From positions 1,432,501 through 1,496,500 of the forward strand of contig NZ_CP154468.1 in assembly GCF_039545455.1 (NCBI RefSeq): a DNA stretch of 64,000 nucleotides, in the 5' to 3' direction. How positions within the stretch are numbered: position 1 is the stretch's first letter; each line of letters starts with the position of its first letter. The position numbers and the translations under genes were made by a program. Source of the stretch: Brucella sp. BE17. GTDB lineage: Bacteria; Pseudomonadota; Alphaproteobacteria; Rhizobiales; Rhizobiaceae. This document shows, in pieces, positions 1 to 64,000 of the stretch. The notes under the pieces were generated by a model. It saw only the letters and a list, made by a program, of their open reading frames with translations. It was not told the origin of the DNA and did no database searches.

Positions 1-909
1 CCAGCCGATCTAACACCCTTGACCGCATTGGCACTGGGTGTTCTGGCAGAAGAAGCTGGTATTCCGGCAGGCGTTTTGCAGATCGTCACCGGAAAATCCC
101 GTGAGATTGGTGCGGAACTCACATCAAGTGAAGTGGTGCGTAAACTTTCCTTCACTGGTTCCACGGAAGTGGGCCGTGTTTTGATGGAACAATGCGCGCC
201 AACCATCAAGCGCCTGTCACTGGAACTGGGCGGCAACGCCCCTTTTATCGTATTCGATGATGCCGATCTTGACGCAGCCGTCGATGGTGCGATGACTTCC
301 AAATACCGCAATGCGGGCCAGACCTGCGTCTGCGCCAACCGCATCTATGTGCAGCGCGGAGTCTATGATCAGTTTGCCGAAAAGCTTGCCGCCAAAGTCA
401 AGGAACTCAAAGTCGGCAACGGTACGGAACCCGGTGTCGTGATCGGCCCGCTGATCGAAGAAAAAGCGCTCACCAAGGTCAAAGCCCATATAGAAGACGC
501 CGTTTCAAAAGGTGCAAAGCTGGTGACCGGCGGCAAGGAACTGGGCGGACTGTTCTTCGAGCCGGGCGTTTTGACCGGCGTAACGTCGGACATGATCGTG
601 GCCAAAGAAGAAACTTTTGGCCCCTTGGCACCTCTGTTTGCCTTCGACAGCGAAGAAGAAGTCGTCAAAATGGCCAATGATACGATCTTTGGATTGGCCG
701 CATATTTCTATACCGAGAATTTCAGCCGCGCCATTCGGGTCGGTGAAGCGCTCGACTACGGCATGGTCGGGCACAATACCGGACTGATTTCCAATGAAGT
801 TGCGCCGTTTGGCGGTGTAAAACAATCCGGCCTCGGGCGTGAAGGCTCGAAATACGGCATCGAGGAATATCTGGAAACCAAATATATCTGCAGCGCCTAT
901 AAACGATAA
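1..909 (+). CDS. gabD: Succinate-semialdehyde dehydrogenase, 5' truncated by window edge
   Basis: Oxidises succinate semialdehyde to succinate with NAD(P)+, the last step of the GABA shunt in the cytoplasm. The reading frame is open to base 1 (PADLTPLTALAL...), so the start lies outside; a TTG at 19 is internal. Visible aldehyde dehydrogenase motifs are the general-base region LELGGNAPFIVFDDADLD and the nucleophile region NAGQTCVCANR with its catalytic Cys. The C-terminal oligomerisation part is complete (GGVKQSGLGREGSKYGIEEYLE). About 300 of the usual 480 residues are present. The family is clear. The GabD assignment over other aldehyde dehydrogenases rests on overall similarity to the remembered Brucella/Ochrobactrum protein. 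Confidence 0.93.
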   Translation, partial: PADLTPLTALALGVLAEEAGIPAGVLQIVTGKSREIGAELTSSEVVRKLSFTGSTEVGRVLMEQCAPTIKRLSLELGGNAPFIVFDDADLDAAVDGAMTSKYRNAGQTCVCANRIYVQRGVYDQFAEKLAAKVKELKVGNGTEPGVVIGPLIEEKALTKVKAHIEDAVSKGAKLVTGGKELGGLFFEPGVLTGVTSDMIVAKEETFGPLAPLFAFDSEEEVVKMANDTIFGLAAYFYTENFSRAIRVGEALDYGMVGHNTGLISNEVAPFGGVKQSGLGREGSKYGIEEYLETKYICSAYKR

Positions 910-930
910 AGGACCTCAGTGACAGAAAGC

Positions 931-963
931 GGCGGCGCGCATTGTTCGCGCCGCCTTTTTTAT
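931..963 (+). terminator. Rho-independent terminator after gabD
   Basis: A GC-rich hairpin with 9-bp arms (GGCGGCGCG and CGCGCCGCC at 931-939 and 947-955) is followed directly by a run of seven T. It lies 22 bases after the gabD stop. Confidence 0.9.
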
Positions 964-1019
964 TTATAGACGGCACAACCGCAACAACGGCGCTTCGCCG
1001 CAAAATATCCGGACATTCC

Positions 1020-1610
1020 ATGTTACGCCGCCTCTACGACTGGACTATTTCGCTTGCCGCACGAAAATCCGCCGAATGGTGGCTCGCCATTATCGCTTTC
1101 GTGGAAAGCTCGGTTTTTCTGGTCCCCGCAGATATTTTGTTTTTGCCAATGGCGCTGGCCCGCCCTGAACGCGCCTATCGCTACGCCTTCGTCGCCACAT
1201 TGTTTTCGGTTCTGGGCGGCATTGCAGGCTGGTATCTCGGGTTTCATGCCTATGAGCAGATCGCCAAGCCTGTGTTGGAAATGTATGGCAAGCTCGATAC
1301 ATTCGAGCAATTGCGTGGCACCACCAGCGCCGACACCATCTTGCTGATGCTCATCACATCCGGCCTCTCGCACCTGCCGCCCATCAAGGTGGTGACAATT
1401 TTGTCGGGTGCTGCAGGGATCAATATCTGGCTGTTCATCGTCTCGGCAGTGATCGCACGCGGTGCGCGTTTCTTCCTGCTTGCCTGGCTGTTACGCCGTT
1501 ATGGTGAACCGATCCGCGAATTCATCGAAAAACGTCTGGGACTTCTTGCCGGTCTCTTTGCGATTTTTCTGATCGCGCTTTTTTTCGCCGTAAAATATCT
1601 TCATGGATAA
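1020..1610 (+). CDS. YqaA/DedA-like inner-membrane protein (SNARE-associated family)
   Basis: An integral membrane protein of about 196 residues. Several hydrophobic segments are visible: residues 18-35, 55-75, 110-150 and a C-terminal one ending FLIALFFAVKYLHG. The family motif region includes VESSVFLVPADILFLPMALA and later SGLSHLPPIKVVTILSGAAG. DedA/YqaA proteins are linked to membrane lipid or proton-motive-force homeostasis; no specific substrate is known for this branch. An upstream in-frame extension to 942 overlaps the gabD terminator, so I chose ATG 1020. DsbB follows after 15 bases, suggesting a shared transcript. Confidence 0.8.
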   Translation: MLRRLYDWTISLAARKSAEWWLAIIAFVESSVFLVPADILFLPMALARPERAYRYAFVATLFSVLGGIAGWYLGFHAYEQIAKPVLEMYGKLDTFEQLRGTTSADTILLMLITSGLSHLPPIKVVTILSGAAGINIWLFIVSAVIARGARFFLLAWLLRRYGEPIREFIEKRLGLLAGLFAIFLIALFFAVKYLHG

Positions 1611-1625
1611 GCGGATCAGGATAAA

Positions 1626-2201
1626 ATGCGACACGCTTTAAGCCGCGACAGGACGTTTTACATGGCATTCGCACTCAATAATCCGACCGGAAAAATACAA
1701 TTCTGGACTGCCGGAATTTTAACGCTGGGGCTTGCGGCAACAGTCGGCACCGCGCTCGGCTTTGAGCATATTGGTGGCTTCATGCCCTGCAAGCTCTGCC
1801 TCGAACAACGCACGCCTTATTATATCGGTATCCCGATTGCCGCATTGGCGTGGATTTCCGTGGCGTGGATTTCAAGTGGATTGAAATGGCGATCCATCCT
1901 GATCCGTGGCCTTATCCTGATCGCCGCACTGCTGATGACCTATGGTCTGGCGATGGCAATCTTTCATACCGGCGTGGAACTCAAATACTGGGCGGGACCA
2001 GCAGATTGCAGTGCTGCTTCGATTAAAATCACGCAGGATGCCGGTAATCTCTTAAGCGATCTGAACGCCACACGCCCCCCTTCATGCGACAGTGCGCCGG
2101 GGCATTTCCTTGGCCTGTCCTTTGCCGGATGGAATGTCGTCGCAAGTTTTCTGTTTGCAGCCGTCGGCTACTATGGGGCTTTTGCAAAGGGTCGGAAATA
2201 A
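1626..2201 (+). CDS. dsbB: DsbB-family disulfide bond formation protein
   Basis: Inner-membrane quinone reductase that re-oxidises a periplasmic DsbA-type thiol oxidase. Four hydrophobic segments are visible. The N-terminal periplasmic cysteine pair is present in GFMPCKLCLEQRTPYY (CxxC plus the conserved Arg that follows), and a second pair lies in the later periplasmic loop (GPADCSAAS and PPSCDSAPG). ATG 1626 follows an AGGA four bases upstream. ATG 1662, preceded by ACAGGACG, is an equally reasonable start and gives 179 residues. The gene follows the YqaA gene closely. Confidence 0.88.
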   Translation: MRHALSRDRTFYMAFALNNPTGKIQFWTAGILTLGLAATVGTALGFEHIGGFMPCKLCLEQRTPYYIGIPIAALAWISVAWISSGLKWRSILIRGLILIAALLMTYGLAMAIFHTGVELKYWAGPADCSAASIKITQDAGNLLSDLNATRPPSCDSAPGHFLGLSFAGWNVVASFLFAAVGYYGAFAKGRK

Positions 2202-2219
2202 GGAAACAAAGACTGCGGG

Positions 2220-2792
2220 CTACGGCTCCAGTTCGACATCCCAGTAAAGGAAATCGAGCCAGCTTTCGTGCAGATGGTTGGGCGGGAAAAGACGTCCGTT
2301 ATTGTGTAGGTTCTGCATGTTGGGCATGACGGGTTTCTGCCGTGGCCACATGCGGGCGCTGGCGGGCATCAGGCCACCTTTACGCAGATTGCAGGGGGAG
2401 CAGGCGGCAACCACATTTTCCCATGTCGTCTCGCCGCCATGACAGCGTGGAATGACATGGTCGAAGGTGAGATCATGGGGGGAGCCGCAATATTGGCATT
2501 CGAAACGGTCGCGCAGGAACAAATTGAAGCGCGTAAAAGCCGGATGGTTTGGCGGCTTCACATAGTCCTTGAGACAGATGACGCTTGGAACACGCATGGA
2601 AAACGACGGGGAGGACACGATCTGATCGTATTCGGCCACAATATGGACGCGCTCAAGAAAAACCGCCTTGATCGCGTCCTGCCATGACCAGAGCGATAAA
2701 GGGTAATAGCTCAGCGGACGATAATCCGCATTCAGGACCAGCGCAGGATAATTGCTGCTCGATACGGTCCGGGGAGAGACGGCAACATTCAA
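2220..2792 (-). CDS. HNH endonuclease family protein
   Basis: A 190-residue protein with a zinc-bound HNH fold. CQYCG and CSPCN form the two CxxC knuckles, and between them TFDHVIPRCHGG supplies the DH of the nuclease motif. It belongs to the widespread chromosomal alphaproteobacterial HNH proteins of unknown cellular role; it is not a homing endonuclease here, as no intron or intein is visible. The start chosen is TTG at 2792, because a near-perfect Shine-Dalgarno (AAGGAGGT at 2799-2806) sits six bases before it. The frame is open 33 bases further upstream to an ATG without a ribosome site. The gene is convergent with dsbB. Confidence 0.85.
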   Translation of the reverse strand: MNVAVSPRTVSSSNYPALVLNADYRPLSYYPLSLWSWQDAIKAVFLERVHIVAEYDQIVSSPSFSMRVPSVICLKDYVKPPNHPAFTRFNLFLRDRFECQYCGSPHDLTFDHVIPRCHGGETTWENVVAACSPCNLRKGGLMPASARMWPRQKPVMPNMQNLHNNGRLFPPNHLHESWLDFLYWDVELEP

Positions 2793-3045
2793 AGGCGCAC
2801 CTCCTTCAGAGCATCTCCCGAACACCGTTTCACACGTTTCGGGACATACTCTTCATCCGAGCGCCTCGCGTCCTTCATGGGCGCAACCCACGACGCTCCA
2901 ATCTGGTTAAGGCGGCATCACAATGCACAGAGGATCGAGGATCTGCGAATCGAAATACCGTCATCACCTGATGGAAATAATGTAAGCGCGACGTGACAGG
3001 ATTGTGAAGCAGAAACGTATTTATCCGTTTCATAACACGCAAGTT

Positions 3046-3690
3046 TTACAGAAGCGGCACCGCATCACGCCCCTTGATTGCAGCGTAATAAGCCCAGAAC
3101 AAACGGGCTGCCACGCCGCGCCATGGCGACCAGCCTTCCGCAAGCACGCGCAAGGCCGCCGCATCCGGGCGAATATCATAGGCAAAGGCATGCCCAACGG
3201 CTGCCTGAAGCGCCACATCGCCCGCCGGAAACACATCAGTGTGACCGGCTGCAAACAGCAAATAGACCTCTGCGGTCCATGGTCCGATGCCTTTGAGTTC
3301 AGTCAGTACGGCAATGGCTTCTTGCGCATTGAGATCGCAAAGACCATGCAGGTCAATTGCATTATTAGTGAGCGCTTCACTGACAGCCAACAGCGTACGT
3401 TGTTTGGGCCGCGAAAGTCCGGCAAGCCGCCAAGCCTCCTCGCCGCCAGCGACATAAGTTTCCGGCGTCAGCGGGTCGACTACCTGTTTGAGCCTGCCCC
3501 AGATCGCGCTCGCACTCGCGGTCGAGACCTGTTGGGCCACGATGATCGAAGCAAGGCTTTCGAACCCCGGTTTCGAGCGACGCAATTGCACCGCATTGGC
3601 GCGAGCGCGGATTGCTGCAAGACGCGTGTCGAGAAGAACAAGCACATCAAGCCCCGCTTCAACATCGTCCAATGTCTCGATCCGCTGCAT
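3046..3690 (-). CDS. DNA-3-methyladenine glycosylase II (AlkA/HhH-GPD family)
   Basis: Base-excision repair glycosylase removing alkylated purines. The HhH-GPD core is visible: helix-hairpin-helix ELKGIGPWTAEVYLLFA, then the Asp that should be catalytic in FPAGDVALQAAVG. The N-terminal substrate pocket region includes SIIVAQQVSTASASAIWGRL. It lacks the N-terminal Ada-type domain of E. coli AlkA, matching the shorter alphaproteobacterial form (214 residues). ATG 3690 is preceded by AAAGGTGGG; an upstream ATG at 3744 has no ribosome site. It diverges from gluQRS across about 75 bases that must hold both promoters. Confidence 0.88.
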   Translation of the reverse strand: MQRIETLDDVEAGLDVLVLLDTRLAAIRARANAVQLRRSKPGFESLASIIVAQQVSTASASAIWGRLKQVVDPLTPETYVAGGEEAWRLAGLSRPKQRTLLAVSEALTNNAIDLHGLCDLNAQEAIAVLTELKGIGPWTAEVYLLFAAGHTDVFPAGDVALQAAVGHAFAYDIRPDAAALRVLAEGWSPWRGVAARLFWAYYAAIKGRDAVPLL

Positions 3691-3765
3691 GATCCCACCT
3701 TTCATTCTGCTAATGGTCAGCGTAGCAATGGAAGTTAATGACAATCAACTGACTCGGCACAACTC

Positions 3766-4641
3766 ATGTCTCGCCCCGTATATCGTTTTGCGCCAAGCCC
3801 CAATGGCAGACTGCATCTTGGCCACGCCTTTTCCGCGCTGTTGAACCAGCGCATGGCGAAAGATACGGGCGGGCGTCTTCTTTTGCGCATGGAAGACATC
3901 GATGCGGCACGCTGCACGCCCGCACTTGAAGCGGGCATCTATGACGATCTCTATTGGCTTGGCCTTGAATGGGAGCAGCCGGTGCGCCGTCAATCGGAGC
4001 ATTTTGCCGAATATCGCAATGCGCTGACTCGTCTCGCCGATATGGACCTTGTCTATCCGGCGTTTTTAAGCCGTGGCGAAGTGCGCGAGCGCATCGGAGC
4101 AGTTTTGGCCACGGGCAATAAATGGCCCTGCGATCCCGATGGTACGCCGCATTACCCGCAAGGCGAACGCAGTTTGAGCGAAAAGGAACGCATGCACCGC
4201 ATCGCCTCCGGCGCACCCTATGCATGGCGGCTTGATATGGACAAGGCGCTTGCCCAATTGAATGATGCGCTTTTGTGGCATGAAAGCGGTGCCGGACCAG
4301 AGGATGAAACAGGCATGATCCGCGCTGATCCGGCGCGTTGGGGCGATGTGATATTGGCTCGAAAAGACACGCCCACCAGCTATCATCTTTCGGTCGTGGT
4401 GGACGATGCGTTGCAAGGTGTAACGCATATAGTGCGCGGGCGTGATCTTTATCATGCGACCGCGGTGCATCGCCTTTTGCAAACATTGCTGGGACTGCCA
4501 GAACCGCAATATCATCACCATACGCTGATCCTTGCAGAAGACGGGCAAAAACTCTCCAAAAGCCGCAATGATACGGCCTTCGAAAGCCTGCGGGCACAGC
4601 GTTGGACACCATCCGACATTCGCTCAAAGTTGAAACTCTGA
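3766..4641 (+). CDS. gluQRS: Glutamyl-Q tRNA(Asp) synthetase
   Basis: Transfers glutamate to queuosine at position 34 of tRNA(Asp). It is a truncated GluRS paralogue lacking the anticodon-binding domain, and its 291 residues fit. Class I synthetase signatures are HLGH in RFAPSPNGRLHLGHAFSA and KLSKS in LAEDGQKLSKSRNDTAF. Further conserved pieces are the substrate loop LLLRMEDIDAAR and HIVRGRDLYHAT. A zinc-binding Cys cluster is not obvious. The long frames on the other strand here are shadows. Confidence 0.95.
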   Translation: MSRPVYRFAPSPNGRLHLGHAFSALLNQRMAKDTGGRLLLRMEDIDAARCTPALEAGIYDDLYWLGLEWEQPVRRQSEHFAEYRNALTRLADMDLVYPAFLSRGEVRERIGAVLATGNKWPCDPDGTPHYPQGERSLSEKERMHRIASGAPYAWRLDMDKALAQLNDALLWHESGAGPEDETGMIRADPARWGDVILARKDTPTSYHLSVVVDDALQGVTHIVRGRDLYHATAVHRLLQTLLGLPEPQYHHHTLILAEDGQKLSKSRNDTAFESLRAQRWTPSDIRSKLKL

Positions 4642-4751
4642 TGGTATTTTCGCCTCAGCGTCACAAATGATGTGCTTTGGTAGCGATTGACGAAAGTCTT
4701 TCAAAGCGCTTGAGTGCCAATCAGAAAAAGCGTTTCGAAGGAGCCAAGGCC

Positions 4752-6920
4752 ATGAGCAATTACGTTGAGATCGAAGGTTTGCGTGTTGCCCCGGAACTGG
4801 TAGATTTTCTGGCACAGGAAGCAGCACCGGGCACCGGCGTAGAACCGCAAAAATTCTGGCAGGGCTTTGCCGCCATTATTCGAGACCTTGCACCGAAAAA
4901 TCGGGCTCTTCTGAAAAAACGTGACGCAATTCAGGCCAAGATCGATGACTGGTACAGACAAAACCGTGACAGAAGCTACAGCCCGGTCGAATACCAGAGT
5001 TTTCTGAAAGAGATCGGCTATCTGCTGCCGGAAGGTGACGCTTTCAAAGTCTCGACCGCCAATGTCGATCCGGAAATCGCCCATATTGCCGGTCCGCAAC
5101 TGGTCGTGCCGGTGATGAATGCGCGTTATGCGTTGAACGCCGCCAATGCGCGTTGGGGTTCGCTCTATGATGCGCTTTACGGCACCGATGCGATTGCTGA
5201 AAACAATGGTGCGGAAAAGGGCAAAGGCTACAATCCGAAGCGTGGCGAAAAAGTCATCGTCTGGGCGAAGAATTTTCTCGATGAAAGCGCACACTTGGCC
5301 GCGGGCAAATGGGCGGACGTGACTGGCCTTGCGGTGAAGGATGGAACACTTGCCATCACGCTTTCTGATGGTTCGACTACCGGCCTGAAGGATGCAGGTC
5401 AGTTCAAGGGTTATAATGGCGATGCTGCACATCCGACACATGTGCTTTTGGCGCGCAACAACATGCATGTCGATATCGTCATCAATGCCGACCATCCGAT
5501 TGGCCAAAGCGATCCCGCACATATTGCCGATATGGTTCTGGAATCCGCCATCAGCACCATTCAGGACTGCGAGGATTCGATTGCAGCCGTCGATGCGACA
5601 GACAAGGTTACCGTCTATCGCAACTGGCTTGGCCTGATGAACGGCAAGCTGGAAGACACTTTCGAGAAGGGCGGCAAGCAGATCACCCGCCGCCTTAACG
5701 AAGATCGCAGCTATACGGCCCCTGACGGATCAATCCTCACGCTCAAGGGACGCTCCTTGATGCTGGTACGTAATGTCGGTCACCTGATGACCAATCCGGC
5801 CATTATCGATGCCGACGGCAACGAGGTGCCGGAAGGCATAATGGATGCTGCCTTCACCGGCCTGATCGCGCTGCATGATATCGGCGCAAATGGTCGCCAC
5901 ATGAATTCACGCGAAGGTTCGGTCTATATCGTCAAGCCCAAGATGCACGGGCCGGAGGAAGTGTCCTTTACCAACGAGATTTTTACCCGCGTTGAAGCTT
6001 TAACCGGTATGAAGCCGAATACGCTCAAGATGGGGATCATGGACGAGGAGCGCCGCACCACAGTCAATCTCAAGGAATCGATCCGCGCCGCAAAAGATCG
6101 TGTCGCCTTCATTAATACCGGCTTCCTCGACCGTACTGGCGATGAAATCCATACGTCGATGGAAGCTGGTCCGATGATCCGCAAGGGCGACATGAAGCAG
6201 TCGGCGTGGATAAGCGCCTATGAGAACTGGAATGTCGATATCGGTCTTGAATGCGGACTGTCCGGTCATGCGCAAATCGGTAAGGGCATGTGGGCTATGC
6301 CCGACCTCATGGCAGCGATGCTGGAGCAGAAAATTGGGCACCCCAAAGCGGGTGCCAATACGGCATGGGTCCCCTCGCCCACCGCCGCCACCCTTCATGC
6401 CACGCATTATCATAAGATCGATGTTGCAGATGTGCAGGAAAAACTCAAAAGTAGGCCGCGCGCCAGTCTCGACGATATTTTATCGGTGCCGGTCACAACG
6501 CGCCCAAATTGGACGCCGGAGGATATCCAAAAGGAAATCGACAACAATGCACAAGGGATACTTGGCTATGTCGTGCGCTGGATCGATCAGGGTATCGGTT
6601 GCTCAAAGGTGCCCGACATCAACAATGTCGGACTGATGGAAGACCGCGCCACTTTGCGCATTTCCGCCCAGCACATCGCCAACTGGCTCCACCACGGCGT
6701 CGTGTCAGAGGCCCAGGTCATGGAAACCCTGAAACGCATGGCCAAAGTTGTCGATGGGCAAAATGAAGGCGATCCGCTCTATCGCCCGTTGGCTGCGGAT
6801 TTCGATCAATCGATTGCCTTTCAGGCAGCTTGCGATCTCATCTTTAAGGGCCGCGAACAGCCCAACGGCTATACAGAGCCAGTGCTACACCGCCGCCGCT
6901 TGGAGTTGAAATCACGATAA
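4752..6920 (+). CDS. glcB: Malate synthase G
   Basis: Condenses glyoxylate with acetyl-CoA to malate, the second step of the glyoxylate bypass. The 722 residues are typical of isoform G. Visible conserved parts are the catalytic Arg in [14 protein letters not shown], the Mg2+ site in the barrel ([19 protein letters not shown]), and the C-terminal general-base Asp in [17 protein letters not shown] 4752 is preceded by AAGGAG eight bases away. The open frame reaches back to 4677 but without a ribosome site. It is monocistronic, with a hairpin terminator just after the stop. Confidence 0.96.
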
Positions 6921-6932
6921 ACGAAAAAAAGT

Positions 6933-6960
6933 GCTTCGCCGTTGGCGAGGCGTTTGTTTC
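6933..6960 (+). terminator. Hairpin terminator after glcB
   Basis: GCTTCGCC and GGCGAGGC (6933-6940 and 6944-6951) pair over 8 bp with one G-U and a three-base loop, followed by the T-rich GTTTGTTTC. It also abuts the end of the leftward fragment at 6959. Confidence 0.75.
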
Positions 6961-7140
6961 AGTTCATTTCCCTCACCTCATGCGCAACGGACTTGTCGAC
7001 AAAAGCCATAAGCCCCGCATCGTCCGGATCAAGGCAGAGAAAACTATTGGCGTCGCCGAACAGAAAATAGCCATTGCGTAGGTTTAAGCCACCAATCAAA
7101 ACCACACCAAATACTTCTGCACCCACACAGGCACTGTCTA
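6959..7140 (-). pseudogene. C-terminal fragment of an unrecognised protein
   Basis: A leftward open stretch of about 60 codons ends at TGA 6959 and reads like a real protein tail (FGVVLIGGLNLRNGYFLF, then DPDDAGLMAFVDKSVAHEVREMN). It has no start: upstream it runs into the last bases of the SDR gene in another frame. I do not recognise the family. The simplest reading is the 3' end of a core gene cut off by the island that begins at 7153; a chance open frame cannot be excluded. Confidence 0.35.
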
Positions 7141-7152
7141 GAATGAACCGTC

Positions 7153-7917
7153 TCAGAGAGAGGCCGTAATGCCGCCGTCGACATACAGCACATGACCGTT
7201 GACGAAGGAAGCAGCGTCTGATGCGAGGAATATGCAGGCACCTTGCAGTTCTTCTATCTGCCCCCACCGTCCGGCCGGGGTACGTTTTTTGAGCCATATG
7301 GAAAATTCATGGTCCGCAACCAGTGCGGCGTTCAGAGGCGTATCAAAATACCCCGGTGCAATGGCATTGCATTGCAGGCCGTGGCGTGCCCAGTCCGTCG
7401 CCATGCCCTTGGTCAGATTGCCGACAGCGCCTTTGGTTGCCGTATAGGGCGCGATTCCGGGACGCGCCAGCGCGGTTTGCACGCTTGCGATATTGATGAT
7501 CTTGCCGGACTTACGCGTGATCATGTGTCTTGCAACAGCCTGAGAAACATTGAAAACTGACGAGATATTAGTTTTCAGCAGAAGTTCAAAAGCGTCGGCC
7601 GGAAAATCCTCCAAGGGTGAACGATGCTGGATGCCGGCATTGTTGACGAGAATGTCGATCGCGCACGCCTCAGCCTCTAACCTGTCAATTGCATCACGTA
7701 CAGCGAAGTGGTCAGTCACATCGACCGCAAGAGTCGACACACCTTCACCCAGCTTTGCTGCGGCTCGGGCGAGCTTGTCTGCATCGCGTCCGTTGAGTAT
7801 GACATTAGCGCCTGCTGCCTTCAGGCCCTCCGCTAGTCCGTAGCCAATGCCCTGACTGGAGCCAGTCACAAGTGCCGTTTTGCCTGAAAGATCGAATAGA
7901 GTATACGCCACGGTCAT
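7153..7917 (-). CDS. SDR-family dehydrogenase (gluconate 5-dehydrogenase-like)
   Basis: A 254-residue short-chain dehydrogenase/reductase. The Rossmann motif is TGSSQGIG at about residues 18-25, followed by NNAG near 91, the catalytic Ser region INIASVQ and YTATK as the YxxxK active site. The C-terminus ends DGGITASL. It most resembles the gluconate 5-dehydrogenase group, but the context argues for a hydroxy- or oxo-acid derived from the neighbouring aminotransferase. It lies 14 bases after the aminotransferase gene on the same strand, with a GAGGTGAG ribosome site overlapping the ATG region. Substrate is not assignable from sequence. Confidence 0.85.
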   Translation of the reverse strand: MTVAYTLFDLSGKTALVTGSSQGIGYGLAEGLKAAGANVILNGRDADKLARAAAKLGEGVSTLAVDVTDHFAVRDAIDRLEAEACAIDILVNNAGIQHRSPLEDFPADAFELLLKTNISSVFNVSQAVARHMITRKSGKIINIASVQTALARPGIAPYTATKGAVGNLTKGMATDWARHGLQCNAIAPGYFDTPLNAALVADHEFSIWLKKRTPAGRWGQIEELQGACIFLASDAASFVNGHVLYVDGGITASL

Positions 7918-7931
7918 CTCACCTCAGTCCA

Positions 7932-9308
7932 TTAATATCCCAGATTATTTTCAGTGTGGGAGACAGCCTCTTCAAACACCGCGGCAATCTCATCCACCTG
8001 CTCCTCATCGATGATGAAGGGCGGGCAGAATGTAATGGTATTACCCTGTGGGCGAAGAATGATACCGGCATTTCGGGCACGCTGGTCAATCTTTTGCAGA
8101 ACCTGCCGTTCAGCCGCAAAAGGCTGTTTCGTCTGTCTGTCGGCGACTATTTCCGCGCCCAACAACAATCCCTTACCACGCACATGGCCAACGATTGAGT
8201 AATTTTCTGCAATGCGCTGCAGATGGGCAATCAACCTGTCCCCAAGCGTTGAAACGCGGTTCAAAACCTCCATTTCCCGGTAAAGAGCAATGGCCTCGGT
8301 AACGATGGCCGCACCGACCGGATGTCCGGAATTAGTAAAGCCATGGCCGAAATTGGTGCTGCCGCTATTAATACTTTTGACGGACTGGTAGATCTCCTGA
8401 GACACGGCAACCGCCGAGATCGGAAAGTAAGACGACGACAGGCCCTTGGCCATAGCCATCATATCCGGCTTGATTCCCATGGTATCGCAGCCAAACCACT
8501 GGCCGGTGCGACCGAAACCGCAAACGATCTCATCTGCCAGAAACAGGATACCGTACTTTTTCAAAATGGCCTGAACCTTGGTGAAGTAACTTTCCGGTGG
8601 AACAATCACACCAGCACCGGCGTTGATCGGTTCGGCAATGAACGCACCAATAGTTTCCGGTCCTTCGCGTAAAATCGCGTCTTCCAGTTCCGTTGCCAGA
8701 CGTATGCAGAAGTCTTCTTCGCTCTCTCCTGCCACCGGGCCCTGATACGGATCCGGGCAAGCCACTCGCACAATACCCTCGCCCGGCAAGCCAAATTCGC
8801 GATGCATGTGCGGTAGACCGGTGAGCGAGGCGGAGAAGATTGTGGAGCCGTGAAAAGCCCGGTCGCGGGCGATGATCTTGCGGCGCCCCTCCTGTCCTAA
8901 CGCCTTGAAATGCAGCCATGTTAGCTTGACCATGGTTTCAATGGCTTCGGAACCGGACGTGGCAAAAAAAACCCGCGCATCCTCAATGGGCACCAGCTCG
9001 GCAATGTCTTGGGCAGCGGTAATGGCAGCGGGAGAAGCCCGGCCGCCGAAGGTGTGGTAAAAACCAAGCGTTTCATAAGCCTTTGCCGCGGCTTGGGCCA
9101 AACGGTCGTTGGTAAACCCGAGAGAGGCGCACCACAAGCCGGCCATGGCATCCAGATACTTTTTTCCGTCACTGTCAAACACGTACGGCCCATCACCCCT
9201 GGCGATAATAAAGGGGCCTGACTGTTCGTGCTGGCTCGGGTTTGTCTGGGAGTGCAACGTGTATCTAATGTCGCGATCACGGAGCGAGTTGGAGCCGGAA
9301 ATGATCAT
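7932..9308 (-). CDS. Class III pyridoxal-phosphate omega-aminotransferase
   Basis: A 458-residue fold-type I transaminase using pyridoxal phosphate. The Schiff-base Lys is in MMAMAKGLSSSYFP, the cofactor Asp in LFLADEIVCGFGRTG, and the phosphate cup in FFATSGSEAIETMVK. Conserved N-terminal GLWCASLGF and later GHGFTNSGHPVGAA match the beta-alanine/taurine/omega-amino-acid:pyruvate group. ATG 9308 has GAGG seven bases upstream. It is first in a leftward pair with the SDR gene and divergent from the FadR-type regulator, so it is probably induced together with the amidase and transporter. The exact amino donor is unknown. Confidence 0.9.
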   Translation of the reverse strand: MIISGSNSLRDRDIRYTLHSQTNPSQHEQSGPFIIARGDGPYVFDSDGKKYLDAMAGLWCASLGFTNDRLAQAAAKAYETLGFYHTFGGRASPAAITAAQDIAELVPIEDARVFFATSGSEAIETMVKLTWLHFKALGQEGRRKIIARDRAFHGSTIFSASLTGLPHMHREFGLPGEGIVRVACPDPYQGPVAGESEEDFCIRLATELEDAILREGPETIGAFIAEPINAGAGVIVPPESYFTKVQAILKKYGILFLADEIVCGFGRTGQWFGCDTMGIKPDMMAMAKGLSSSYFPISAVAVSQEIYQSVKSINSGSTNFGHGFTNSGHPVGAAIVTEAIALYREMEVLNRVSTLGDRLIAHLQRIAENYSIVGHVRGKGLLLGAEIVADRQTKQPFAAERQVLQKIDQRARNAGIILRPQGNTITFCPPFIIDEEQVDEIAAVFEEAVSHTENNLGY

Positions 9309-9448
9309 GAAAGGCCTCTATGTTGCAGGGACGGCTAAATGGCAATCACGGCGCGCTGACGGGTAGCATCTCTTTAGCGCCCCAACGGGTAACTGCTTTC
9401 GCGGGAATCGAATCTTTTGAAACCAAGGTTCGAATGATCTTATTTTTG

Positions 9449-9473
9449 TGGTATATCCAATTTGGTTTTACCA
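9449..9473. promoter_or_regulatory. Tandem GntR/FadR-type operator palindromes in divergent promoter
   Basis: TGGTTTTACCA at 9463-9473 is a perfect 4-3-4 palindrome of the TNGTNNNACNA type bound by FadR-subfamily GntR proteins. TGGTATATCCA at 9449-9459 is a one-mismatch copy, with centres 14 bases apart. The outer bases also form GTGGTA...TACCAC (9448-9474). The pair lies between the aminotransferase gene (start 9308) and the regulator gene (start 9591), where control of both would be exerted. Confidence 0.55.
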
Positions 9474-9590
9474 CTTTTGTCAAGTTGCACTTTGTGCTTG
9501 CGAAGGATTCGGATAGACAAGGTTTTTGCTTACACAGGCTTGCTGATTGTAATAATCTGGCGAGTCGGAAGAAATGAGAGAACAATTTGT

Positions 9591-10343
9591 ATGGCTCTGA
9601 GTAACACCCCGGAAACCATGAACGGCAACGAGACTTCCAAGGAAGCTCCTCCCCAACGGGCCTATGAGGGTGTGGCCAATGACATTGCGGCGATGATTCA
9701 GGCCAAATATGAAATAGGCGACAAATTGCCCGCCGAACGCGATTTTGCGACCCGTTTCAGTGTGTCGCGGCCAACCGTGCGTGAGGCGCTGCTGCGCCTT
9801 TCGCTGGCAGGTATGGTGGAAGTGCGCAAAAACAGCGGTGTCTACGTGACCAGCCGCCAGGAGATGGCCAATATAACCGAAGCTGGCACCGGCCCTTTTG
9901 AAAACCTTGATGCGCGCATTGCTGTCGAACCCGAGATCTGTGCGATTGCGGCGGGCAAGATGACCGAATCCACGCTGGCGCAGCTTGCTGACGCCATTGC
10001 CATGATGCGCTGGGAACATGCACAAGGCCGCGAGGCGGATGTGGGCGACCGCCGTTTTCACGTAACCATTGCGAGCGCCACCGGCAATGCCACGCTGGTG
10101 AGCATTGTTGATCAACTGTGGAAGACCCAGCTTGATTCCCGTATCTGGACCGAAATTCACCGCAGCATGCATATGCGTTCCTTCTGGCCGATGTGGCTGG
10201 CCGATCATCAGCGTGTTTTCGAGGCCTTACAGGCAAAGAACCCTGACGCGGCCCGCAGTGCGATGCTCAAACACATTCGCAACATCAAGGACACGCTTCT
10301 GAAAGAATCTTCACCGATGCGGTCTGGTCGGCTTGACGAATAG
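9591..10343 (+). CDS. FadR-type GntR transcriptional regulator (FCD domain)
   Basis: A 250-residue regulator. The winged helix-turn-helix lies at about residues 24-90 (IAAMIQAKYEIGDKLPAERD, then VSRPTVREALLRLSLAGMVE), followed by an all-helical FCD effector domain. Family metal or effector-site residues are plausible in FHVTIASATGN and MLKHIRN. ATG 9591 is chosen because the upstream extension to 9462 runs through the operator region and encodes nothing conserved. It is divergent from the aminotransferase-SDR pair and convergent with the transporter ATPase, so it probably controls the whole island. The effector is unknown. Confidence 0.88.
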   Translation: MALSNTPETMNGNETSKEAPPQRAYEGVANDIAAMIQAKYEIGDKLPAERDFATRFSVSRPTVREALLRLSLAGMVEVRKNSGVYVTSRQEMANITEAGTGPFENLDARIAVEPEICAIAAGKMTESTLAQLADAIAMMRWEHAQGREADVGDRRFHVTIASATGNATLVSIVDQLWKTQLDSRIWTEIHRSMHMRSFWPMWLADHQRVFEALQAKNPDAARSAMLKHIRNIKDTLLKESSPMRSGRLDE

Positions 10344-10356
10344 GCTAATGGATGGT

Positions 10357-10389
10357 GTTCCGTGCGCGGCCAGCCCCGCATGGAACTTT
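10357..10389. terminator. Hairpin between convergent genes
   Basis: GTTCCGTGCG (10357-10366) pairs with CGCATGGAAC (10377-10386) over 10 bp with one G-U pair, and TTTG follows. It lies between the stop of the regulator and the stop of the convergent ATPase gene. The T-run is short, so strength is uncertain. Confidence 0.6.
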
Positions 10390-10395
10390 GTGACA

Positions 10396-11118
10396 TCAGG
10401 CGGCTAGGAACGAGCGGAATTCCGGCGTTGACTGGCGTTTGAAGATTTCCTCCGGCGGTCCGTTTTCCAGAATATTGCCACCATGCATAAAGATGACGCG
10501 ATCTGCGACCTTCTGGGCAAAGCTCATTTCATGGGTGACGACCACCATGGCCATGCCGGAGCGGGCCAGATCTTCCATCACACCCAGCACTTCACCTGTT
10601 AGTTCCGGGTCAAGTGCCGAGGTAACCTCATCAAACAACATCAGCTTCGGTTCCATGGCCAGAGAGCGGGCAATAGCGACTCGCTGCTGCTGGCCGCCAG
10701 ACAGACGATCCGGATAGGCATCGAATTTATCGAGCAGCCCGACCTTGGCCAGAACCGCCTTCGCCTTTTGCTCTGCCTCAGACTTTGAAATATTCTTCAC
10801 CAGCTTGGGTGCCAGCATGATGTTCTGACCCACGGTCATATGGGGAAACAGGTTATATTGCTGGAATACAATACCCACGTCCCGTCTCAGTGCCCGCAGT
10901 GACGCCGGCTCGTAATTCATGATGTGGGATGCAACCTCGATGCTGCCAGCCTCGATTTTTTCCAGACCATTCAGGCAGCGCAGCAAGGTGGACTTACCCG
11001 ATCCACTGCGGCCCAGCAAAACAAGCACCTCACCTGCCGCCACTTCCAAGTTGATTTCATGAAGGACAACAACATCCCCGTAAGCTTTTTTCAGCCCTTT
11101 GACCTTAACGACCGGCAT
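10396..11118 (-). CDS. Polar amino-acid ABC transporter ATP-binding protein (GlnQ/HisP type)
   Basis: The 240-residue cytoplasmic ATPase of an amino-acid importer. Walker A is GRSGSGKST near residue 35, the Q-loop VFQQYNLFPHMTV, the signature LSGGQQQR and Walker B LMLFDEVTSALDPE, with the switch His in VVVTHEMSFA. It is last in a leftward transporter set and overlaps the preceding permease by 14 bases. Pairing with the nearby amidase and aminotransferase suggests an amino acid or amide substrate. Confidence 0.93.
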   Translation of the reverse strand: MPVVKVKGLKKAYGDVVVLHEINLEVAAGEVLVLLGRSGSGKSTLLRCLNGLEKIEAGSIEVASHIMNYEPASLRALRRDVGIVFQQYNLFPHMTVGQNIMLAPKLVKNISKSEAEQKAKAVLAKVGLLDKFDAYPDRLSGGQQQRVAIARSLAMEPKLMLFDEVTSALDPELTGEVLGVMEDLARSGMAMVVVTHEMSFAQKVADRVIFMHGGNILENGPPEEIFKRQSTPEFRSFLAA

Positions 11119-11752
11119 TCAAACGTACCTCCAGTTTGCGACTGAGCAGCGACAGCGGGAAACAAATGACAAAATAGATGACACAGACTACCGAAAAAAC
11201 TTTCATGGGGGCCATGGTGGCATTGCTCATCATGGCGGCCGCGCGCATCAGTTCCATCATTCCAACAATACTGGTCAACGACGTGTTTTTGACGATCTGT
11301 ACGAAGAAACCGACGGTTGGCGGCGTGGCGATGCGGATTGCCTGCGGCAGGACGACATGCTGGTAAAGCTGCCACGGAGTGAGCGCCAGGGCTTCAGCCG
11401 CCTCGAACTGGGTTCGTGGCACGGATTCAATTGCGCCCCGCCATATTTCTCCCAGAAAGGCCGAGGCAAAAAACGTCAGAGCAATAGCGGCTGCCACGAG
11501 CGGCGAAAGTGAAAACCCGATGAGGCTCAAACCGTAATAAATCAGGAAAAGCTGCATCAGCAACGGTGTGTTCTGAAACAGTTGCACATACGCGCCGCTT
11601 ATAGTGCGTAAGATTGGCGACGAAGAAACCCGCGACAACGCAACGGCAAAGCCTACGATACCGCCCAACGCAAAAGTCAACAGTGACAGATACAATGTCC
11701 ACTGGGCTGCCTGGATGAGAAAGAAAACATCATTGGATCCGAAATAACGCAT
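11105..11752 (-). CDS. Polar amino-acid ABC transporter permease (HisM/GlnP type)
   Basis: A 215-residue inner-membrane subunit with about five hydrophobic helices. The early FLIQAAQWTLYLSLLTFALGG and FQNTPLLMQLFLIYYGLS are typical of the His/Glu/Gln/Arg permease group, and the ATPase-contact EAA loop is visible in FEAAEALALTPWQLYQHVVLPQA. ATG 11752 is chosen because GAGGGG lies upstream of it and the longer frame to 11860 encodes nothing conserved. It sits 13 bases after the companion permease and overlaps the ATPase gene. Confidence 0.9.
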   Translation of the reverse strand: MRYFGSNDVFFLIQAAQWTLYLSLLTFALGGIVGFAVALSRVSSSPILRTISGAYVQLFQNTPLLMQLFLIYYGLSLIGFSLSPLVAAAIALTFFASAFLGEIWRGAIESVPRTQFEAAEALALTPWQLYQHVVLPQAIRIATPPTVGFFVQIVKNTSLTSIVGMMELMRAAAMMSNATMAPMKVFSVVCVIYFVICFPLSLLSRKLEVRLNAGR

Positions 11753-11765
11753 ATGCTCGGTCCCC

Positions 11766-12506
11766 TCACGCTTTAGGGCGGCGTGCGCCGCTGTAGCGCC
11801 ATGGCCAGATGAAAGCAGCCAGCATCGACAGGATGCCACGCAGCACAAATGCGAGCGCAAAATAAATAACTGTTATAACCAGATAGGTCTCGAAGGTGCG
11901 GAAACTTTCCGACTGAATGCGACCGGCAACAGCGGTCAGTTCCTGTACCGCGATGACGGATACCACGCTGGAGCCCAGCATTTGCAACACGAACTGGCTG
12001 TTGAGCGACGGAAATACCTTGGCAAGAGCCGGTGGCAACTTGGCGTACAAGAAAACCTGATAGGGTTTCAGCGCCAGACTGTCGGCCGCTTCAATCTGCG
12101 ACCGCGGAATGGATTCCAGACCAGCACGCACAATCTCGGTGATATAGGCTCCAAGATTGATGCTGAGCGCGATGCTGGCCAAGATGTAGGGCGATGGCCG
12201 GATGGGAAAACCGGCCCACATGGCAAGCTGAGGCAGGCCAAAGGCGACCATATAAAGCTGAGCCAGGAAAGGCGTATTTCTGATAACTTCGACATAGGTT
12301 GCGGCGATAGCTCGTGAAACCCGCCCACCCTCTGAGCGAGCCTTGGCGCAAAGAACCCCAAGCAGGAACCCAGAAATAGTGGCAATAACAGAGAGTTTAA
12401 TCGTCATCAGCAGGCCGCTGACGATCAGATCGGATCTCTGGAAAACGGCGCCAAACTGGAAGACGTAATCCATCAGAACATCCTGAATTCGGAAGAGGAT
12501 TGCCAC
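11766..12506 (-). CDS. Polar amino-acid ABC transporter permease (second subunit)
   Basis: Forms the heteromeric channel with the next permease. Family signatures are VIRNTPFLAQLYMVAFGLPQ, NLGAYITEIVRAGLESIPRS and the EAA loop IEAADSLALKPYQVFLYAKLPPA. The GTG at 12506 gives 246 residues, but that codon is buried in the stem of a hairpin (12501-12537). ATG 12473 is an alternative start giving 235 residues. The 49 bases upstream separate it from the binding-protein stop. Confidence 0.9.
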   Translation of the reverse strand: MAILFRIQDVLMDYVFQFGAVFQRSDLIVSGLLMTIKLSVIATISGFLLGVLCAKARSEGGRVSRAIAATYVEVIRNTPFLAQLYMVAFGLPQLAMWAGFPIRPSPYILASIALSINLGAYITEIVRAGLESIPRSQIEAADSLALKPYQVFLYAKLPPALAKVFPSLNSQFVLQMLGSSVVSVIAVQELTAVAGRIQSESFRTFETYLVITVIYFALAFVLRGILSMLAAFIWPWRYSGARRPKA

Positions 12507-12537
12507 ACACGCCTGCCAGGGACAGAGATGTGTGGCA
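12501..12537 (-). promoter_or_regulatory. Intercistronic hairpin after binding-protein gene
   Basis: TGCCACACA (12501-12509) and TGTGTGGCA (12529-12537) are perfect 9-base inverted repeats with a 19-base loop. They lie between the binding-protein stop and the permease and include the possible GTG start at 12504-12506. Such hairpins commonly protect the upstream message and lower downstream translation; here that is inferred from position. Confidence 0.5.
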
Positions 12538-12555
12538 TAGTGGTTTTAGCGAAAA

Positions 12556-13344
12556 TCAGTTCAGGGCCGGCATATCGATACCTAGCCACTTTTGATGGAG
12601 CTCTCCAAGAAAGCCGCTCTTCTCATTAAAGAAGATCCATGTATTGACCCACTGCCGCAGATCCGCATCGGAACGGCGCATGGCAATGCCAGCATAAACT
12701 GAGAACGCATCAAACTTGCGTTCAAGCTGCAAGTCCGGAAAACGCTTGGCAAGGTCAGCCGCGACGCTTGTGCCGAACACGGTGGCATCAATCTGGTTGG
12801 TGGCAAGCGACTGGATGACAGTTGCGTCATCATCATAACGGCGTATATCTGCCTTGGTGGCAAAACGGGTAACGATATCGTCTTGCATGGTGCCGCGTGT
12901 AACACCTATGACCTTGCCTTCAGTTTGCTCAAAATCCTTCATTTCATTGGATTTTGGGGCAATCATCACCATCGGATACGATGTGTAAGGATTGGAAAGT
13001 GCAATGGTGGCGGCACGTTGCGGGTTGATGCCGACAGTGGCGATAACCAGATCCGCCTTGTTGGTGACAAGCGTCGGTACGCGGTTTGCGCCGGTTACCA
13101 CAACCATATCCAATTCCACACCAAGATCCTTGGCAATAGCCTTTGCGATGTCGATATCCATTCCTTCAACCTGGTTGTCGGCACCGATCTGGCTGTAAGG
13201 TGGCACATCATTCTGAACGGCAATGGTGATCTTTTTCGCCGAAAGAATACGGTCGAGCGCAGATTGTGCCTGGGCTGGCATCGTGACGGTGGTGAAGGCT
13301 GCGACCGCGATAAGCGCTTGCATGGTTTTCTTTAAAAATTTCAT
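12556..13344 (-). CDS. Amino-acid ABC transporter periplasmic substrate-binding protein
   Basis: A 262-residue protein with a Sec signal peptide (MKFLKKTMQALIAVAAF...PAQAQS). The mature part has the SBP family 3 pattern: IAVQNDVPPYSQIG, EGMDIDIAKAIAKDLGVEL, and DLVIATVGINPQRAATIALSNPY. It delivers the substrate to the two permeases downstream. ATG 13344 follows AGAGGGG; the long upstream extension in frame lacks a signal peptide and is not coding. The ligand cannot be named, but the family takes polar amino acids or their derivatives. Confidence 0.92.
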   Translation of the reverse strand: MKFLKKTMQALIAVAAFTTVTMPAQAQSALDRILSAKKITIAVQNDVPPYSQIGADNQVEGMDIDIAKAIAKDLGVELDMVVVTGANRVPTLVTNKADLVIATVGINPQRAATIALSNPYTSYPMVMIAPKSNEMKDFEQTEGKVIGVTRGTMQDDIVTRFATKADIRRYDDDATVIQSLATNQIDATVFGTSVAADLAKRFPDLQLERKFDAFSVYAGIAMRRSDADLRQWVNTWIFFNEKSGFLGELHQKWLGIDMPALN

Positions 13345-13432
13345 GGCATTACCCCTCTTTTTCCGCTTTTCACGCGGGTTTGGCTGTCCTGTGGCCGGGA
13401 ATGCCGGACGCACGGGTGATGAATAGATGAGA

Positions 13433-14872
13433 CTACTGGAAACTTGCAAAATCGGGCCTTTGCCGGTGAACAGGCACAGCTTCTTCAAAGGCTTGGGAGA
13501 CCTGCAAAACGCCGAGATCGTCAAACCGCTTGCCAACGATCTGCAGACCAATCGGTAGGCCGGCGCTATCAAACCCGCAAGGTACGACCGAGGCCGGATT
13601 TCCGGAGAAATTGAACGGATACATGAACTCTGCCCAAGCCATCCAGTCCCAGTCATGCTGCGGCCAGTGGTCGGGACGCATCTGAGTGGGCGGAAAGGCG
13701 GTAACTGAGCACGCAGGCGTCAGGAAGAAATCCCAATTCTCAAGGAAGCTCTGCATGTCGGCGAGGTAGTCATACTTCTCTTGACGGCGGTTTAGCCATT
13801 CCGAGGATGTGTAGTGGGCACCAGCCCGCATGCAAGCCACGTAATCGGCACCCATGCGACTTTCCCATTCCGGCAGGATGTGAAGACGACGTGCGTCCTT
13901 GGCTGTCCAAAAGAACCGGGCGAGATCTTCGCCCTTCGGACCCCATGACGGCGTGACTTCTTCAACCGTTGCACCCAGCGCTTTGAAGGCTTCTGCCGCT
14001 GCACGAATTGCCTTTTCGACGTCGGGATCAACACGAGCAAAACCAAGGTCGATGCTGAAGGCAATCTTCTTGCCCTTCATCGAGGTCTGCAGATTGGCCA
14101 GATAATCCGGCGGCATGGCCTCCGAACTGGTGTGATCGAGATAATGCGGGCCAGACATCACGCGCAGCATCATGGCGCTTTCAGCCGTAGTGCGGGACAT
14201 GGGGCCAATATGAGTGCCATAATCATTATTTGACACCGGCACATGCGGCACGCGACCATAGGTTGGCTTGAGCCCAAAAATGGAGCAGAAGTGGGCTGGC
14301 ATACGAATAGATCCACCACCATCCGAACCAAGATGCAGCGGACCAAAACCAGCGGATGCAGCAACTGCTGCACCCGCAGAAGATGCACCAGCATTCATTC
14401 CTTTTGCCCAGGGATTATGGGTTATGCCCAAACGCGGGCTGTAACTGAGGCCGGACCAAGCCATTTCAGAAGTCGTTGTTTTACCCAGAACCACCGCACC
14501 AGCATCCCGCAAACGCTTGACGACAACGTTATCTTCGGTGGCGACGTCAGTTGTTTCAGCATACCAGTTCGATCCCTGCTCCGTCTTGAAGCCTGCGAGA
14601 TCATAGGCATCCTTGATTGTAACCGGAATGCCGAGCAATGGCTTGGAGACACCGCGCGCACGCTCTTGATCCGCCTTGGCGGCTTCGGCAAGCGCTTGAT
14701 CTGCCGTGATCACCGAAAAGGCATTGAGATGCGGGTTGATCGCCTCGATACGATCAAGAATGGCCTTAGTGACTTCAGTCGCCGACAAGGCTGAGCTTTC
14801 ATATGCTGACGTCAGCTCAATGGCCGACATGTAACCGATTTCAGCATATGTCGAAAAATCTGTAGTACTCAC
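13433..14872 (-). CDS. Amidase-signature family hydrolase
   Basis: A 479-residue serine amidase with the Ser-cisSer-Lys triad: Lys87 in VTIKDAYDL, cis-Ser in NAGASSAGAAV (around 164-165) and nucleophile Ser188 in GSDGGGSIRMPA. The usual GGSSGG is GASSAGA here. Overall it resembles the branch containing 6-aminohexanoate cyclic dimer hydrolases and related amidases, so a linear or cyclic amide substrate is plausible but unproven. GTG 14872 is the likely start. It is the first gene of the leftward amidase-transporter set, 88 bases ahead of the binding-protein gene. Its product would supply an amino acid for the nearby aminotransferase. Confidence 0.88.
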   Translation of the reverse strand: MSTTDFSTYAEIGYMSAIELTSAYESSALSATEVTKAILDRIEAINPHLNAFSVITADQALAEAAKADQERARGVSKPLLGIPVTIKDAYDLAGFKTEQGSNWYAETTDVATEDNVVVKRLRDAGAVVLGKTTTSEMAWSGLSYSPRLGITHNPWAKGMNAGASSAGAAVAASAGFGPLHLGSDGGGSIRMPAHFCSIFGLKPTYGRVPHVPVSNNDYGTHIGPMSRTTAESAMMLRVMSGPHYLDHTSSEAMPPDYLANLQTSMKGKKIAFSIDLGFARVDPDVEKAIRAAAEAFKALGATVEEVTPSWGPKGEDLARFFWTAKDARRLHILPEWESRMGADYVACMRAGAHYTSSEWLNRRQEKYDYLADMQSFLENWDFFLTPACSVTAFPPTQMRPDHWPQHDWDWMAWAEFMYPFNFSGNPASVVPCGFDSAGLPIGLQIVGKRFDDLGVLQVSQAFEEAVPVHRQRPDFASFQ

Positions 14873-15060
14873 GAATTAATCCCATTTTTCTTATTATGAA
14901 GCTCAACAAGCGGCGCCACCGAAATTGGTCTAACCACTCTGGTAATTCCAGTATGACGGGAGTTTTAAATCTGTCAATTGAATTTTTGCGGATAGGAGGT
15001 TTAGGAAGCCATAGGGCCAACATCGGGAGAGTAGCCGGAAAACAAGGAGCTGAACTTTCG

Positions 15061-15420
15061 TGTTTGATCCCGGTATTCAATGGTGCATTATTTTCCCGTG
15101 AATGGAAGTGTGCGCTATGGGCCAGATTTACACGGAAGCACCACGACGACTGAGACAGCCCGTCGAGTAATGTACAATCGTCTAGAGAGTATGAGGGAAC
15201 TTTCAAAGCGTTACAGGATCAACCACAAGACAGTAGCCAGATGGAAGAAGCGAACGTCCGTGGCCGACCTCCGTCCGGTGTGGGAGACCCACATTCCACG
15301 GCTTTGTCCTTGGAAGAGGAAGCCGCCAACGTCGCCTTTCACAGACATACATTGCTGCCGATTGATGACTGCCTCTACGCGCTCCAGCCAGCGATCCCGC
15401 AACAACCGGAACGGGTCAGA
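15061..15420 (+). mobile_element. IS481-family transposase relic
   Basis: Three frames must be joined to read an IS481-type N-terminus: MGQIYTE from ATG 15117, then HGSTTTTETARRVMYN and MRELSKRYRINHKTVARWKK (helix-turn-helix), then LSLEEEAANVAFHRHTLLP and IDDCLYALQPAIPQ, where similarity stops near 15410. The DDE catalytic domain is absent. The rest of 14873-15460 shows nothing else. It marks the right edge of the amidase island. Confidence 0.75.
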
Positions 15421-15460
15421 CTAGTCCAATCCACCAAATGCCGGGACTAAACACTTAAGC

Positions 15461-16705
15461 CTATATTTGGATGCCCTGTCCCTCTGGTTTTAAAGGTACC
15501 GGTTTTCCCAGCAGAAAACCTTGTAGCTCATCACAATCCGTCTCTTGCATGAGAGACAATTGACGCTGTGTTTCAATTCCTTCTGCTGTAACCTGAATAT
15601 CAAGCGCATGTGCGAGGCCGATGATCCCGCGCACAATTTTGATTGACTTCTCATCCTCATCGATATTGACGATGAATTGCCGGTCGATTTTGAGTTTGTC
15701 GATCATAAAGCGACGCAGATAAGCGATACTGCAGTAACCTGAGCCAAAATCATCAAGGACGATCCGGAAGCCACGCTTACGAAGATCTCGCACCGTAAGC
15801 GCACTTTGTTCGTCATCCATCATAATGTGTTCGGTCAGTTCGAGTTCAAACTGTTCAGGACTGCAACCAAATGATCTCACACTCGCCTCTGCCTGTTCTG
15901 CGAACGATGCAACCCGACATTGCTGCGGGGAGACGTTCACCGCCACGAATTCTCCAGGACGATGACGGGCAACACGGGCTGCGGCTTCAAGGACGTGCTG
16001 TCCCAGCTGATTGATCAGGCCTGTTGCCTCGGCCTGTGGCAGGAACTCTGCCGGACTCAACCAGCCATCTGTCGGATGGCGCCATCGCACAAGCGCCTCA
16101 TGACCGACAAGGGTAAGATCGCGGCGAGAGAACAATGGTTGGTAATGCACAACAATCTGATCTTTGCTTTCCAGAGCTGTTGCCAGATCGTCTGCAATTG
16201 TCTGCTGGCGTTTTAATTCCTTATCGAGTGATGCTTTGAATGTATTGAAATTGGAGCCGCCAGAAACCTTTTGAAATTGCAAGGCGACATCAGCACGACG
16301 CACCAGCTCCTTAACCGGAAGCGGCTTTGCATCCTGATAAGATACACCAATGCTCAACTTTATCAGCACTTCCCGGCTTTTTAACAGGAAGGGCTCATGA
16401 ACTGTCGCCAGAAGCCGTTTGCACAGCTTTATGACTGAATTTTTAGAAGTCGTGCCATTAACGAAAATCACAAATCCGTCTCGACCGGTTCGTGCCAAAA
16501 TATCATGGCTGCGGATTTCATGCTTGAGACGGCGAACCAGTTGAAGAAAAAGCATGTCGACATCGTCTGTACCAAGCGAGAGACTCAACCGGCGAAAACG
16601 ATCAATATCAATGGACAATATTGCGCACGAAGAGGACATTTTCGCAGCAAGAGGCTCAACCCTCTTTAAAAACACAACAAAATCATGAAGCGCATACTCG
16701 GACAC
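15461..16705 (-). CDS. Degenerate-GGDEF plus EAL protein (predicted cyclic-di-GMP phosphodiesterase)
   Basis: A 414-residue soluble protein. The N-terminal GGDEF domain is degenerate: the signature is GRDGF (74-78), so it should not make c-di-GMP. The C-terminal EAL domain looks complete: HYQPLFS, EAL at 203-205 in HEALVRWRH, NVSPQQ, ELTEHIM, DDFGSGY at 318-324, KIDRQF, AEGIET and LQGFLLGKP. Hydrolysis of c-di-GMP to pGpG is predicted. GTG 16705 has AAGGAA upstream. It follows the PAS-GGDEF gene in the same direction by 110 bases and lies beside a glycan synthase with c-di-GMP-binding-type domains. Confidence 0.9.
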   Translation of the reverse strand: MSEYALHDFVVFLKRVEPLAAKMSSSCAILSIDIDRFRRLSLSLGTDDVDMLFLQLVRRLKHEIRSHDILARTGRDGFVIFVNGTTSKNSVIKLCKRLLATVHEPFLLKSREVLIKLSIGVSYQDAKPLPVKELVRRADVALQFQKVSGGSNFNTFKASLDKELKRQQTIADDLATALESKDQIVVHYQPLFSRRDLTLVGHEALVRWRHPTDGWLSPAEFLPQAEATGLINQLGQHVLEAAARVARHRPGEFVAVNVSPQQCRVASFAEQAEASVRSFGCSPEQFELELTEHIMMDDEQSALTVRDLRKRGFRIVLDDFGSGYCSIAYLRRFMIDKLKIDRQFIVNIDEDEKSIKIVRGIIGLAHALDIQVTAEGIETQRQLSLMQETDCDELQGFLLGKPVPLKPEGQGIQI

Positions 16706-16815
16706 GTATCATTCCTTTTCATCGATCACGATAGAACAAGGTACTTTTGGCCGATTAGCATGAAAATAGTGTCAAAAACGGAAACGCCCGCTCGTCGTTA
16801 TTTAAATTTTGTGTA

Positions 16816-17760
16816 TCAGGCTGCCTCAGGCTTAACAAACCATTCCCATCCACCCTTGTTGAGCGCTTTTCTACGATATAGCGCCTGGTCAGCACACCGC
16901 AAGAGAGTTTTTAAATCTGTTCCGTCCTGTGGCAGAAGGCTGGCACCTATACTGGCACCTATGCTGACAGAATTGGTGCCGAGATTTATCGGCAAGGACA
17001 GGGCGGCGGCGATGCGCGAGCAGACCTGTTCCGCTGTCTCTGGCGTGCGGATATCTGGTAGAAGAACCGCGAATTCGTCTCCGCCCATCCGGCAAACCAG
17101 ATCACCGGCGCGCACACTGTCGCGCAACCGGGTCGCAACCGTTATGAGTGTTTGATCTCCCGCCTCATGTCCCCAACGATCATTGACAGCTTTAAAGCCA
17201 TCAAGATCGATCAGCAGAATTCCGGTCATTGTCCCTTGCGCAGCTTCCGATTGGGCCAGCTGATCCCAGCGCTCCTGTAACATGCGGCGATTGGCAAGTT
17301 TTGTCATTATGTCTTCAAATGCCGATTGCCGTAAAGCCTGCTCGGCAATCCTGCGATCAGAAACATCGTTAAAGATAGCGATACCAAGCCCCATTTCATG
17401 AAGAAGAACACCACAGTGCTCAACGGTCTTTATTGCACCGTTGCGGCACAAAACTTCAATTTCAAAGGGGGCAATTTCTGAAATGCCGTGCTCGTGCATT
17501 TGCCAGAGATCCTGCCAGTAGGTTCTGGCTCTTTCTCGGTCGCGTTCACGCCGGTAGGTCTTGTCAATCCAGTCATCAACAGTCTCAAAACTTTTTTCTT
17601 CATAGCCGAATGTTGTGGTGAAGGCACGGTTCGTGAAGCTGATCTTTCCATCGGACAAGGAGGCCCAAGAAAGGGGAACCGGCAATGCATCAAGAATTAT
17701 ATGGAACTGCTGTGCGGTGAAGCCCGTCGCTCTTGCAGCCCGTTCTAGAAATTCCTTCAT
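16816..17760 (-). CDS. PAS-GGDEF diguanylate cyclase
   Basis: A 314-residue protein with an N-terminal PAS sensor (about residues 18-135, including DALPVPLSWASLSDGKISF and IAIFNDVSDRRIAEQAL) and a C-terminal GGDEF domain with an intact GGDEF motif at 226-230. An RxxD product-inhibition site (RAGD, 217-220) sits exactly five residues before the motif. No membrane segment or signal peptide is seen, so it should be cytoplasmic. ATG 17760 has GGTGGAG upstream. It lies 99 bases after the glycan operon in the same orientation, and its c-di-GMP is the obvious candidate input for the neighbouring NfrB-like synthase. Confidence 0.9.
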   Translation of the reverse strand: MKEFLERAARATGFTAQQFHIILDALPVPLSWASLSDGKISFTNRAFTTTFGYEEKSFETVDDWIDKTYRRERDRERARTYWQDLWQMHEHGISEIAPFEIEVLCRNGAIKTVEHCGVLLHEMGLGIAIFNDVSDRRIAEQALRQSAFEDIMTKLANRRMLQERWDQLAQSEAAQGTMTGILLIDLDGFKAVNDRWGHEAGDQTLITVATRLRDSVRAGDLVCRMGGDEFAVLLPDIRTPETAEQVCSRIAAALSLPINLGTNSVSIGASIGASLLPQDGTDLKTLLRCADQALYRRKALNKGGWEWFVKPEAA

Positions 17761-17859
17761 TCGGCGTCTCCACCTGCCTTCAACAGGCTGTTAATTTGAC
17801 TCTAATCAATCCATCCATGGGCCAATAACGTCGAAAATATGTTTATCTTTGATGATGTA

Positions 17860-18807
17860 TTATTTAAGTAAATTGTGTTTAATTAGTTCATCAATAAGCT
17901 CTGACTTAATATAGTGAGGACCATCAAAAATAAAGATATTGTATCCCCTCATGACTTTGATCTGGGGTAGCAGCTCATCGGCCGTGGCCGGGCGAAATCC
18001 CCTAATTCCAATCGGTCGGAATGCTTCGACAATAATCCTTACCCTTTGTTTTCCTAATCGCTTTACCAGCGCATCAGCATAGTCCCGCGCAACAGCGGGA
18101 GAGCGGACTTCCACGCCCACGCCGTCCTGAAAGAAAATTCCAACATCTGGCGGCAGCCAGCTAGCCACCCAATCTGCAAACTCCTTTGCGCCAATATTGT
18201 GGCCTTCATAGACACTGATCCATAACGGGCGTGGCAATTGTGCGAGCGCCTTTGGCATCAGTTGCGGCGCATCGTGCCATGATGAATCCACTTCGACAGG
18301 AAAATAGTAACCCGTAATATTAACAGGTAGCTTTTTGCGCGCTAATCTGGCCGACTGCTCGGCCAGTTCGAGAACATTTGCGCGCGCTTCCGGCTCCGAA
18401 AAACGTCCGGCAAGGCCAAGAATTACATTTTTCGCCCAGGGCTGTTGAGAGATGTCAAACCAATCGATGGGGGACTTCGGGTCGCCTCCTCCGCCGAGAA
18501 AAGAAATATTGTCCACTTGCGACCATTGTACCAGGAGCGTGTCGGCTCCAAGCTTGTCCCAATCGCCTTTGATTGCAGCCGTCGCATTATCAACCTGCCA
18601 GACAATTCCCTTGACCGGCATTTCATCCGCCCTCCAAAGCGGCGTGAGCGAACCGTTCCAGATACAATAAGAAACTATCGCTGCAACGGCTAGAACCACA
18701 GCCGGAACAAGGGTAACAATAGCCCATAGAATCCTTCGTTGCCGGGGTATCAATAGGAGCACTCCCATCAAAGCTTTTGTCGACGGAGCATCTCCTCTGT
18801 CAGGCAC
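17860..18807 (-). CDS. Membrane-anchored putative glycoside-hydrolase-like protein (DUF4434-like)
   Basis: A 315-residue protein with one N-terminal membrane segment (about residues 25-47, ending AIVSYCIWNG) and a large extracytoplasmic domain. The domain pattern recalls TIM-barrel DUF4434 proteins: VKGIVWQVDNA, KLGADTLLVQWSQVDN, ITGYYFPVEVDSSWHD and VGIFFQDGVGVE, with acidic residues at predicted strand ends. A role in trimming or binding the glycan made next door is inferred. It may be the counterpart of the third gene (ybcH) of the E. coli nfr operon, which I cannot confirm. GTG 18807 is the start; it is 16 bases after the glycosyltransferase gene. Confidence 0.6.
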   Translation of the reverse strand: MPDRGDAPSTKALMGVLLLIPRQRRILWAIVTLVPAVVLAVAAIVSYCIWNGSLTPLWRADEMPVKGIVWQVDNATAAIKGDWDKLGADTLLVQWSQVDNISFLGGGGDPKSPIDWFDISQQPWAKNVILGLAGRFSEPEARANVLELAEQSARLARKKLPVNITGYYFPVEVDSSWHDAPQLMPKALAQLPRPLWISVYEGHNIGAKEFADWVASWLPPDVGIFFQDGVGVEVRSPAVARDYADALVKRLGKQRVRIIVEAFRPIGIRGFRPATADELLPQIKVMRGYNIFIFDGPHYIKSELIDELIKHNLLK

Positions 18808-18823
18808 GCCCCATACAGTTGTT

Positions 18824-20938
18824 TCAGCTTGGCATCATGCCTTTTGACAGGCGCGACTGGACAGTCAGCGCCTGATCGAGTGCGTTCTGGCTGATAACGT
18901 TGCGTGCCACCAGATAGGCTCCCACCAGACCGTCCCGACTCGGAGAATAATCATGCATAGCTGCTTCAAGCGCACTTTGCGTGAGGATGCCTTCATCAAC
19001 CAGCATTGCGCCAAGCAGTGGCACGCCTGCATCGATCTTGTCTGAACCATTTCCACGCAGGATACGCAGCCCCGCGTTGATGTCACGATCACGCACGATG
19101 AACTGCTGCGGCTTATAGCCCAGAACGGCCGTGACCTGGCTCACCCCTTCAGGAGACAGAGGCACCGATACCACAAGGCCTACCTTACCCGCTTCATCGG
19201 GTGCAAGAGCAAGAGTGCGCAAGCGGATGCTCAGATCGGCGGGAAGAAACGCTTTGCCCGCCAGAATCTCGGCCTCGCTGACGGAGGTCATTTCCAGACC
19301 GGCTTGAAAAGCCACGGCTTCCGCCAGAACTTCTTCTGCAAGCCAGCCTTCCTGAACAAGAATGCGGCCAAGTGGAGTATTCTTGTTTTTTTGCTTGTCG
19401 AGCGCAGAGTTGAGCTGATTTTCATCGATTGCCTGCCACGACATCAACAGATCGCCAAGCCTTTCTCCGGTCCCGACGAGCCCCTCGGAGGTCGGGAAAT
19501 CGTGCATGGTCTTGTCCCAGACCAGCGGTCTTCCTGTGATTCTGTGGACAATATATTGCTTCCAGGCGCGCGACATTGCCATGAAATTCACCATGTTGCC
19601 GACCATCATGCGGGGAACGGACAAAAGTCCATGTTCCCAGCCAAACATACGACCGGTGAAATAGACCCGCTGCACAAGGCGAAGAATCAAAGCTATCGCA
19701 TTGAGACCAAGGACAACACCCACCCAGCCCTGCAACGCAAGCAATGGCGGATACTGGATGCTGAGCAGTCCGGTCACGAAGGCGACCTGGAAGATGATAT
19801 ATTGTACCGCGAGAAAATAGGCGAGGATTGCGATGAAGGCAGTGACCATGCCCTTGCGATCGCGCATAAGAAAATAACGGTCCACCATTGATCCGCGCCA
19901 GCCAAAATAAGCCCAGCCCTGAAAGCATATGCCGAGCGACCAGCGAGCCTTCTGGCGGTAAGAAGTGCGGAATGTATTTGGGAAATATTCGCGCACGCTC
20001 AAAGGCATGCTCAAGGTCTTTTCCCGGGTGCGGCCATAACCAAACCAGCTTTTGCGCATGACACGATACTCGACGGGGAAACGCGCCAGAATTGAATGCA
20101 TGCCGTGTGCGGAAAGGCGTACGCCGATATCGTAATCTTCGGTCAGTGTCTGTGTATTGAACGGCTGATTGTCCGTTTCGGAAGCCAACGTCAACAGCGC
20201 ACGGCGAGAGAAACAGGTACCAACACCGGCAGATGTAACGGTTTTTGCGAGGCTTTCGCGCACGACAAGGTCTTTCGCGTGCCACTCAGCAAACTCATCC
20301 ATATAGACCCCAGCCACCAGTTCATACCAGTTGCGTTCCAGTGAGCCAACGGGGATCTGGATCAGGTCCTTGCGGGGAAGCAGGTAATTGTAGAATTGCA
20401 GTTCAAGCGGATGCAGAACGTCCTCGCTGTCGTGCAGAACCACACCGGCGAATTCGATACCATGCTTCTGCTCATGCGCAAAAATTGCCTGCACGACCCA
20501 GTTCAGGCAATCTGCCTTGCAGGTCGGGCCATCATGCGGCACTTCCACGCGCACCAGCTGCCTGTAGCGGCGGCGCATCCTTTCGACTTCCTTGATCGTT
20601 GCGGCATCATTGCGATAGGTGCCAGCAAAGATCGTATAGGAGCGGTAATCGAGCGTCTGCACCATGTTTTCCAGCATGGGCGCGATGACGTCATATTCCA
20701 GCCATGCCGGAACCATGATCGCAATATGCTGTTCGGGGCGATTGCGCAATTGTTCAGGCCGCAGCGGCTGATAGCGCCGCTTGATGGTGAACGTGCGATA
20801 AATCTCTCTTACCCAGTACCAGACATCGATGAAAAGATCATCGATGCTGGAAATAAGGATAATAATAGAGACCGTAATCGCCGCATATTCCAGCCACTGA
20901 TAATAATCAGCAAAAAGGTACGGCCAATAGAGAGACAT
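18824..20938 (-). CDS. NfrB-like processive glycosyltransferase with MshEN-type c-di-GMP-binding regions
   Basis: A 704-residue inner-membrane GT2 synthase. Membrane helix at about 16-40; GT2 domain 70-335 with donor-site HDSED (169-173), TED (266-268) and QxxRW (329-333); further helices at 363-425. The C-terminal part carries MshEN-like 24-residue motifs: GERLGDLLMSWQAIDENQLN (first motif, usual Gly replaced by Gln) and TPLGRILVQEGWL, then a second weaker pair near 640-694 (LLGAMLVDEGILTQSALEAA and GAYLVARNVISQNALDQAL). E. coli NfrB makes a c-di-GMP-dependent N-acetylmannosamine-based glycan used by phage N4. Here c-di-GMP activation is inferred. It follows the BcsB-like gene by 14 bases. 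Confidence 0.85.
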   Translation of the reverse strand: MSLYWPYLFADYYQWLEYAAITVSIIILISSIDDLFIDVWYWVREIYRTFTIKRRYQPLRPEQLRNRPEQHIAIMVPAWLEYDVIAPMLENMVQTLDYRSYTIFAGTYRNDAATIKEVERMRRRYRQLVRVEVPHDGPTCKADCLNWVVQAIFAHEQKHGIEFAGVVLHDSEDVLHPLELQFYNYLLPRKDLIQIPVGSLERNWYELVAGVYMDEFAEWHAKDLVVRESLAKTVTSAGVGTCFSRRALLTLASETDNQPFNTQTLTEDYDIGVRLSAHGMHSILARFPVEYRVMRKSWFGYGRTREKTLSMPLSVREYFPNTFRTSYRQKARWSLGICFQGWAYFGWRGSMVDRYFLMRDRKGMVTAFIAILAYFLAVQYIIFQVAFVTGLLSIQYPPLLALQGWVGVVLGLNAIALILRLVQRVYFTGRMFGWEHGLLSVPRMMVGNMVNFMAMSRAWKQYIVHRITGRPLVWDKTMHDFPTSEGLVGTGERLGDLLMSWQAIDENQLNSALDKQKNKNTPLGRILVQEGWLAEEVLAEAVAFQAGLEMTSVSEAEILAGKAFLPADLSIRLRTLALAPDEAGKVGLVVSVPLSPEGVSQVTAVLGYKPQQFIVRDRDINAGLRILRGNGSDKIDAGVPLLGAMLVDEGILTQSALEAAMHDYSPSRDGLVGAYLVARNVISQNALDQALTVQSRLSKGMMPS

Positions 20939-20952
20939 TTATCCTATGCCTT

Positions 20953-23238
20953 TCAGTCGTTCTTCGCACGTTTACGCGCAAGATGCGCCAGAACAAAGAC
21001 AAGAAGAAACGCTACGATCAGACCTGATGTAAGAAGCCAGGTTAGATTGTTAAGCCAGTTGGATGGATTAAGCAGCTTTTCCATAGTCAAGGTGCCGCCA
21101 CGCCCGTCACCAGAAGCACCGGCGCTTAGATATGTTGGTGTCCCAGCGCTATTGACGGAAGCAATCGCACCTTGATCACCTACGACCGCAATATCACCAC
21201 GCGGCAAGACGAAAGCTTTATTAAACTTTGGCCCAGTACCAACAGAGTTATAGGAAATGCCCGGCTCTGATCCTTTGGTAACGGCCTGAAGGACGCCGAC
21301 ATCGCTTAGTCCCGCAACATCATAGAAAACATTGCCCTTGCGATCTGCAATGGAAAGCCGATCCCCGCTGACCTTGACTGAATCCACGCCGCCCGCAACG
21401 GGAAGATCGAAGGCTAAAAAAGGCTTTTCAGGCGTGACCGTTGCCGAATTGGCAACGAATTTAAACTCGGCCATCGCGGGAGAAATACCCGATGCAGCAG
21501 CAACATCGATCAAAACCGGCAGGCTTTCGGTTGCTGTTTTGCCCCAGTTTTCGTCCGCGAGAACAACGGATTCGCCCGCAAGATGCGATATGAGCGTGCC
21601 GAAGTCTTCCGCCGTGCCAGCTTCCCGTAGTCGCATAGTGCTGTCTGGCAGAACTGCTACCGGATAGGCCTGCGGAATCTCACTGCATGAGCCGCTGGAT
21701 GGCTGGCGTTGGAACTGCACGCGCACGGTATTGCGTGGCAGCAGCGCATATGCGGGCACATCAACCGAAATCAGTTCCGGGCGGCCATCGGCATCCAACT
21801 GCCGTGCGCCGAGCAGATAATCATTGAGGAACACCGAGGCGACCGGCAAAGTCTGCGTTGCACCCGGTGCCGCGGAGACTTTGATATCCAGACCAGATGG
21901 AACTTTTCCAGCAACAAGGCCATCGCCAAGATCGAAAGTCGTTGTCCAGTCGCCACGCGCCACGACGTCGATCGTGCTGCTCGCCTGATTGAGTGCGCCC
22001 AGCGATACGCTATCGGCATTATTCTCTGGCTTTGAAACGGTGTTCAGTATGAGACGGCTTGCTTGAGTGGAACGGCGCCAGAGGCTGTCAAAAATGCTTG
22101 CGGCATTGGTTGCCGCATCCGGTGCAACGGCAATAACGGGTCGTCCTGCGAAGCTTCTTACGGTCAAGCTTTTGGGTTCGACTGGGGCGAGAAGCGAATT
22201 GGTGTTTTCAGAAAACGCATCCAGTACTGTTTGCGTTTCCGGGTCTGCCGTCGTCAGTTCCTGCCCCAGTGCTGCGATGGCCCCTTTGAGTGGCGTTGTC
22301 AGGGCTTCATCGGCAATGGCGATGTTGGCCTTTTTGCCACCTGAATTCAGCAGAAGCCATGCACCGGCCTGTGCTTCGTTTGCAAGCGTCACTTTACCGC
22401 CCCGCGAAAGAACTGCGACGGACGGGACGGAACTCAACTCGGTCGGGATTTGTAAGCCGGCAGTATTCACCGTGTCACCGACTTTCGGTGCGGCAACGAC
22501 CTCCACTTCCTTACCCGCACGCACCAGTGCGACACCGATCCGCCACGCGGCATCGTAGCTTTGTGTACCCGGCGCGTCCGAAGACACCAACAGGACGACC
22601 TTGCGCGGCAACGCAGACCAGACATCGGCCACAGTCTTAATCTGGGAAGGGTCGTAGCTGTATTCCAGATAGCTGTCCGGCGAGATTTTCAACACATTGC
22701 CGATTGCCCTATCGTCCTGACAAAGCTGTTCCCCGATCGCCGACGACCAGTTGATGCCCATGCGCACGAAGCCGCTGGGTCGCGGCGAACCATCAACGCC
22801 GATTGCGATGTTTGTCTTGCCTGCATCTTCCGTCAGGCCGCGCGCAGCCACGACATTGCCATCCAACGCCAGCGTATAGGTGGTGCGGCCCCCGTCGGCT
22901 CTGATATAGTCGCCATTGACCGCAATCGCCGGGTTTTCAAGCGCGATATTGGCCGGTACAGGCAAATAGATTTCGCGGCTTGCACTACTTGAAGCCAGAG
23001 AGAGCGCCTCATCAATGCCAAGGTCTTTGAGGCTGACTTTTTCAGTCACTCTGGTGGGCGAGACCAGCGACTGGAAAGCATTGCTGATTTCTCCTGCATT
23101 TGCGGCACCGCCAAGCGAAGTGATGAGCAGGCTTCCTGCAATTGAACCCATTATGGTGGAATTGAGCAGACGATGTTTGTTGAATACAGACTGAACCATG
23201 ATTGCCCGTGCCTTTTCGAGAAAACCTAAATAAATCAT
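20953..23238 (-). CDS. BcsB-like periplasmic glycan synthase subunit
   Basis: A 761-residue protein with an N-terminal signal or anchor (about 30-49, SIAGSLLITSLGGAANAGEI), a long periplasmic beta-rich region and one C-terminal membrane helix (about 733-755, LTWLLTSGLIVAFLLVFVL). This is the architecture of cellulose synthase subunit B, which guides the nascent polymer through the periplasm. Recognisable BcsB-type stretches include VSLKDLGIDEALSL, VDVPAYALLPRNTVRVQFQR and CSEIPQAYPVAVLPDSTM. Its ATG overlaps the wecB stop (ATGA, 23235-23238), implying translational coupling. A later ATG at 23199 would give a more usual signal peptide. E. coli nfr lacks such a gene as far as I know. Confidence 0.8.
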   Translation of the reverse strand: MIYLGFLEKARAIMVQSVFNKHRLLNSTIMGSIAGSLLITSLGGAANAGEISNAFQSLVSPTRVTEKVSLKDLGIDEALSLASSSASREIYLPVPANIALENPAIAVNGDYIRADGGRTTYTLALDGNVVAARGLTEDAGKTNIAIGVDGSPRPSGFVRMGINWSSAIGEQLCQDDRAIGNVLKISPDSYLEYSYDPSQIKTVADVWSALPRKVVLLVSSDAPGTQSYDAAWRIGVALVRAGKEVEVVAAPKVGDTVNTAGLQIPTELSSVPSVAVLSRGGKVTLANEAQAGAWLLLNSGGKKANIAIADEALTTPLKGAIAALGQELTTADPETQTVLDAFSENTNSLLAPVEPKSLTVRSFAGRPVIAVAPDAATNAASIFDSLWRRSTQASRLILNTVSKPENNADSVSLGALNQASSTIDVVARGDWTTTFDLGDGLVAGKVPSGLDIKVSAAPGATQTLPVASVFLNDYLLGARQLDADGRPELISVDVPAYALLPRNTVRVQFQRQPSSGSCSEIPQAYPVAVLPDSTMRLREAGTAEDFGTLISHLAGESVVLADENWGKTATESLPVLIDVAAASGISPAMAEFKFVANSATVTPEKPFLAFDLPVAGGVDSVKVSGDRLSIADRKGNVFYDVAGLSDVGVLQAVTKGSEPGISYNSVGTGPKFNKAFVLPRGDIAVVGDQGAIASVNSAGTPTYLSAGASGDGRGGTLTMEKLLNPSNWLNNLTWLLTSGLIVAFLLVFVLAHLARKRAKND

Positions 23239-24368
23239 GCCTGAAATGCCGGGAGAGGCATTTCCAGTAAGGATGCTGCAATGCGTTGGGAAGCAAGGCC
23301 GTCGCCATAAGGATTAACGGCGCGTGCGAAAGTGTCATAGTGGCCGGCGTCTTCGAGGAGACGCATAACCTCACCGACAATGCGGTCAGCATCAGTTCCC
23401 ACGAGGCGCACTACGCCTGCGGTCACGGCTTCCGGTCTTTCAGTGACATCCCGCATGACGAGAACCGGCTTGCCGAGCGACGGCGCTTCTTCCTGCACAC
23501 CGCCGGAATCGGTCAGGATAATGTCGGCCCGTTCCATGAGATAGACAAATGCAAGATATTCCTGCGGTGCGATAAGATGAACGTTATCGCGTTCGCTCAG
23601 CAGTTCATGCACCGTACCGCTGACATTAGGGTTTAGATGCACAGGGTAGACGATCTGCAGATCTTCCCGGCGCGACAGCTCCGCCAAAGCCTTGCAGATA
23701 TTGCGGAAACCATCACCAAAACTTTCGCGGCGGTGGCCTGTCACCAGTAACAGGCGCCGCGATCGATCAATGAAGGAAAACGTCTTCTCAAGATTTGCCT
23801 TGATGACCGCATCATTCTGGATACGGGAAACCGTTTCCTTGAGGGCATCAATCACAGTATTGCCTGTTACCAGAATCTCACCGGCTAGCTTTTCTTCACG
23901 CAAATTGCTGGCGCTGGTGTCAGTGGGCGCAAAAAGCTTTGCCGAGACAATGTCGATCAGGCGGCGGTTCATCTCTTCAGGCCAGGGCTTGTTCAAATCA
24001 TAGGTACGCAATCCCGCCTCGACATGGCCGACACGGATATTGCGGTGTTGAGCGGCAAGAGATGCGGCCATGGCTGAACTGGTGTCGCCATGTACGAGTA
24101 CATAGTCCGGTCTGGTTGTGACCAGAACTTCATCCAGCCGCGAAATAACCCGACTTGTCAGCATATTAAGCGTTTGATTTGGCGCCATGACTTCGAGATC
24201 ATAATCCGGCTTGATGTCAAACAGCGTCAAAACCTGATCGAGCATGGTACGGTGTTGACCGGTCACGCAGGTTATGGCTTCAATCCCGTCTTGTGCCGCA
24301 AGTGCTTTGACAACCGGTGCCATCTTGATCGCTTCGGGACGCGTCCCGAATACCGACATTACTCGCAT
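23235..24368 (-). CDS. wecB: UDP-N-acetylglucosamine 2-epimerase (non-hydrolysing)
   Basis: Interconverts UDP-GlcNAc and UDP-ManNAc in the cytoplasm. The 377 residues fit the bacterial non-hydrolysing family. Key motifs are MSVFGTRPEAIKMAPVV at the N-terminus, HGDTSSAMAASLAA and VGHVEAGLRTYD with the catalytic acidic residues, TGHRRESFGDGF with the conserved His, and DSGGVQEEAPSLGKPVLVMR binding the nucleotide. ATG 24368 follows GGTGGAGAT; the longer frame to 24470 overlaps the upstream gene and is not needed. Its place between a TPR gene and the glycan synthase genes suggests dedicated ManNAc supply for the polymer. Confidence 0.93.
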   Translation of the reverse strand: MRVMSVFGTRPEAIKMAPVVKALAAQDGIEAITCVTGQHRTMLDQVLTLFDIKPDYDLEVMAPNQTLNMLTSRVISRLDEVLVTTRPDYVLVHGDTSSAMAASLAAQHRNIRVGHVEAGLRTYDLNKPWPEEMNRRLIDIVSAKLFAPTDTSASNLREEKLAGEILVTGNTVIDALKETVSRIQNDAVIKANLEKTFSFIDRSRRLLLVTGHRRESFGDGFRNICKALAELSRREDLQIVYPVHLNPNVSGTVHELLSERDNVHLIAPQEYLAFVYLMERADIILTDSGGVQEEAPSLGKPVLVMRDVTERPEAVTAGVVRLVGTDADRIVGEVMRLLEDAGHYDTFARAVNPYGDGLASQRIAASLLEMPLPAFQA

Positions 24369-24412
24369 TATCTCCACCCTGTTTAGTGTCTTCCCGTTTT
24401 CCGCAACGGAGA

Positions 24413-25135
24413 TTATCCATATCTTTCGGGCTGAGACGGTTTTCTTGTAATGCCGTTTTCGCATCGGCACGCCCTTGCCTGACTGACGTCTCCCAGCTTA
24501 AGCCGCGATGCACTACGAAACATCAAGGCAACCGGATCACCGGAATTCGTTTCCAGAACTTCGGTCGACATTATCTCTGCCTCTGCGAAATCGTTCTCTT
24601 GAAGTTGCGCATGGATCAGCAGGTATCGATACGATTTTACATCCGCGGCCAGTCGCACAGCTTCTTCAGCGCGTTTTTTAGCGCTCGCGAAGTTGTTACG
24701 CTCAAGGGCGCGATAGACCTGATCGGCGCTGTGCCCTGCAGATTCCGCATCGGACACAACAGGCTTTTCAAGCTGGTTCGGCGCATTTTTTTGTAGTCGT
24801 GCCAGTTCAGACGCTGCAGTCGTTGCCTCTTCAGACCGTCCTGCGCGCTGCAATGCGTCGACCAGCAATGTATGCACCCGCAGCACTTCGGGCCTTTGGC
24901 GAATGGCTTCACGTACTTTTATGATGGCTGTGCAGTAATCGGCGCGGTTGAAGCCGGCATAGGCCTCATTGGCGACCTTATAAGCAGGACTGCTCAATGG
25001 AACATCGATGGTGGTTTTACTTTGCGCCGATGCCGTATTGCCAGAATATCCTGCACTATAAAGAACCGCCAAGAAACAGAGCTTCTTTACAAGTCGCAGA
25101 AAAGCGCATGAAGCCAGATAAAACTTACGACGCAT
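24413..25135 (-). CDS. Exported TPR-repeat protein, possibly truncated NfrA-like component
   Basis: A 240-residue protein with a hydrophobic N-terminus (MRRKFYLASCAFLRLVKK, then a segment ending TASAQS) that looks like a signal peptide. It is followed by helical TPR-like repeats: YKVANEAYAGFNRADYCTAI, EVLRVHTLLVDALQRAGRSE and KSYRYLLIHAQLQENDFAEA. In Nfr and Pga systems TPR proteins form the periplasmic face of the outer-membrane exporter. Here no beta-barrel or C-terminal domain follows. The last 25 residues (ARACRCENGITRKPSQPERYG) look unstructured, suggesting 3' truncation. It is the promoter-proximal gene of the operon; ATG 25135 is chosen over one 45 bases upstream. Confidence 0.65.
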   Translation of the reverse strand: MRRKFYLASCAFLRLVKKLCFLAVLYSAGYSGNTASAQSKTTIDVPLSSPAYKVANEAYAGFNRADYCTAIIKVREAIRQRPEVLRVHTLLVDALQRAGRSEEATTAASELARLQKNAPNQLEKPVVSDAESAGHSADQVYRALERNNFASAKKRAEEAVRLAADVKSYRYLLIHAQLQENDFAEAEIMSTEVLETNSGDPVALMFRSASRLKLGDVSQARACRCENGITRKPSQPERYG

Positions 25136-25225
25136 GCTTCTGTTTTCCGCTATTTTAGATGTTGGCAACGTCAAAACCACAACAAATATCGCTAAATTAT
25201 CATCAACTTATGGTTGTGCATTGAT

Positions 25226-25252
25226 CCAAAAAAGAAAGCGCGTCAAGCGCTC
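25226..25252 (-). terminator. Leftward Rho-independent terminator after the Gfo/Idh/MocA gene
   Basis: Read on the minus strand, AGCGC and GCGCT (25237-25251) form a hairpin with a TTGAC loop, followed by TTCTTTTTTT. It lies 174 bases beyond the stop of the leftward dehydrogenase gene and would insulate the glycan operon. Confidence 0.6.
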
Positions 25253-25425
25253 GTTTGGTCACCTTACAGATTTAGAATCGCTATTAGCTTACAAAAAAGA
25301 GGGCGTCAATCGGATACCGCAGAAATAATGTTAATCACTATAAATGTGATTTATTCTGACAACCAATGTAAAAGCAATCCCCTTCTCGTCACGGCCCCAT
25401 ACTCGCCTCGCCTTTTTTTAATCGG

Positions 25426-26475
25426 CTACATCGCAGCGTGTTCACCAAACCCGGAAGACCTCGCGAATGTTGCGCGTATTACATCCACTTCCACCGTTTC
25501 CCCAAGCGATACTGCCCTGTGAACCGCGCTGGCTCCGATCAGCGCCTTGATAGCATCTTCGCCGGTAGCGAGCGGACTTGTACCGTGCGCGATCGCGTTC
25601 AAAAATGAGCGTATGGTCCCGACATAAGCATCATTGCATTCGAAGGGTATCTCAGCGATGCCACGGTTGGATTGATGCAACAGCCGCCCACCTGAACTCT
25701 GACCCATCATCGATTCGGCCACAATCGACCCTTCTGATCCAAGAATTGTCAAACGAGTGGTAACGTTGGCTGAAACAAAACTTTCGTGGCATTGCAGGAA
25801 AGCTCCACCACTCATTTTAATCGTATACATGATATGGTCATGTATACCGTTGCCACCAAGCATAAGAGTTCCGCCAATACCAGATGCAGACGTCGGCTCC
25901 TGCTCTAAAAGGTACCGCGCTAGATCGATACTATGCACGCTCAAATCTAGATAGATTCCGCCCTCTTCGACATTTTTGATACGCCATGTCTGCAAAGACG
26001 GCCTTAGAAGTGAGGCGTTAAGTACCGTCATCGAGCGGACGTCGCCGATCAGGCCCGATTGAAGGGACCGTTTGATTTGCTCGTGTGCGCTTTTGGCTCG
26101 TAAATGATGATTGATGCCCAATACGACGCCAGATTCAGCACATGCTTCTACCATCTCAACGGCGTCCACCAGGGAGGTCGCTATTGGCTTTTCACAGAGA
26201 ATGTTTTTCTTTGCCCTGGCGGATTCGATGACCTGCGCCTTATGGCTCGAGTTAGCGGAACCGACGTAAACATGGTCTACTTCACAATCGTCTAAGGCTT
26301 GCGAGAGATCATTGGTAGCGAAAGGTATGCCCAGCTCAATTGCAAAGTATCTGGCGCGGCCAAGATCGGAGCTGACGATCCATCGAATGTCTCCTCCACA
26401 GAGCCGGACGGCATTCACAATGTACTCACGAGCTATTGTGCTCGCTCCTATGACAGCCCAACCGTTACGTTCCAT
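25426..26475 (-). CDS. Gfo/Idh/MocA-family oxidoreductase
   Basis: An NAD(P)-dependent dehydrogenase of about 349 residues. The Rossmann start is WAVIGASTIAREYIVNAV, the active-site Lys motif is CEKPIATSLVDAVEM, and the substrate-site region includes GGIYLDLSVHSIDLARYLL, where Asp and His of the family catalytic set appear. Substrates in this family are usually sugars, inositols or sugar acids; none can be named. ATG 26475 follows GAGGCAAAA. The frame continues upstream to 26637 without conserved sequence. It diverges from the transporter operon at 27048 and is probably co-regulated with it. Confidence 0.87.
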   Translation of the reverse strand: MERNGWAVIGASTIAREYIVNAVRLCGGDIRWIVSSDLGRARYFAIELGIPFATNDLSQALDDCEVDHVYVGSANSSHKAQVIESARAKKNILCEKPIATSLVDAVEMVEACAESGVVLGINHHLRAKSAHEQIKRSLQSGLIGDVRSMTVLNASLLRPSLQTWRIKNVEEGGIYLDLSVHSIDLARYLLEQEPTSASGIGGTLMLGGNGIHDHIMYTIKMSGGAFLQCHESFVSANVTTRLTILGSEGSIVAESMMGQSSGGRLLHQSNRGIAEIPFECNDAYVGTIRSFLNAIAHGTSPLATGEDAIKALIGASAVHRAVSLGETVEVDVIRATFARSSGFGEHAAM

Positions 26476-27047
26476 TTTTGCCTCTGTTTCCCGCAGTGCC
26501 GTTGCTTCAGCGCGCCTATTGTAAAAATACAGGGATTGCATGGGGATTTCGCAGCAAGCCAAATTTGAGCGCGACGTTAAGCTGATCCGCGCCACTTTGC
26601 TTCCATTCGACAGGTAAGTATCCATCAATCTCTTCACATAAGATCAATTGGCAGCCGCTCAGCAGGTATCCCGGCTCGTGGGATGAGCGACGTGCTCAAA
26701 CCGGCGGTTATCACCCAGCAATCCGCCCTTGCGGGCAGTGAGCGTTGCCTCTCACCGCGACGTAACTTTCGCCGTATTGAAGAAGTGCGGGAGGTCAACA
26801 AAACGCATGACACTTATCACAGTGTCGCATCAGGTGCGAAGTTATGCGTCATAAAGACGATTTTCGCGCAATTGTCCGACCGAGCTATGTCGCACTAACG
26901 TTCGGCTAGCGCGCTTAATACCGAAAAATAATGTGACGGTGCGGCAAGGGAACGACACATCGAGAGATCATGCATTTTAGTGTCCGTCAGTCGGCAAGTC
27001 CGTCAGGCGAACGCTCTTAACGCTCGGTGTACGAATTGGAGTTTGAA
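26476..27047. other. Divergent intergenic region with an inverted repeat
   Basis: No convincing gene. A perfect 6-base inverted repeat (GACACT-N6-AGTGTC, 26809-26826) and a direct repeat GTCCGTCAG (26982-26990 and 26999-27007, 17-base period) lie in the expected regulatory zone between the leftward dehydrogenase and the rightward transporter genes. Both are candidates for regulator binding. No regulator gene is nearby. Confidence 0.35.
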
Positions 27048-27914
27048 ATGACTCGTTCTAAGACTATCACAGGCGGGATACTGGCTGGGCCAGCGATTAT
27101 GTATATGACGCTGTTCTTTGCAGCACCCGCTGTTATTCTATTCATTTATAGCTTCTGGATTTCAGTTTTCTATAAGACAGTTCCAGATTTTGTATTTACG
27201 AACTACATCGCTTCAATCACCTCGCCTGTCTTTCTCAAGTTGACATGGAATGCGATCTTCATCGGGGTGGTGACGGCCTCAATCACATTGGCCGTATCGA
27301 TCCCATTCGGATATTATCTCGTCTACGTCTCCAAATCGCAGATGATCCTCTACCTCGTGCTCATAACCTGGTTTTCCAGCTATCTGGTTCGGATCTACGC
27401 TTGGCGAACACTTCTCGGCACAAATGGCGTGATTAACACGGTTCTCATGAAAATCGGGGTAATCAGCGCGCCAATTGATGCCTTCCTGTTCAATTCTTTC
27501 GCTGTGATATTGACCCTCACGCACATTTATCTGCCATTCTGCATTCTTCTGGTTGTCGCTTCGTTTAGCGAAATCAAATCCGAATTGCTTGATGCTTCCC
27601 GAGATTTAGGGACATCAAACCTTGGAGCTTTTTTTCAGGTCATCGCTCCAAATGCCTCCAACGGTCTACTCGGCGCGTTCATGTTGACCTTCATTCTGGT
27701 CGCAGGCGACTTCGTGACCCCGCAAATGCTTGGAGGATCGTCAGGACAAACGACCGGGCTGCTCATTGCAGATCAATTCCGCAAAACAGGGAATTGGCCG
27801 CTCGGCGCAGCTCAGGCAGTGATTATGTTCATCATTTCTCTGCTCATCTACCAGGTTCTCCTCTTTACAGGTCGTTTTTTAGGTCTGATCCCCAAGCGCG
27901 GCTTCCGCAAGTAA
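27048..27914 (+). CDS. Polyamine/opine-type ABC transporter permease (PotB-like)
   Basis: A 288-residue inner-membrane protein with six predicted helices beginning GGILAGPAIMYMTLFFAAPA. The PotB-type pattern includes TWFSSYLVRIYAWRTLLGTNG and the EAA loop ELLDASRDLGTSNLGAFFQV. ATG 27048 follows TTGGAG; an ATG seven codons upstream lacks a site. It is the first gene of a rightward set: two permeases, ATPase, binding protein, then an oxidoreductase. Confidence 0.9.
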   Translation: MTRSKTITGGILAGPAIMYMTLFFAAPAVILFIYSFWISVFYKTVPDFVFTNYIASITSPVFLKLTWNAIFIGVVTASITLAVSIPFGYYLVYVSKSQMILYLVLITWFSSYLVRIYAWRTLLGTNGVINTVLMKIGVISAPIDAFLFNSFAVILTLTHIYLPFCILLVVASFSEIKSELLDASRDLGTSNLGAFFQVIAPNASNGLLGAFMLTFILVAGDFVTPQMLGGSSGQTTGLLIADQFRKTGNWPLGAAQAVIMFIISLLIYQVLLFTGRFLGLIPKRGFRK

Positions 27915-27933
27915 GTCACGGAGATACGCTATT

Positions 27934-28731
27934 ATGTTGCGATTTATTGTTTGGCTAACGATGGCTTTTTTACTGGCGCCTCTGGTGATCATCGTGCTGT
28001 TCAGCTTCCATGCCTCGCCGTCGCTCAGCTTTCCATTTACCGGCTTCAGCCTGAGATGGTATGGGGAAATCTTTGGCAACGATCAGCTTCGCAGCGCTGT
28101 TCTGAAGAGCCTGTTCATCGCATTCCTCACGGCGGTGGTGACCCTCTTTCTTGGTGCTGCAGCCTCGCTTGCCTGGGTGCGTCTAGGCAAAGTTGGACGC
28201 GGCATTATTGAGGCTCTCTGCATCACGCCTATCGCGTTGCCGGGTCTCTTCGTTGGCGTAGCGCTCCTTACTCTGTTCGCACAGGCCGGTATTCAGCTCT
28301 CGACGGTTACGATCGTTATCTCTCATGTCGTATTAGCCATCCCGATCATGATCGTTGCCATGCGTGCACGGCTCACCCTGTTCGATCCCTCGTTGGAGGA
28401 GGCCGCACGCGACCTTGGAGCATCACAGCTGCAGACCTTCCGGCGTGTGACGCTGCCATTGATAGCCCCCACGCTGATCTCCTCCTCTATCCTCGCGTTC
28501 GCTGTGTCGTTCGACGAGTTCGTTGTCACATCCTTTTTAGCTGGAACTGAGACAACGCTCCCAATGTATGTATGGTCAATGATGCGCCGCACGGTCACGC
28601 CACTCATCAATGCGGTATCTACGCTGGCTCTCGGCTTCTCAATCATAATTCTACTTGGTGCCTGGCTGATTCAAAAGGCTCGCAAATCATCGGCACTTTC
28701 AGGAAGACTGCTCTCAGAGGATCCCCAATGA
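27934..28731 (+). CDS. Polyamine/opine-type ABC transporter permease (PotC-like)
   Basis: A 265-residue partner permease with six hydrophobic segments. PotC-like features are VIIVLFSFHASPSLSFPFTG near the N-terminus, ALCITPIALPGLFVGVALL and the EAA loop LEEAARDLGASQLQTFRRVT. Its stop overlaps the start of the ATPase gene (ATGA at 28728-28731), implying coupled translation. Confidence 0.91.
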   Translation: MLRFIVWLTMAFLLAPLVIIVLFSFHASPSLSFPFTGFSLRWYGEIFGNDQLRSAVLKSLFIAFLTAVVTLFLGAAASLAWVRLGKVGRGIIEALCITPIALPGLFVGVALLTLFAQAGIQLSTVTIVISHVVLAIPIMIVAMRARLTLFDPSLEEAARDLGASQLQTFRRVTLPLIAPTLISSSILAFAVSFDEFVVTSFLAGTETTLPMYVWSMMRRTVTPLINAVSTLALGFSIIILLGAWLIQKARKSSALSGRLLSEDPQ

Positions 28732-29828
28732 ACGCCTCAATTCAAACCACGGCCCCGATTATCGAGATCACAAACGGGCAAAAATCCTTTGGTGCTGTAA
28801 AAGCGCTGTCTGATATCAACCTTTCAATCAAAGACGGTGAAATTCTAACACTGCTCGGCCCCTCAGGCTGCGGCAAGACAACGCTCATGCGAATGATCGC
28901 GGGCTTCGACAACCTCACGGAGGGCGGTCTGAAGATCGATGGACGCGATGCGGTCCGCACTGCGCCGGAGCATCGACCGGTCAACATGGTGTTTCAGAGA
29001 TACGCTCTGTTCCCGCACCTGGACGTATTTGACAATGTTGCGTTTGGTTTGAGGGTAAAAGGCGTTGAAAAGGCAGAGATCAAGGAGCGCGTCACGCGCA
29101 TGCTCCACATCGTGCAGCTCGATAACTTTGCCAATCGCTATATTCACGAGCTTTCCGGAGGCCAATGCCAACGCGTTGCTTTAGCTAGAGCGCTTGTGAA
29201 CCGCCCCAGAGTACTGTTACTCGACGAACCACTTGCCGCACTCGACCTAAAGATCCGCCAACACATGCTTATCGAGATGAAGCGTATCCACATGGAGACG
29301 GGCGCAACTTTCATCTACGTCACGCACGACCAGGATGAAGCGTTGATCCTTTCTGATCGCGTTGCGCTCATGGATCGCGGCCGGATTGTCCAGGTTGACC
29401 GTCCGGAAGTGATGTATTCGGGTCCGAAATCACTGTTCGCTGCCAAATTCCTTGGCGAGACGAACATCTTCGAGTGCGTTGTTGCCGATGCTTTGGCTAA
29501 TCGTGTGAAAGTCCGGTCTGGTTTTGGCTCCGTTTTTGAGAGCCCTGAAACGGTCGAATGCCAACCAGGGCAGAAGATGTTTGTTTCTATCCGGCCGGAG
29601 CTTCTTAGCTTTGAGCCTAGCCCGGCGGGATCCTCCCAGTCTGCAGATGTGAAGATCGAAGACGTCACATTCATTGGAAGCCGCTCGTTCTACACCGTGG
29701 GTCTTCCAGATAACACGCGAGCACGCCTCCAGGTACAAAGAAACGGACGGTCCAAACTTCCGGCTGTCGGTGAGTCCGCTCAGATGTTCTGGGAACCTGA
29801 AAGCCTAGTTTTTTTGCCAGCTACGTAA
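28728..29828 (+). CDS. Polyamine/opine-type ABC transporter ATP-binding protein (PotA-like)
   Basis: A 366-residue ATPase. Walker A is GPSGCGKTT, the Q-loop VFQRYALFPHLDVF, the signature LSGGQCQR (Cys in place of the usual Gln/Arg), Walker B VLLLDEPLAALDLK and the switch His in VTHDQDEA. A C-terminal TOBE domain of about 120 residues follows, as in PotA. ATG 28728 is set by the ATGA overlap; the open frame before it lies inside the permease gene. Confidence 0.93.
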   Translation: MNASIQTTAPIIEITNGQKSFGAVKALSDINLSIKDGEILTLLGPSGCGKTTLMRMIAGFDNLTEGGLKIDGRDAVRTAPEHRPVNMVFQRYALFPHLDVFDNVAFGLRVKGVEKAEIKERVTRMLHIVQLDNFANRYIHELSGGQCQRVALARALVNRPRVLLLDEPLAALDLKIRQHMLIEMKRIHMETGATFIYVTHDQDEALILSDRVALMDRGRIVQVDRPEVMYSGPKSLFAAKFLGETNIFECVVADALANRVKVRSGFGSVFESPETVECQPGQKMFVSIRPELLSFEPSPAGSSQSADVKIEDVTFIGSRSFYTVGLPDNTRARLQVQRNGRSKLPAVGESAQMFWEPESLVFLPAT

Positions 29829-29931
29829 GCAAATAGCCGCGCAACCAATACATACAAAATAAGTGTTGGCCGCATCAATGATCGCACTCTCCAGAGAGAA
29901 GCCGATAAATAACTCAAGAAGGGAACGTGAA

Positions 29932-31077
29932 ATGAAGAAAATTTGGTCGACCGATGATATCCTCAATTCGGTTACTCTTAACCGCCGATCGTTTCTGACG
30001 GGCTCGACGGTCCTTGCAGCGGGCGCCCTGTCGGGCCCGTTTCTGCCGGGTGTAGCTCAAGCTGCAGCGAGCGGCGAGTTGCAAATCATGGCTTGGGAAG
30101 GATGGGAACCAATACCGGAACTGAAGGGCTGGATTGACGAAACCGGTGTGAAGATCACAGTCACAGCAATCGGCAACCAGGATGATGTTACCGCCAAGTT
30201 CAATACGGCTTCGCCTCCTCCGTTCGATGCGGCTGAATATAACCACGGATATGCTGATCTTTACATCGATGTTTTGAAAATCACGAAGCCGTTGGACAAG
30301 TCCAAGCTCCCCAATTACAGCCCTGATAACCTTTTTGACGTTTTTTATGACAAACCAACATGGTTCCGCGATGGACAGTTGCACGGCGTAGCTTATGCCT
30401 GGGGCCTCAATACGCTTGTCTATAATCCGAAAATGATGGAAAAGCCGACATCCTATACTGACCTTCTCAAGCCGGAATTGAAGGGCAAGATCGTCATCGC
30501 TGACGATACTCTCGCCACCTGGCCGTTGGCTGCCGTGCTCGCGGGATACAAGTCCTTCCCGAACCTGACAAAGGACGAGATGGCAAAGACCTTCGAAAAT
30601 CTGAGGCTTTACCGGGCCCAGGCTCGTACGATCAGTCTGACCTATGGCGACGTTGTATCCTTGATGGTGTCAGGTGAAGTCGCCGCCTGTTTGACTGGAT
30701 GGACCGGTATCCCAAAGGAAACGGAGAAGCAAGGTTTGGAAACCGCGTATACCATTCCGAAGGAGGGTGCGACGACTTGGAGTGACGCATGGTTTATGCC
30801 GCCGGCAGTTGACAATGAGGAGGCCGCACACGAGTTTATCAACTTGGCTATTTCGCCCGAAGTTCAGGCGAAAGTCGCAGGCCGGAACATGGGCGGCGTG
30901 GTCTCGAAAAAGGCTGTCGAGTTGCTCGATCCTGAGACGAAAGCCCTGTTCGACTACTCGGACATCGACGGCATATTCAAGGCCGCTCCGCTCATCGGTA
31001 TACCGCCGCTGGAGTCTGACGAGTATGCGACATACGCAGACTGGGTCGCAGCGTGGAATGAATTTAAGGCGGGCTGA
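29932..31077 (+). CDS. Spermidine/putrescine-type periplasmic binding protein (PotD-like), Tat signal
   Basis: A 381-residue binding protein. The N-terminus has a twin-arginine motif (NRRSFLTGSTVLAAGALSG) and a cleavage-like PGVAQAAAS, so export by Tat is predicted. The mature part starts LQIMAWEGWEPIPELKGWID and includes the PotD-like GVAYAWGLNTLVYNPKMM. ATG 29932 follows AAGGGAACG. The substrate could be a polyamine, an opine or a quaternary amine; the oxidoreductase next door does not settle it. Confidence 0.88.
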   Translation: MKKIWSTDDILNSVTLNRRSFLTGSTVLAAGALSGPFLPGVAQAAASGELQIMAWEGWEPIPELKGWIDETGVKITVTAIGNQDDVTAKFNTASPPPFDAAEYNHGYADLYIDVLKITKPLDKSKLPNYSPDNLFDVFYDKPTWFRDGQLHGVAYAWGLNTLVYNPKMMEKPTSYTDLLKPELKGKIVIADDTLATWPLAAVLAGYKSFPNLTKDEMAKTFENLRLYRAQARTISLTYGDVVSLMVSGEVAACLTGWTGIPKETEKQGLETAYTIPKEGATTWSDAWFMPPAVDNEEAAHEFINLAISPEVQAKVAGRNMGGVVSKKAVELLDPETKALFDYSDIDGIFKAAPLIGIPPLESDEYATYADWVAAWNEFKAG

Positions 31078-31111
31078 TTTCTGTACCCGTGAAGGGCTAG
31101 GTAATCAGGTT

Positions 31112-31137
31112 GGTTGCAACAGTTTTTTGTTGCAACC
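31112..31137 (+). promoter_or_regulatory. Intercistronic hairpin between binding-protein and oxidoreductase genes
   Basis: GGTTGCAACA (31112-31121) and TGTTGCAACC (31128-31137) form a perfect 10-bp stem with a six-base loop. No T-run follows, so it is more likely a message-stabilising or partial termination element than a full terminator. Confidence 0.55.
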
Positions 31138-31157
31138 ATTCCCACGAGGTAACTTGA

Positions 31158-32762
31158 ATGTATGACTACATAATCGTCGGAGGCGGCTCCGCAGGATGTG
31201 TTGTTGCTGCGCGGCTATCGGAAGACCCGTCCGTCTCCGTACTGCTGTTGGAGGAAGGGCCATCTGATCGGAATATTGCGATTCATTTGCCAGTGATGGT
31301 GTATAAGACTGCGACTGGAAATTTGCTACAGCGGTTCGAGCAGGAAGCCACGCCAGGACATCCAAAGCGTGATCAGCGTGTGATGGTTCAGGCGCGGGTG
31401 CTCGGCGGTGGCAGCTCGGTCAACGCGATGCTCTATGTACGCGGCATCCCATCCGATTATGATCTCTGGGCGCAGAACGGGGCGCCGGGATGGTCATATC
31501 AAGAAGTGCTGCCATTCTTCAAAAAGGCTGAAAATAACGACTCTATCTCAGGCGATGCTCATGGCATAGACGGCCCGCTCAAGGTTTCCAGCCCCGAGCA
31601 TGTCAGCGACCTTACGAAGATTTGGTTGAAAGGTGCTCAAGAAGCCGGTCTGGACTATGTAACGGATTTCAACAGCGGCAATCAGAAGGGGTGCGGGTAC
31701 TATCAGATGACACTCCGTGACGGTCGCCGGTCAAGTGCAGCCGTTTGCTATCTCAAGCCCACTAGACAGCGGAAAAATCTGACCATTCACACAGGATGTA
31801 AAGTCGTCCGAATTATTATTGAAAGCGGACGCGCAAAAGGCGTTGAGGTTAATCAGAATGGCAGGCTCGAGAGGATTTATGCTGACCGGGAGGTCGTCGT
31901 CTCCGCCGGAGCGATCAATACCCCTCGACTTTTGCTATTGTCGGGGATTGGACCAGCTGATCATCTGAAAGCAGTTGGCATACCGGTCGTGCATGACCTT
32001 CCTGGTGTCGGAAGGAACTTGCAGGATCATATGGACGTATATCTCGTCTACGAGTTAAACGGACGTTATGGCTATGACCAATATAAGAAAGTTCATCGTA
32101 AAGCTTGGGCAGGCCTCCAGTACGCGTTGTTTCGCAAGGGGCCAGTCTGCTCTAACGTTATCGAGGCAGGAGCCTTTTGGCATGCTAATCCAGACGACCC
32201 CAACTGTGATATGCAATATGCGTTTCTTGCGGGCTCAGGGGTTGAGGATGGTGTTGCGCCAGTGCCGAGCGGTCACGGATGCACACTGAATGCATGTCAA
32301 ACGCGGCCACGCTCACGAGGATATCTCGAACTTCGTTCTGCAGATCCAAATGTGAACCCTTTGATTGCTCCCAACTACCTTTCTGAACAGTATGACCTTG
32401 ATACGATGGCTGAGGGCGTTCGATTTGGACAAGAAATCATGTCGCAACCGTCGCTGCAAAAGGTGCTCAAGCGAGAGCATCTTCCGGGTTATCCGCTGAA
32501 AACGAAAGACGATTACCGCCGTTACGTGCTTGAACAGGCCAATGGCGCACTCCACCCGGTTGGAACCTGCCGCATAGGAGAAGACGAGATGGCGGTTGTC
32601 GATCCGCAGTTGCGCGTCCATGGAATCGCCAATCTTCGCATCGCCGACGCATCGATTATGCCATCTCTTCCGTCTGGCAACACCAACGCACCGGCAATTA
32701 TGGTGGGAGAGCGGGCAGCGGAATTCATATCTTCGCGGCGGAACTCGTTTGATGTTCGCTAA
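31158..32762 (+). CDS. GMC-family FAD oxidoreductase (choline dehydrogenase-like)
   Basis: A 534-residue flavoprotein. FAD-binding IIVGGGSAGCVVAARLSEDP opens the protein; GMC signature 1 is GGGSSVNAMLYVRG and signature 2 is GAINTPRLLLLSGIGP. The active-site His is in HPVGTCRIG near the C-terminus, followed by LRIADASIMPSLPSGNTNAP. It oxidises an alcohol group, as choline or other alcohol dehydrogenases do; the substrate is unknown. It lies 80 bases after the binding-protein gene, so it probably acts on the imported compound. BetB is not in the neighbourhood, which weakens a choline role. Confidence 0.9.
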   Translation: MYDYIIVGGGSAGCVVAARLSEDPSVSVLLLEEGPSDRNIAIHLPVMVYKTATGNLLQRFEQEATPGHPKRDQRVMVQARVLGGGSSVNAMLYVRGIPSDYDLWAQNGAPGWSYQEVLPFFKKAENNDSISGDAHGIDGPLKVSSPEHVSDLTKIWLKGAQEAGLDYVTDFNSGNQKGCGYYQMTLRDGRRSSAAVCYLKPTRQRKNLTIHTGCKVVRIIIESGRAKGVEVNQNGRLERIYADREVVVSAGAINTPRLLLLSGIGPADHLKAVGIPVVHDLPGVGRNLQDHMDVYLVYELNGRYGYDQYKKVHRKAWAGLQYALFRKGPVCSNVIEAGAFWHANPDDPNCDMQYAFLAGSGVEDGVAPVPSGHGCTLNACQTRPRSRGYLELRSADPNVNPLIAPNYLSEQYDLDTMAEGVRFGQEIMSQPSLQKVLKREHLPGYPLKTKDDYRRYVLEQANGALHPVGTCRIGEDEMAVVDPQLRVHGIANLRIADASIMPSLPSGNTNAPAIMVGERAAEFISSRRNSFDVR

Positions 32763-32901
32763 TCCTGAAGAGGCGCGGCTGCACTAACACGGATATAATC
32801 TGCAACAGTAAAATTCTTGCCCCATTGCTGCAGCTTTGCACAAATTTTTTGCAGAGATACGGCTAAACCATCAAAATTCGAAAAATTGTTTCATCTAGTT
32901 A

Positions 32902-32991
32902 TGGCGGAGGGGGTGGGATTCGAACCCACGGTACGATCTCTCGCACGCCGGTTTTCAAGACCGGTGCCTTAAACCGCTCGGCCACCCCTCC
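32902..32991 (-). tRNA. tRNA-Ser (anticodon UGA)
   Basis: A 90-base tRNA on the minus strand. The acceptor stem GGAGGGG pairs with CCCCTCC, followed by discriminator G and an encoded CCA (32902-32904). The anticodon loop reads CTTGAAA with anticodon TGA, between CCGGT and ACCGG. The T arm has GGTTCGAATCCC, and a long variable arm fits class II serine tRNA. Confidence 0.97.
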
Positions 32992-33797
32992 AAGTAATTG
33001 ATATTAAATTTTTTTCCCATTTTGGGAAAAGCTTCAAATCGACGTTTGCTACCGATTTGCTACCGAATTACTTTCGGTCGCTTTCTTAACAGTTTTTATT
33101 GCCGCGTCAATGTGTTCCGCAGCATTTGTCTGCATTCCTGCAGCAAATATGATGAAGGTCGAGCGTGATCCGATTGATGGCTGCCTACTGATCTGACGCC
33201 AGCATTTGCATCCGCCGCTCAACGGCCACCAGCAAACGTTGGAATCTTAAGCCCACTAGCCAAGTATATAATTTTGGTGGATTCTCCGAATTTTCCATCT
33301 GAACAGGTAGGTATGCATCCAGTATTCAAATACCAAATTCACCCCACTATACTCCCTTGCATGAAAAGCCTCCCCCACGGCCTTTTTCATGGTGTGGATA
33401 GTTCATTAGCGATACGATTTTTCGTGCGCCAGTGAGTGAAGTTGTCCATATAGTTTTTTCGGCTTCCTATCAGATGGAACGAAGTAGCTGGGTTTGCCTG
33501 AACAGTTTCGGGTATTTTTGGGACAGTTACGTCAACTCAAGCCTAATCGTCTGAGCAAGAAGAGGGTATCTTAGAATGCCCTTACTTGCTTTATCACCGT
33601 AATTGTTTTCCAGCAGAGATTATTGCGCAAGCCGTATGGCTGCTTTTAAGTTTTCGCAAAAATTCCCGTCAGGTCAGGCCGCGTCAGAACGGTAGCCTAA
33701 GATCCCATCTCATTCGTGCCGACAACTCACAGATATTATTCGTTCCAAAGAGCAGCGGAGCTTGAGGGCCGCTCTGATCAAGCCTGCCATTTCATTC
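32992..33797. other. Gene-poor flank of tRNA-Ser with short relics
   Basis: No gene is well supported. On the minus strand two short stretches read protein-like: one ending at TAG 33049 (MQTNAAEHIDAAIKTVKKAT) and one from an ATG near 33301 (MENSENPPKLYTWLVGLRFQ, 37 codons). An imperfect hairpin spans 33360-33391 (CATGAAAA... to ...TTTTTCATG) and could end transcription in either direction. This pattern could be the worn remains of a tRNA-integrated element; no integrase domain is readable. Confidence 0.3.
33045..33066. repeat. Perfect tandem 11-base repeat beside tRNA-Ser
   Basis: TTTGCTACCGA occurs twice without spacing (33045-33055 and 33056-33066), 54 bases outside the tRNA 5' end. It may be a leftover integrase arm site; there is no functional proof. 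Confidence 0.6.
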
Positions 33798-33852
33798 TTG
33801 ACAAGAGAGAGTTATCGTTGTTTATGCGTATTAGCAGCTAATACGTATTAGC
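33798..33852 (+). promoter_or_regulatory. Promoter with overlapping LacI-type operators
   Basis: TTGACA (33798-33803) is followed after 17 bases by TTTATG (33821-33826), a plausible sigma-70 promoter. Directly abutting the -10 is a perfect 9-base palindrome with one central base, CGTATTAGC-A-GCTAATACG (33827-33845). A third half-site CGTATTAGC (33844-33852) creates a second, overlapping palindrome TAATACGTATTA (33839-33850). The position fits autorepression of the LacI-family gene starting at 33882 and of the operon behind it. Confidence 0.7.
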
Positions 33853-33881
33853 GGATTTCAGATTTTTTTGGGATCGGGAAT

Positions 33882-34934
33882 GTGACAGGAACCAAGCGTT
33901 TAACACAGCACGATATTGCGAAACTGGCGGGCGTGAGTCAGGCCACTGTTTCGCTCGTCCTGAATGGTGCGCCGACGGCTCTGGCCCGCATCCCTGCGGA
34001 AACGCGAGAGCGTGTCCAGAAGGTCATCCGGAGCACTGGTTATGTCGCCGACCCGATTGCGCGACGCATGGCCAAGGGGCTGAACCGCATTCTCGGCGTC
34101 TTCACCTACGAGCCAGCCTTTCCAAGTGCCCAGGCGGATTTCTTCACGCCCTTCCTGCTCGGCATCGAGGAAGAAGCGCAGCAACAGAATTACGACCTGC
34201 TGCTTCTGACCAGCGCCGGCGTTGGCAACAACCGCAAGATTTTTTCCGAAGGCAACCGGTCGCGCATTGCCGATGGGTGTCTTGTTCTCGGTCGTGAATT
34301 CGATCGCAAGGAACTCACCCGACTGGTGGCAGAGGATTACCCGTTCGTAGCGATCGGCCGACGTGATGATGCTGGTGGCCCCGTTCCTTATGTCGGCGGC
34401 GATTATGCCGCTGGAACCCGTGCGCTGGTGGAGAAGGCCTGCTCACTCGGGCATTCGAAGCTGGCCTATGTCGGCCCGCAAGGTCCGGCCGAATCTATCG
34501 CCGACCGCTGGGTCGGCTATGAGGCCGCGCTTTTGGCTTCCGGTGCGGAACTGGTAGCCCATATCGCTACTGTCAACCGTCCAGCCGATGAGATACTCGA
34601 CACGGTCCTGTCGTCAGGCGCAACGGCTGTCTTCTTCATCGAGCTGGCCGATGCCGTTCGCGTAGAGATCCGGGCTCGCGAGCGAGGAATTTCAGTGCCT
34701 GGCGATCTGTCGATGATCGTCCTTGGCAGCCACATTCGCGCCGGACGTAGCGCGGTGCGCTTCACGTCCTATGAGATCCCGCGCGAAGAAATGGGCAGGC
34801 AGGCGACCGCCATGCTCGTGAACCGTATCGAGACGCGCGACGCCGGCAGCCAGATACTTCTCACCTGCGAGCCCGTCGTGGGAGAAACTTTGGGACCTTG
34901 CCCTTCAGATCCAGCAAAACAACGGATGGAATGA
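33882..34934 (+). CDS. LacI-family transcriptional repressor
   Basis: A 350-residue regulator. The N-terminal helix-turn-helix with hinge is TQHDIAKLAGVSQATVSLVL; the C-terminal periplasmic-binding-protein-like effector domain follows from about residue 60 (LNRILGVFTYEPAFPSAQ). GTG 33882 is the start, with GGGAA just upstream. Its promoter carries matching palindromes. The next gene starts one base after its stop, so the repressor sits at the head of the operon it probably controls; the inducer is likely the sugar imported by the CUT1 transporter. Confidence 0.9.
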   Translation: MTGTKRLTQHDIAKLAGVSQATVSLVLNGAPTALARIPAETRERVQKVIRSTGYVADPIARRMAKGLNRILGVFTYEPAFPSAQADFFTPFLLGIEEEAQQQNYDLLLLTSAGVGNNRKIFSEGNRSRIADGCLVLGREFDRKELTRLVAEDYPFVAIGRRDDAGGPVPYVGGDYAAGTRALVEKACSLGHSKLAYVGPQGPAESIADRWVGYEAALLASGAELVAHIATVNRPADEILDTVLSSGATAVFFIELADAVRVEIRARERGISVPGDLSMIVLGSHIRAGRSAVRFTSYEIPREEMGRQATAMLVNRIETRDAGSQILLTCEPVVGETLGPCPSDPAKQRME

Positions 34935-34935
34935 C

Positions 34936-36546
34936 GTGAAAGAGATGCGAGCAGATATTCTTGTCGTGGGTGGCGGTGTTGGTGGGGTCGCGGCAGCGCT
35001 TGGCGCTGCGCGGGCCGGCAAACGCGTGATCATGACGGAGGAATACGACTGGATCGGTGGCCAGCTTACGAGCCAGGCCGTGCCATCCGATGAGCATACA
35101 TGGGTCGAGCAGTTCGGCATTACCCGGTCCTATCGAAAGTTGCGCCAGAGTGTGCGCCAGTATTACCGCGACCACTATCCGCTAACCGAAGGTGCCCGCG
35201 CCTGGGACGACCTCAATCCCGGTGCTGGCTGGGTCAGCCGCATTTGTGCCGAGCCGCGCGTCAGCCTCGCCGTCATGGAAAGCATGCTTGCACCCTATAA
35301 AGGCGCCGACCGGTTGACGGTACTGAAACCCTATCGGCCGGTCGCCGCAGACATTGACGGAGACGTTGTCCGTTCCGTTACCGTGCGCCACCGTGACAGC
35401 GGTGCCGAGATCGTGATTACCGCCGAATACATTCTCGATGCCACCGAACTTGGCGATCTGTTGCCGATGACCGGCACCGAATATGCCAAGGGTTTCGAGG
35501 CTCAATCCGATACCGGCGAGCCCAGCGCCCCGTCAGAGGCGCAGCCGGACAATGTCCAGGCCGTGTCGATCTGCTTTGCAATCGACCACGTGGATGGCGA
35601 CCAGACGATCGACAAGCCTCAAAACTATGACTACTGGAAACAATACCAGCCGCATTTCTGGGGTGGTCCGATGCTGGGCTTTACCGCGCCGCACCCGCGC
35701 ACACTGGAGCACACGACCCGGTCCTTTACCCCCAACCCCGACGATGATCCACTTCTCGTCGATGCCGACCAGCGCAAGGGTGGTGGTGACGAGAACCTCT
35801 GGATTTTCCGGCGCATCGCCGCCCGCAAGAACTTCAACCCCGGCTTCTACCAGTCAGACATCTGCCTCGTGAACTGGCCTATGATCGACTACCTGGACGG
35901 CACCATCATCGATGTGTCCGAGGAGGAAAAGGCGAGGCACTTGAAGTCCGCAGCCGATTTATCCTATTCGGTTTTCTACTGGCTGCAGACGGAAGCACCG
36001 CGCCTCGATGGTGGCCAGGGCTATCGGGGCCTGCGCCTGCGTGGCGACATTACCGGCACCGAGCATGGGCTCGCCATGGCGCCCTATATACGCGAAAGCA
36101 GGCGCATCAAGCCGGTCACCCGCATCGTCGAACAGGATCTGTCCTATACAGTTCGGGGCGAGAAGGGCGCAGTTCATTACCGTGACAGCATCGGCATAGG
36201 CATGTACCGCATCGACCTGCACCCATCGACTGGTGGCGACAACTATGTAGACGTGCCGTCGTGCCCGTTCGAAATTCCGCTTGGCGCACTCCTGCCTCAA
36301 CGGATGAAGAACCTCATCCCGGCCGGCAAGAACATCGGCACGACCCATATCACCAATGGCTGCTACCGCCTGCATCCGGTCGAATGGAATATCGGCGAAG
36401 TTGCAGGAATGCTGGCCGCCTTCAGTCTCGAAAAACGCCTGACGCCGCATCAGGTGCAGGCCGACGACAAGCACCTTCACGACTTTCAGGCAGCTCTGAC
36501 CCGCGAGGGCATTGAAATACGCTGGCCCGAGATCGGGGCCTATTAA
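34936..36546 (+). CDS. FAD-dependent oxidoreductase (FAD_oxidored family)
   Basis: A 536-residue flavoprotein with the dinucleotide-binding start ADILVVGGGVGGVAAALGAA and a glutamate after the second strand (TEEYDWIGGQ). The C-terminal FAD contact region includes NLIPAGKNIGTTHITNGCYR. This family accompanies sugar transport operons in many Rhizobiales, but the reaction is not established. GTG 34936 or ATG 34945 can be the start. It lies between the LacI gene and the sugar binding-protein gene, which follows after 123 bases. Confidence 0.83.
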   Translation: MKEMRADILVVGGGVGGVAAALGAARAGKRVIMTEEYDWIGGQLTSQAVPSDEHTWVEQFGITRSYRKLRQSVRQYYRDHYPLTEGARAWDDLNPGAGWVSRICAEPRVSLAVMESMLAPYKGADRLTVLKPYRPVAADIDGDVVRSVTVRHRDSGAEIVITAEYILDATELGDLLPMTGTEYAKGFEAQSDTGEPSAPSEAQPDNVQAVSICFAIDHVDGDQTIDKPQNYDYWKQYQPHFWGGPMLGFTAPHPRTLEHTTRSFTPNPDDDPLLVDADQRKGGGDENLWIFRRIAARKNFNPGFYQSDICLVNWPMIDYLDGTIIDVSEEEKARHLKSAADLSYSVFYWLQTEAPRLDGGQGYRGLRLRGDITGTEHGLAMAPYIRESRRIKPVTRIVEQDLSYTVRGEKGAVHYRDSIGIGMYRIDLHPSTGGDNYVDVPSCPFEIPLGALLPQRMKNLIPAGKNIGTTHITNGCYRLHPVEWNIGEVAGMLAAFSLEKRLTPHQVQADDKHLHDFQAALTREGIEIRWPEIGAY

Positions 36547-36669
36547 TGAGGCTAAACTGAAATTCGTATCACTTCCGAGGAAGGCTTGGATAGAGTTTCA
36601 GCTTCAAAGCCACAACATTAGGACGAGATACCATTTGAGATCGAACCCATCTTTGGAGGAGGACTGGGA

Positions 36670-37932
36670 ATGCCCTATCACCGGACTTTAAAATCGACTG
36701 TCTTCGCATTGGCTTTTCTGGGACTGAGCGGCATTGCTCAGGCGCAGGACGCCGTGAATCTGCGAATGACCATCTGGAGTGCCAACGAGGCACATCTGAA
36801 ACTGTTCAACGAGATCGCCGCCGACTTCAAGAAAGAGCATCCGAACGTAACCGTGACCTACGAGTCGCTACCGTTCGATACCTATTCGACTGCCCTGACC
36901 ACTCAGATTGCTGGTGGCAACGCCCCCGACATGGCCTGGATCTTCGAGACCTCCGCCTATGACTTCGTCAAGTCGGGAGCGCTTTATCCGCTGACCGACA
37001 CGCTGAAGGCGGCCGAGGCTTATAACCTCGAGGAGGTCAGCACCGGTGCAATTGAGCGCTGGACGCAGGACGGTGTGCTCTATGCCTATCCGTTCTCGAC
37101 TTCACCATTTGCAATGTTCGTCAACAACGATGTCATCAAGGCTGCCGATGCTAAAACGCCGGCCGAGATGATCGCGAGCGATGAATGGATCTGGGATAAC
37201 GCCATCGCCACCGCATCGGCCGTCGGAAAATCCGGCAAGGGCGGTCTGGTTGTACGCGATTTCAACTATCAGAACTGGCAGTACCTGACCTCGATTTGGA
37301 ACGGTTGGGGTGCATCGCCCTGGAGCGAGGACGGCAAGACCTGCAGTATGGCCGAAAAGCCGATGGTGGACGCCCTGTCGTTCATCCACGACGCCATCTT
37401 CACCAGCAAGGCGATGCCCGGCCCCGGAGAGACGGTCGATTTCTTCGCTGGCGACGCGGCAATGACCATCACCCAGATCAGCCGCGCCTCGCTGCTGCCT
37501 GAGGACAAGTCATTCTCTTGGGACATCGTGCCGCTGCCGAAGGGGCCAGCCGGTGAATATGCGCTGATCGGCCAGGCGGGCATCGGCGTCATGCAGTCGG
37601 GTAAGAATGCCAAGACCGCCGCGGAGTTCGTCGCCTACATGACCAACCCGGAAAATTCGGCGAAACTGAGCCAGTTCTTCCCATCGGCACGCAAGTCCCT
37701 GCTGAATGCCGAGGTGCTGAAGAAGACAAATCCGCTGCTGAGCCTTGAGCAGATTGAAAATGTGGTGATCGCTGGCATCGCTACCGGCAAGGTCATGCCG
37801 GGGCATAGCGGCTTTGCCCAGATACAGCAGGCTGTCCGCTCGAACCTCGACGCCATCTGGCGCCCGCAAGCGGACGTGCCGGCCACCTTGCAGAAGATCT
37901 GCGGCCAGATCGGCCCGTTGCTGAAGCGCTGA
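36670..37932 (+). CDS. CUT1-type sugar ABC transporter binding protein
   Basis: A 420-residue family 1 solute-binding protein. The signal peptide is about residues 1-25 (ending SGIAQAQD). The mature part begins VNLRMTIWSANEAHLKLFNE and includes VTVTYESLPFDTYSTALTTQ and GGNAPDMAWIFETSAYDFV. Proteins of this kind bind oligosaccharides or glycerol-3-phosphate. ATG 36670 follows GGAGGAGGACTGGGA, a strong ribosome site fitting high expression. Confidence 0.92.
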   Translation: MPYHRTLKSTVFALAFLGLSGIAQAQDAVNLRMTIWSANEAHLKLFNEIAADFKKEHPNVTVTYESLPFDTYSTALTTQIAGGNAPDMAWIFETSAYDFVKSGALYPLTDTLKAAEAYNLEEVSTGAIERWTQDGVLYAYPFSTSPFAMFVNNDVIKAADAKTPAEMIASDEWIWDNAIATASAVGKSGKGGLVVRDFNYQNWQYLTSIWNGWGASPWSEDGKTCSMAEKPMVDALSFIHDAIFTSKAMPGPGETVDFFAGDAAMTITQISRASLLPEDKSFSWDIVPLPKGPAGEYALIGQAGIGVMQSGKNAKTAAEFVAYMTNPENSAKLSQFFPSARKSLLNAEVLKKTNPLLSLEQIENVVIAGIATGKVMPGHSGFAQIQQAVRSNLDAIWRPQADVPATLQKICGQIGPLLKR

Positions 37933-37942
37933 GGAGATCGTC

Positions 37943-38875
37943 ATGGCTGTCGCGCACCATCATCAATCGTCGAGGACTGGCGCACCATCGTCATACTGGA
38001 CAATCGCGCGGCGCGACAGCCTCGCTGGCTTCTTGTTCATTGCGCCGCAACTGATCGGCATCATCACCTTCGTTCTGGTGCCGCTCGGCCTGGTGTTCTG
38101 GTATTCGCTGCATGAGTGGAACGTGCTGGCCAACACCTTTACCTTCACCGGCAGCCAAAACTACAAGATGGTGATCGAGGATACCAATCTGCTCGAGGTA
38201 CTCGGCGCCACGGCGATCTTTTCGGCGGGCCTCGTCGTGCTCAACATGTCGTTGGCGCTGCTGCTCGCCGTCCTGCTCAACCAGAAGCTCGCGGGCATTG
38301 CCTTCTTCCGAACGCTGTTCTTTTCCCCGGTCGTGGTTTCGCTCGTCGCCTGGACGATCGTCTGGGGGTTTCTCCTGCAGAAGAACGGCGGCATCAACGG
38401 CATGCTGCTGATGCTCGGCGTCGAGGGCCCTAACTGGCTGCGCGAGGACGTGACCGCGATGATCTCGGTCATCGTCGTTCAGGTATTCAAGAATGTCGGC
38501 CTCAACATGATCCTGTTTCTTGCCGCCCTGCAGGGTGTGCCGAAGGAACTCTATGAGGCTGCCCGCATCGATGGTGCTCCGGCCTTCAAGCAGTTCCGCC
38601 GGATCACCCTGCCGCTGATCAGCCCGACCATCCTGCTGACCTCGATCATTACCATTGTCGGTTCGCTGCAGGTGTTTGCGCAGATCGCAGTGCTCACCCA
38701 GGGCGGGCCGGGTCTCTCTACCACAGTGCTTGTTTATTACCTCTACCAGCAGGCCTTCCAGTTCCATTATTTCGGTTACGGCTCGACACTGTCCATCCTG
38801 CTCTTTGTGATCGTCGCCTTTCTGACCTTCGCCCAGTGGCAGATGCGCAAGAGGATCGTGTTCTATGAAAACTGA
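37943..38875 (+). CDS. CUT1-type sugar ABC transporter permease (MalF/UgpA-like)
   Basis: A 310-residue permease with six hydrophobic segments, starting with a hydrophilic His/Ser-rich tail. The family EAA loop is YEAARIDGAPAFKQFRRITL. It starts 10 bases after the binding-protein gene and overlaps the next permease by 11 bases, so translation is coupled. An opposite-strand frame over the same bases is a shadow. Confidence 0.93.
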   Translation: MAVAHHHQSSRTGAPSSYWTIARRDSLAGFLFIAPQLIGIITFVLVPLGLVFWYSLHEWNVLANTFTFTGSQNYKMVIEDTNLLEVLGATAIFSAGLVVLNMSLALLLAVLLNQKLAGIAFFRTLFFSPVVVSLVAWTIVWGFLLQKNGGINGMLLMLGVEGPNWLREDVTAMISVIVVQVFKNVGLNMILFLAALQGVPKELYEAARIDGAPAFKQFRRITLPLISPTILLTSIITIVGSLQVFAQIAVLTQGGPGLSTTVLVYYLYQQAFQFHYFGYGSTLSILLFVIVAFLTFAQWQMRKRIVFYEN

Positions 38876-39707
38876 TTTTTCCCCTCGTGTGCGGGTGGCG
38901 CTCTACGGGCTGATGTGCGTGCTGCTGATTCCGTTCGTTTTTCCGACCTGGTGGATGGTAACTTCGTCGATCAAGCCCATCAGCGACATCTTTGCGTTCC
39001 CCCCGCAACTGTTCCCGCAAAATTATGACTGGACGACCTATTCCAAGGTGTTCGAGCTGCAGCCCTTCGTGCAGCAGTACTGGAATTCGGCTTATATCGC
39101 GGCTGTCGTAACCATCGGTACGATGATCGTGTCGTCCATGGCCGGCTACGCCTTTGCACGGATCAGGTTTCCCTATGCCGACACGATCTTCATGATCGTT
39201 CTGCTCGGCCTCCTGATCCCGTCCGAGGTGACAATTGTGCCGTTGTTCCAGATGTTCCTGAAGGCCGGAATGGTCAACACCCATTGGCCATTGATTCTGG
39301 TGCCGATCTTCGGCGCACCGAGCGTGTTCGCAACCTTCGTGATGCGGCAGTTCTTCGTGACGCTACCGGCGGAGCTCGAGGAAGCCGCGCGGGTCGATGG
39401 TCTCGGCCGCTTCAAGATATTCCGAAAGATCGCACTACCGCTGGCAAAACCGGCCTTGGCATCGGTGGCGATCTTCACCTTCCTGCACTCGTGGAACCTG
39501 TTCCTCGAACCAATCGTATTCCTATCAAGCGCCGAAAAATTCACCCTGCCACAGGCGTTGACGCAATACACCGACGCCTATGGCGGGCCGATGTGGAACA
39601 TCCAGCTCGCTGCGGCCACCCTGACGGCCTTGCCTGTTCTAATCGTCTTCATCATCGCACAAAAACAGTTCGTCGAGGGGCTGGCGCATACCGGCCTGAA
39701 GGGCTGA
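38865..39707 (+). CDS. CUT1-type sugar ABC transporter permease (MalG/UgpE-like)
   Basis: A 280-residue partner permease. Its N-terminal helix includes [19 protein letters not shown] and the EAA loop is [20 protein letters not shown]. The overlap with the preceding permease and the 16-base gap to the ATPase gene confirm one operon. Confidence 0.93.
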
Positions 39708-39723
39708 ACAACGGGATCCTATT

Positions 39724-40776
<1,053 letters not shown>

Positions 40777-40819
40777 GTCAGCGAATTTAACGACACTCGA
40801 AAGAGGAACAATAGTCCGA

Positions 40820-41005
40820 GTTCTCTATCCTGGCCGCACCCGCCATTTCCACTTCAAGGTCCAGCGTTCCGGCGGACGTGTCCTCACAACTCAGCTGTAT
40901 TTCCCCGGCGAGAACAGAAATGACGGCGACCAGCTGTTTGACCCGAAGCTTCTAATTGGAATAAATGATACGGCGACGGTAAGTTCGTTCAGTTTGATTT
41001 CGTAG
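40820..41005 (+). pseudogene. C-terminal relic of an intradiol ring-cleavage dioxygenase
   Basis: About 55 codons read YPGRTRHFHFKVQRSGGRVL, then TTQLYFPGENRNDGDQLFDP, the metal-ligand and tail pattern of catechol/hydroxyquinol-type dioxygenases. There is no start or N-terminal domain, and the frame fuses upstream to the end of the ATPase gene in another register. The parent gene was lost, presumably when the IS elements to the right arrived. Confidence 0.55.
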
Positions 41006-41049
41006 TCTGAATGGAGCGGCGCGGTAGGATGGCAAGCTTTTCTTCAGCT

Positions 41050-41352
41050 GGTCAACTAAAGAACGGCTTACTATCGATGGCGGCCAACCCAATCGCATTG
41101 CCATCCTGCAATGCGGCAAAGAAAACAGGCTGAAAACACTCTGGCCATCCCATCACGATCCGCTCGAGCAGATATATGAACAACACGTTTGAGCAGGATC
41201 ATCGCCGCGTCAACCAGCGGATACCTTCCTTGCTGGGTTTCAAGTCAGAAGCCGCTGCCAATATCACATCCGCTGGCATTGAGCGCATTGACATGATGCG
41301 AGAGCAGCAAGGCATCTTCGTAAGCGTTCGCTGCGTTGCACATGTTTCTTAG
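41050..41352 (+). mobile_element. IS6-family transposase relic (3' part)
   Basis: The stretch from about 41050 reads LTIDGGQPNRIAILQCGKEN in one frame, and from ATG 41176 MNNTFEQDHRRVNQRIPSLL then GFKSEAAANITSAGIERIDM in another, up to TAG at 41352. Together these match the C-terminal third of IS6-family transposases (DDE glutamate region EQDHR). A frameshift near 41170 and loss of the 5' part make it dead. Its end overlaps the last bases of the IS66 relic. Confidence 0.75.
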
Positions 41353-41915
41353 CTTGACGTATTAAAGTTCCATGGGAGCAGGTCGTCGAGGCAGCTTTGG
41401 GGATGCCGGGCTGCGATATCAGTGAGTGTTTCTTTGAGATAAGCAAAGGGGTCGACATCGTTGATTTTGCAGGTTTCGATCAGCGAAGCGATGCGGCCCC
41501 AAGCGATGCCGCCTTCGTCGTGACCTGCAAAGAGCGCATTCTTGCGATTGAGAGCGATAGGCCGGATGAGGTTTTCAACCCTGTTGGAGTCGATCTCTAC
41601 GCGACCATCCGTTAAGAAGGTTTGCAGGCCTTCCCATTGGTTATGGATATAGGTGAGCTTTTCTCCCAGACGGGATTTGGCGGATACCTTGCAACGCTGT
41701 GTCTGAAGCCATTCACCGAAGGCGGCGACCAGGGGCGCGGTGCGGGTCTGGCGGGCAGACAGGCGCTGGCCAGGTGAGATGCCGCGTATATCAGCCTCGA
41801 TAGCGTAGAACTCCGCAATCCGGCGCAGGCCTTCGGCGGCGATTTCAGAGCCGTCGCGGTCGAAGACCTCCTTCAGCTTGCGCCCAGCAATAGGCCACCC
41901 GAATGGGACTGCCAC
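41349..41915 (-). pseudogene. IS66 TnpC C-terminal part in shifted frame
   Basis: 188 codons continuing the transposase after a frameshift: GRKLKEVFDRDGSEIAAEGL, then GLQTFLTDGRVEIDSNRVEN with the catalytic Glu, RKNALFAGHDEGG and the C-terminus LDDLLPWNF. The apparent ATG at 41915 is fortuitous. Inactive without the upstream half. Confidence 0.75.
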
Positions 41916-42726
41916 CCTTTCGAGAAGGTTTGGTCAGCCGATTGTACCCCTGATAGCCATCGACCTGCAGAATGCCGTCAAAACCGCTCAGGAAGACTTC
42001 GGCATTCTCGCCCGCGCGACCTGGGGCGTAGAAATAGACTACACCCGGCGGGTCCTCGCCGCCCCATGGCCTGTCATCGCGGGCCAGTGCCCACAAATAT
42101 CCGTTCTTCGTTGTCCCACGCCCCGGATCCAGCACCGGGGCGGTGGTTTCATCCATAAACAGCTTGCCAGACCGCTTCAGATGAGCGGCCAGTCGGTCGA
42201 CCACCGGTTTCAGGTGGAACGCAGCCTTGCCGACCCAATCAGCCAGAACGGCGCGGTGCAGATCAAGGCCTGCCCGTGCCAGTATTTGGCTCTGGCGATA
42301 CAATGGCAAATGATCCGCATACTTGCTGACCAGGACATGGGCCAGCGTTGCTTCCGTGGGCAGACCACCGGAGATCAGGTGCGCCGAAGCACCAGCCGTC
42401 AGACGAATGACCACTGCGCCTACCACGATTTCCGGGCGCGAGGGAACATCAACATCAATGCACGCTGACCTAGTGGTCGACCCAACCATTAAGGTTGCAA
42501 ACTCCACCGGATCCTCTGGCGCAGGCAACACAAGCTGCCCCTTTTTCGCAAGAGTCCGCCACGTCGATACATGATTTGCAAGCAAACCGTGCCAACGCGC
42601 AACAGAACTCACCGTAGCGCCAGGCAGCAGCGTCTCTGCTACAATCCGCGCCTTCACCTCATCCGGCCACTTTCGGTTCCCGCAGCTCCCGCCACCAACT
42701 CGTAGAACCTCCAATGGAGTGTCCAT
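41845..42726 (-). pseudogene. IS66 TnpA-TnpC fusion fragment
   Basis: The first ~112 residues match the IS66 accessory protein TnpA (RKWPDEVKARIVAETLLPGA and PEIVVGAVVIRL). From HLISGGLPTEATLAHVLVSK onward the sequence is the transposase TnpC, with LFMDETTAPVLDPG (first Asp) and ILQVDGYQGY (second Asp). The junction implies a deletion of tnpB and the N-terminal part of tnpC that kept the frame. The frame is then lost near 41890-41905 and the C-terminal part continues in the next feature. Confidence 0.75.
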
Positions 42727-42848
42727 GGAGAAACTCCGTCCTAATTATCTCAAAAGACTAATGCGACAATCAGAACCGTAATTGGAAGGTGAGGATCAGC
42801 GTACGCTTACCATCTTTGCATCAATGAAATCAGACTTATCGTCAGCAA

Positions 42849-44156
42849 TTACCTCTCTCTTCCTGCCTGGAGTTGTTCAAAGGCAATCTGCAATTTCGCG
42901 CCGATCATCGAAAAGGGTTCGGGCGGTATCCAGCTAGGACCGGCCATACTCTGTCGGTCCGTGAGCAACTGAGATTCCACGCCTGAAGCCAGCTCTGCAA
43001 GGAGTCTCCCCTGGCTCGTACCACGAAGCACGCCGGCACCACCACAGCCGACCGAGACAAACATCCCTGGGCGTGCTTCACCAAAATAGAAACCACCATT
43101 GTGTGTGACTGCTGTAAATCCGCCCCATACAAACTCAAATTCATGATTTCGCATATGGGGGAATCGATTTCGATAAAGATCAGTCAGCATTGCCCGCGCT
43201 TTTTTGGGGTCAAGCTCGTTCTCGTAAGAATCTCCGCTCCGAATGAGCAATCGTCTGTTCGTCTTTCTCATGGTGGTGCCCATACGGTGAGCGGGGAGTA
43301 TGCCCCACTTGGGTTCTTCACCTAAGCGTGCCAACTCACTATCATCCAATTCAGGCGTGAAAGCGCCATATGTCAGGATGCCTATCATCCGGTTGCGAAC
43401 AATCCCCAATTCCCGAGCGTGCAGGTTGTTCGTGATAAATACACGATCAGCAATGAAATCACCCTCGTTCGTCTGGACGCGGAACGGTGAACTCTTTGAT
43501 ACGGACTGAACGACGATGTTCTCAACCAAATGCACTGACGAGGGAAGATTGTCTGCCAGTCCTCTGTGCAACGCTGCGGGCTGGATAAGAACTTTCGTTA
43601 GTGACTCCAGCCCGTATCGATAGTAGTCGCTGCCAATAATGCTTGTCAGTTCGCTCTGCGAGTATTCCCGAGGGTTCATACCCCATTTAAGGTAGGTGGA
43701 AACTGTAGCCCGAGCGCTCTTTTCGACGCGCGGGGTCGCTGCAGCGGTGATTGCCAATGGGTTTTCGTCCCAATCGCAATTAATCGCGTAACGATCAACG
43801 TGCATTTTCAGCTCATCCAGACCAGCCTGAACAATGTTCATCTGTCGTGCGGCCCAATCCTCGGCGAAACCCTCAGCATTTGCACTGGGTTCACCCGGAT
43901 TGATCAACAAGAAGCCAGAATTTCGGCCTGAAGCGCCCTCGCCAATAGTTGAGGCTTCCAGCAAGAGTATCGGCTCATCGGGATGAAGCTCAGCGAGACG
44001 CCGTGCGGTGGCAAGGCCAGTGTACCCAGCTCCGATAACGATGTTTCGAAACCGCCGGGAGGTTGGGAGAAGCGTTTTTGTGACTCTTGATGGCAAGAGC
44101 GCGTTCCAGCCTGATCCGGACTTGTATTTGGGTGCCATCTTCAACGTTTTCTCCAA
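42849..44156 (-). CDS. DAO-family FAD oxidoreductase (gamma-glutamylputrescine oxidase-like)
   Basis: A 435-residue amine/amino-acid oxidase. FAD-binding is in RNIVIGAGYTGLATARRLAE, followed by LLEASTIGEGASGRNSGFLL, the DAO/PuuB-type covalent or tight FAD site. The C-terminal flavin contact is in FVSVGCGGAGVLRGTSQGRL. It probably deaminates a secondary or primary amine released from the imported compound. Start could be ATG 44156 or 44138. It is last in the leftward operon, 91 bases after the M20 hydrolase gene. Confidence 0.87.
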   Translation of the reverse strand: MEKTLKMAPKYKSGSGWNALLPSRVTKTLLPTSRRFRNIVIGAGYTGLATARRLAELHPDEPILLLEASTIGEGASGRNSGFLLINPGEPSANAEGFAEDWAARQMNIVQAGLDELKMHVDRYAINCDWDENPLAITAAATPRVEKSARATVSTYLKWGMNPREYSQSELTSIIGSDYYRYGLESLTKVLIQPAALHRGLADNLPSSVHLVENIVVQSVSKSSPFRVQTNEGDFIADRVFITNNLHARELGIVRNRMIGILTYGAFTPELDDSELARLGEEPKWGILPAHRMGTTMRKTNRRLLIRSGDSYENELDPKKARAMLTDLYRNRFPHMRNHEFEFVWGGFTAVTHNGGFYFGEARPGMFVSVGCGGAGVLRGTSQGRLLAELASGVESQLLTDRQSMAGPSWIPPEPFSMIGAKLQIAFEQLQAGRER

Positions 44157-44247
44157 TATCTATGGCCGCAGGCATAATCAGACATGCCGAGCCAATTCGG
44201 ACGCTTGCTTGTCTGCAAATGGACGGTGTTCTTGTCTCGCTACACAA

Positions 44248-45402
44248 TCATCCGACAATGTTGCGGATGGTTTGCATAAAAATACGAGCGCCAACGTCAA
44301 TCAGTGCATCTGGATAGTCGTAATCCGGGTTATGCAGACCCGAATGCCCTTCCCCTGCCCCAAGGAAAAACATTGCTGACGGTGCCACGCTTCTGAAAAG
44401 ACCAAAATCTTCTCCCGGTCGTATCGGAAGAATATCCTTCCTTTCACCATGCTCAATTCCAAGCTCATCCAACGCCTCACGGAGAGCCGCAACTGGCTCC
44501 GCTGCATTGAAACACTGGCGGAATATCTGATGGTATGACACGCGAGCCTCAAGAACTGCGGCCTTTGCCTGCTCCTGCACAAGCTCTTCGGTCGCCGCCA
44601 TCAACTCATCCATTTTCTCGTCAGTCATGGTGCGCAGGGTGACCCAGATTTCACCATGGCCCGGACTGATCCCAAAATTTTCGTCGCCAATGAAAGCATG
44701 TGTGACCGTCGCCTGGCGGAAGTCCTCATTCACAACAGTTCCATTACCCACTGCGGACAGTGCGCCAAGCAGTCGTGCGATTGCCAACGTTGGTGCGATA
44801 CCCTCCTCAGGCGACGCTGCGTGGGCTGTCTTACCCGAGAACGTAATTTTCATGCCGCGCGTTGCACAATTCACAGCACCATCCTTGAGCGCAACAAACC
44901 CCAAAGGCAGTCCAGGAAAATTATGCTGCGAAAGCACCATATCGGGTGCGATGGATGCAAATTTTGGGTCAGCAATCACTGCCGCAGCACCTGCACCGTT
45001 CTCCTCAGAAGGTTGAAACAGCAAAACAACCCGGCCCCGCGCAGGGCGGTTCTCACCAAGTCCAACGCCCAGTGCAACAAGAGTAGCGCTGTGCCCATCG
45101 TGACCGCAAAGATGGCCTTTTCCTGGGATTTCCGATCGGTAATGCAGTTCGGAAATTTCCTGTATAGGAAGCGCGTCCAGTTCTGAGCGGATCATCACCG
45201 TCGGCCCCTCTTGCAGCCCTCGGTAAACTGCAGCTACACCGTGGCCACCCAACCCGGAAATTATTTCATCAGCACCGGTTTTCCTCAACTGTGAAACGAT
45301 CGCGTCCGCTGTCTCAGCCTCCTCGCCTGAGACTTCAGGTCGGCGGTGCAACGCGTGGCGAAACGCAACAATATCGGATAACTGATCGGCATTTAAAAAC
45401 AT
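44248..45402 (-). CDS. M20-family amidohydrolase (hippurate/indole-acetyl-amino-acid hydrolase type)
   Basis: A 384-residue metal-dependent amide hydrolase. Metal-site motifs are GHLCGHDGHSATLVALGVGL, FQPSEENGAGA and SQHNFPGLPLG; the C-terminal ligand region includes LGAGEGHSGLHNPDYDYP. It cleaves N-acyl amino acids or similar conjugates in the cytoplasm. ATG 45402 follows AGGGAACC. It lies 66 bases after the ATPase gene, in line with an operon for uptake and hydrolysis of an N-substituted amino acid. Confidence 0.92.
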   Translation of the reverse strand: MFLNADQLSDIVAFRHALHRRPEVSGEEAETADAIVSQLRKTGADEIISGLGGHGVAAVYRGLQEGPTVMIRSELDALPIQEISELHYRSEIPGKGHLCGHDGHSATLVALGVGLGENRPARGRVVLLFQPSEENGAGAAAVIADPKFASIAPDMVLSQHNFPGLPLGFVALKDGAVNCATRGMKITFSGKTAHAASPEEGIAPTLAIARLLGALSAVGNGTVVNEDFRQATVTHAFIGDENFGISPGHGEIWVTLRTMTDEKMDELMAATEELVQEQAKAAVLEARVSYHQIFRQCFNAAEPVAALREALDELGIEHGERKDILPIRPGEDFGLFRSVAPSAMFFLGAGEGHSGLHNPDYDYPDALIDVGARIFMQTIRNIVG

Positions 45403-45468
45403 GATGGTTCCCTGCTTCAATGAAGCTGCATCCAAAAGTCGGACCGTGATGTGATGTTCGGGCGTCGT

Positions 45469-46233
45469 TTATTGCGACAAATGCTTACGCAAGAACGATC
45501 GCGTTCGTTCCTCCAGCGGATCAGCAAGCACTTGAGCGGGAGGGCCTTGTTCCACCACAACCCCGCCGTCCATGAACATTACGTTATCTGAAACCTCAGC
45601 TGCAAAACGCATCTCGTGGGTCACAATAAGCATTGTCATATGCTCGGCAGCAAGCTGCTTCATGACCAGGTTAACTTCATCGACGAGTTCCGGGTCCAGT
45701 GCCGATGTTGCTTCATCAAACAGCATGACTTTAGGCTGCATAGCAAGTGCACGCGCGATTGCGACACGCTGCTTCTGACCGCCTGACAAACGAGCGGGAT
45801 AAGCGTTTCCCTTATCGGCAAGACCGACTTTTTCAAGGAGGTCGTTGGCACGGTCAAGCGCATCCGCCTTGCTCAAACCTTTGAGCCGCATCGGCCCTAT
45901 GACGATATTCTGAAGAACGCTGAGATGAGGAAAGAGATTAAACTGCTGAAATACCATACCCATCTCCTGACGGATGTGATTGATATGTCTTTCAAAGGCG
46001 CGTCCCTTCAGGGGACGGTTTACCTGCGCTCCATCAAGCCATATTTCGCCGCCTGAGATTTCTTCAAGCATATTAATTGATCGCAGAAGCGTGCTCTTAC
46101 CTGACCCACTTGGCCCGATAATGGATACGATCTTCCCGCGCGCGACGCTCAGGTCGATACCCTTGAGCACTTCATGCTGCCCGTAAGATTTGCGAATTTT
46201 CCGCAGTTCAATCATGGGAGTTTGCTGCTTCAT
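45469..46233 (-). CDS. Polar amino-acid ABC transporter ATP-binding protein
   Basis: A 254-residue GlnQ/HisP-type ATPase. Walker A GPSGSGKST, Q-loop VFQQFNLFPHLSV, signature LSGGQKQR, Walker B VMLFDEATSALDPE and switch His in VTHEMRFA are complete. Its start overlaps the preceding permease stop by four bases (46230-46233). Confidence 0.94.
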   Translation of the reverse strand: MKQQTPMIELRKIRKSYGQHEVLKGIDLSVARGKIVSIIGPSGSGKSTLLRSINMLEEISGGEIWLDGAQVNRPLKGRAFERHINHIRQEMGMVFQQFNLFPHLSVLQNIVIGPMRLKGLSKADALDRANDLLEKVGLADKGNAYPARLSGGQKQRVAIARALAMQPKVMLFDEATSALDPELVDEVNLVMKQLAAEHMTMLIVTHEMRFAAEVSDNVMFMDGGVVVEQGPPAQVLADPLEERTRSFLRKHLSQ

Positions 46234-46886
46234 CGAATAGCTTCCGCTTTCTTGGCGACCCTGCTCAGTCCAAACTCCATTGCGAGGTTCACAATGTAGT
46301 ACAGAACGGCGGCGGCAAAGTAGAATTCAAATGGTCGATAGGTTTCACTGATACCGCGCTGGGCAGTAAGGACCAGTTCGGTGATTCCCAAAACTGAGAG
46401 GACGGCTGTGTCTTTGAGAAGGATGATGCTGTTGTTACCGACCTGCGGCAAAGCAGTCAGAATAGCTTGAGGAACAATGAAGTGACGTAAAGTTGAAATT
46501 TTACCAAACCCAAGTGTCCGCGCCGCTTCCGTCTGGCCCGGATCAACACCCTGTAGGGATGCGCGGAAAATATCCGCATTATACGCGGCATAGTGTATGC
46601 CAAGACCAATGACTCCGGTCCAGAATGCTGGGAGCAGGATGCCAATTTGTGAGAGGCCATAATAGAGCAGGTAGAGCTGCAAAAGCAGCGGAGTTCCCAT
46701 GAACAGAAACACAACGCCCCGAACCGGCAAGCCGACAATTTTTGGCGCATAAAGCGTCACAAGGGCGACCAGGATTCCCAGAACAATACTCAGCGTCCCC
46801 GCCAGAACGGTGATGAGAACAGTCCACATCAGCCCTGTGAACAATATGCCCCAATATGATGGGACGACGCCAAAATCGAGACTCAT
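46230..46886 (-). CDS. Polar amino-acid ABC transporter permease
   Basis: A 218-residue permease of the His/Glu/Gln/Arg/opine group with about five helices. Typical parts are FLFMGTPLLLQLYLLYYGLS and the EAA loop TEAARTLGFGKISTLRHFIV. Four-base overlaps on both sides (46230-46233 and 46883-46886) show a tightly coupled operon. Confidence 0.92.
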   Translation of the reverse strand: MSLDFGVVPSYWGILFTGLMWTVLITVLAGTLSIVLGILVALVTLYAPKIVGLPVRGVVFLFMGTPLLLQLYLLYYGLSQIGILLPAFWTGVIGLGIHYAAYNADIFRASLQGVDPGQTEAARTLGFGKISTLRHFIVPQAILTALPQVGNNSIILLKDTAVLSVLGITELVLTAQRGISETYRPFEFYFAAAVLYYIVNLAMEFGLSRVAKKAEAIR

Positions 46887-47545
46887 GCGTTCGCTCCTCG
46901 CTGTACATCAAATCTGCTTTCTGTAAAGCGGACGATGATTGAGATGAGAGCAATGATGATAAGGTATGCTGAGCCAGCGAGAGCAAATACCTCAAAAGGC
47001 TTATAAGTAGATGTGACGAACCGCTGTGCACTATAGGTCAGCTCCACCACACCGATCGTTGAAACCAATGCTGTTCCTTTAGCCAGAATGATGGTGTTGA
47101 CGCCGAGTGACCGGATCATCAAAGGAGCAGCCTGAGGCAGGACAAACAATCTCATGGTATCAAAGCGACTGAACCCCAGAGACCGCGCCGCTTCACTTTG
47201 GCCCCGCTCAACGGCGAGTATGGCGCCTTTCATACCTTCGGACATGTAAGCGCCAATGTTAAAGCCCATTGTCAGCACGGCGGCTAAGAAGGGAGACATT
47301 TCAAGGCCGATTTGCGGTCCGCCAAAAAACACGAGAAACAGCTGCACAAGAAGCGGTGTACCGCGTACGACACTGACATACGCAGTAGCAAACCACCGGA
47401 TCACGGAGGCCCCTGAAAATCGCGACCACGTCAGAAAGATAGCCACCGCCAGACCGATAAGCAGTGAAACGATTGTAAGACCAATCGTGACAAGGGCAGC
47501 TTCAGCTATGAACGGGAGTATCCGTCCAACCAGTGCAATATCCAT
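46883..47545 (-). CDS. Polar amino-acid ABC transporter permease (first subunit)
   Basis: A 220-residue permease paired with the next one. Signatures are VVRGTPLLVQLFLVFFGGPQ and SEAARSLGFSRFDTMRLFVL. It follows the binding-protein gene by about 120 bases that contain a strong hairpin. Confidence 0.92.
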   Translation of the reverse strand: MDIALVGRILPFIAEAALVTIGLTIVSLLIGLAVAIFLTWSRFSGASVIRWFATAYVSVVRGTPLLVQLFLVFFGGPQIGLEMSPFLAAVLTMGFNIGAYMSEGMKGAILAVERGQSEAARSLGFSRFDTMRLFVLPQAAPLMIRSLGVNTIILAKGTALVSTIGVVELTYSAQRFVTSTYKPFEVFALAGSAYLIIIALISIIVRFTESRFDVQRGANA

Positions 47546-47629
47546 TTACAGGCTTTCCCGATATGAGACGCGAACAGTATCGAACTTACGATCATCGCAC
47601 TACGCCTTCATATATTGCTGAAAGAAGGA

Positions 47630-47657
47630 TCAGGGCGGCCCTAATCAGTCGCCCTGA
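47630..47657 (-). promoter_or_regulatory. Intercistronic hairpin after binding-protein gene
   Basis: TCAGGGCG (47630-47637) and CGCCCTGA (47650-47657) are perfect inverted repeats with a 12-base loop, starting eight bases after the stop of the binding-protein gene. No T-run follows in the direction of transcription, suggesting message protection or partial termination. Confidence 0.55.
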
Positions 47658-47664
47658 ATGCCGA

Positions 47665-48438
47665 TTATCGAATATCTCTACCGACCCATTTCTTCGCGAT
47701 AGCATCATAAGTGCCATCAGCAACCATCTCGTCGAGCGCCTTTTTCATGGCAGCCGCGAGCTCCGGGTTATTCTTGCGAATAGCGAAGCCAACATCGAAG
47801 CGAGGCAGGTTTTCGTCCTTGAGTTGCTCAACAGGCGCGTTGCTTTTGGAAATTGCCACGTACACTGGAATGTCATCGGCAACGATCGCTTCAACCCGGC
47901 CAGCGCTCAGGTCAAGAAGCAGTTCGGGAAGACCTTTATACGTACGGATGTTGAACTTATTCTGCTCGCGAGCCCACTTCTCAGCGGCTTCGCCAAGCGT
48001 TACGCCGACAGTTTTTCCCTCAAGATCCGCTGCTTTGTTTGCCTCTGAACCTTTGCGAACGAATATACCCAGTCCCGTTCGATAGTAAGGTCCAACGAAG
48101 TCAACTGCTTTCTTGCGCTCTTCTGTAATCCCCATCGAACCAATAACCGTGTCATATCGACCCGTGACCAGACCAGCGATAATTCCATCCCAAGATGTCG
48201 TGATAGTATTGGCCTCTACATTCAGACGCCGTGCGATTTCCGCAGCGATATCAACGTCAAATCCAACCAGTGTATTCGTTTCATCCACAAAGCTGAACGG
48301 TGGGAACACACCAGATACAGCATTTGATAGTTTTCCCGAAGACTGAATTTTCTCAAGGTCATCAGCCTTTGCCGTGACGGAAGATAAAGCCAGACCGATC
48401 GCCATAACCGATAGCGTGACAATTTTAGATATTCTCAT
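47665..48438 (-). CDS. Amino-acid ABC transporter substrate-binding protein
   Basis: A 257-residue family 3 binding protein with signal peptide (MRISKIVTLSVMAIGLALSS...AKADDLE). The mature pattern is present: SGVFPPFSFVDETNTLVGFD, VDIAAEIARRLNVEANTITT and YDTVIGSMGITEERKKAVDF. It feeds the permeases downstream. The ligand is unknown; the enzymes in the operon suggest an N-modified amino acid. Confidence 0.93.
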   Translation of the reverse strand: MRISKIVTLSVMAIGLALSSVTAKADDLEKIQSSGKLSNAVSGVFPPFSFVDETNTLVGFDVDIAAEIARRLNVEANTITTSWDGIIAGLVTGRYDTVIGSMGITEERKKAVDFVGPYYRTGLGIFVRKGSEANKAADLEGKTVGVTLGEAAEKWAREQNKFNIRTYKGLPELLLDLSAGRVEAIVADDIPVYVAISKSNAPVEQLKDENLPRFDVGFAIRKNNPELAAAMKKALDEMVADGTYDAIAKKWVGRDIR

Positions 48439-48514
48439 TTCAACTTCCCCTTATTCGAGATCCGCACGATCTCTTTCTGTTAAATTTGGCTGAATGTTTA
48501 AGCAGCTTGACTGG

Positions 48515-49498
48515 CTAGCAGCGATCATCAGAAGAACGGAATAGCTCATATGCCATACCCGCTGCGGCAAGATCGGCCAGAGCCGTTCCAACAGCCTTAA
48601 AGGTTGTAATTTGCGCGGGTGAGCTTCGCCCCTCCAACCGTCCGGCACATAGTTCTCTCAGGGGGCCTTTCAGGCTGGATGGCACAAAGGCACCACTTGC
48701 TATTGGTTGCGTAAAGTCGCCAGCCTCATGCAAGGCCTCTTTTGTATCGACATAAACAGCTGAGCGTGCGAGCGTTTCGTCATCTGCCTCCCGCATTGTT
48801 GGCGTAAAAGCACCGATCAGGTCAACGTGCGTGCCGGGTCGCAGCCACTCCCCCCGGATAAGCGGTGAAGTCGCCAAAGTTGCAGATGTTACAATGTCGG
48901 CTTCACGGATGCCCCTCTCCAGATCAGATGCCACATAGGCGTCAAACCCAGCCTCCTGTAGCCGGCTAACCATTATCGCCGCACTTTCAGCATTGATATC
49001 CCAGACGCTTACACGCCGGATATTTCGCACCGCCGCATAAGCTTCTGGCAAGAGACTTGCTACACGGCCGGAACCGAGAACCAGTAAGTTATCTGCGTCC
49101 TCTCTCGCGAGATAAGATGCGGCCAATGCTGATACAGCAACAGTTCTCCGGGTTGTTATGGCATTGCCGTCGATCGTCGCGAGCTGAATTCCACTACCGC
49201 TGTCAAACAGCAGATAGCAGGATGTGAGACCGGGAATCCCACGCCGAACATTGCCGGGAAACACCGTTACGATCTTAACACCGAGATAACCGTCACAGCC
49301 TGAATTCTTTTGCCACGATGGCATCAAGAGCAATGTAGCGTCTGGTTCATCCTGAACCGAAATTGTATGATGATGTCTTTGCGGTGCTTCACATCCGCGG
49401 ACGAAAGCATTTCGCAAACGCTCAATCAACTCTGCCATCGGCAGTAAACGTGATGCCTCATCAAAAGGAATGTTCAATGGTGAAGAATTGGCCATCAT
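48515..49498 (-). CDS. Ornithine cyclodeaminase / mu-crystallin family protein
   Basis: A 327-residue NAD(P)-dependent protein. Conserved sites are TTRRTVAVSALAASYLARED, the Rossmann segment NLLVLGSGRVASLLPEAYAA, and HVDLIGAFTPTMREADDETL with the family Asp. Besides ornithine cyclodeaminase the family includes alanine dehydrogenase, ketimine reductase and opine-type dehydrogenases, so the name is only a family label. It is the first gene of the leftward operon, 76 bases ahead of the binding-protein gene. Confidence 0.88.
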   Translation of the reverse strand: MMANSSPLNIPFDEASRLLPMAELIERLRNAFVRGCEAPQRHHHTISVQDEPDATLLLMPSWQKNSGCDGYLGVKIVTVFPGNVRRGIPGLTSCYLLFDSGSGIQLATIDGNAITTRRTVAVSALAASYLAREDADNLLVLGSGRVASLLPEAYAAVRNIRRVSVWDINAESAAIMVSRLQEAGFDAYVASDLERGIREADIVTSATLATSPLIRGEWLRPGTHVDLIGAFTPTMREADDETLARSAVYVDTKEALHEAGDFTQPIASGAFVPSSLKGPLRELCAGRLEGRSSPAQITTFKAVGTALADLAAAGMAYELFRSSDDRC

Positions 49499-50012
49499 AA
49501 TACAGCATCTCGCTATAATGTTTAATTTTTAGTAGAACCTGAAACGGCTGACCTTGAGCTCTGCGATGTTCATTCTTTTGTTTCACGCAGACTGAACCCG
49601 CAGCAAAACGCTCAGCGTTTACGACACGGATTTCGGTGTTTGATATGCCATTATGATACTCCCAGGCGCCTGCTTTTCGCTGTTCTTGATCAACACATAT
49701 CCCTTATTGAAAATTTTTTCAATAAGAATTTACTGTTGCGCTTGCGGACACGCCTTCGTGGTAATACAGATCAGGATTATGTATATATTGCTCATTAATT
49801 TCAGATATTTGGGTAGTTTATGACGATACCCAACGTTAAATAACGCAATATCCGAGGGAGATGGAGCCAATTGCCCGCTGCCTGGGTTCCCCCGAAAAGG
49901 GAACCTATCATTAAGCGTCAGCAGGGGTTGAGACAGGAAAGTTAGAGTGAAATTGAGCATTTTTTAGTTTGCCTCAGCTCACTCCGGAAACACGCCGGAC
50001 GAAGCATAGCTG
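49499..50012. other. Intergenic region, operon promoter zone
   Basis: No supported gene. It must hold the promoter of the leftward operon. A 7-bp hairpin GGTTCCC-CCGAAAA-GGGAACC (49885-49905) lies in the half nearer the TetR gene and could end leftward transcription from it, though no T-run follows. Confidence 0.3.
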
Positions 50013-50729
50013 TCAGATCGATTTGTCTGCAGCTGCATCCTGAGACTGACTAACATCTTCGGAACCGGTTTTGCGGCTCATGGTTTGGCGGTTCAGTGGA
50101 CCGAGTTGCGCTTCCAGAAGAGAATAGCACCCTTCTATGGCGTCCTCTCGTGAGACTGCCGTCGGATCTAGGCACCATTCGAGCCAAAGCCCATCAAAAA
50201 GTGCAATAAAATTTATTGCAAGCTGCTCAGAATTAACATCGAGGACACGTTCAGTGGCAAGCGCAGCTATATCCAGCTGAAGCGCTTCACGATATGCGCG
50301 CCACAGCTGCCGGTGCTGGGTTCTCAACGTTTCGTTCTTGTCGATTTCACCCCAAAGGGATAACCAGATGTGGAGGTTGTCCTTTGAAAAATGCTTCTCG
50401 GAAAACTGTGCCTGGATGAGAGCACACAGCCGCTGTTCAGGGTTGCTGGAGGCATTATCACGGCTCTCGCGGGCCTCAATTATCTGACGATGAACATCAT
50501 CATAGAGCGAAACCTGATAAACCTCGGAAAGGATTTCATCTTTTCCCGAAAAATGATGTGCCACAAGGCCAATAGAGACTTTTGCTTCCTTGCGGATATT
50601 ATCTGTTGTTAACGCTGTAATTCCACCGCGGGCAAGGCAGCGTGTCGCAGCCTCGACCAGCATTCGCCGGCGTACAGCCGGCAACTCCCGACTGAACCGT
50701 GGCGCTCGTTTTTTTTTAATCTCATTCAT
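50013..50729 (-). CDS. TetR-family regulator (BetI-like)
   Basis: A 238-residue repressor-type protein. The N-terminal helix-turn-helix reads RCLARGGITALTTDNIRKEA then KVSIGLVAHHFSGKDEIL, close to the BetI subgroup. The C-terminal ligand-binding part includes FIALFDGLWLEWCLDPTAVS, also BetI-like. It lies upstream of and in line with the cyclodeaminase operon, 514 bases away, and is the only regulator near it. The effector is unknown; choline is not implied because no bet genes are present. Confidence 0.88.
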   Translation of the reverse strand: MNEIKKKRAPRFSRELPAVRRRMLVEAATRCLARGGITALTTDNIRKEAKVSIGLVAHHFSGKDEILSEVYQVSLYDDVHRQIIEARESRDNASSNPEQRLCALIQAQFSEKHFSKDNLHIWLSLWGEIDKNETLRTQHRQLWRAYREALQLDIAALATERVLDVNSEQLAINFIALFDGLWLEWCLDPTAVSREDAIEGCYSLLEAQLGPLNRQTMSRKTGSEDVSQSQDAAADKSI

Positions 50730-51094
50730 GCTCGGACCTCATAGTATACAACATCACGCAAACCGAGGTCCGCGAATAGCAATTTGTTACCTTATGACAA
50801 ATACTTTCGTACTGGTCAGCCCCTGGGAGACTGCCTTGTGTCATTAAGCATGGAATAAGAACCCATTTCAGGGATTATCGGCGCCCAAACTGGCCCCTGA
50901 TTCACAGGGCAACATGACCTTCGATTGCAATCGGAGATTTTCTATTGGACGCTTGTTGTGAGGACTATTTCGAAGGTATGAGATTTAGATGCGCTTCCAT
51001 CCGACAACCGCAGCCAAAGCTTGGTCTCCGGCTTCACCATCTTGATAAAATGCTGCTAGTTATTGAGGCGGCTGTCATAGGTTTATTCAAGAAA

Positions 51095-51370
51095 GACCGG
51101 GCCTTGCGCACATGCTCAGTATGACCATATCATCGCGCTGAGGTCGGCTGGCCAGCCGGCCCTTCCGGGCAAAATAGCCGCTCTGGCTGACGCTCACGAC
51201 ATTGTAAACACAATATACAGCGAATTCTTTCTTCGCCTGATTGATGAAACGAAACGTCATCAATTTTTCTCTCCAACGAAAAAATCCGTCACCTTCTTAA
51301 GGATATCCCTCTCGTGCAATCTCTCGTTTTCTCGACGGAGCCGTTTGAGCTCGGCAGTTTGTTGCGGCAA
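51095..51370 (-). mobile_element. IS3-family transposase relic
   Basis: On the minus strand one frame reads AELKRLRRENERLHERDILK then KVTDFFVGE, the coiled-coil end of an IS3 OrfA. Another from ATG 51260 reads MTFRFINQAKKEFAVYCVYN then VVSVSQSGYFARKGR, the start of OrfB. Similarity ends before the DDE domain. The rest of 50730-51595 holds no other recognisable gene. Confidence 0.7.
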
Positions 51371-52175
51371 GCCAGATATCATCAAGAATAAACTCGAACC
51401 GCAGAATTCGCAGCTGTACCTGAATTCAAAGCTCCATGACTATTTCACCGATAAGGCAGCTAACTCACAAATCCGGAGAGCGACGTTATACGACGACCCG
51501 AACGCGTTTATCGGCAGAAATTCGAACGGGGAGTGGAAATTGTGCGCTCCTGTAAAGAAGTTGGGGGTGGGTAGATATCTGGAGATTCTCGGAAAATCGA
51601 AACAGAACTGGCTGACTCTTTTCGGACCAAACGAAACACGCTCAGCATCACCGCACCGCACGTCTTGTCATTGAATCTCTTGCCTCGGATCGTTTCAGTG
51701 CTGATTGAAAACGATCCATCCTATGAGTTTCATCTAAAGGCGCAACGCTACGATCAAATGGTTCAGAGTATTCTGACGGGGGAAGCTGATATCGGAATCT
51801 CTCCCCTGCCTCTCGACGAGCGCTTCTTCGAGTGGGAGGTGGTGTCGAAAGCCAGCAGCGTCTGCGTACTGCGCACTGATCATCCCCTTGCCCGCAAACA
51901 TGTGATCACCGTCGATGACATAGCAGGTCAGCCGATAGTCGCTTTGGAGCGTGATACGCATCGAGGAAAGGCGGCGTTTTGACATTTAGTCGCCGGGGGG
52001 TGTCGTTGAACTACAAGATCTATACCGAATCTATCGGCCTGGATGCTTCCTTTGTGGCACAAGGCATCGGTCTCGCACTAGAGCACGTCCATTGAACGCG
52101 GAATCGGGTTGAGGATTCCCCTGGCTTCCGAATTCTGATTCTATCGCTTCGACTGGTGATTTGGTCGGAGGCAAT

Positions 52176-52559
52176 ATGACCCGAGCTTTCAGTGATGATT
52201 TGCGTAGCCGCGTTCTGGCTGCGTCACGCGATGGCATGTCGGCGAGATCGGCGGCAGCCAGATTTGGAATTGGCATTTCAACGGCCATCGCCTGGATTGC
52301 CAGCGCACGGGCGGCCCAGTTGACGCCTGCCAAGCAGGGCCGACGCGGTGGTTCACGCCTCGATGCTCACGAGGACTTCATCATCCGCATAATCGAAGAG
52401 GAAAAGGATATCACGCTCAACGAGATGGTTCTGCGATTGCGCGAGGACAGAGCCGTATCGATCGGCCGCAGCGCGCTTGACGTCTGGCTGCGAAAGCGCG
52501 GTTGGACTTTCAAAAAAAGACCGCGCATGCACTGGAGCAGGAGCGTCCTGACCTGCTGA
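52176..52559 (+). CDS. IS630 transposase N-terminal frame (OrfA)
   Basis: About 127 residues with a helix-turn-helix: DDLRSRVLAASRDGMSARSA and FGIGISTAIAWIASARAAQ, then EEEKDITLNEMVLRLREDRA and IGRSALDVWLRKRGW. Coding continues in the -1 frame after the A7 run at 52512-52518, so this frame's last residues are probably not made in the full transposase. Confidence 0.85.
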   Translation: MTRAFSDDLRSRVLAASRDGMSARSAAARFGIGISTAIAWIASARAAQLTPAKQGRRGGSRLDAHEDFIIRIIEEEKDITLNEMVLRLREDRAVSIGRSALDVWLRKRGWTFKKRPRMHWSRSVLTC

Positions 52560-53119
52560 AACGTCGTCAGGATTGGTTCGACGACCAACTCGATCTCGAT
52601 CCGGCGCGGCTCGTCTTCATCGATGAAACCGGCCTGAGCACGAAGATGTCCCGGCTTCGTGGACGGGCCCCTTGCGGAGATAGATGCCGCTCACCGGTCC
52701 CGCACGGCCATTGGAAGACGACGACGTTTACCGGAGCCCTCAGGCTATCTGGAATGACCGCACCCATGGTTTTGGACGGCGCGATGAACGGGGTAGCATT
52801 CCAGGCCTATGTCCAGCAGGTTCTCATTCCAACCTTGGTGCCGGGCGACATCGTCATCATGGATAATCTGCCTGCACACAAAGCGGAAGGAGTACGTCAC
52901 GCAATCGAAGACGCCGGATGCCGGTTGCTTTACCTTCCTCCATACAGTCCCGACTTCAACCCAATCGAGAAGGCATTCGCGAAGCTCAAGGCCGTCTTGC
53001 GCGCAAAAGCCGAGCGAACGGTCGACGGCTTATGGAATACCGTTGGCCAAATCGTTACGCTGTTCGAACCACAAGAATGCGCCAATTACTTCAAATCGTG
53101 CGGATATGACCCCCAGTAA
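52502..53119 (+). CDS. IS630 transposase catalytic frame (OrfB)
   Basis: About 200 residues holding the DDE domain: LVFIDETGLSTKMSRLRG (first Asp), GDIVIMDNLPAHKAEGVR (second Asp) and YLPPYSPDFNPIEKAFAKLK (third acidic residue). It overlaps OrfA in the -1 frame; the shared heptamer AAAAAAA suggests programmed frameshifting to make one OrfAB transposase. All catalytic residues are present, so the copy may be active. Confidence 0.87.
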   Translation: MDFQKKTAHALEQERPDLLKRRQDWFDDQLDLDPARLVFIDETGLSTKMSRLRGRAPCGDRCRSPVPHGHWKTTTFTGALRLSGMTAPMVLDGAMNGVAFQAYVQQVLIPTLVPGDIVIMDNLPAHKAEGVRHAIEDAGCRLLYLPPYSPDFNPIEKAFAKLKAVLRAKAERTVDGLWNTVGQIVTLFEPQECANYFKSCGYDPQ

Positions 53120-53517
53120 AGCGGACACGCTCTAGACAATAGCTTTATAGCACAACACTACAGCATATTCGGCCTGATGATCATACCCTTCGTACCTGAC
53201 CTAACCTACGAATATGTCGTTTTCTGGCGGCGTGGAAGTGAACGGTTCTCCTCCCCATCAACTGCCGTGCGTACGTTTGTCGATGTCATTAGAAAGGCGC
53301 AGAAGGAGAAGTTCCAGAGCGAGTAGATTAATTCGGATTATCCTCGAAGACGCGTCACCTGTCGCTTTCAGAACTGTGTGCAATCGGTAGAAACGAGACT
53401 GCTCGCTCGTTACGCAAGCACCCGATTGACCTTCAAATGCAGCAAGTCTGTCACACCGAAATGGTTGCTTTGCTAAAGTTATTTTATCTCGGGATGTAAT
53501 TATCCTCGTCGTCAATA

Positions 53518-54239
53518 GTGATCGAGGAGGCGGATACCGTCGTTGTCGCGCTAAAATCGCGCACCGTCACAACGACCGATGCCGTTACCCAGTCTCTTGC
53601 GGCGCTCCAGTGGCTGCAGGGCCATGGCGCGCGGCAGATATTCTTCAAATACTGCTCGACCTTCGATTCGACACCAGAGGGTAATATTGGGCCGGTCGCA
53701 GACGCCCTGAGCGATGCGCTCGGCGCGAAGGCGGTCATCGTCTGCCCTGCCTTTCCTGCCAATGGCCGTACCGTGTTCAACGGCCACCTCTTCGTCGGCC
53801 GGCAGTTGCTACAGGATTCGCCGATGAAGGATCATCCGCTGACGCCGATGCAATCGGTGATGCAGTTGCCGGCGACGGTGTGCATTATCGCGTGGTTGAT
53901 GCCTCGTCGGAGGCGGACCTGCGTGCCATTGGTAAAGCTGCGGCCACACATCCGCTAATCACCGGCGGTTCAGCCGTCGCCATGGGCTTACCCTCCAACT
54001 TCGGCATCGCTCGCAATGACAAGGATACCGGCGAAACCGGCAAAGCCGCCGGCGTCCGCACCGCCATCCTGGCCGGCAGTTGCTCGGCAATCACGCGCCA
54101 GCAGCTCGTCCGCGCCCGAACGCTCTGGCCGAACCTGCAGATCGATGTCGATGCCATCGCCGAAGGACGCGATGTCGTCGGCGAAGCCATCTCCTGGGCG
54201 AGAGGTCAGACCGCAATGAGAACGGCGGTGCAAAATTAG
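53518..54239 (+). pseudogene. OtnK-like four-carbon acid sugar kinase (DUF1537) fragment
   Basis: The first frame reads EADTVVVALKSRTVTTTDAV, QIFFKYCSTFDSTPEGNIGP and VIVCPAFPANGRTVFNGHLF, typical of the N-terminal domain of 3-oxo-tetronate kinases. After a frameshift near 53880 the second reads ADLRAIGKAAATHPLITGGS and AGSCSAITRQQL, part of the nucleotide-binding domain. The protein start and the last ~100 residues are missing; the stop TAG at 54237-54239 lies in IS21-end-like sequence. Unlikely to be functional. Confidence 0.7.
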
Positions 54240-54339
54240 TCCACGAAATCGGCGGAATATTTCTGTCGAGGACGGAGTAAAATCCGGCCACCTATTTATC
54301 CTTCTGCGATGATTGCGGGAGGGTTAGAGGATTTACACC

Positions 54340-55837
54340 GTGGACTTATATTTGAAGGTTCGACTTGCTTGTTCTGAAGGGATGACCCGTCGGCAAGCAG
54401 CGAAGCATTTCAACCTTTCCCGCTCGACGGTTGATAAGATGATTTCCTATTCGGTTCCGCCAGGTTATCGTCGCAAAGCTGTGATCCGTCGTCCGAAGCT
54501 TGATGCCTTTACAGCGACGATTGATCACTGGCTTGATGAGGACGTGAAGGTTCCGCGCAAACAGCGCCATACGGCCAAACGTGTGTTCGAGCGTCTTCGC
54601 GCGGAATGCGGTTTCACCGGCGGCTACACGATTATCAAGGACTATATCCGCGAACGCGAGCAGCGCCGACAGGAGGTGTTTGTGCCTTTGCCGCATGAGC
54701 CCTGCCATGCGCAAGCAGATTTCGGTGAGGCGATGGTGGAGATTGGTGGTGTTGAACAGAAGGCGCATTTCTTCGTGCTGGATTTACCACATAGCGACAG
54801 CGGCTACGTGCGGGCCTATCCGGCGGCCGTGGCGGAGGCTTGGGTCGATGGCCACATTCACGCCTTTGCTTTTTTCGGAGCTGTACCGCAGTCAATTGTC
54901 TATGACAATGATCGTTGCCTGGTATCGAAGATATTGCCCGATGGCACGCGTCAGCGCGCGACGCTGTTCAGCGGCTTCCTGTCCCATTACTTAATCCGGG
55001 ATCGTTATGCGCGTCCGGGGAAAGGCAACGAAAAGGGGAACGTTGAGGGCCTTGTGGGTTATGCACGGCGGAACTTCATGGTTCCCATTCCGCAGTTTGC
55101 GACATGGGCTGCGTTCAACATCTGGCTGGAAGAGCAATGCCGCAAGCGTCAACAAGACAGGCTGCGCGGTGAGAATGAGACTATCGGTGAGCGACTGCAA
55201 CGGGATCTGGCTGCCATGCGTCCATTGCCGGCTTCGCCATTCGACACCTGTGATCAGGCCAGCGGCACAGTAACGGCTCAAGCTCTGGTTCGCTACAAGA
55301 CGAACGACTATTCCGTACCGGTTGCCTACGGCCACAGGCAGGTCTGGATACGGGGCTATGTCGATGAGGTGGTGATCAGCTGCGGCGGTGAGACTATCGC
55401 GCGCCATGTGCGCAATTGGGGGCGGGAAGATGTCGTTTTTGATCCGCTACATTACCTGCCGCTGATTGAGAAGAAGATCAATGCGCTGGATCAGGCAGCT
55501 CCTCTTCAAGGATGGGCTCTGCCCGAAGAGTTCGCTACGTTGCGTCGGTTGATGGAAGGCCGCATGGCAAAGCATGGGAAACGGGAATATGTGCAGATAT
55601 TGCGCCTGCTGGAAAGTTTCGATCTCGCCGACCTGCATGCAGCGGTGAAGCAGGCCCTGCAGCTTGGAGCCAATAGGCTTCGACGCTGTCAAACATCTTG
55701 TCCTGTGTCGGGTGGAGCGTCGGCCGCCACGGCTTGATCTGTCGATCTATCCTTACCTACCCAAAGCAACGGTCGAGAAGACGTCGGCGAAAGCCTACAT
55801 GCGCCTCTTGTCGTCGGATGCAGGAGAAGCGGCATGA
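54340..55837 (+). pseudogene. istA: IS21 transposase IstA, frameshifted near 55675
   Basis: Helix-turn-helix EGMTRRQAAKHFNLSRSTVD, then the DDE core with HAQADFGEAMVEIGG (first Asp), GAVPQSIVYDND (second Asp) and KGNEKGNVEGLVGYARRNFM (Glu). One extra A in GCCAATAGG (about 55673-55680) shifts the frame and gives an early stop at 55737. In the corrected frame the sequence continues AIGFDAVKHLVLCRVERRPP and LDLSIYPYLPKATVEKTSAK to TGA 55837. The DDE domain itself is intact. Confidence 0.8.
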
Positions 55838-56593
55838 ACATTGAAGCACCAGAGATCCTGCTGTCCCATTATCTCAAGACCTTGAAGCTGCCGACCTTCC
55901 AGCGCGAGTACCAGAAGCTGGCCAGATTATGCGCCCCCCGAAGGGGTCGATCATGTCGGATATCTCAGTCGTCTTGCTGAACGCGAGATGATCGAGCGGG
56001 AGCGCCGCAAAGTCGAACGCCGCATCAGGGCAGCACGGTTCCCAACAGTCAAAAGTCTCGACAGCTTTGACTTCTCAGCCATCCCGAAGCTCAATAAGAT
56101 CCAGGTACTGGAACTGGCACGCTGCGAATGGATCGAACGGCGTGAGAACGTCATCGCGCTTGGTCCCAGTGGCACGGGCAAAACTCATGTGGCGCTTGGG
56201 CTTGGTTTGGCCGCATGCCAAAAGGGCCTATCCGTCGGTTTCAACACGGCAGCTGCCCTGGTCAGCGAGATGATGGAAGCGCGTGATAAACGGCGACTGT
56301 TGCGGTTCCAGAAGCAGATGGCGGCCTATAGGTTGCTGATCATTGCCGAACTGGGCTTCGTGCCGTTGTCAAAGACTGGAGCGGAATTGCTGTTCGAGCT
56401 GATCTCGCAACGCTATGAGCGAGGCGCAACTCTCATCACCAGCAATCTGCCATTTGACGAATGGACGGAAACACTCGGATCCGAGCGGTTGACCGCTACA
56501 CAACTGGATCGCATCACCCACCACGTCAACATTCTTGAAATGAACGGCGACAGCTATCGCCTCGCTCAAAGCCGAGCCAAAAAGCACCGCTAA
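55834..56593 (+). pseudogene. istB: IS21 helper ATPase IstB, frameshifted and Walker-B altered
   Basis: From ATG 55834 it reads MNIEAPEILLSHYLKTLKLP; the frame breaks near 55925. It then continues HVGYLSRLAEREMIERERRK, VIALGPSGTGKTHVALGLGL (Walker A) and LGFVPLSKTGAELLFELISQ to 56593. Walker B should read LLIxDELGF, but here it is LLIIAELGF, losing the Mg2+-binding Asp. Either lesion alone would disable the helper ATPase. Confidence 0.8.
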
Positions 56594-56693
56594 AACACAC
56601 ACAAAATTATCGCCGCCGCAATCGGCTAACTCTGGTCGGGCTACGCCCTTCCGACGTTCCCCGATTGCGGCGTAAACTGGCCTAATGACCTTG

Positions 56694-57172
56694 CCCCGTT
56701 GAAATAATTCATTTTGAAGTAAGCTCTGGCTCATTGAGAGGCCCAGAGAATGAAGCGCAACCGTTTTACAGACGAACAGATCATCGGCATTCTGAAGAAG
56801 CACGAGACGGGCACGCCTGTCGCGGAGCTTTGTCGCAAGCACGGCGTCAGCGATGCCAGTATCTATAAATGGAAAGCCAAGTTCGGCGGCATGGACGTGT
56901 CCGAGGCAAAGCGGTTGAAGACGCTGGAAGACGAAAACACGAAGCTGAAACGGCTCCTGGCCGATGCGATGCTCGACAACGCCGCTTTGAAAGACCTTTT
57001 GGGAAAGAAGTGGTGACGCCCGCAGCAAGGCGTAAAGCTGTCGCTCATGTGATGGATTACCACCAGATGAGCGAACGGCGGGCGTGTAAAGCCATGGGCT
57101 TTTGCCGTATGACGATCCGTTACGAAACCAGGCGCAGCGATGACCATGACCTTCGCGAGCGGATGCGGTGCT
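56694..57172 (+). mobile_element. IS3-family element, 3' truncated
   Basis: Contains an intact OrfA and only the first ~50 codons of OrfB (GTG 57013: TPAARRKAVAHVMDYHQMSE, RRACKAMGFCRMTIRYETRR). OrfB similarity stops near 57172 before any DDE residue, where unrelated IS21-like end sequence begins. Confidence 0.75.
56750..57016 (+). CDS. IS3-family transposase OrfA
   Basis: An 88-residue protein with the complete OrfA pattern: KRNRFTDEQIIGILKKHETG, CRKHGVSDASIYKWKAKFGG (helix-turn-helix) and a leucine-zipper end EDENTKLKRLLADAMLDNAA. Without OrfB it cannot transpose, though it could act in trans on related copies. Confidence 0.85.
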   Translation: MKRNRFTDEQIIGILKKHETGTPVAELCRKHGVSDASIYKWKAKFGGMDVSEAKRLKTLEDENTKLKRLLADAMLDNAALKDLLGKKW

Positions 57173-57330
57173 GCGCAGCCGGAACGACTCCGCACCCCAA
57201 CCCGCCGCTACCGCCCCAAATACAGCAACCCAAAACCGCTGGAGCAAACTCAAAACTGAATAAAACTTGGGGGCAACGTCACTAATTTTACGCCGCCATT
57301 TGGCCTGTTTTTAGTCCGCCGTTGACAGGA
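57173..57330 (+). mobile_element. Terminal fragment of a second IS21-like element
   Basis: One frame reads SRNDSAPQPAATAPNTATQN then RWSKLKTE and stops at 57262, resembling an IstB tail. AT-rich end sequence with CACTAATTTTACGCCGCC (57280-57297) follows. That end is close to the inverse of 54224-54245. Low-confidence assignment from pattern only. Confidence 0.35.
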
Positions 57331-57437
57331 GCCCCATGTTTCTTATCCGGACACATCAGGGACTATCATTAAGGTCAAAACGTCATTGAAGGGGCTTGAT
57401 CAGGCTCTGGCAGTGATCAACTGAACGGTAATCACAA

Positions 57438-58097
57438 ATGATTCGCAAATCCATATATGACAGGATCATGTCCCGTGAGGGGCATGAAGAAATGACGCCT
57501 GAATCAGAAGAAGAGAAGAAGAAATTGAAGCGAATGAAATCTGCTATTCTGTTTTCAGGAGCGCTTGTCCTTTTGGCAATTGCCGGGTTCTCCATATGGC
57601 AGTTGCCAATGATGCAAAGAGCTTTCTCATATTCTGTAAGTGCTCAGAAAGCATCTGATCCATCTCTTGAGCCAACGCTTTTTCTGGAACACACCAAACA
57701 GGCGGGGCTGACGAAATGTTCGAATGTTTATCCTGTTTTGGGCCGAATCCTTACCAACAGTGCACACTAACAGGTTGCAAGCGAGTGGCGTCTTACTCAA
57801 CCGAACGAGCATTCAATTCAAGGTCTGGTAGGACTGCGCTATGAAACTCAGGATTTTACTGCTGATGCCGGAGGCGTTGTATTCGCTGTTCCTCAAGAAG
57901 AAACGTGCGAAGGTGCAATGGCACGGGTTGTCCCCATACAGCAATCCTGTTCGAGCACTCCTGATACATTGATCAAAGGCGCGGACTTGTCGGCAAACCT
58001 TGGCAATGTATCCTCGTTCACGCTTGCCAACAATGGTGGTCAGGTATTACTAGTGCCAGCCTCTAATGACAGTTGCGTTATTGTTTTCATTATATAG
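57438..58097 (+). pseudogene. Unrecognised single-span membrane protein with one in-frame stop
   Basis: A 219-codon frame is open from ATG 57438 to TAG 58097 except for one TAA at 57768-57770. The first part has a charged N-terminus (ESEEEKKKLKRMKSA), one membrane helix (ILFSGALVLLAIAGFSIWQL) and an exported tail. The part after the stop reads coherently: VASEWRLTQPNEHSIQGLVG, FTADAGGVVFAVPQEETCEG and NNGGQVLLVPASNDSCVIVF. I do not recognise the family. A single point mutation or sequencing error is likely; the second part has no obvious own start. Confidence 0.6.
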
Positions 58098-58181
58098 GCT
58101 AGAGGATAACGATGATAGCACGGACGTAGACAGTGATCTTGAAGACATGACAGCAGAAGGGGATGGCGACGTATTTGAGAC

Positions 58182-58523
58182 GGCTCTGTCGCAAATTTTC
58201 GTTTGAGGTAGAGTCGGCCTTAACTGTGGACGTCTTTATGCTGCAAGTTCAGCAAAGATCTTGAATGGCGAGCGATTGTTATTGGCGAACTGGTTCTTGC
58301 GGATCATATGGGTGGCCTCAACGCCAGCAATAGTGGCCGCCGCCGAATGAAATGCCTTGAAGCCCATCATTGGTCTTGTGAGACGTTTTATAAAGCGGTG
58401 ATCCTGTTCAAGGATATTGTTGAGATATTTGATCTGCCGGATTTCAATGATCCTGCCCGTTCCGATGAATTTCAGGATCGTATTGACAGATTGCAAACCA
58501 GCCAGATTAGGATGCGGACTCAT
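58182..58523 (-). mobile_element. IS6-family element, 5' truncated (copy 1)
   Basis: The terminal repeat GGCTCTGTCGCAAATTTTC lies at 58182-58200, and transposase C-terminal coding runs leftward to 58236: NLAGLQSVNTILKFIGTGRI, IKYLNNILEQDHRFIKRLTR and GFKAFHSAAATIAGVEATHM. The 5' two-thirds is missing; similarity stops near 58508, where the IS5 relic begins. DDE glutamate (EQDHR) is present, the Asp residues are absent. Confidence 0.8.
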
Positions 58524-58529
58524 TATCTG

Positions 58530-59240
58530 AGGCGATCCATATCCTCATGGCAGCAAGTTGAGAGCGGCGAGATTGCGCTGACGATAAACCCAACGGCTGA
58601 AGCTGAAAGTCTTTTTACGATTGGTCTTCGCGGGGATGTTCGCCCAGCATTTGCGTTGATTGGCGAGGTTACGAATAGCATGGGTGTCATATGCCTTGTC
58701 GGCAAGGATCGTTGCTCCGGGCTGAACGTCACTCAGCAGCTTTTCAGCCATGGGGGCATCAGCAGCCTGACCTGCGGTTAATTCCAGGCGAACCGGCAAG
58801 CCATCAGCATCGACAAGTGCATGGATTTTGGTTGTCAGGCCGCCACACGAGCGTCCCATGCAAGGATCTGCAGATCACCCTTTTTAGCGTTGGCACCGTG
58901 GTGGTGAACGCGGATACAGGATGAATCGATCATCACGATATCGCCGTCGTAACGCTTTGAAACGGCGTCTAGAAGGTGATCCCAGATACTTGCTTTGCAC
59001 AAGCGGGAGAACCGATTGTAGAGCGTCGTGCGCGGTCCATAACGTTCCGGCACGTCGCGCCAGGACGATCCCGTTCTGAAGCGCCACAGGATGCCATTGA
59101 TCACTCGGCGGTCGTCGACACGTTCAATCCCACGGGTATTGGTCGGCAGAAGTGGTGCGATGACGCCCCATTCTTCGTCGCTCAATTCATGACGGCGCAT
59201 GACAATCTCCTTTCACGGAGATTGAATCACATACCTTCAA
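58530..59240 (-). mobile_element. IS5-family (IS427-like) element, 3' truncated
   Basis: Two overlapping leftward frames. The first (59200-58835) begins MRRHELSDEEWGVIAPLLPT and carries WRDVPERYGPRTTLYNRF and GDIVMIDSSCIRVHHHG (first Asp). The second (58859-58545) reads SCGGLTTKIHALVDADGLPV and ATILADKAYDTHAIRNL (second Asp), and breaks off at VYRQRN before the catalytic Glu. The frame change near AAAAAGGG is usual for this group. A terminal-repeat candidate lies at 59218-59240. Confidence 0.8.
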
Positions 59241-59257
59241 AAAGGTGAACCAAGTTT

Positions 59258-59688
59258 ATGGGAACACTGCCTAGCTCCGCTCTTTCCGATGACAACCCTC
59301 TCGGGAACGCCGTTGGCTGCGATGGTGTTCCGGACAAGGTCGTCATGGATAAAAGCGGGGCGAACCTGGCCGGTGCACAGGCTGTGAACATGATCCTGAA
59401 AATCACTGGTGCCGGAAGAATGTTTGAAATCCTTCAGGTCAAGTATCTGAACAACATTCTTGAGCAAGACCATCGGTCCATCAAGAAGATCACCAAGCCA
59501 ATGATGGGCTTCAAAGCGTTTCACTCCGCCTCAGCCGCCATTGCAGGCATCGAAGTAGCTAACATGATCCGTAAGAACCAATTCGTCAACGACAACTGTT
59601 CGCCATTCCAGCTCTTTGCGGAGCTCGCACAATAATGGTGTCCAATGATAAGGCACACTTCACCAGCCCAGAATTTTGCGACAAAGCC
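59258..59688 (+). mobile_element. IS6-family element, 5' truncated (copy 2, inverted relative to copy 1)
   Basis: Transposase C-terminal coding runs to the stop at 59635: VPDKVVMDKSGANLAGAQAV, VKYLNNILEQDHRSIKKITK and AAIAGIEVANMIRKNQFVND. The right terminal repeat GAATTTTGCGACAAAGCC (59671-59688) is the inverse of the repeat at 58182-58200 with a few changes. Protein differences from copy 1 are frequent, so these are two related elements rather than one duplicated in place. Confidence 0.8.
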
Positions 59689-59848
59689 GGTTTATCTCCA
59701 CGCTTACAAGACCGTATCCGAAGCGCGTGCTGGCATCAGCTGGTATCTGAACTTGTACAACAGCCGACGCCCATATTCATCCCTTGACCAGCAGACACCG
59801 GATCAGGCTTACTTCAATGCGCTGACACCAATGATAATGGCAGCATAA
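59689..59848 (+). mobile_element. IS3-family OrfB C-terminal fragment
   Basis: From exactly the base after the IS6 terminal repeat the sequence reads VYLHAYKTVSEARAGISWYL, YNSRRPYSSLDQQTPDQAYF and ends MIMAA at TAA 59848. This is the last ~50 residues of an IS3-type OrfB. An apparent start upstream (59645) lies inside IS6 and is an artefact of the junction. Confidence 0.75.
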
Positions 59849-60035
59849 TCGGTTAGAAATCCACTTCACGAAACACCAGAAACTGTTCAGAAAAACCCAG
59901 CCACCTCAAAAATTAGCTGTTGCAATGAAATCTGTTTCATAACATGAGTAAGACAGTCAGGTAAAATGGTGCTGTTGCTAGTTGAACACCACAATTGGAT
60001 TGAGGCATCATAGATAACTTTTTTGAGTTTAGTAG

Positions 60036-60566
60036 ATGACCACGAGGAACGTGCAATCTGAGGCCTACAACGATCTGATGACAATTTATCTTTGTCACTG
60101 GAGAGGATTAGGGCATATTCTGAAAAAGCGGATTGGTTCGCATGAGCTTGCAGAAGACGCTTTACAAGAAACCTGGATTCGTCTCCAGACAAGTAAAACA
60201 GACATCGCAGTCATACGCGATAAGCAAGCGTTCATCCTTCGTGTGGCCAGCAATATAGCCACAGATCTTATCCGCAAGGAGCAACGCCATTCATCTCGGT
60301 GCATCAGTGATGAAGCGGTGCTTGCCGCTGTTGCTGATGCTTATCCTTCTCCGGAGGCGGTTATCGTTGATCGTGACCATCTTCGCCATCTCGTCAGTGT
60401 TCTCGCCAAACTGCCTGTCAATCCGCGTGAAGCCCTTTTATTCAACCGGTGTGACGGCCTGACCCATGCTGAGATTGCTGAGCGTCTGAATGTTTCGGTA
60501 AGTACAGTGGCTTATTATCTGGCTCAGGCGCTTCGGCATTGCAGAGATCACTTTCAGCCTTTTTAA
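60036..60566 (+). CDS. FecI-type ECF sigma factor
   Basis: A 176-residue extracytoplasmic-function sigma factor. Region 2 includes ELAEDALQETWIRLQTSKTD and DKQAFILRVASNIATDLIRK; region 4 includes LAKLPVNPREALLFNRCDGL and HAEIAERLNVSVSTVAYYLA (helix-turn-helix). It should direct RNA polymerase to the receptor gene downstream when the surface receptor is occupied. It stands first in a fecI-fecR-receptor order, directly after the IS scar. ATG 60036 has a weak ribosome site; a later ATG at 60078 is possible. Confidence 0.9.
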   Translation: MTTRNVQSEAYNDLMTIYLCHWRGLGHILKKRIGSHELAEDALQETWIRLQTSKTDIAVIRDKQAFILRVASNIATDLIRKEQRHSSRCISDEAVLAAVADAYPSPEAVIVDRDHLRHLVSVLAKLPVNPREALLFNRCDGLTHAEIAERLNVSVSTVAYYLAQALRHCRDHFQPF

Positions 60567-60680
60567 TTTTTAATTCCGGCTATAAGTCGTTCCTCGCCAT
60601 TTGGTGTTGTAATTTGAATACTGAAGTCGCGGTTCGGTGCGAGTAGAGGCTCAGCGAAAATGATGAGGTAATGACGGGAA

Positions 60681-61628
60681 ATGAGGTCTGAGAACACCGA
60701 GCATACAGACAAAATTGCCCTCAGTGATGAGGCGATCGGCTGGCTGGTAAAGCTTCATTCCGGCGTGGCTACTCCAGTAGATCACGATGCTTTTGCCGAC
60801 TGGCGAACATTAAGTGATCAGCATGAAGCCGCGGCAAGAGATGCTGAAGCCGTCTGGAGCGGTATCGGTGTTGCAGGTCCGCAGTTCAGACGAAAAAACC
60901 GCGAGCTTACAGTTACACGCCGAGCAGCGTTGTGTGGCGGCATATTCTTGCTTGCGGGTGTTGTGTTGCAGCGAACCGGTTTTATCGGGCCACAGCTTTT
61001 TGCGGACTATGTTACTGGTATTGGCGAACAGCGTACAATCGCGCTTGCCGATGGTTCCTCTGTTTCTTTGAATGCAGATACAGCACTTTCGGTTGACATG
61101 CGTCCTGAAAAGCGGTCGCTGCAATTGTTCTATGGGCAGGCAACTTTTGATGTTGCACCGGATCGCGCGCGTCCTTTTGTTGTCAGCGCGGCGGCGGGGA
61201 AGATCGAAGCTATCGGAACGTCATTTGATATCGATATCCGCACCGAGAATGTCGCCGTTACGGTTCTGTCTGGGTTGGTCGAGGTCTCAACCGATGCAGA
61301 TCCTATCACAGCTGTAGAAGTGAGTGGGAATGAGCGCGTCTTATACGATCGTGCTGGAAGCGCTTTTTCGCCAGAGGTTGTGGACGCTGATATTGAAACC
61401 TCGTGGCGGCGCGGGCGTCTTATCTTTAACCAGCGGAAGCTCGGCGATGTCATCTCAGAGCTTGAGCGATATCGCCGGGGTAAAATCGTTATTGCGAATA
61501 ATGAGCTTCGCGCCCTGAATGTCACGGGCGCTTTCGATCTCACCGCTCCAGAGACCATATTGGACACACTGGCAAGTACGCTTCCAATACGCATCACTCA
61601 TCTGCCTCTAGTGACAATAATCCGGTAA
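60681..61628 (+). CDS. FecR-type anti-sigma / sigma regulator
   Basis: A 315-residue inner-membrane protein. The cytoplasmic N-terminal DUF4880-type domain (IALSDEAIGWLVKLHSGVAT, FADWRTLSDQHEAAARDAEA) contacts FecI. One membrane helix lies at about residues 88-105 (LCGGIFLLAGVVLQRTGFIG), and the periplasmic FecR domain starts GEQRTIALADGSSVSLNADT. The C-terminal STN-like end meets the receptor's signalling domain. ATG 60681 follows GACGGGAA. It relays occupancy of the TonB receptor to the sigma factor. Confidence 0.9.
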   Translation: MRSENTEHTDKIALSDEAIGWLVKLHSGVATPVDHDAFADWRTLSDQHEAAARDAEAVWSGIGVAGPQFRRKNRELTVTRRAALCGGIFLLAGVVLQRTGFIGPQLFADYVTGIGEQRTIALADGSSVSLNADTALSVDMRPEKRSLQLFYGQATFDVAPDRARPFVVSAAAGKIEAIGTSFDIDIRTENVAVTVLSGLVEVSTDADPITAVEVSGNERVLYDRAGSAFSPEVVDADIETSWRRGRLIFNQRKLGDVISELERYRRGKIVIANNELRALNVTGAFDLTAPETILDTLASTLPIRITHLPLVTIIR

Positions 61629-61813
61629 TGGTTAGGGCTGGATGAAAATAATATCATTATAAATCAATTGATTGGTATTAATTTTATTATTTATTGAATT
61701 TTATCCTATAAAGTTTTGCTTCTCATTTCGTCTCTCCTACAGAGGGCCAGCCAAACAACGCTAATTCTGCGAGCCACGCCCAAATATTTCTTATGCTGGA
61801 CGGAGCAGGTACT
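61629..61813 (+). promoter_or_regulatory. AT-rich leader of the receptor gene
   Basis: A strongly AT-rich stretch (about 61636-61730) separates fecR from the receptor gene. It is the place where a FecI-dependent and iron-controlled promoter would be expected. I see no clear Fur or Irr box and do not claim one. Confidence 0.3.
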
Positions 61814-64000
61814 ATGCAGGACGAGGCGTTGAGAGCCGGGCAAAATTATACACATCGCAGACAGTCTTTGATGGCTTTGTTGTTGGCATCGACTGGGTTT
61901 GGCTTTGTTGTAGTTATAGGAGCACAGCAAACAGCTTACGCGCAGAGTGTGTCGGTGCAGACAGTTTCACTGAATATCCCGTCGCAAAATCTCAGTTCAG
62001 CACTGGCTGCATTTGCTGGCCGGACGGGTGTAAGAATGCTGATTCCGTCGAGCCTTGTTGCCGGAAAAAACAGTGTTGCTTTGGTGGGAAGCTACACACG
62101 AGAGCAGGCAATGTCGCGTCTGCTGTCCGCAAGCAATCTGCATTACAGCTTCACCGATGCAAATACTGTAACCATTTTCGATCCGCCGAGTGGAGGGTCT
62201 GCCGCAGGTGACATCATAAATGGCGAAGATACGACCTTGCTTGATACGATTACCGTGACTGCTGGTCAGGGGGTTGGTCTGGCGGATCAGCCTTATCAGA
62301 CAGCCGGTTCGCAAACCTACATATCGGCTGATAAGATCGAACGCTTTCGCGGAACATCAGTTGGTGACATGTTGTCTGGCACACCGGGCGTATTGAATGC
62401 AGACAACCGCAATGGTGCAGCTCTTGACGTGAATATCCGCGGTATGCAGGGGCAGGGTCGCGTTCCCGTAAGTGTTGACGGAGCCATTCAGGAAACGACA
62501 GTTTGGCGTGGCTATTCCGGCATTGCTGGAAGATCCTATGTCGACCCTGACTTTATAGGCGGGGTAATGGTCGAGAAAGGCCCCAGCTCCGGAGCCGACG
62601 GTGCAGGTGCGGTTGGCGGTATCGTGCGTATGAACACCATTTCCGCCGATGACATTCTACGTCCGGGCAAGGACTTTGGTATTCGCATTAAAGGTGGCTT
62701 CAATTCTAACAGCTCTTCTGTGCCTCCGGTCGATACAACTGGAGGACTGCACGGCGCAGGCACTTATCCCGATGGCCAGCTGCCAACATCTTTTGGCGGC
62801 CCGGAAGGTATGGATAGACCCTCATTCCTTGAGCCTGCCGGTGGCAATGGCAGTATAGCTGCAGCCTACAAGTCGGAATATGTTGAAGTATTGGCTGCCT
62901 ATGCGCGGCGTAAAAACGGCAACTACTATGCGGGTACCCGTGGTAAGACTGTTGATAAGATCCTTTTCCCAAACTGCATGAGAATCAGTGCGGGAGAATG
63001 CTCGAGTGTGGCACCCGGATATACAAGCGTCGCTTTCGAAGGTCTCAATCGCTATCGCGGGGGCGAACAAGTTCTTAATACGTCTCAAGATAACAAGTCT
63101 TTTCTTCTCAAGGGAGGCTTTCATCTCCCTTACGACCAAAAATTAGACTTGTCCTTCATGCGTTATGACAGCATCTATGGCGAAATCATGCCATCACAAA
63201 TTCTTTACGCTGAAGACTATGGTGCGTACCAAGCAAAGCTTAATCAAGTGAAGATGGATACCTATACCGCCAAATATTCGTGGAATCCTGAGGGTAATGA
63301 TTTTTTTGCCTTAAAGGCAGGACTTTGGATGACAGATGCTGAACTTACCACGCCGTATCAATGGTATCAGTTTGATGATCCAATACTTCACAATTACTAC
63401 GGAACGAAAAACAAACGTTGGGGGTTCAACGCTGAAAATACCTCGGCATTTGATACTTCAATTGGAACAATATCGTTAAACTATGGTGGCAGCTACACAT
63501 ACGAGACCATAAGTCCAGGCGATGGTGCCGATTTGATGAAGGGAAGAAGTGGTAACCGTCGTGAAGTAAGCCTGTTCACATCTGGGGAGTGGAAACCAAA
63601 TGACTGGCTGACGTTCAACGCGTCCGTCAGATATTCAGATTTTAAATCAAAAGATACACGACCTTGGGAGGTTGAAATCTATCCGTTACGTCACGGAGAT
63701 AAAGTTTTTAATTTTCACTCCGCCGCTGAACGCACCGCCCACCGCAAAGCCAATCCCGGATCTGTAAACATGCCGATGATCCAGGAGGTTAAAACTGGAG
63801 TTTATAGAGCCTATGATGGAAATGGCTTGGCGCCAGTTTTATCAGCAACTATTGAACCAGTTGACGGTATACAGTTCTATGGAAAGTATGCTGAAGCGAT
63901 CCGCCTTCCAAGTCTTTTTGAAACAACGCGCGGCTTTTCAACCGATGAATCTCCGTTCAATCTTAAGCCAGAACATGCACACAATTGGGAATTCGGCCTA
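61814..64000 (+). CDS. TonB-dependent outer-membrane receptor with STN signalling domain, 3' cut by window edge
   Basis: 729 codons are open to the last base. ATG 61814 follows GGAGCAGGT; ATG 61793 in frame is possible. A long signal peptide runs to about residue 45 (ending QTAYAQS). The STN signalling domain follows (VSLNIPSQNLSSALAAFAGR, LLSASNLHYSFTDANTVTIF), then the TonB box and plug region (TLLDTITVTAG, GDMLSGTPGVLNADNRNGAA, VNIRGMQGQGRVPVSVDGA, VMVEKGPSSGADGAGAVGG) and barrel strands. Import of a ferric siderophore or haem is expected. The plug motif recalls HasR-type haem/hemophore receptors, but no substrate is proved. With fecI-fecR just upstream it forms a complete surface-signalling trio. 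Confidence 0.9.
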   Translation, partial: MQDEALRAGQNYTHRRQSLMALLLASTGFGFVVVIGAQQTAYAQSVSVQTVSLNIPSQNLSSALAAFAGRTGVRMLIPSSLVAGKNSVALVGSYTREQAMSRLLSASNLHYSFTDANTVTIFDPPSGGSAAGDIINGEDTTLLDTITVTAGQGVGLADQPYQTAGSQTYISADKIERFRGTSVGDMLSGTPGVLNADNRNGAALDVNIRGMQGQGRVPVSVDGAIQETTVWRGYSGIAGRSYVDPDFIGGVMVEKGPSSGADGAGAVGGIVRMNTISADDILRPGKDFGIRIKGGFNSNSSSVPPVDTTGGLHGAGTYPDGQLPTSFGGPEGMDRPSFLEPAGGNGSIAAAYKSEYVEVLAAYARRKNGNYYAGTRGKTVDKILFPNCMRISAGECSSVAPGYTSVAFEGLNRYRGGEQVLNTSQDNKSFLLKGGFHLPYDQKLDLSFMRYDSIYGEIMPSQILYAEDYGAYQAKLNQVKMDTYTAKYSWNPEGNDFFALKAGLWMTDAELTTPYQWYQFDDPILHNYYGTKNKRWGFNAENTSAFDTSIGTISLNYGGSYTYETISPGDGADLMKGRSGNRREVSLFTSGEWKPNDWLTFNASVRYSDFKSKDTRPWEVEIYPLRHGDKVFNFHSAAERTAHRKANPGSVNMPMIQEVKTGVYRAYDGNGLAPVLSATIEPVDGIQFYGKYAEAIRLPSLFETTRGFSTDESPFNLKPEHAHNWEFGL

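Follow-up and report, generated by a model that had tools for sequence, protein, structure and literature searches.

The window analysed here, a 64,000-nucleotide stretch of the Brucella sp. BE17 genome, carries a leftward gene cluster in which an Nfr-type glycosyltransferase adjoins a BcsB-like protein, which raises the question of what kind of glycan machine these genes encode, whether it is new, and by which pore its product would leave the cell. We consider it likely (probability ~0.8) that the operon supplies the synthase half, seated in the inner membrane, of a synthase-dependent glycan system of Nfr/NGR-PGR type, that it belongs to the BcsB-coupled branch of such systems, and that export proceeds via NfrA1, which is encoded elsewhere. 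The first-pass annotation proposed a leftward operon of five genes; the operon is real and four of its genes are upheld, but the fifth, encoding a TPR protein, is a relic. The features are as follows, from the upstream end.

24413..25180, minus strand: relic of a second nfrA (nfrA2), 3′-truncated, with the leading TPR portion of an NfrA-type product, a frame disruption close to the 3′ end and no outer-membrane barrel
23235..24368, minus strand: wecB, non-hydrolysing UDP-GlcNAc 2-epimerase for UDP-ManNAc supply (TIGR00236)
20953..23238, minus strand: bcsB-like periplasmic subunit with a C-terminal membrane anchor (PF03170 match and BcsB fold)
18824..20938, minus strand: nfrB-like GT2 synthase with a C-terminal MshEN-type c-di-GMP motif (NF012033, NF053729)
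17860..18807, minus strand: ybcH-like DUF4434 protein, an N-terminally membrane-anchored glycosidase-type TIM barrel (NF007404, PF14488, hhalign, structure model)
16816..17760, minus strand: PAS-GGDEF protein, likely a local diguanylate cyclase (PF00990), associated with the operon by position alone
15461..16705, minus strand: degenerate GGDEF plus EAL protein, likely a phosphodiesterase and a possible member (PF00563), again associated by position alone

Promoter and terminator scans gave results close to shuffled expectation.

The assignments of UDP-ManNAc supply to WecB, and of polymerisation to a GT2 synthase with a C-terminal MshEN-like region, were both upheld. In the family search, WecB matches TIGR00236 at 469 bits (cut-off 210); its start likely lies at 24368, where a ribosome-binding site can be read in the sequence, and a second, 55% identical WecB is encoded in the genome at C1. 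The synthase scores 1055 bits against NF012033 (cut-off 537) and 90.5 bits against the MshEN-type model NF053729 (cut-off 38), with matches under the respective cut-offs to the E. coli-type model NF008411 (622 bits; cut-off 1170) and to PF05157 MshEN (13.4 bits). Alignment with E. coli NfrB (41% identity) places the processive-GT2 residues (D, TED, QxxRW) D170, D268 and W333 at E. coli D169, D267 and W330, and the MshEN residues L494, G495 and G524 at L490, G491 and G519; the key residues are thus shared except at E. coli L537, which is V in the window protein. In E. coli NfrB, killing by N4 is reported to be abolished in the G491L mutant and partially lost in G519S (PMC8669472), and c-di-GMP control of the window NfrB is plausible by homology.

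The BcsB-like periplasmic protein of the first-pass annotation is likewise borne out, in that structural comparison assigns the BcsB fold to the 20953–23238 product, which is also the single PF03170 match found in the whole genome. Its sequence returned no match in the NCBIfam search, searching solved structures by sequence, with either the protein or its profile, gave nothing at the limits set, and hhalign of the profile against a single E. coli BcsB yielded 2%. The proposed membrane-anchored TIM-barrel-like protein proved to be of the YbcH/DUF4434 type: hhalign pairs it with E. coli YbcH at 96.5%, an identification by homology only, and the structure model is a TIM barrel whose matches include the PgaB C-terminal domain, tied with many glycosidases. 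Both family matches fall under the curated cut-offs (NF007404, 35.3 bits, E 7.8e-9; PF14488, 22.2 bits). The DUF4434 profile likewise found no solved structure by sequence at the limits set, and the literature searched yielded no mention of the term DUF4434. The PAS-GGDEF gene begins 99 bp downstream of the DUF4434 gene and matches PF00990 at 157 bits, with GGDEF motif and RxxD I-site intact; in the GGDEF-EAL protein (PF00563, 214 bits) the usual EAL motifs are kept and GGDEF is degenerate.

A BcsB fold and a PgaB-like TIM barrel would also be expected if the operon encoded a variant of cellulose or PNAG synthase, and the cellulose synthase BcsA-BcsB likewise pairs a GT2 synthase with a BcsB-fold protein anchored in the membrane. 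However, cellulose synthase carries PilZ, whereas the window system has MshEN, UDP-ManNAc donor supply from the adjoining wecB, and a pore of the NfrA_C family; window searches gave no match to PilZ or to the BcsA family, the only PF03170 protein found in the genome is the one in this operon, and the glycosyltransferase scores 1055 and 622 bits against the two NfrB models but reaches just 18.4 bits against the PgaC model TIGR03937, against a cut-off of 422. We therefore regard a cellulose or PNAG variant as very improbable. Family models, fold and gene order together support the earlier placement among the Nfr synthases for ManNAc glycans, here joined with a BcsB-fold subunit. The exported TPR protein fared differently as a proposed working part of the operon. 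Its product aligns at 45% over 253 aa with the front of the nfrA product of genome G013 (locus L130), and the homology resumes in another frame at ~24406–24483 (46% of 26 aa), a weak piece (E 5e-4) from a search that also returned an unrelated piece matching a transposase at E 0.001. Because this piece continues the first alignment collinearly and the barrel is missing, we interpret nfrA2 as a relic, and the operon holds no other NfrA outer-membrane pore. A working periplasmic scaffold, with export left to another outer-membrane protein, would be compatible with the 255-aa frame, which remains open and starts with a hydrophobic stretch resembling a signal sequence; cellulose operons without BcsC provide a parallel. 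Against such a scaffold stand the homology beyond the disruption, the barrel encoded by the ORF upstream of wecB in G013 (complete-type copies do exist) and the complete NfrA encoded in the same genome. This alternative was accordingly rejected as first choice and appears improbable.

That complete gene, nfrA1 (TPR plus NfrA_C barrel; PF13283, 195.8 bits; L036 13353-15737), lies ~35 kb off on the opposite strand, with algF, an MBOAT gene and two ALGX genes for AlgF/MBOAT/AlgX-like O-acetylation downstream. With nfrA1 unlinked and only a broken pore gene left in the operon itself, the whole locus may be decaying, with the nfrA2 barrel lost, the pore/O-acetylation block separated, glycan export ended and the genes on their way out. 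Transposase genes on both sides of the nfrA1 block (those on the left found by family search, those on the right recognised by eye) fit such a course, as does the presence of the system in only 3/35 genomes of the genus sample. However, nfrB, bcsB, the DUF4434 gene, nfrA1 and algF all retain open frames, with pN/pS of 0.11 to 0.32 against G013 (bcsB and the DUF4434 gene compared in part only), and the relic itself, at 0.49, is only modestly above the ~0.39 of the first 290 aa of nfrA1, a difference too weak to serve as proof of decay. The split arrangement also recurs in Pseudochelatococcus contaminans and in the draft assembly G663 (nfrB on C10, nfrA on C26), in both cases with a long open nfrA. 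On balance, decay of the system as a whole seems unlikely, and a synthase operon served by NfrA1 is preferred. Since a Paenochrobactrum MAG carries the synthase half and the pore/O-acetylation half in one run, we also considered that a single ancestral operon had recently undergone inversion; this was not kept as the sole cause of the split because G013 has nfrA1-algF-algI and a second nfrA in different surroundings. The local features are the separation into two blocks and the decay of the second pore gene.

In the mechanism that we propose for the synthase operon and NfrA1, UDP-ManNAc made by WecB would be polymerised across the inner membrane by the NfrB-type GT2 once c-di-GMP binds its MshEN module, with the PAS-GGDEF cyclase encoded next door probably supplying the signal and the EAL protein lowering it. 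Tethered next to the synthase, the BcsB-fold protein may take and guide the chain in the periplasm, as its fold suggests, and the DUF4434 barrel may bind or trim it, much as PgaB-C acts on PNAG. The chain, a predicted ManNAc glycan, would be O-acetylated by the AlgF/MBOAT/AlgX-like proteins and exit through NfrA1 rather than the 255-aa TPR product. By analogy with E. coli and A. baumannii, the polymer could coat the cell surface, serve in attachment or biofilm and be open to exploitation by phages; a role in phage reception is plausible by homology, and experiments in other species count towards an Nfr-type mechanism (PMC8669472, PMC8669469, PMC12507263).

The combination of parts, thought undescribed in the first-pass annotation, is not so, because an Achromobacter cluster and the A. 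baumannii PGR locus describe it (PMC8669472, 2021; PMC12507263, 2025), and the window system belongs to an already known kind of machine. In Achromobacter, a BcsB homologue was noted with nfrA, nfrB, wecB and O-acetyltransferases (PMC8669472), and the homologues listed for Achromobacter xylosoxidans match the window system part for part; the Simplicispira suum nfr cluster carries alginate-like acetyltransferase genes (PMC8669469). The genes of both species are described as clustered, whereas here they form two blocks ~35 kb apart. The PGR locus, required for phage adsorption, comprises PgrD (the BcsB homologue, going by the mutant analysis of that study), PgrC (NfrB), PgrF (WecB), PgrE (PgaB-C-like), PgrG (a putative porin) and PgrA (GGDEF-like); adsorption of StAb3 needs pgrD, and a pgrF mutant is resistant (PMC12507263). 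Likened by description, its BcsB, NfrB, WecB, PgaB-C-like and GGDEF-like parts are those of the window, but PgrA is described without the GGDEF motif that the window cyclase keeps, and the putative porin gene lies in the locus while the pore gene here is unlinked. The E. coli NGR system (nfrBA-ybcH plus wecB) shares the NfrA-type pore, YbcH-type protein and WecB supply, the last from the ECA cluster on which nfr depends (PMC8669469, PMC8669472); it has no bcsB alongside, whereas the window nfrB adjoins one. A phage-receptor pathway family of E. coli and A. baumannii is thereby placed in a Rhizobiales genome.

The suggested neighbourhood survey showed the wecB-bcsB-nfrB order to be conserved far outside the genus. 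An alignment of four bcsB-linked NfrBs matched at least 594 stretches, at least 509 of which were confirmed as loci. The best 80 of these at least 509 loci contain bcsB in 78, nfrA in 74, wecB in 72, DUF4434 in 71 and all five genes in 65, as counted with family models trained on ORFs from those same loci; wecB-bcsB-nfrB-nfrA-DUF4434 is the commonest order, across alpha-, beta- and gammaproteobacteria. The bcsB linkage is overstated in this set because the loci are best matches to a bcsB-linked query. Clusters in Phyllobacterium, Martelella, Microvirga, Paraburkholderia, Pseudomonas and other genera have the inner-membrane genes and order of the window, but place nfrA mostly between nfrB and DUF4434, where the window has it elsewhere, with the relic upstream of wecB. 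In a midpoint-rooted tree of 40 rows chosen from all loci, with long branches flagged by the tool, the bcsB-linked NfrBs form one clade of 32 (support 99/95) that includes the window synthase and leaves E. coli NfrB outside; 30 members are bcsB-linked, and the orphans L050 and L052 are nested within. The BcsB-linked form is therefore one clade and a frequent arrangement among the query-biased relatives sampled. At even odds, we propose that the Nfr synthases coupled to BcsB constitute an old class of their own among c-di-GMP-(MshEN-)gated ManNAc-glycan machines in these three proteobacterial classes, whose synthase and NfrA/O-acetylation export blocks are modules able to live apart, one of two pore genes being lost in the present lineage. 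Because the pore is separable from the synthase, surveys confined to operons can miss or misread the system. In favour of a pairing of pore and synthase, nfrA and nfrB occur in the same 3/35 genomes of the genus sample, and nfrB occurred in 5/397 genomes of the order sample, all five with nfrA; against it, a weak nfrA-like barrel (30–31% identity) occurred without nfrB in 2/397 genomes of the order sample; among the other genomes of the order sample, nfrB was found in 4/396, with bcsB in three of the four, judged on stretches of ~5 kb only. An even class sample gave NfrB at E 1e-100 in 8/288 other genomes, and at these loci, two of them on stretches cut by contig ends, bcsB lay alongside in only 1/8, wecB in 7/8, a nearby nfrA-like barrel in 8/8 and DUF4434 in 1/8. 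GGDEF genes of the window kind accompany only 10 of the best 80 of at least 509 loci, within the stretches fetched.

The window spans C2:1432501-1496500 of a two-contig source genome (3.89 Mb), and its glycan locus reads, in order:

24413-25180, minus strand: TPR ORF, 255 aa (first)
23235-24470 as called, likely start 24368, minus strand: wecB (second)
20953-23238, minus strand: bcsB-like gene (third)
18824-20938, minus strand: nfrB-like gene (fourth)
17860-18807, minus strand: DUF4434/YbcH-like gene (fifth)
16816-17760, minus strand: PAS-GGDEF gene (sixth)
15461-16705, minus strand: GGDEF-EAL gene (seventh)

The wecB and bcsB genes overlap by 4 bases, gaps of 14 and 16 bases follow bcsB and nfrB, respectively, and 99 bases separate the DUF4434 gene from the cyclase gene. 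Transport and oxidoreductase genes, most of them recognised by eye, flank the locus (27027-31077 and 34936-40776), and none seen among them looks connected with glycan synthesis. Sequence and predicted fold together establish the parts list and predicted family assignments of the operon, for which the first-pass reading held good overall, save that the TPR ORF is, judged from frame-shifted homology, a broken nfrA. Specifically, ~240 of its residues align with the front part of an nfrA from G013, a genome of the same genus (L130; 45% over 253 aa); the alignment then carries on collinearly after a change of frame (46% of 26 aa, ~24406-24483, E 5e-4), and the homology stops just short of wecB. 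In G013, a barrel-bearing ORF lies upstream of wecB and bcsB on contig C81, its barrel 67% identical to that of the complete gene nfrA1 described below; this part and the nfrA front part on C102 probably constitute one gene, each being truncated where its contig stops.

A complete NfrA is encoded elsewhere in the window's genome (nfrA1; C2:1413352-1415736, plus strand), ~35 kb from the operon, with a reading frame open over 795 codons and an outer-membrane barrel (PF13283 NfrA_C, 195.8 bits). Downstream follow AlgF (63.9 bits), MBOAT (112.2 bits), and a pair of ALGX-type proteins scoring 182.5 and 203.9 bits, the latter incomplete because the stretch ends within it. The nfrA1-algF-algI block also occurs on a separate contig in G013 (barrel 88% identical, algI cut by the contig end), and a Paenochrobactrum MAG contig (L039) carries nfrA-algF-algI-algJ-algX-wecB-bcsB-nfrB-DUF4434 as a single run, its nfrA cut by the contig start. 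The synthase and barrel genes occur in the same 3/35 genus genomes; in the order sample (397 genomes), all five nfrB-bearing genomes carry nfrA, and two further genomes that lack nfrB match the barrel weakly, at 30-31% identity. In Pseudochelatococcus contaminans (L057), nfrA is missing from the stretch fetched around the operon, and a different contig bears an nfrA frame of 929 aa. The nfrB and nfrA genes are likewise on separate contigs in G663, for which the draft assembly is an alternative cause.

As the first-pass annotation had proposed checking, the wecB-bcsB-nfrB order is kept in relatives. Among 80 named loci, a biased sample made up of the best matches to bcsB-linked NfrBs, the exact order wecB-bcsB-nfrB-nfrA-DUF4434 of scanned genes was found in 38/80 loci and all five genes in 65/80; bcsB was present in 78/80, nfrA in 74/80, wecB in 72/80, and DUF4434 in 71/80, several absences falling in stretches cut by contig ends. 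AlgF-like and AlgX-like genes each occur in 27/80, AlgI-like genes in 14/80, and GGDEF genes resembling those in the window in 10/80. AlgF-AlgX-AlgJ-AlgI-like genes lie between nfrA and DUF4434 in betaproteobacterial loci L067, L070, L076, L084, L087, and L054, which suggests an O-acetylated form of the glycan there. In the even class sample, bcsB adjoins nfrB in only 1/8 other NfrB genomes and wecB in 7/8. A midpoint-rooted tree of 40 chosen NfrBs, in which some rows (L020, L017, L023, L024) have long branches, grouped every one of the 30 bcsB-linked rows into a single clade (99/95); E. coli NfrB fell outside it, as did seven NfrBs from the class sample that have no bcsB. Two orphan NfrBs nest in the same clade (Phyllobacterium leguminum, L050 9965-12178; Brucella endophytica, L052 9944-12157); no other nfr genes were found in the fetched stretches around them. 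P. leguminum carries a full cluster at another site (L137), and nfrA was not found in the B. endophytica genome at E 0.001. Separately, an NfrB match with seven in-frame stops lies beside wecB and an nfrA-like barrel (G109:C158:18017-19954; L011, L020), and the wecB, bcsB, and nfrA region of L044 (6552-15600) is split into several open pieces, reflecting frame breaks or poor sequence.

The combination of bcsB with Nfr genes is already known: BcsB and O-acetyltransferase homologues cluster with nfrA, nfrB, and wecB in Achromobacter xylosoxidans (Sellner et al. 2021; PMC8669472), and the PGR locus of A. baumannii is described, where adsorption of phage StAb3 requires pgrD and a mutant of the wecB homologue pgrF is resistant, both complemented (PMC12507263). 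The wecB-BcsB-NfrB combination, claimed as undescribed, is therefore not new. The companion paper, PMC8669469, describes nfrBA-ybcH and the binding of c-di-GMP to NfrB; it also reports that other species have wecB or cyclase genes close to nfrB and that the Simplicispira suum cluster includes genes for alginate-like acetyltransferases. Among titles and abstracts of open-licence PMC papers, no other account of an Nfr locus coupled to bcsB was recognised.

The window glycosyltransferase scored 1055 bits against NF012033 (cut-off 537), 622 bits against the E. coli NfrB model NF008411, under its cut-off of 1170, and 90.5 bits against the MshE-type c-di-GMP motif NF053729 (cut-off 38); Pfam MshEN gave only 13.4 bits. 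It is 41% identical to NfrB of E. coli MG1655, conserving D169, D267, W330, L490, G491, and G519, with V at L537. These residues were picked as critical and mutated in PMC8669469 and also in PMC8669472, where N4 killing was completely lost with G491L and partially with G519S. The PAS-GGDEF cyclase has both RxxD and GGDEF, and the GGDEF-EAL protein has the usual EAL motifs and a degenerate GGDEF (GRDGF); from gene position, both probably serve the operon.

By analogy with E. coli and A. baumannii, the synthase would polymerise UDP-ManNAc under c-di-GMP gating, and the glycan would be exported via NfrA and could act in phage reception. Our analysis adds that the glycan may be O-acetylated, that the unlinked NfrA1 may be the pore used by the operon, and that the local cyclase/phosphodiesterase pair may act on the system. 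The main doubt is whether this split system still works in the source genome. Transposase genes of DDE_3 and rve integrase types (family search) lie at the left of the nfrA1-alg block, and IS21-, IS5-, and IS3-like genes, by eye, at its right; the stretch concerned is G000:C2:1409545-1424498 (L036 from 9546, L037 to 4499), outside the window. Within the window, 54340-55737 encodes a transposase with a Mu transposase C-terminal domain, IS21-like by eye.
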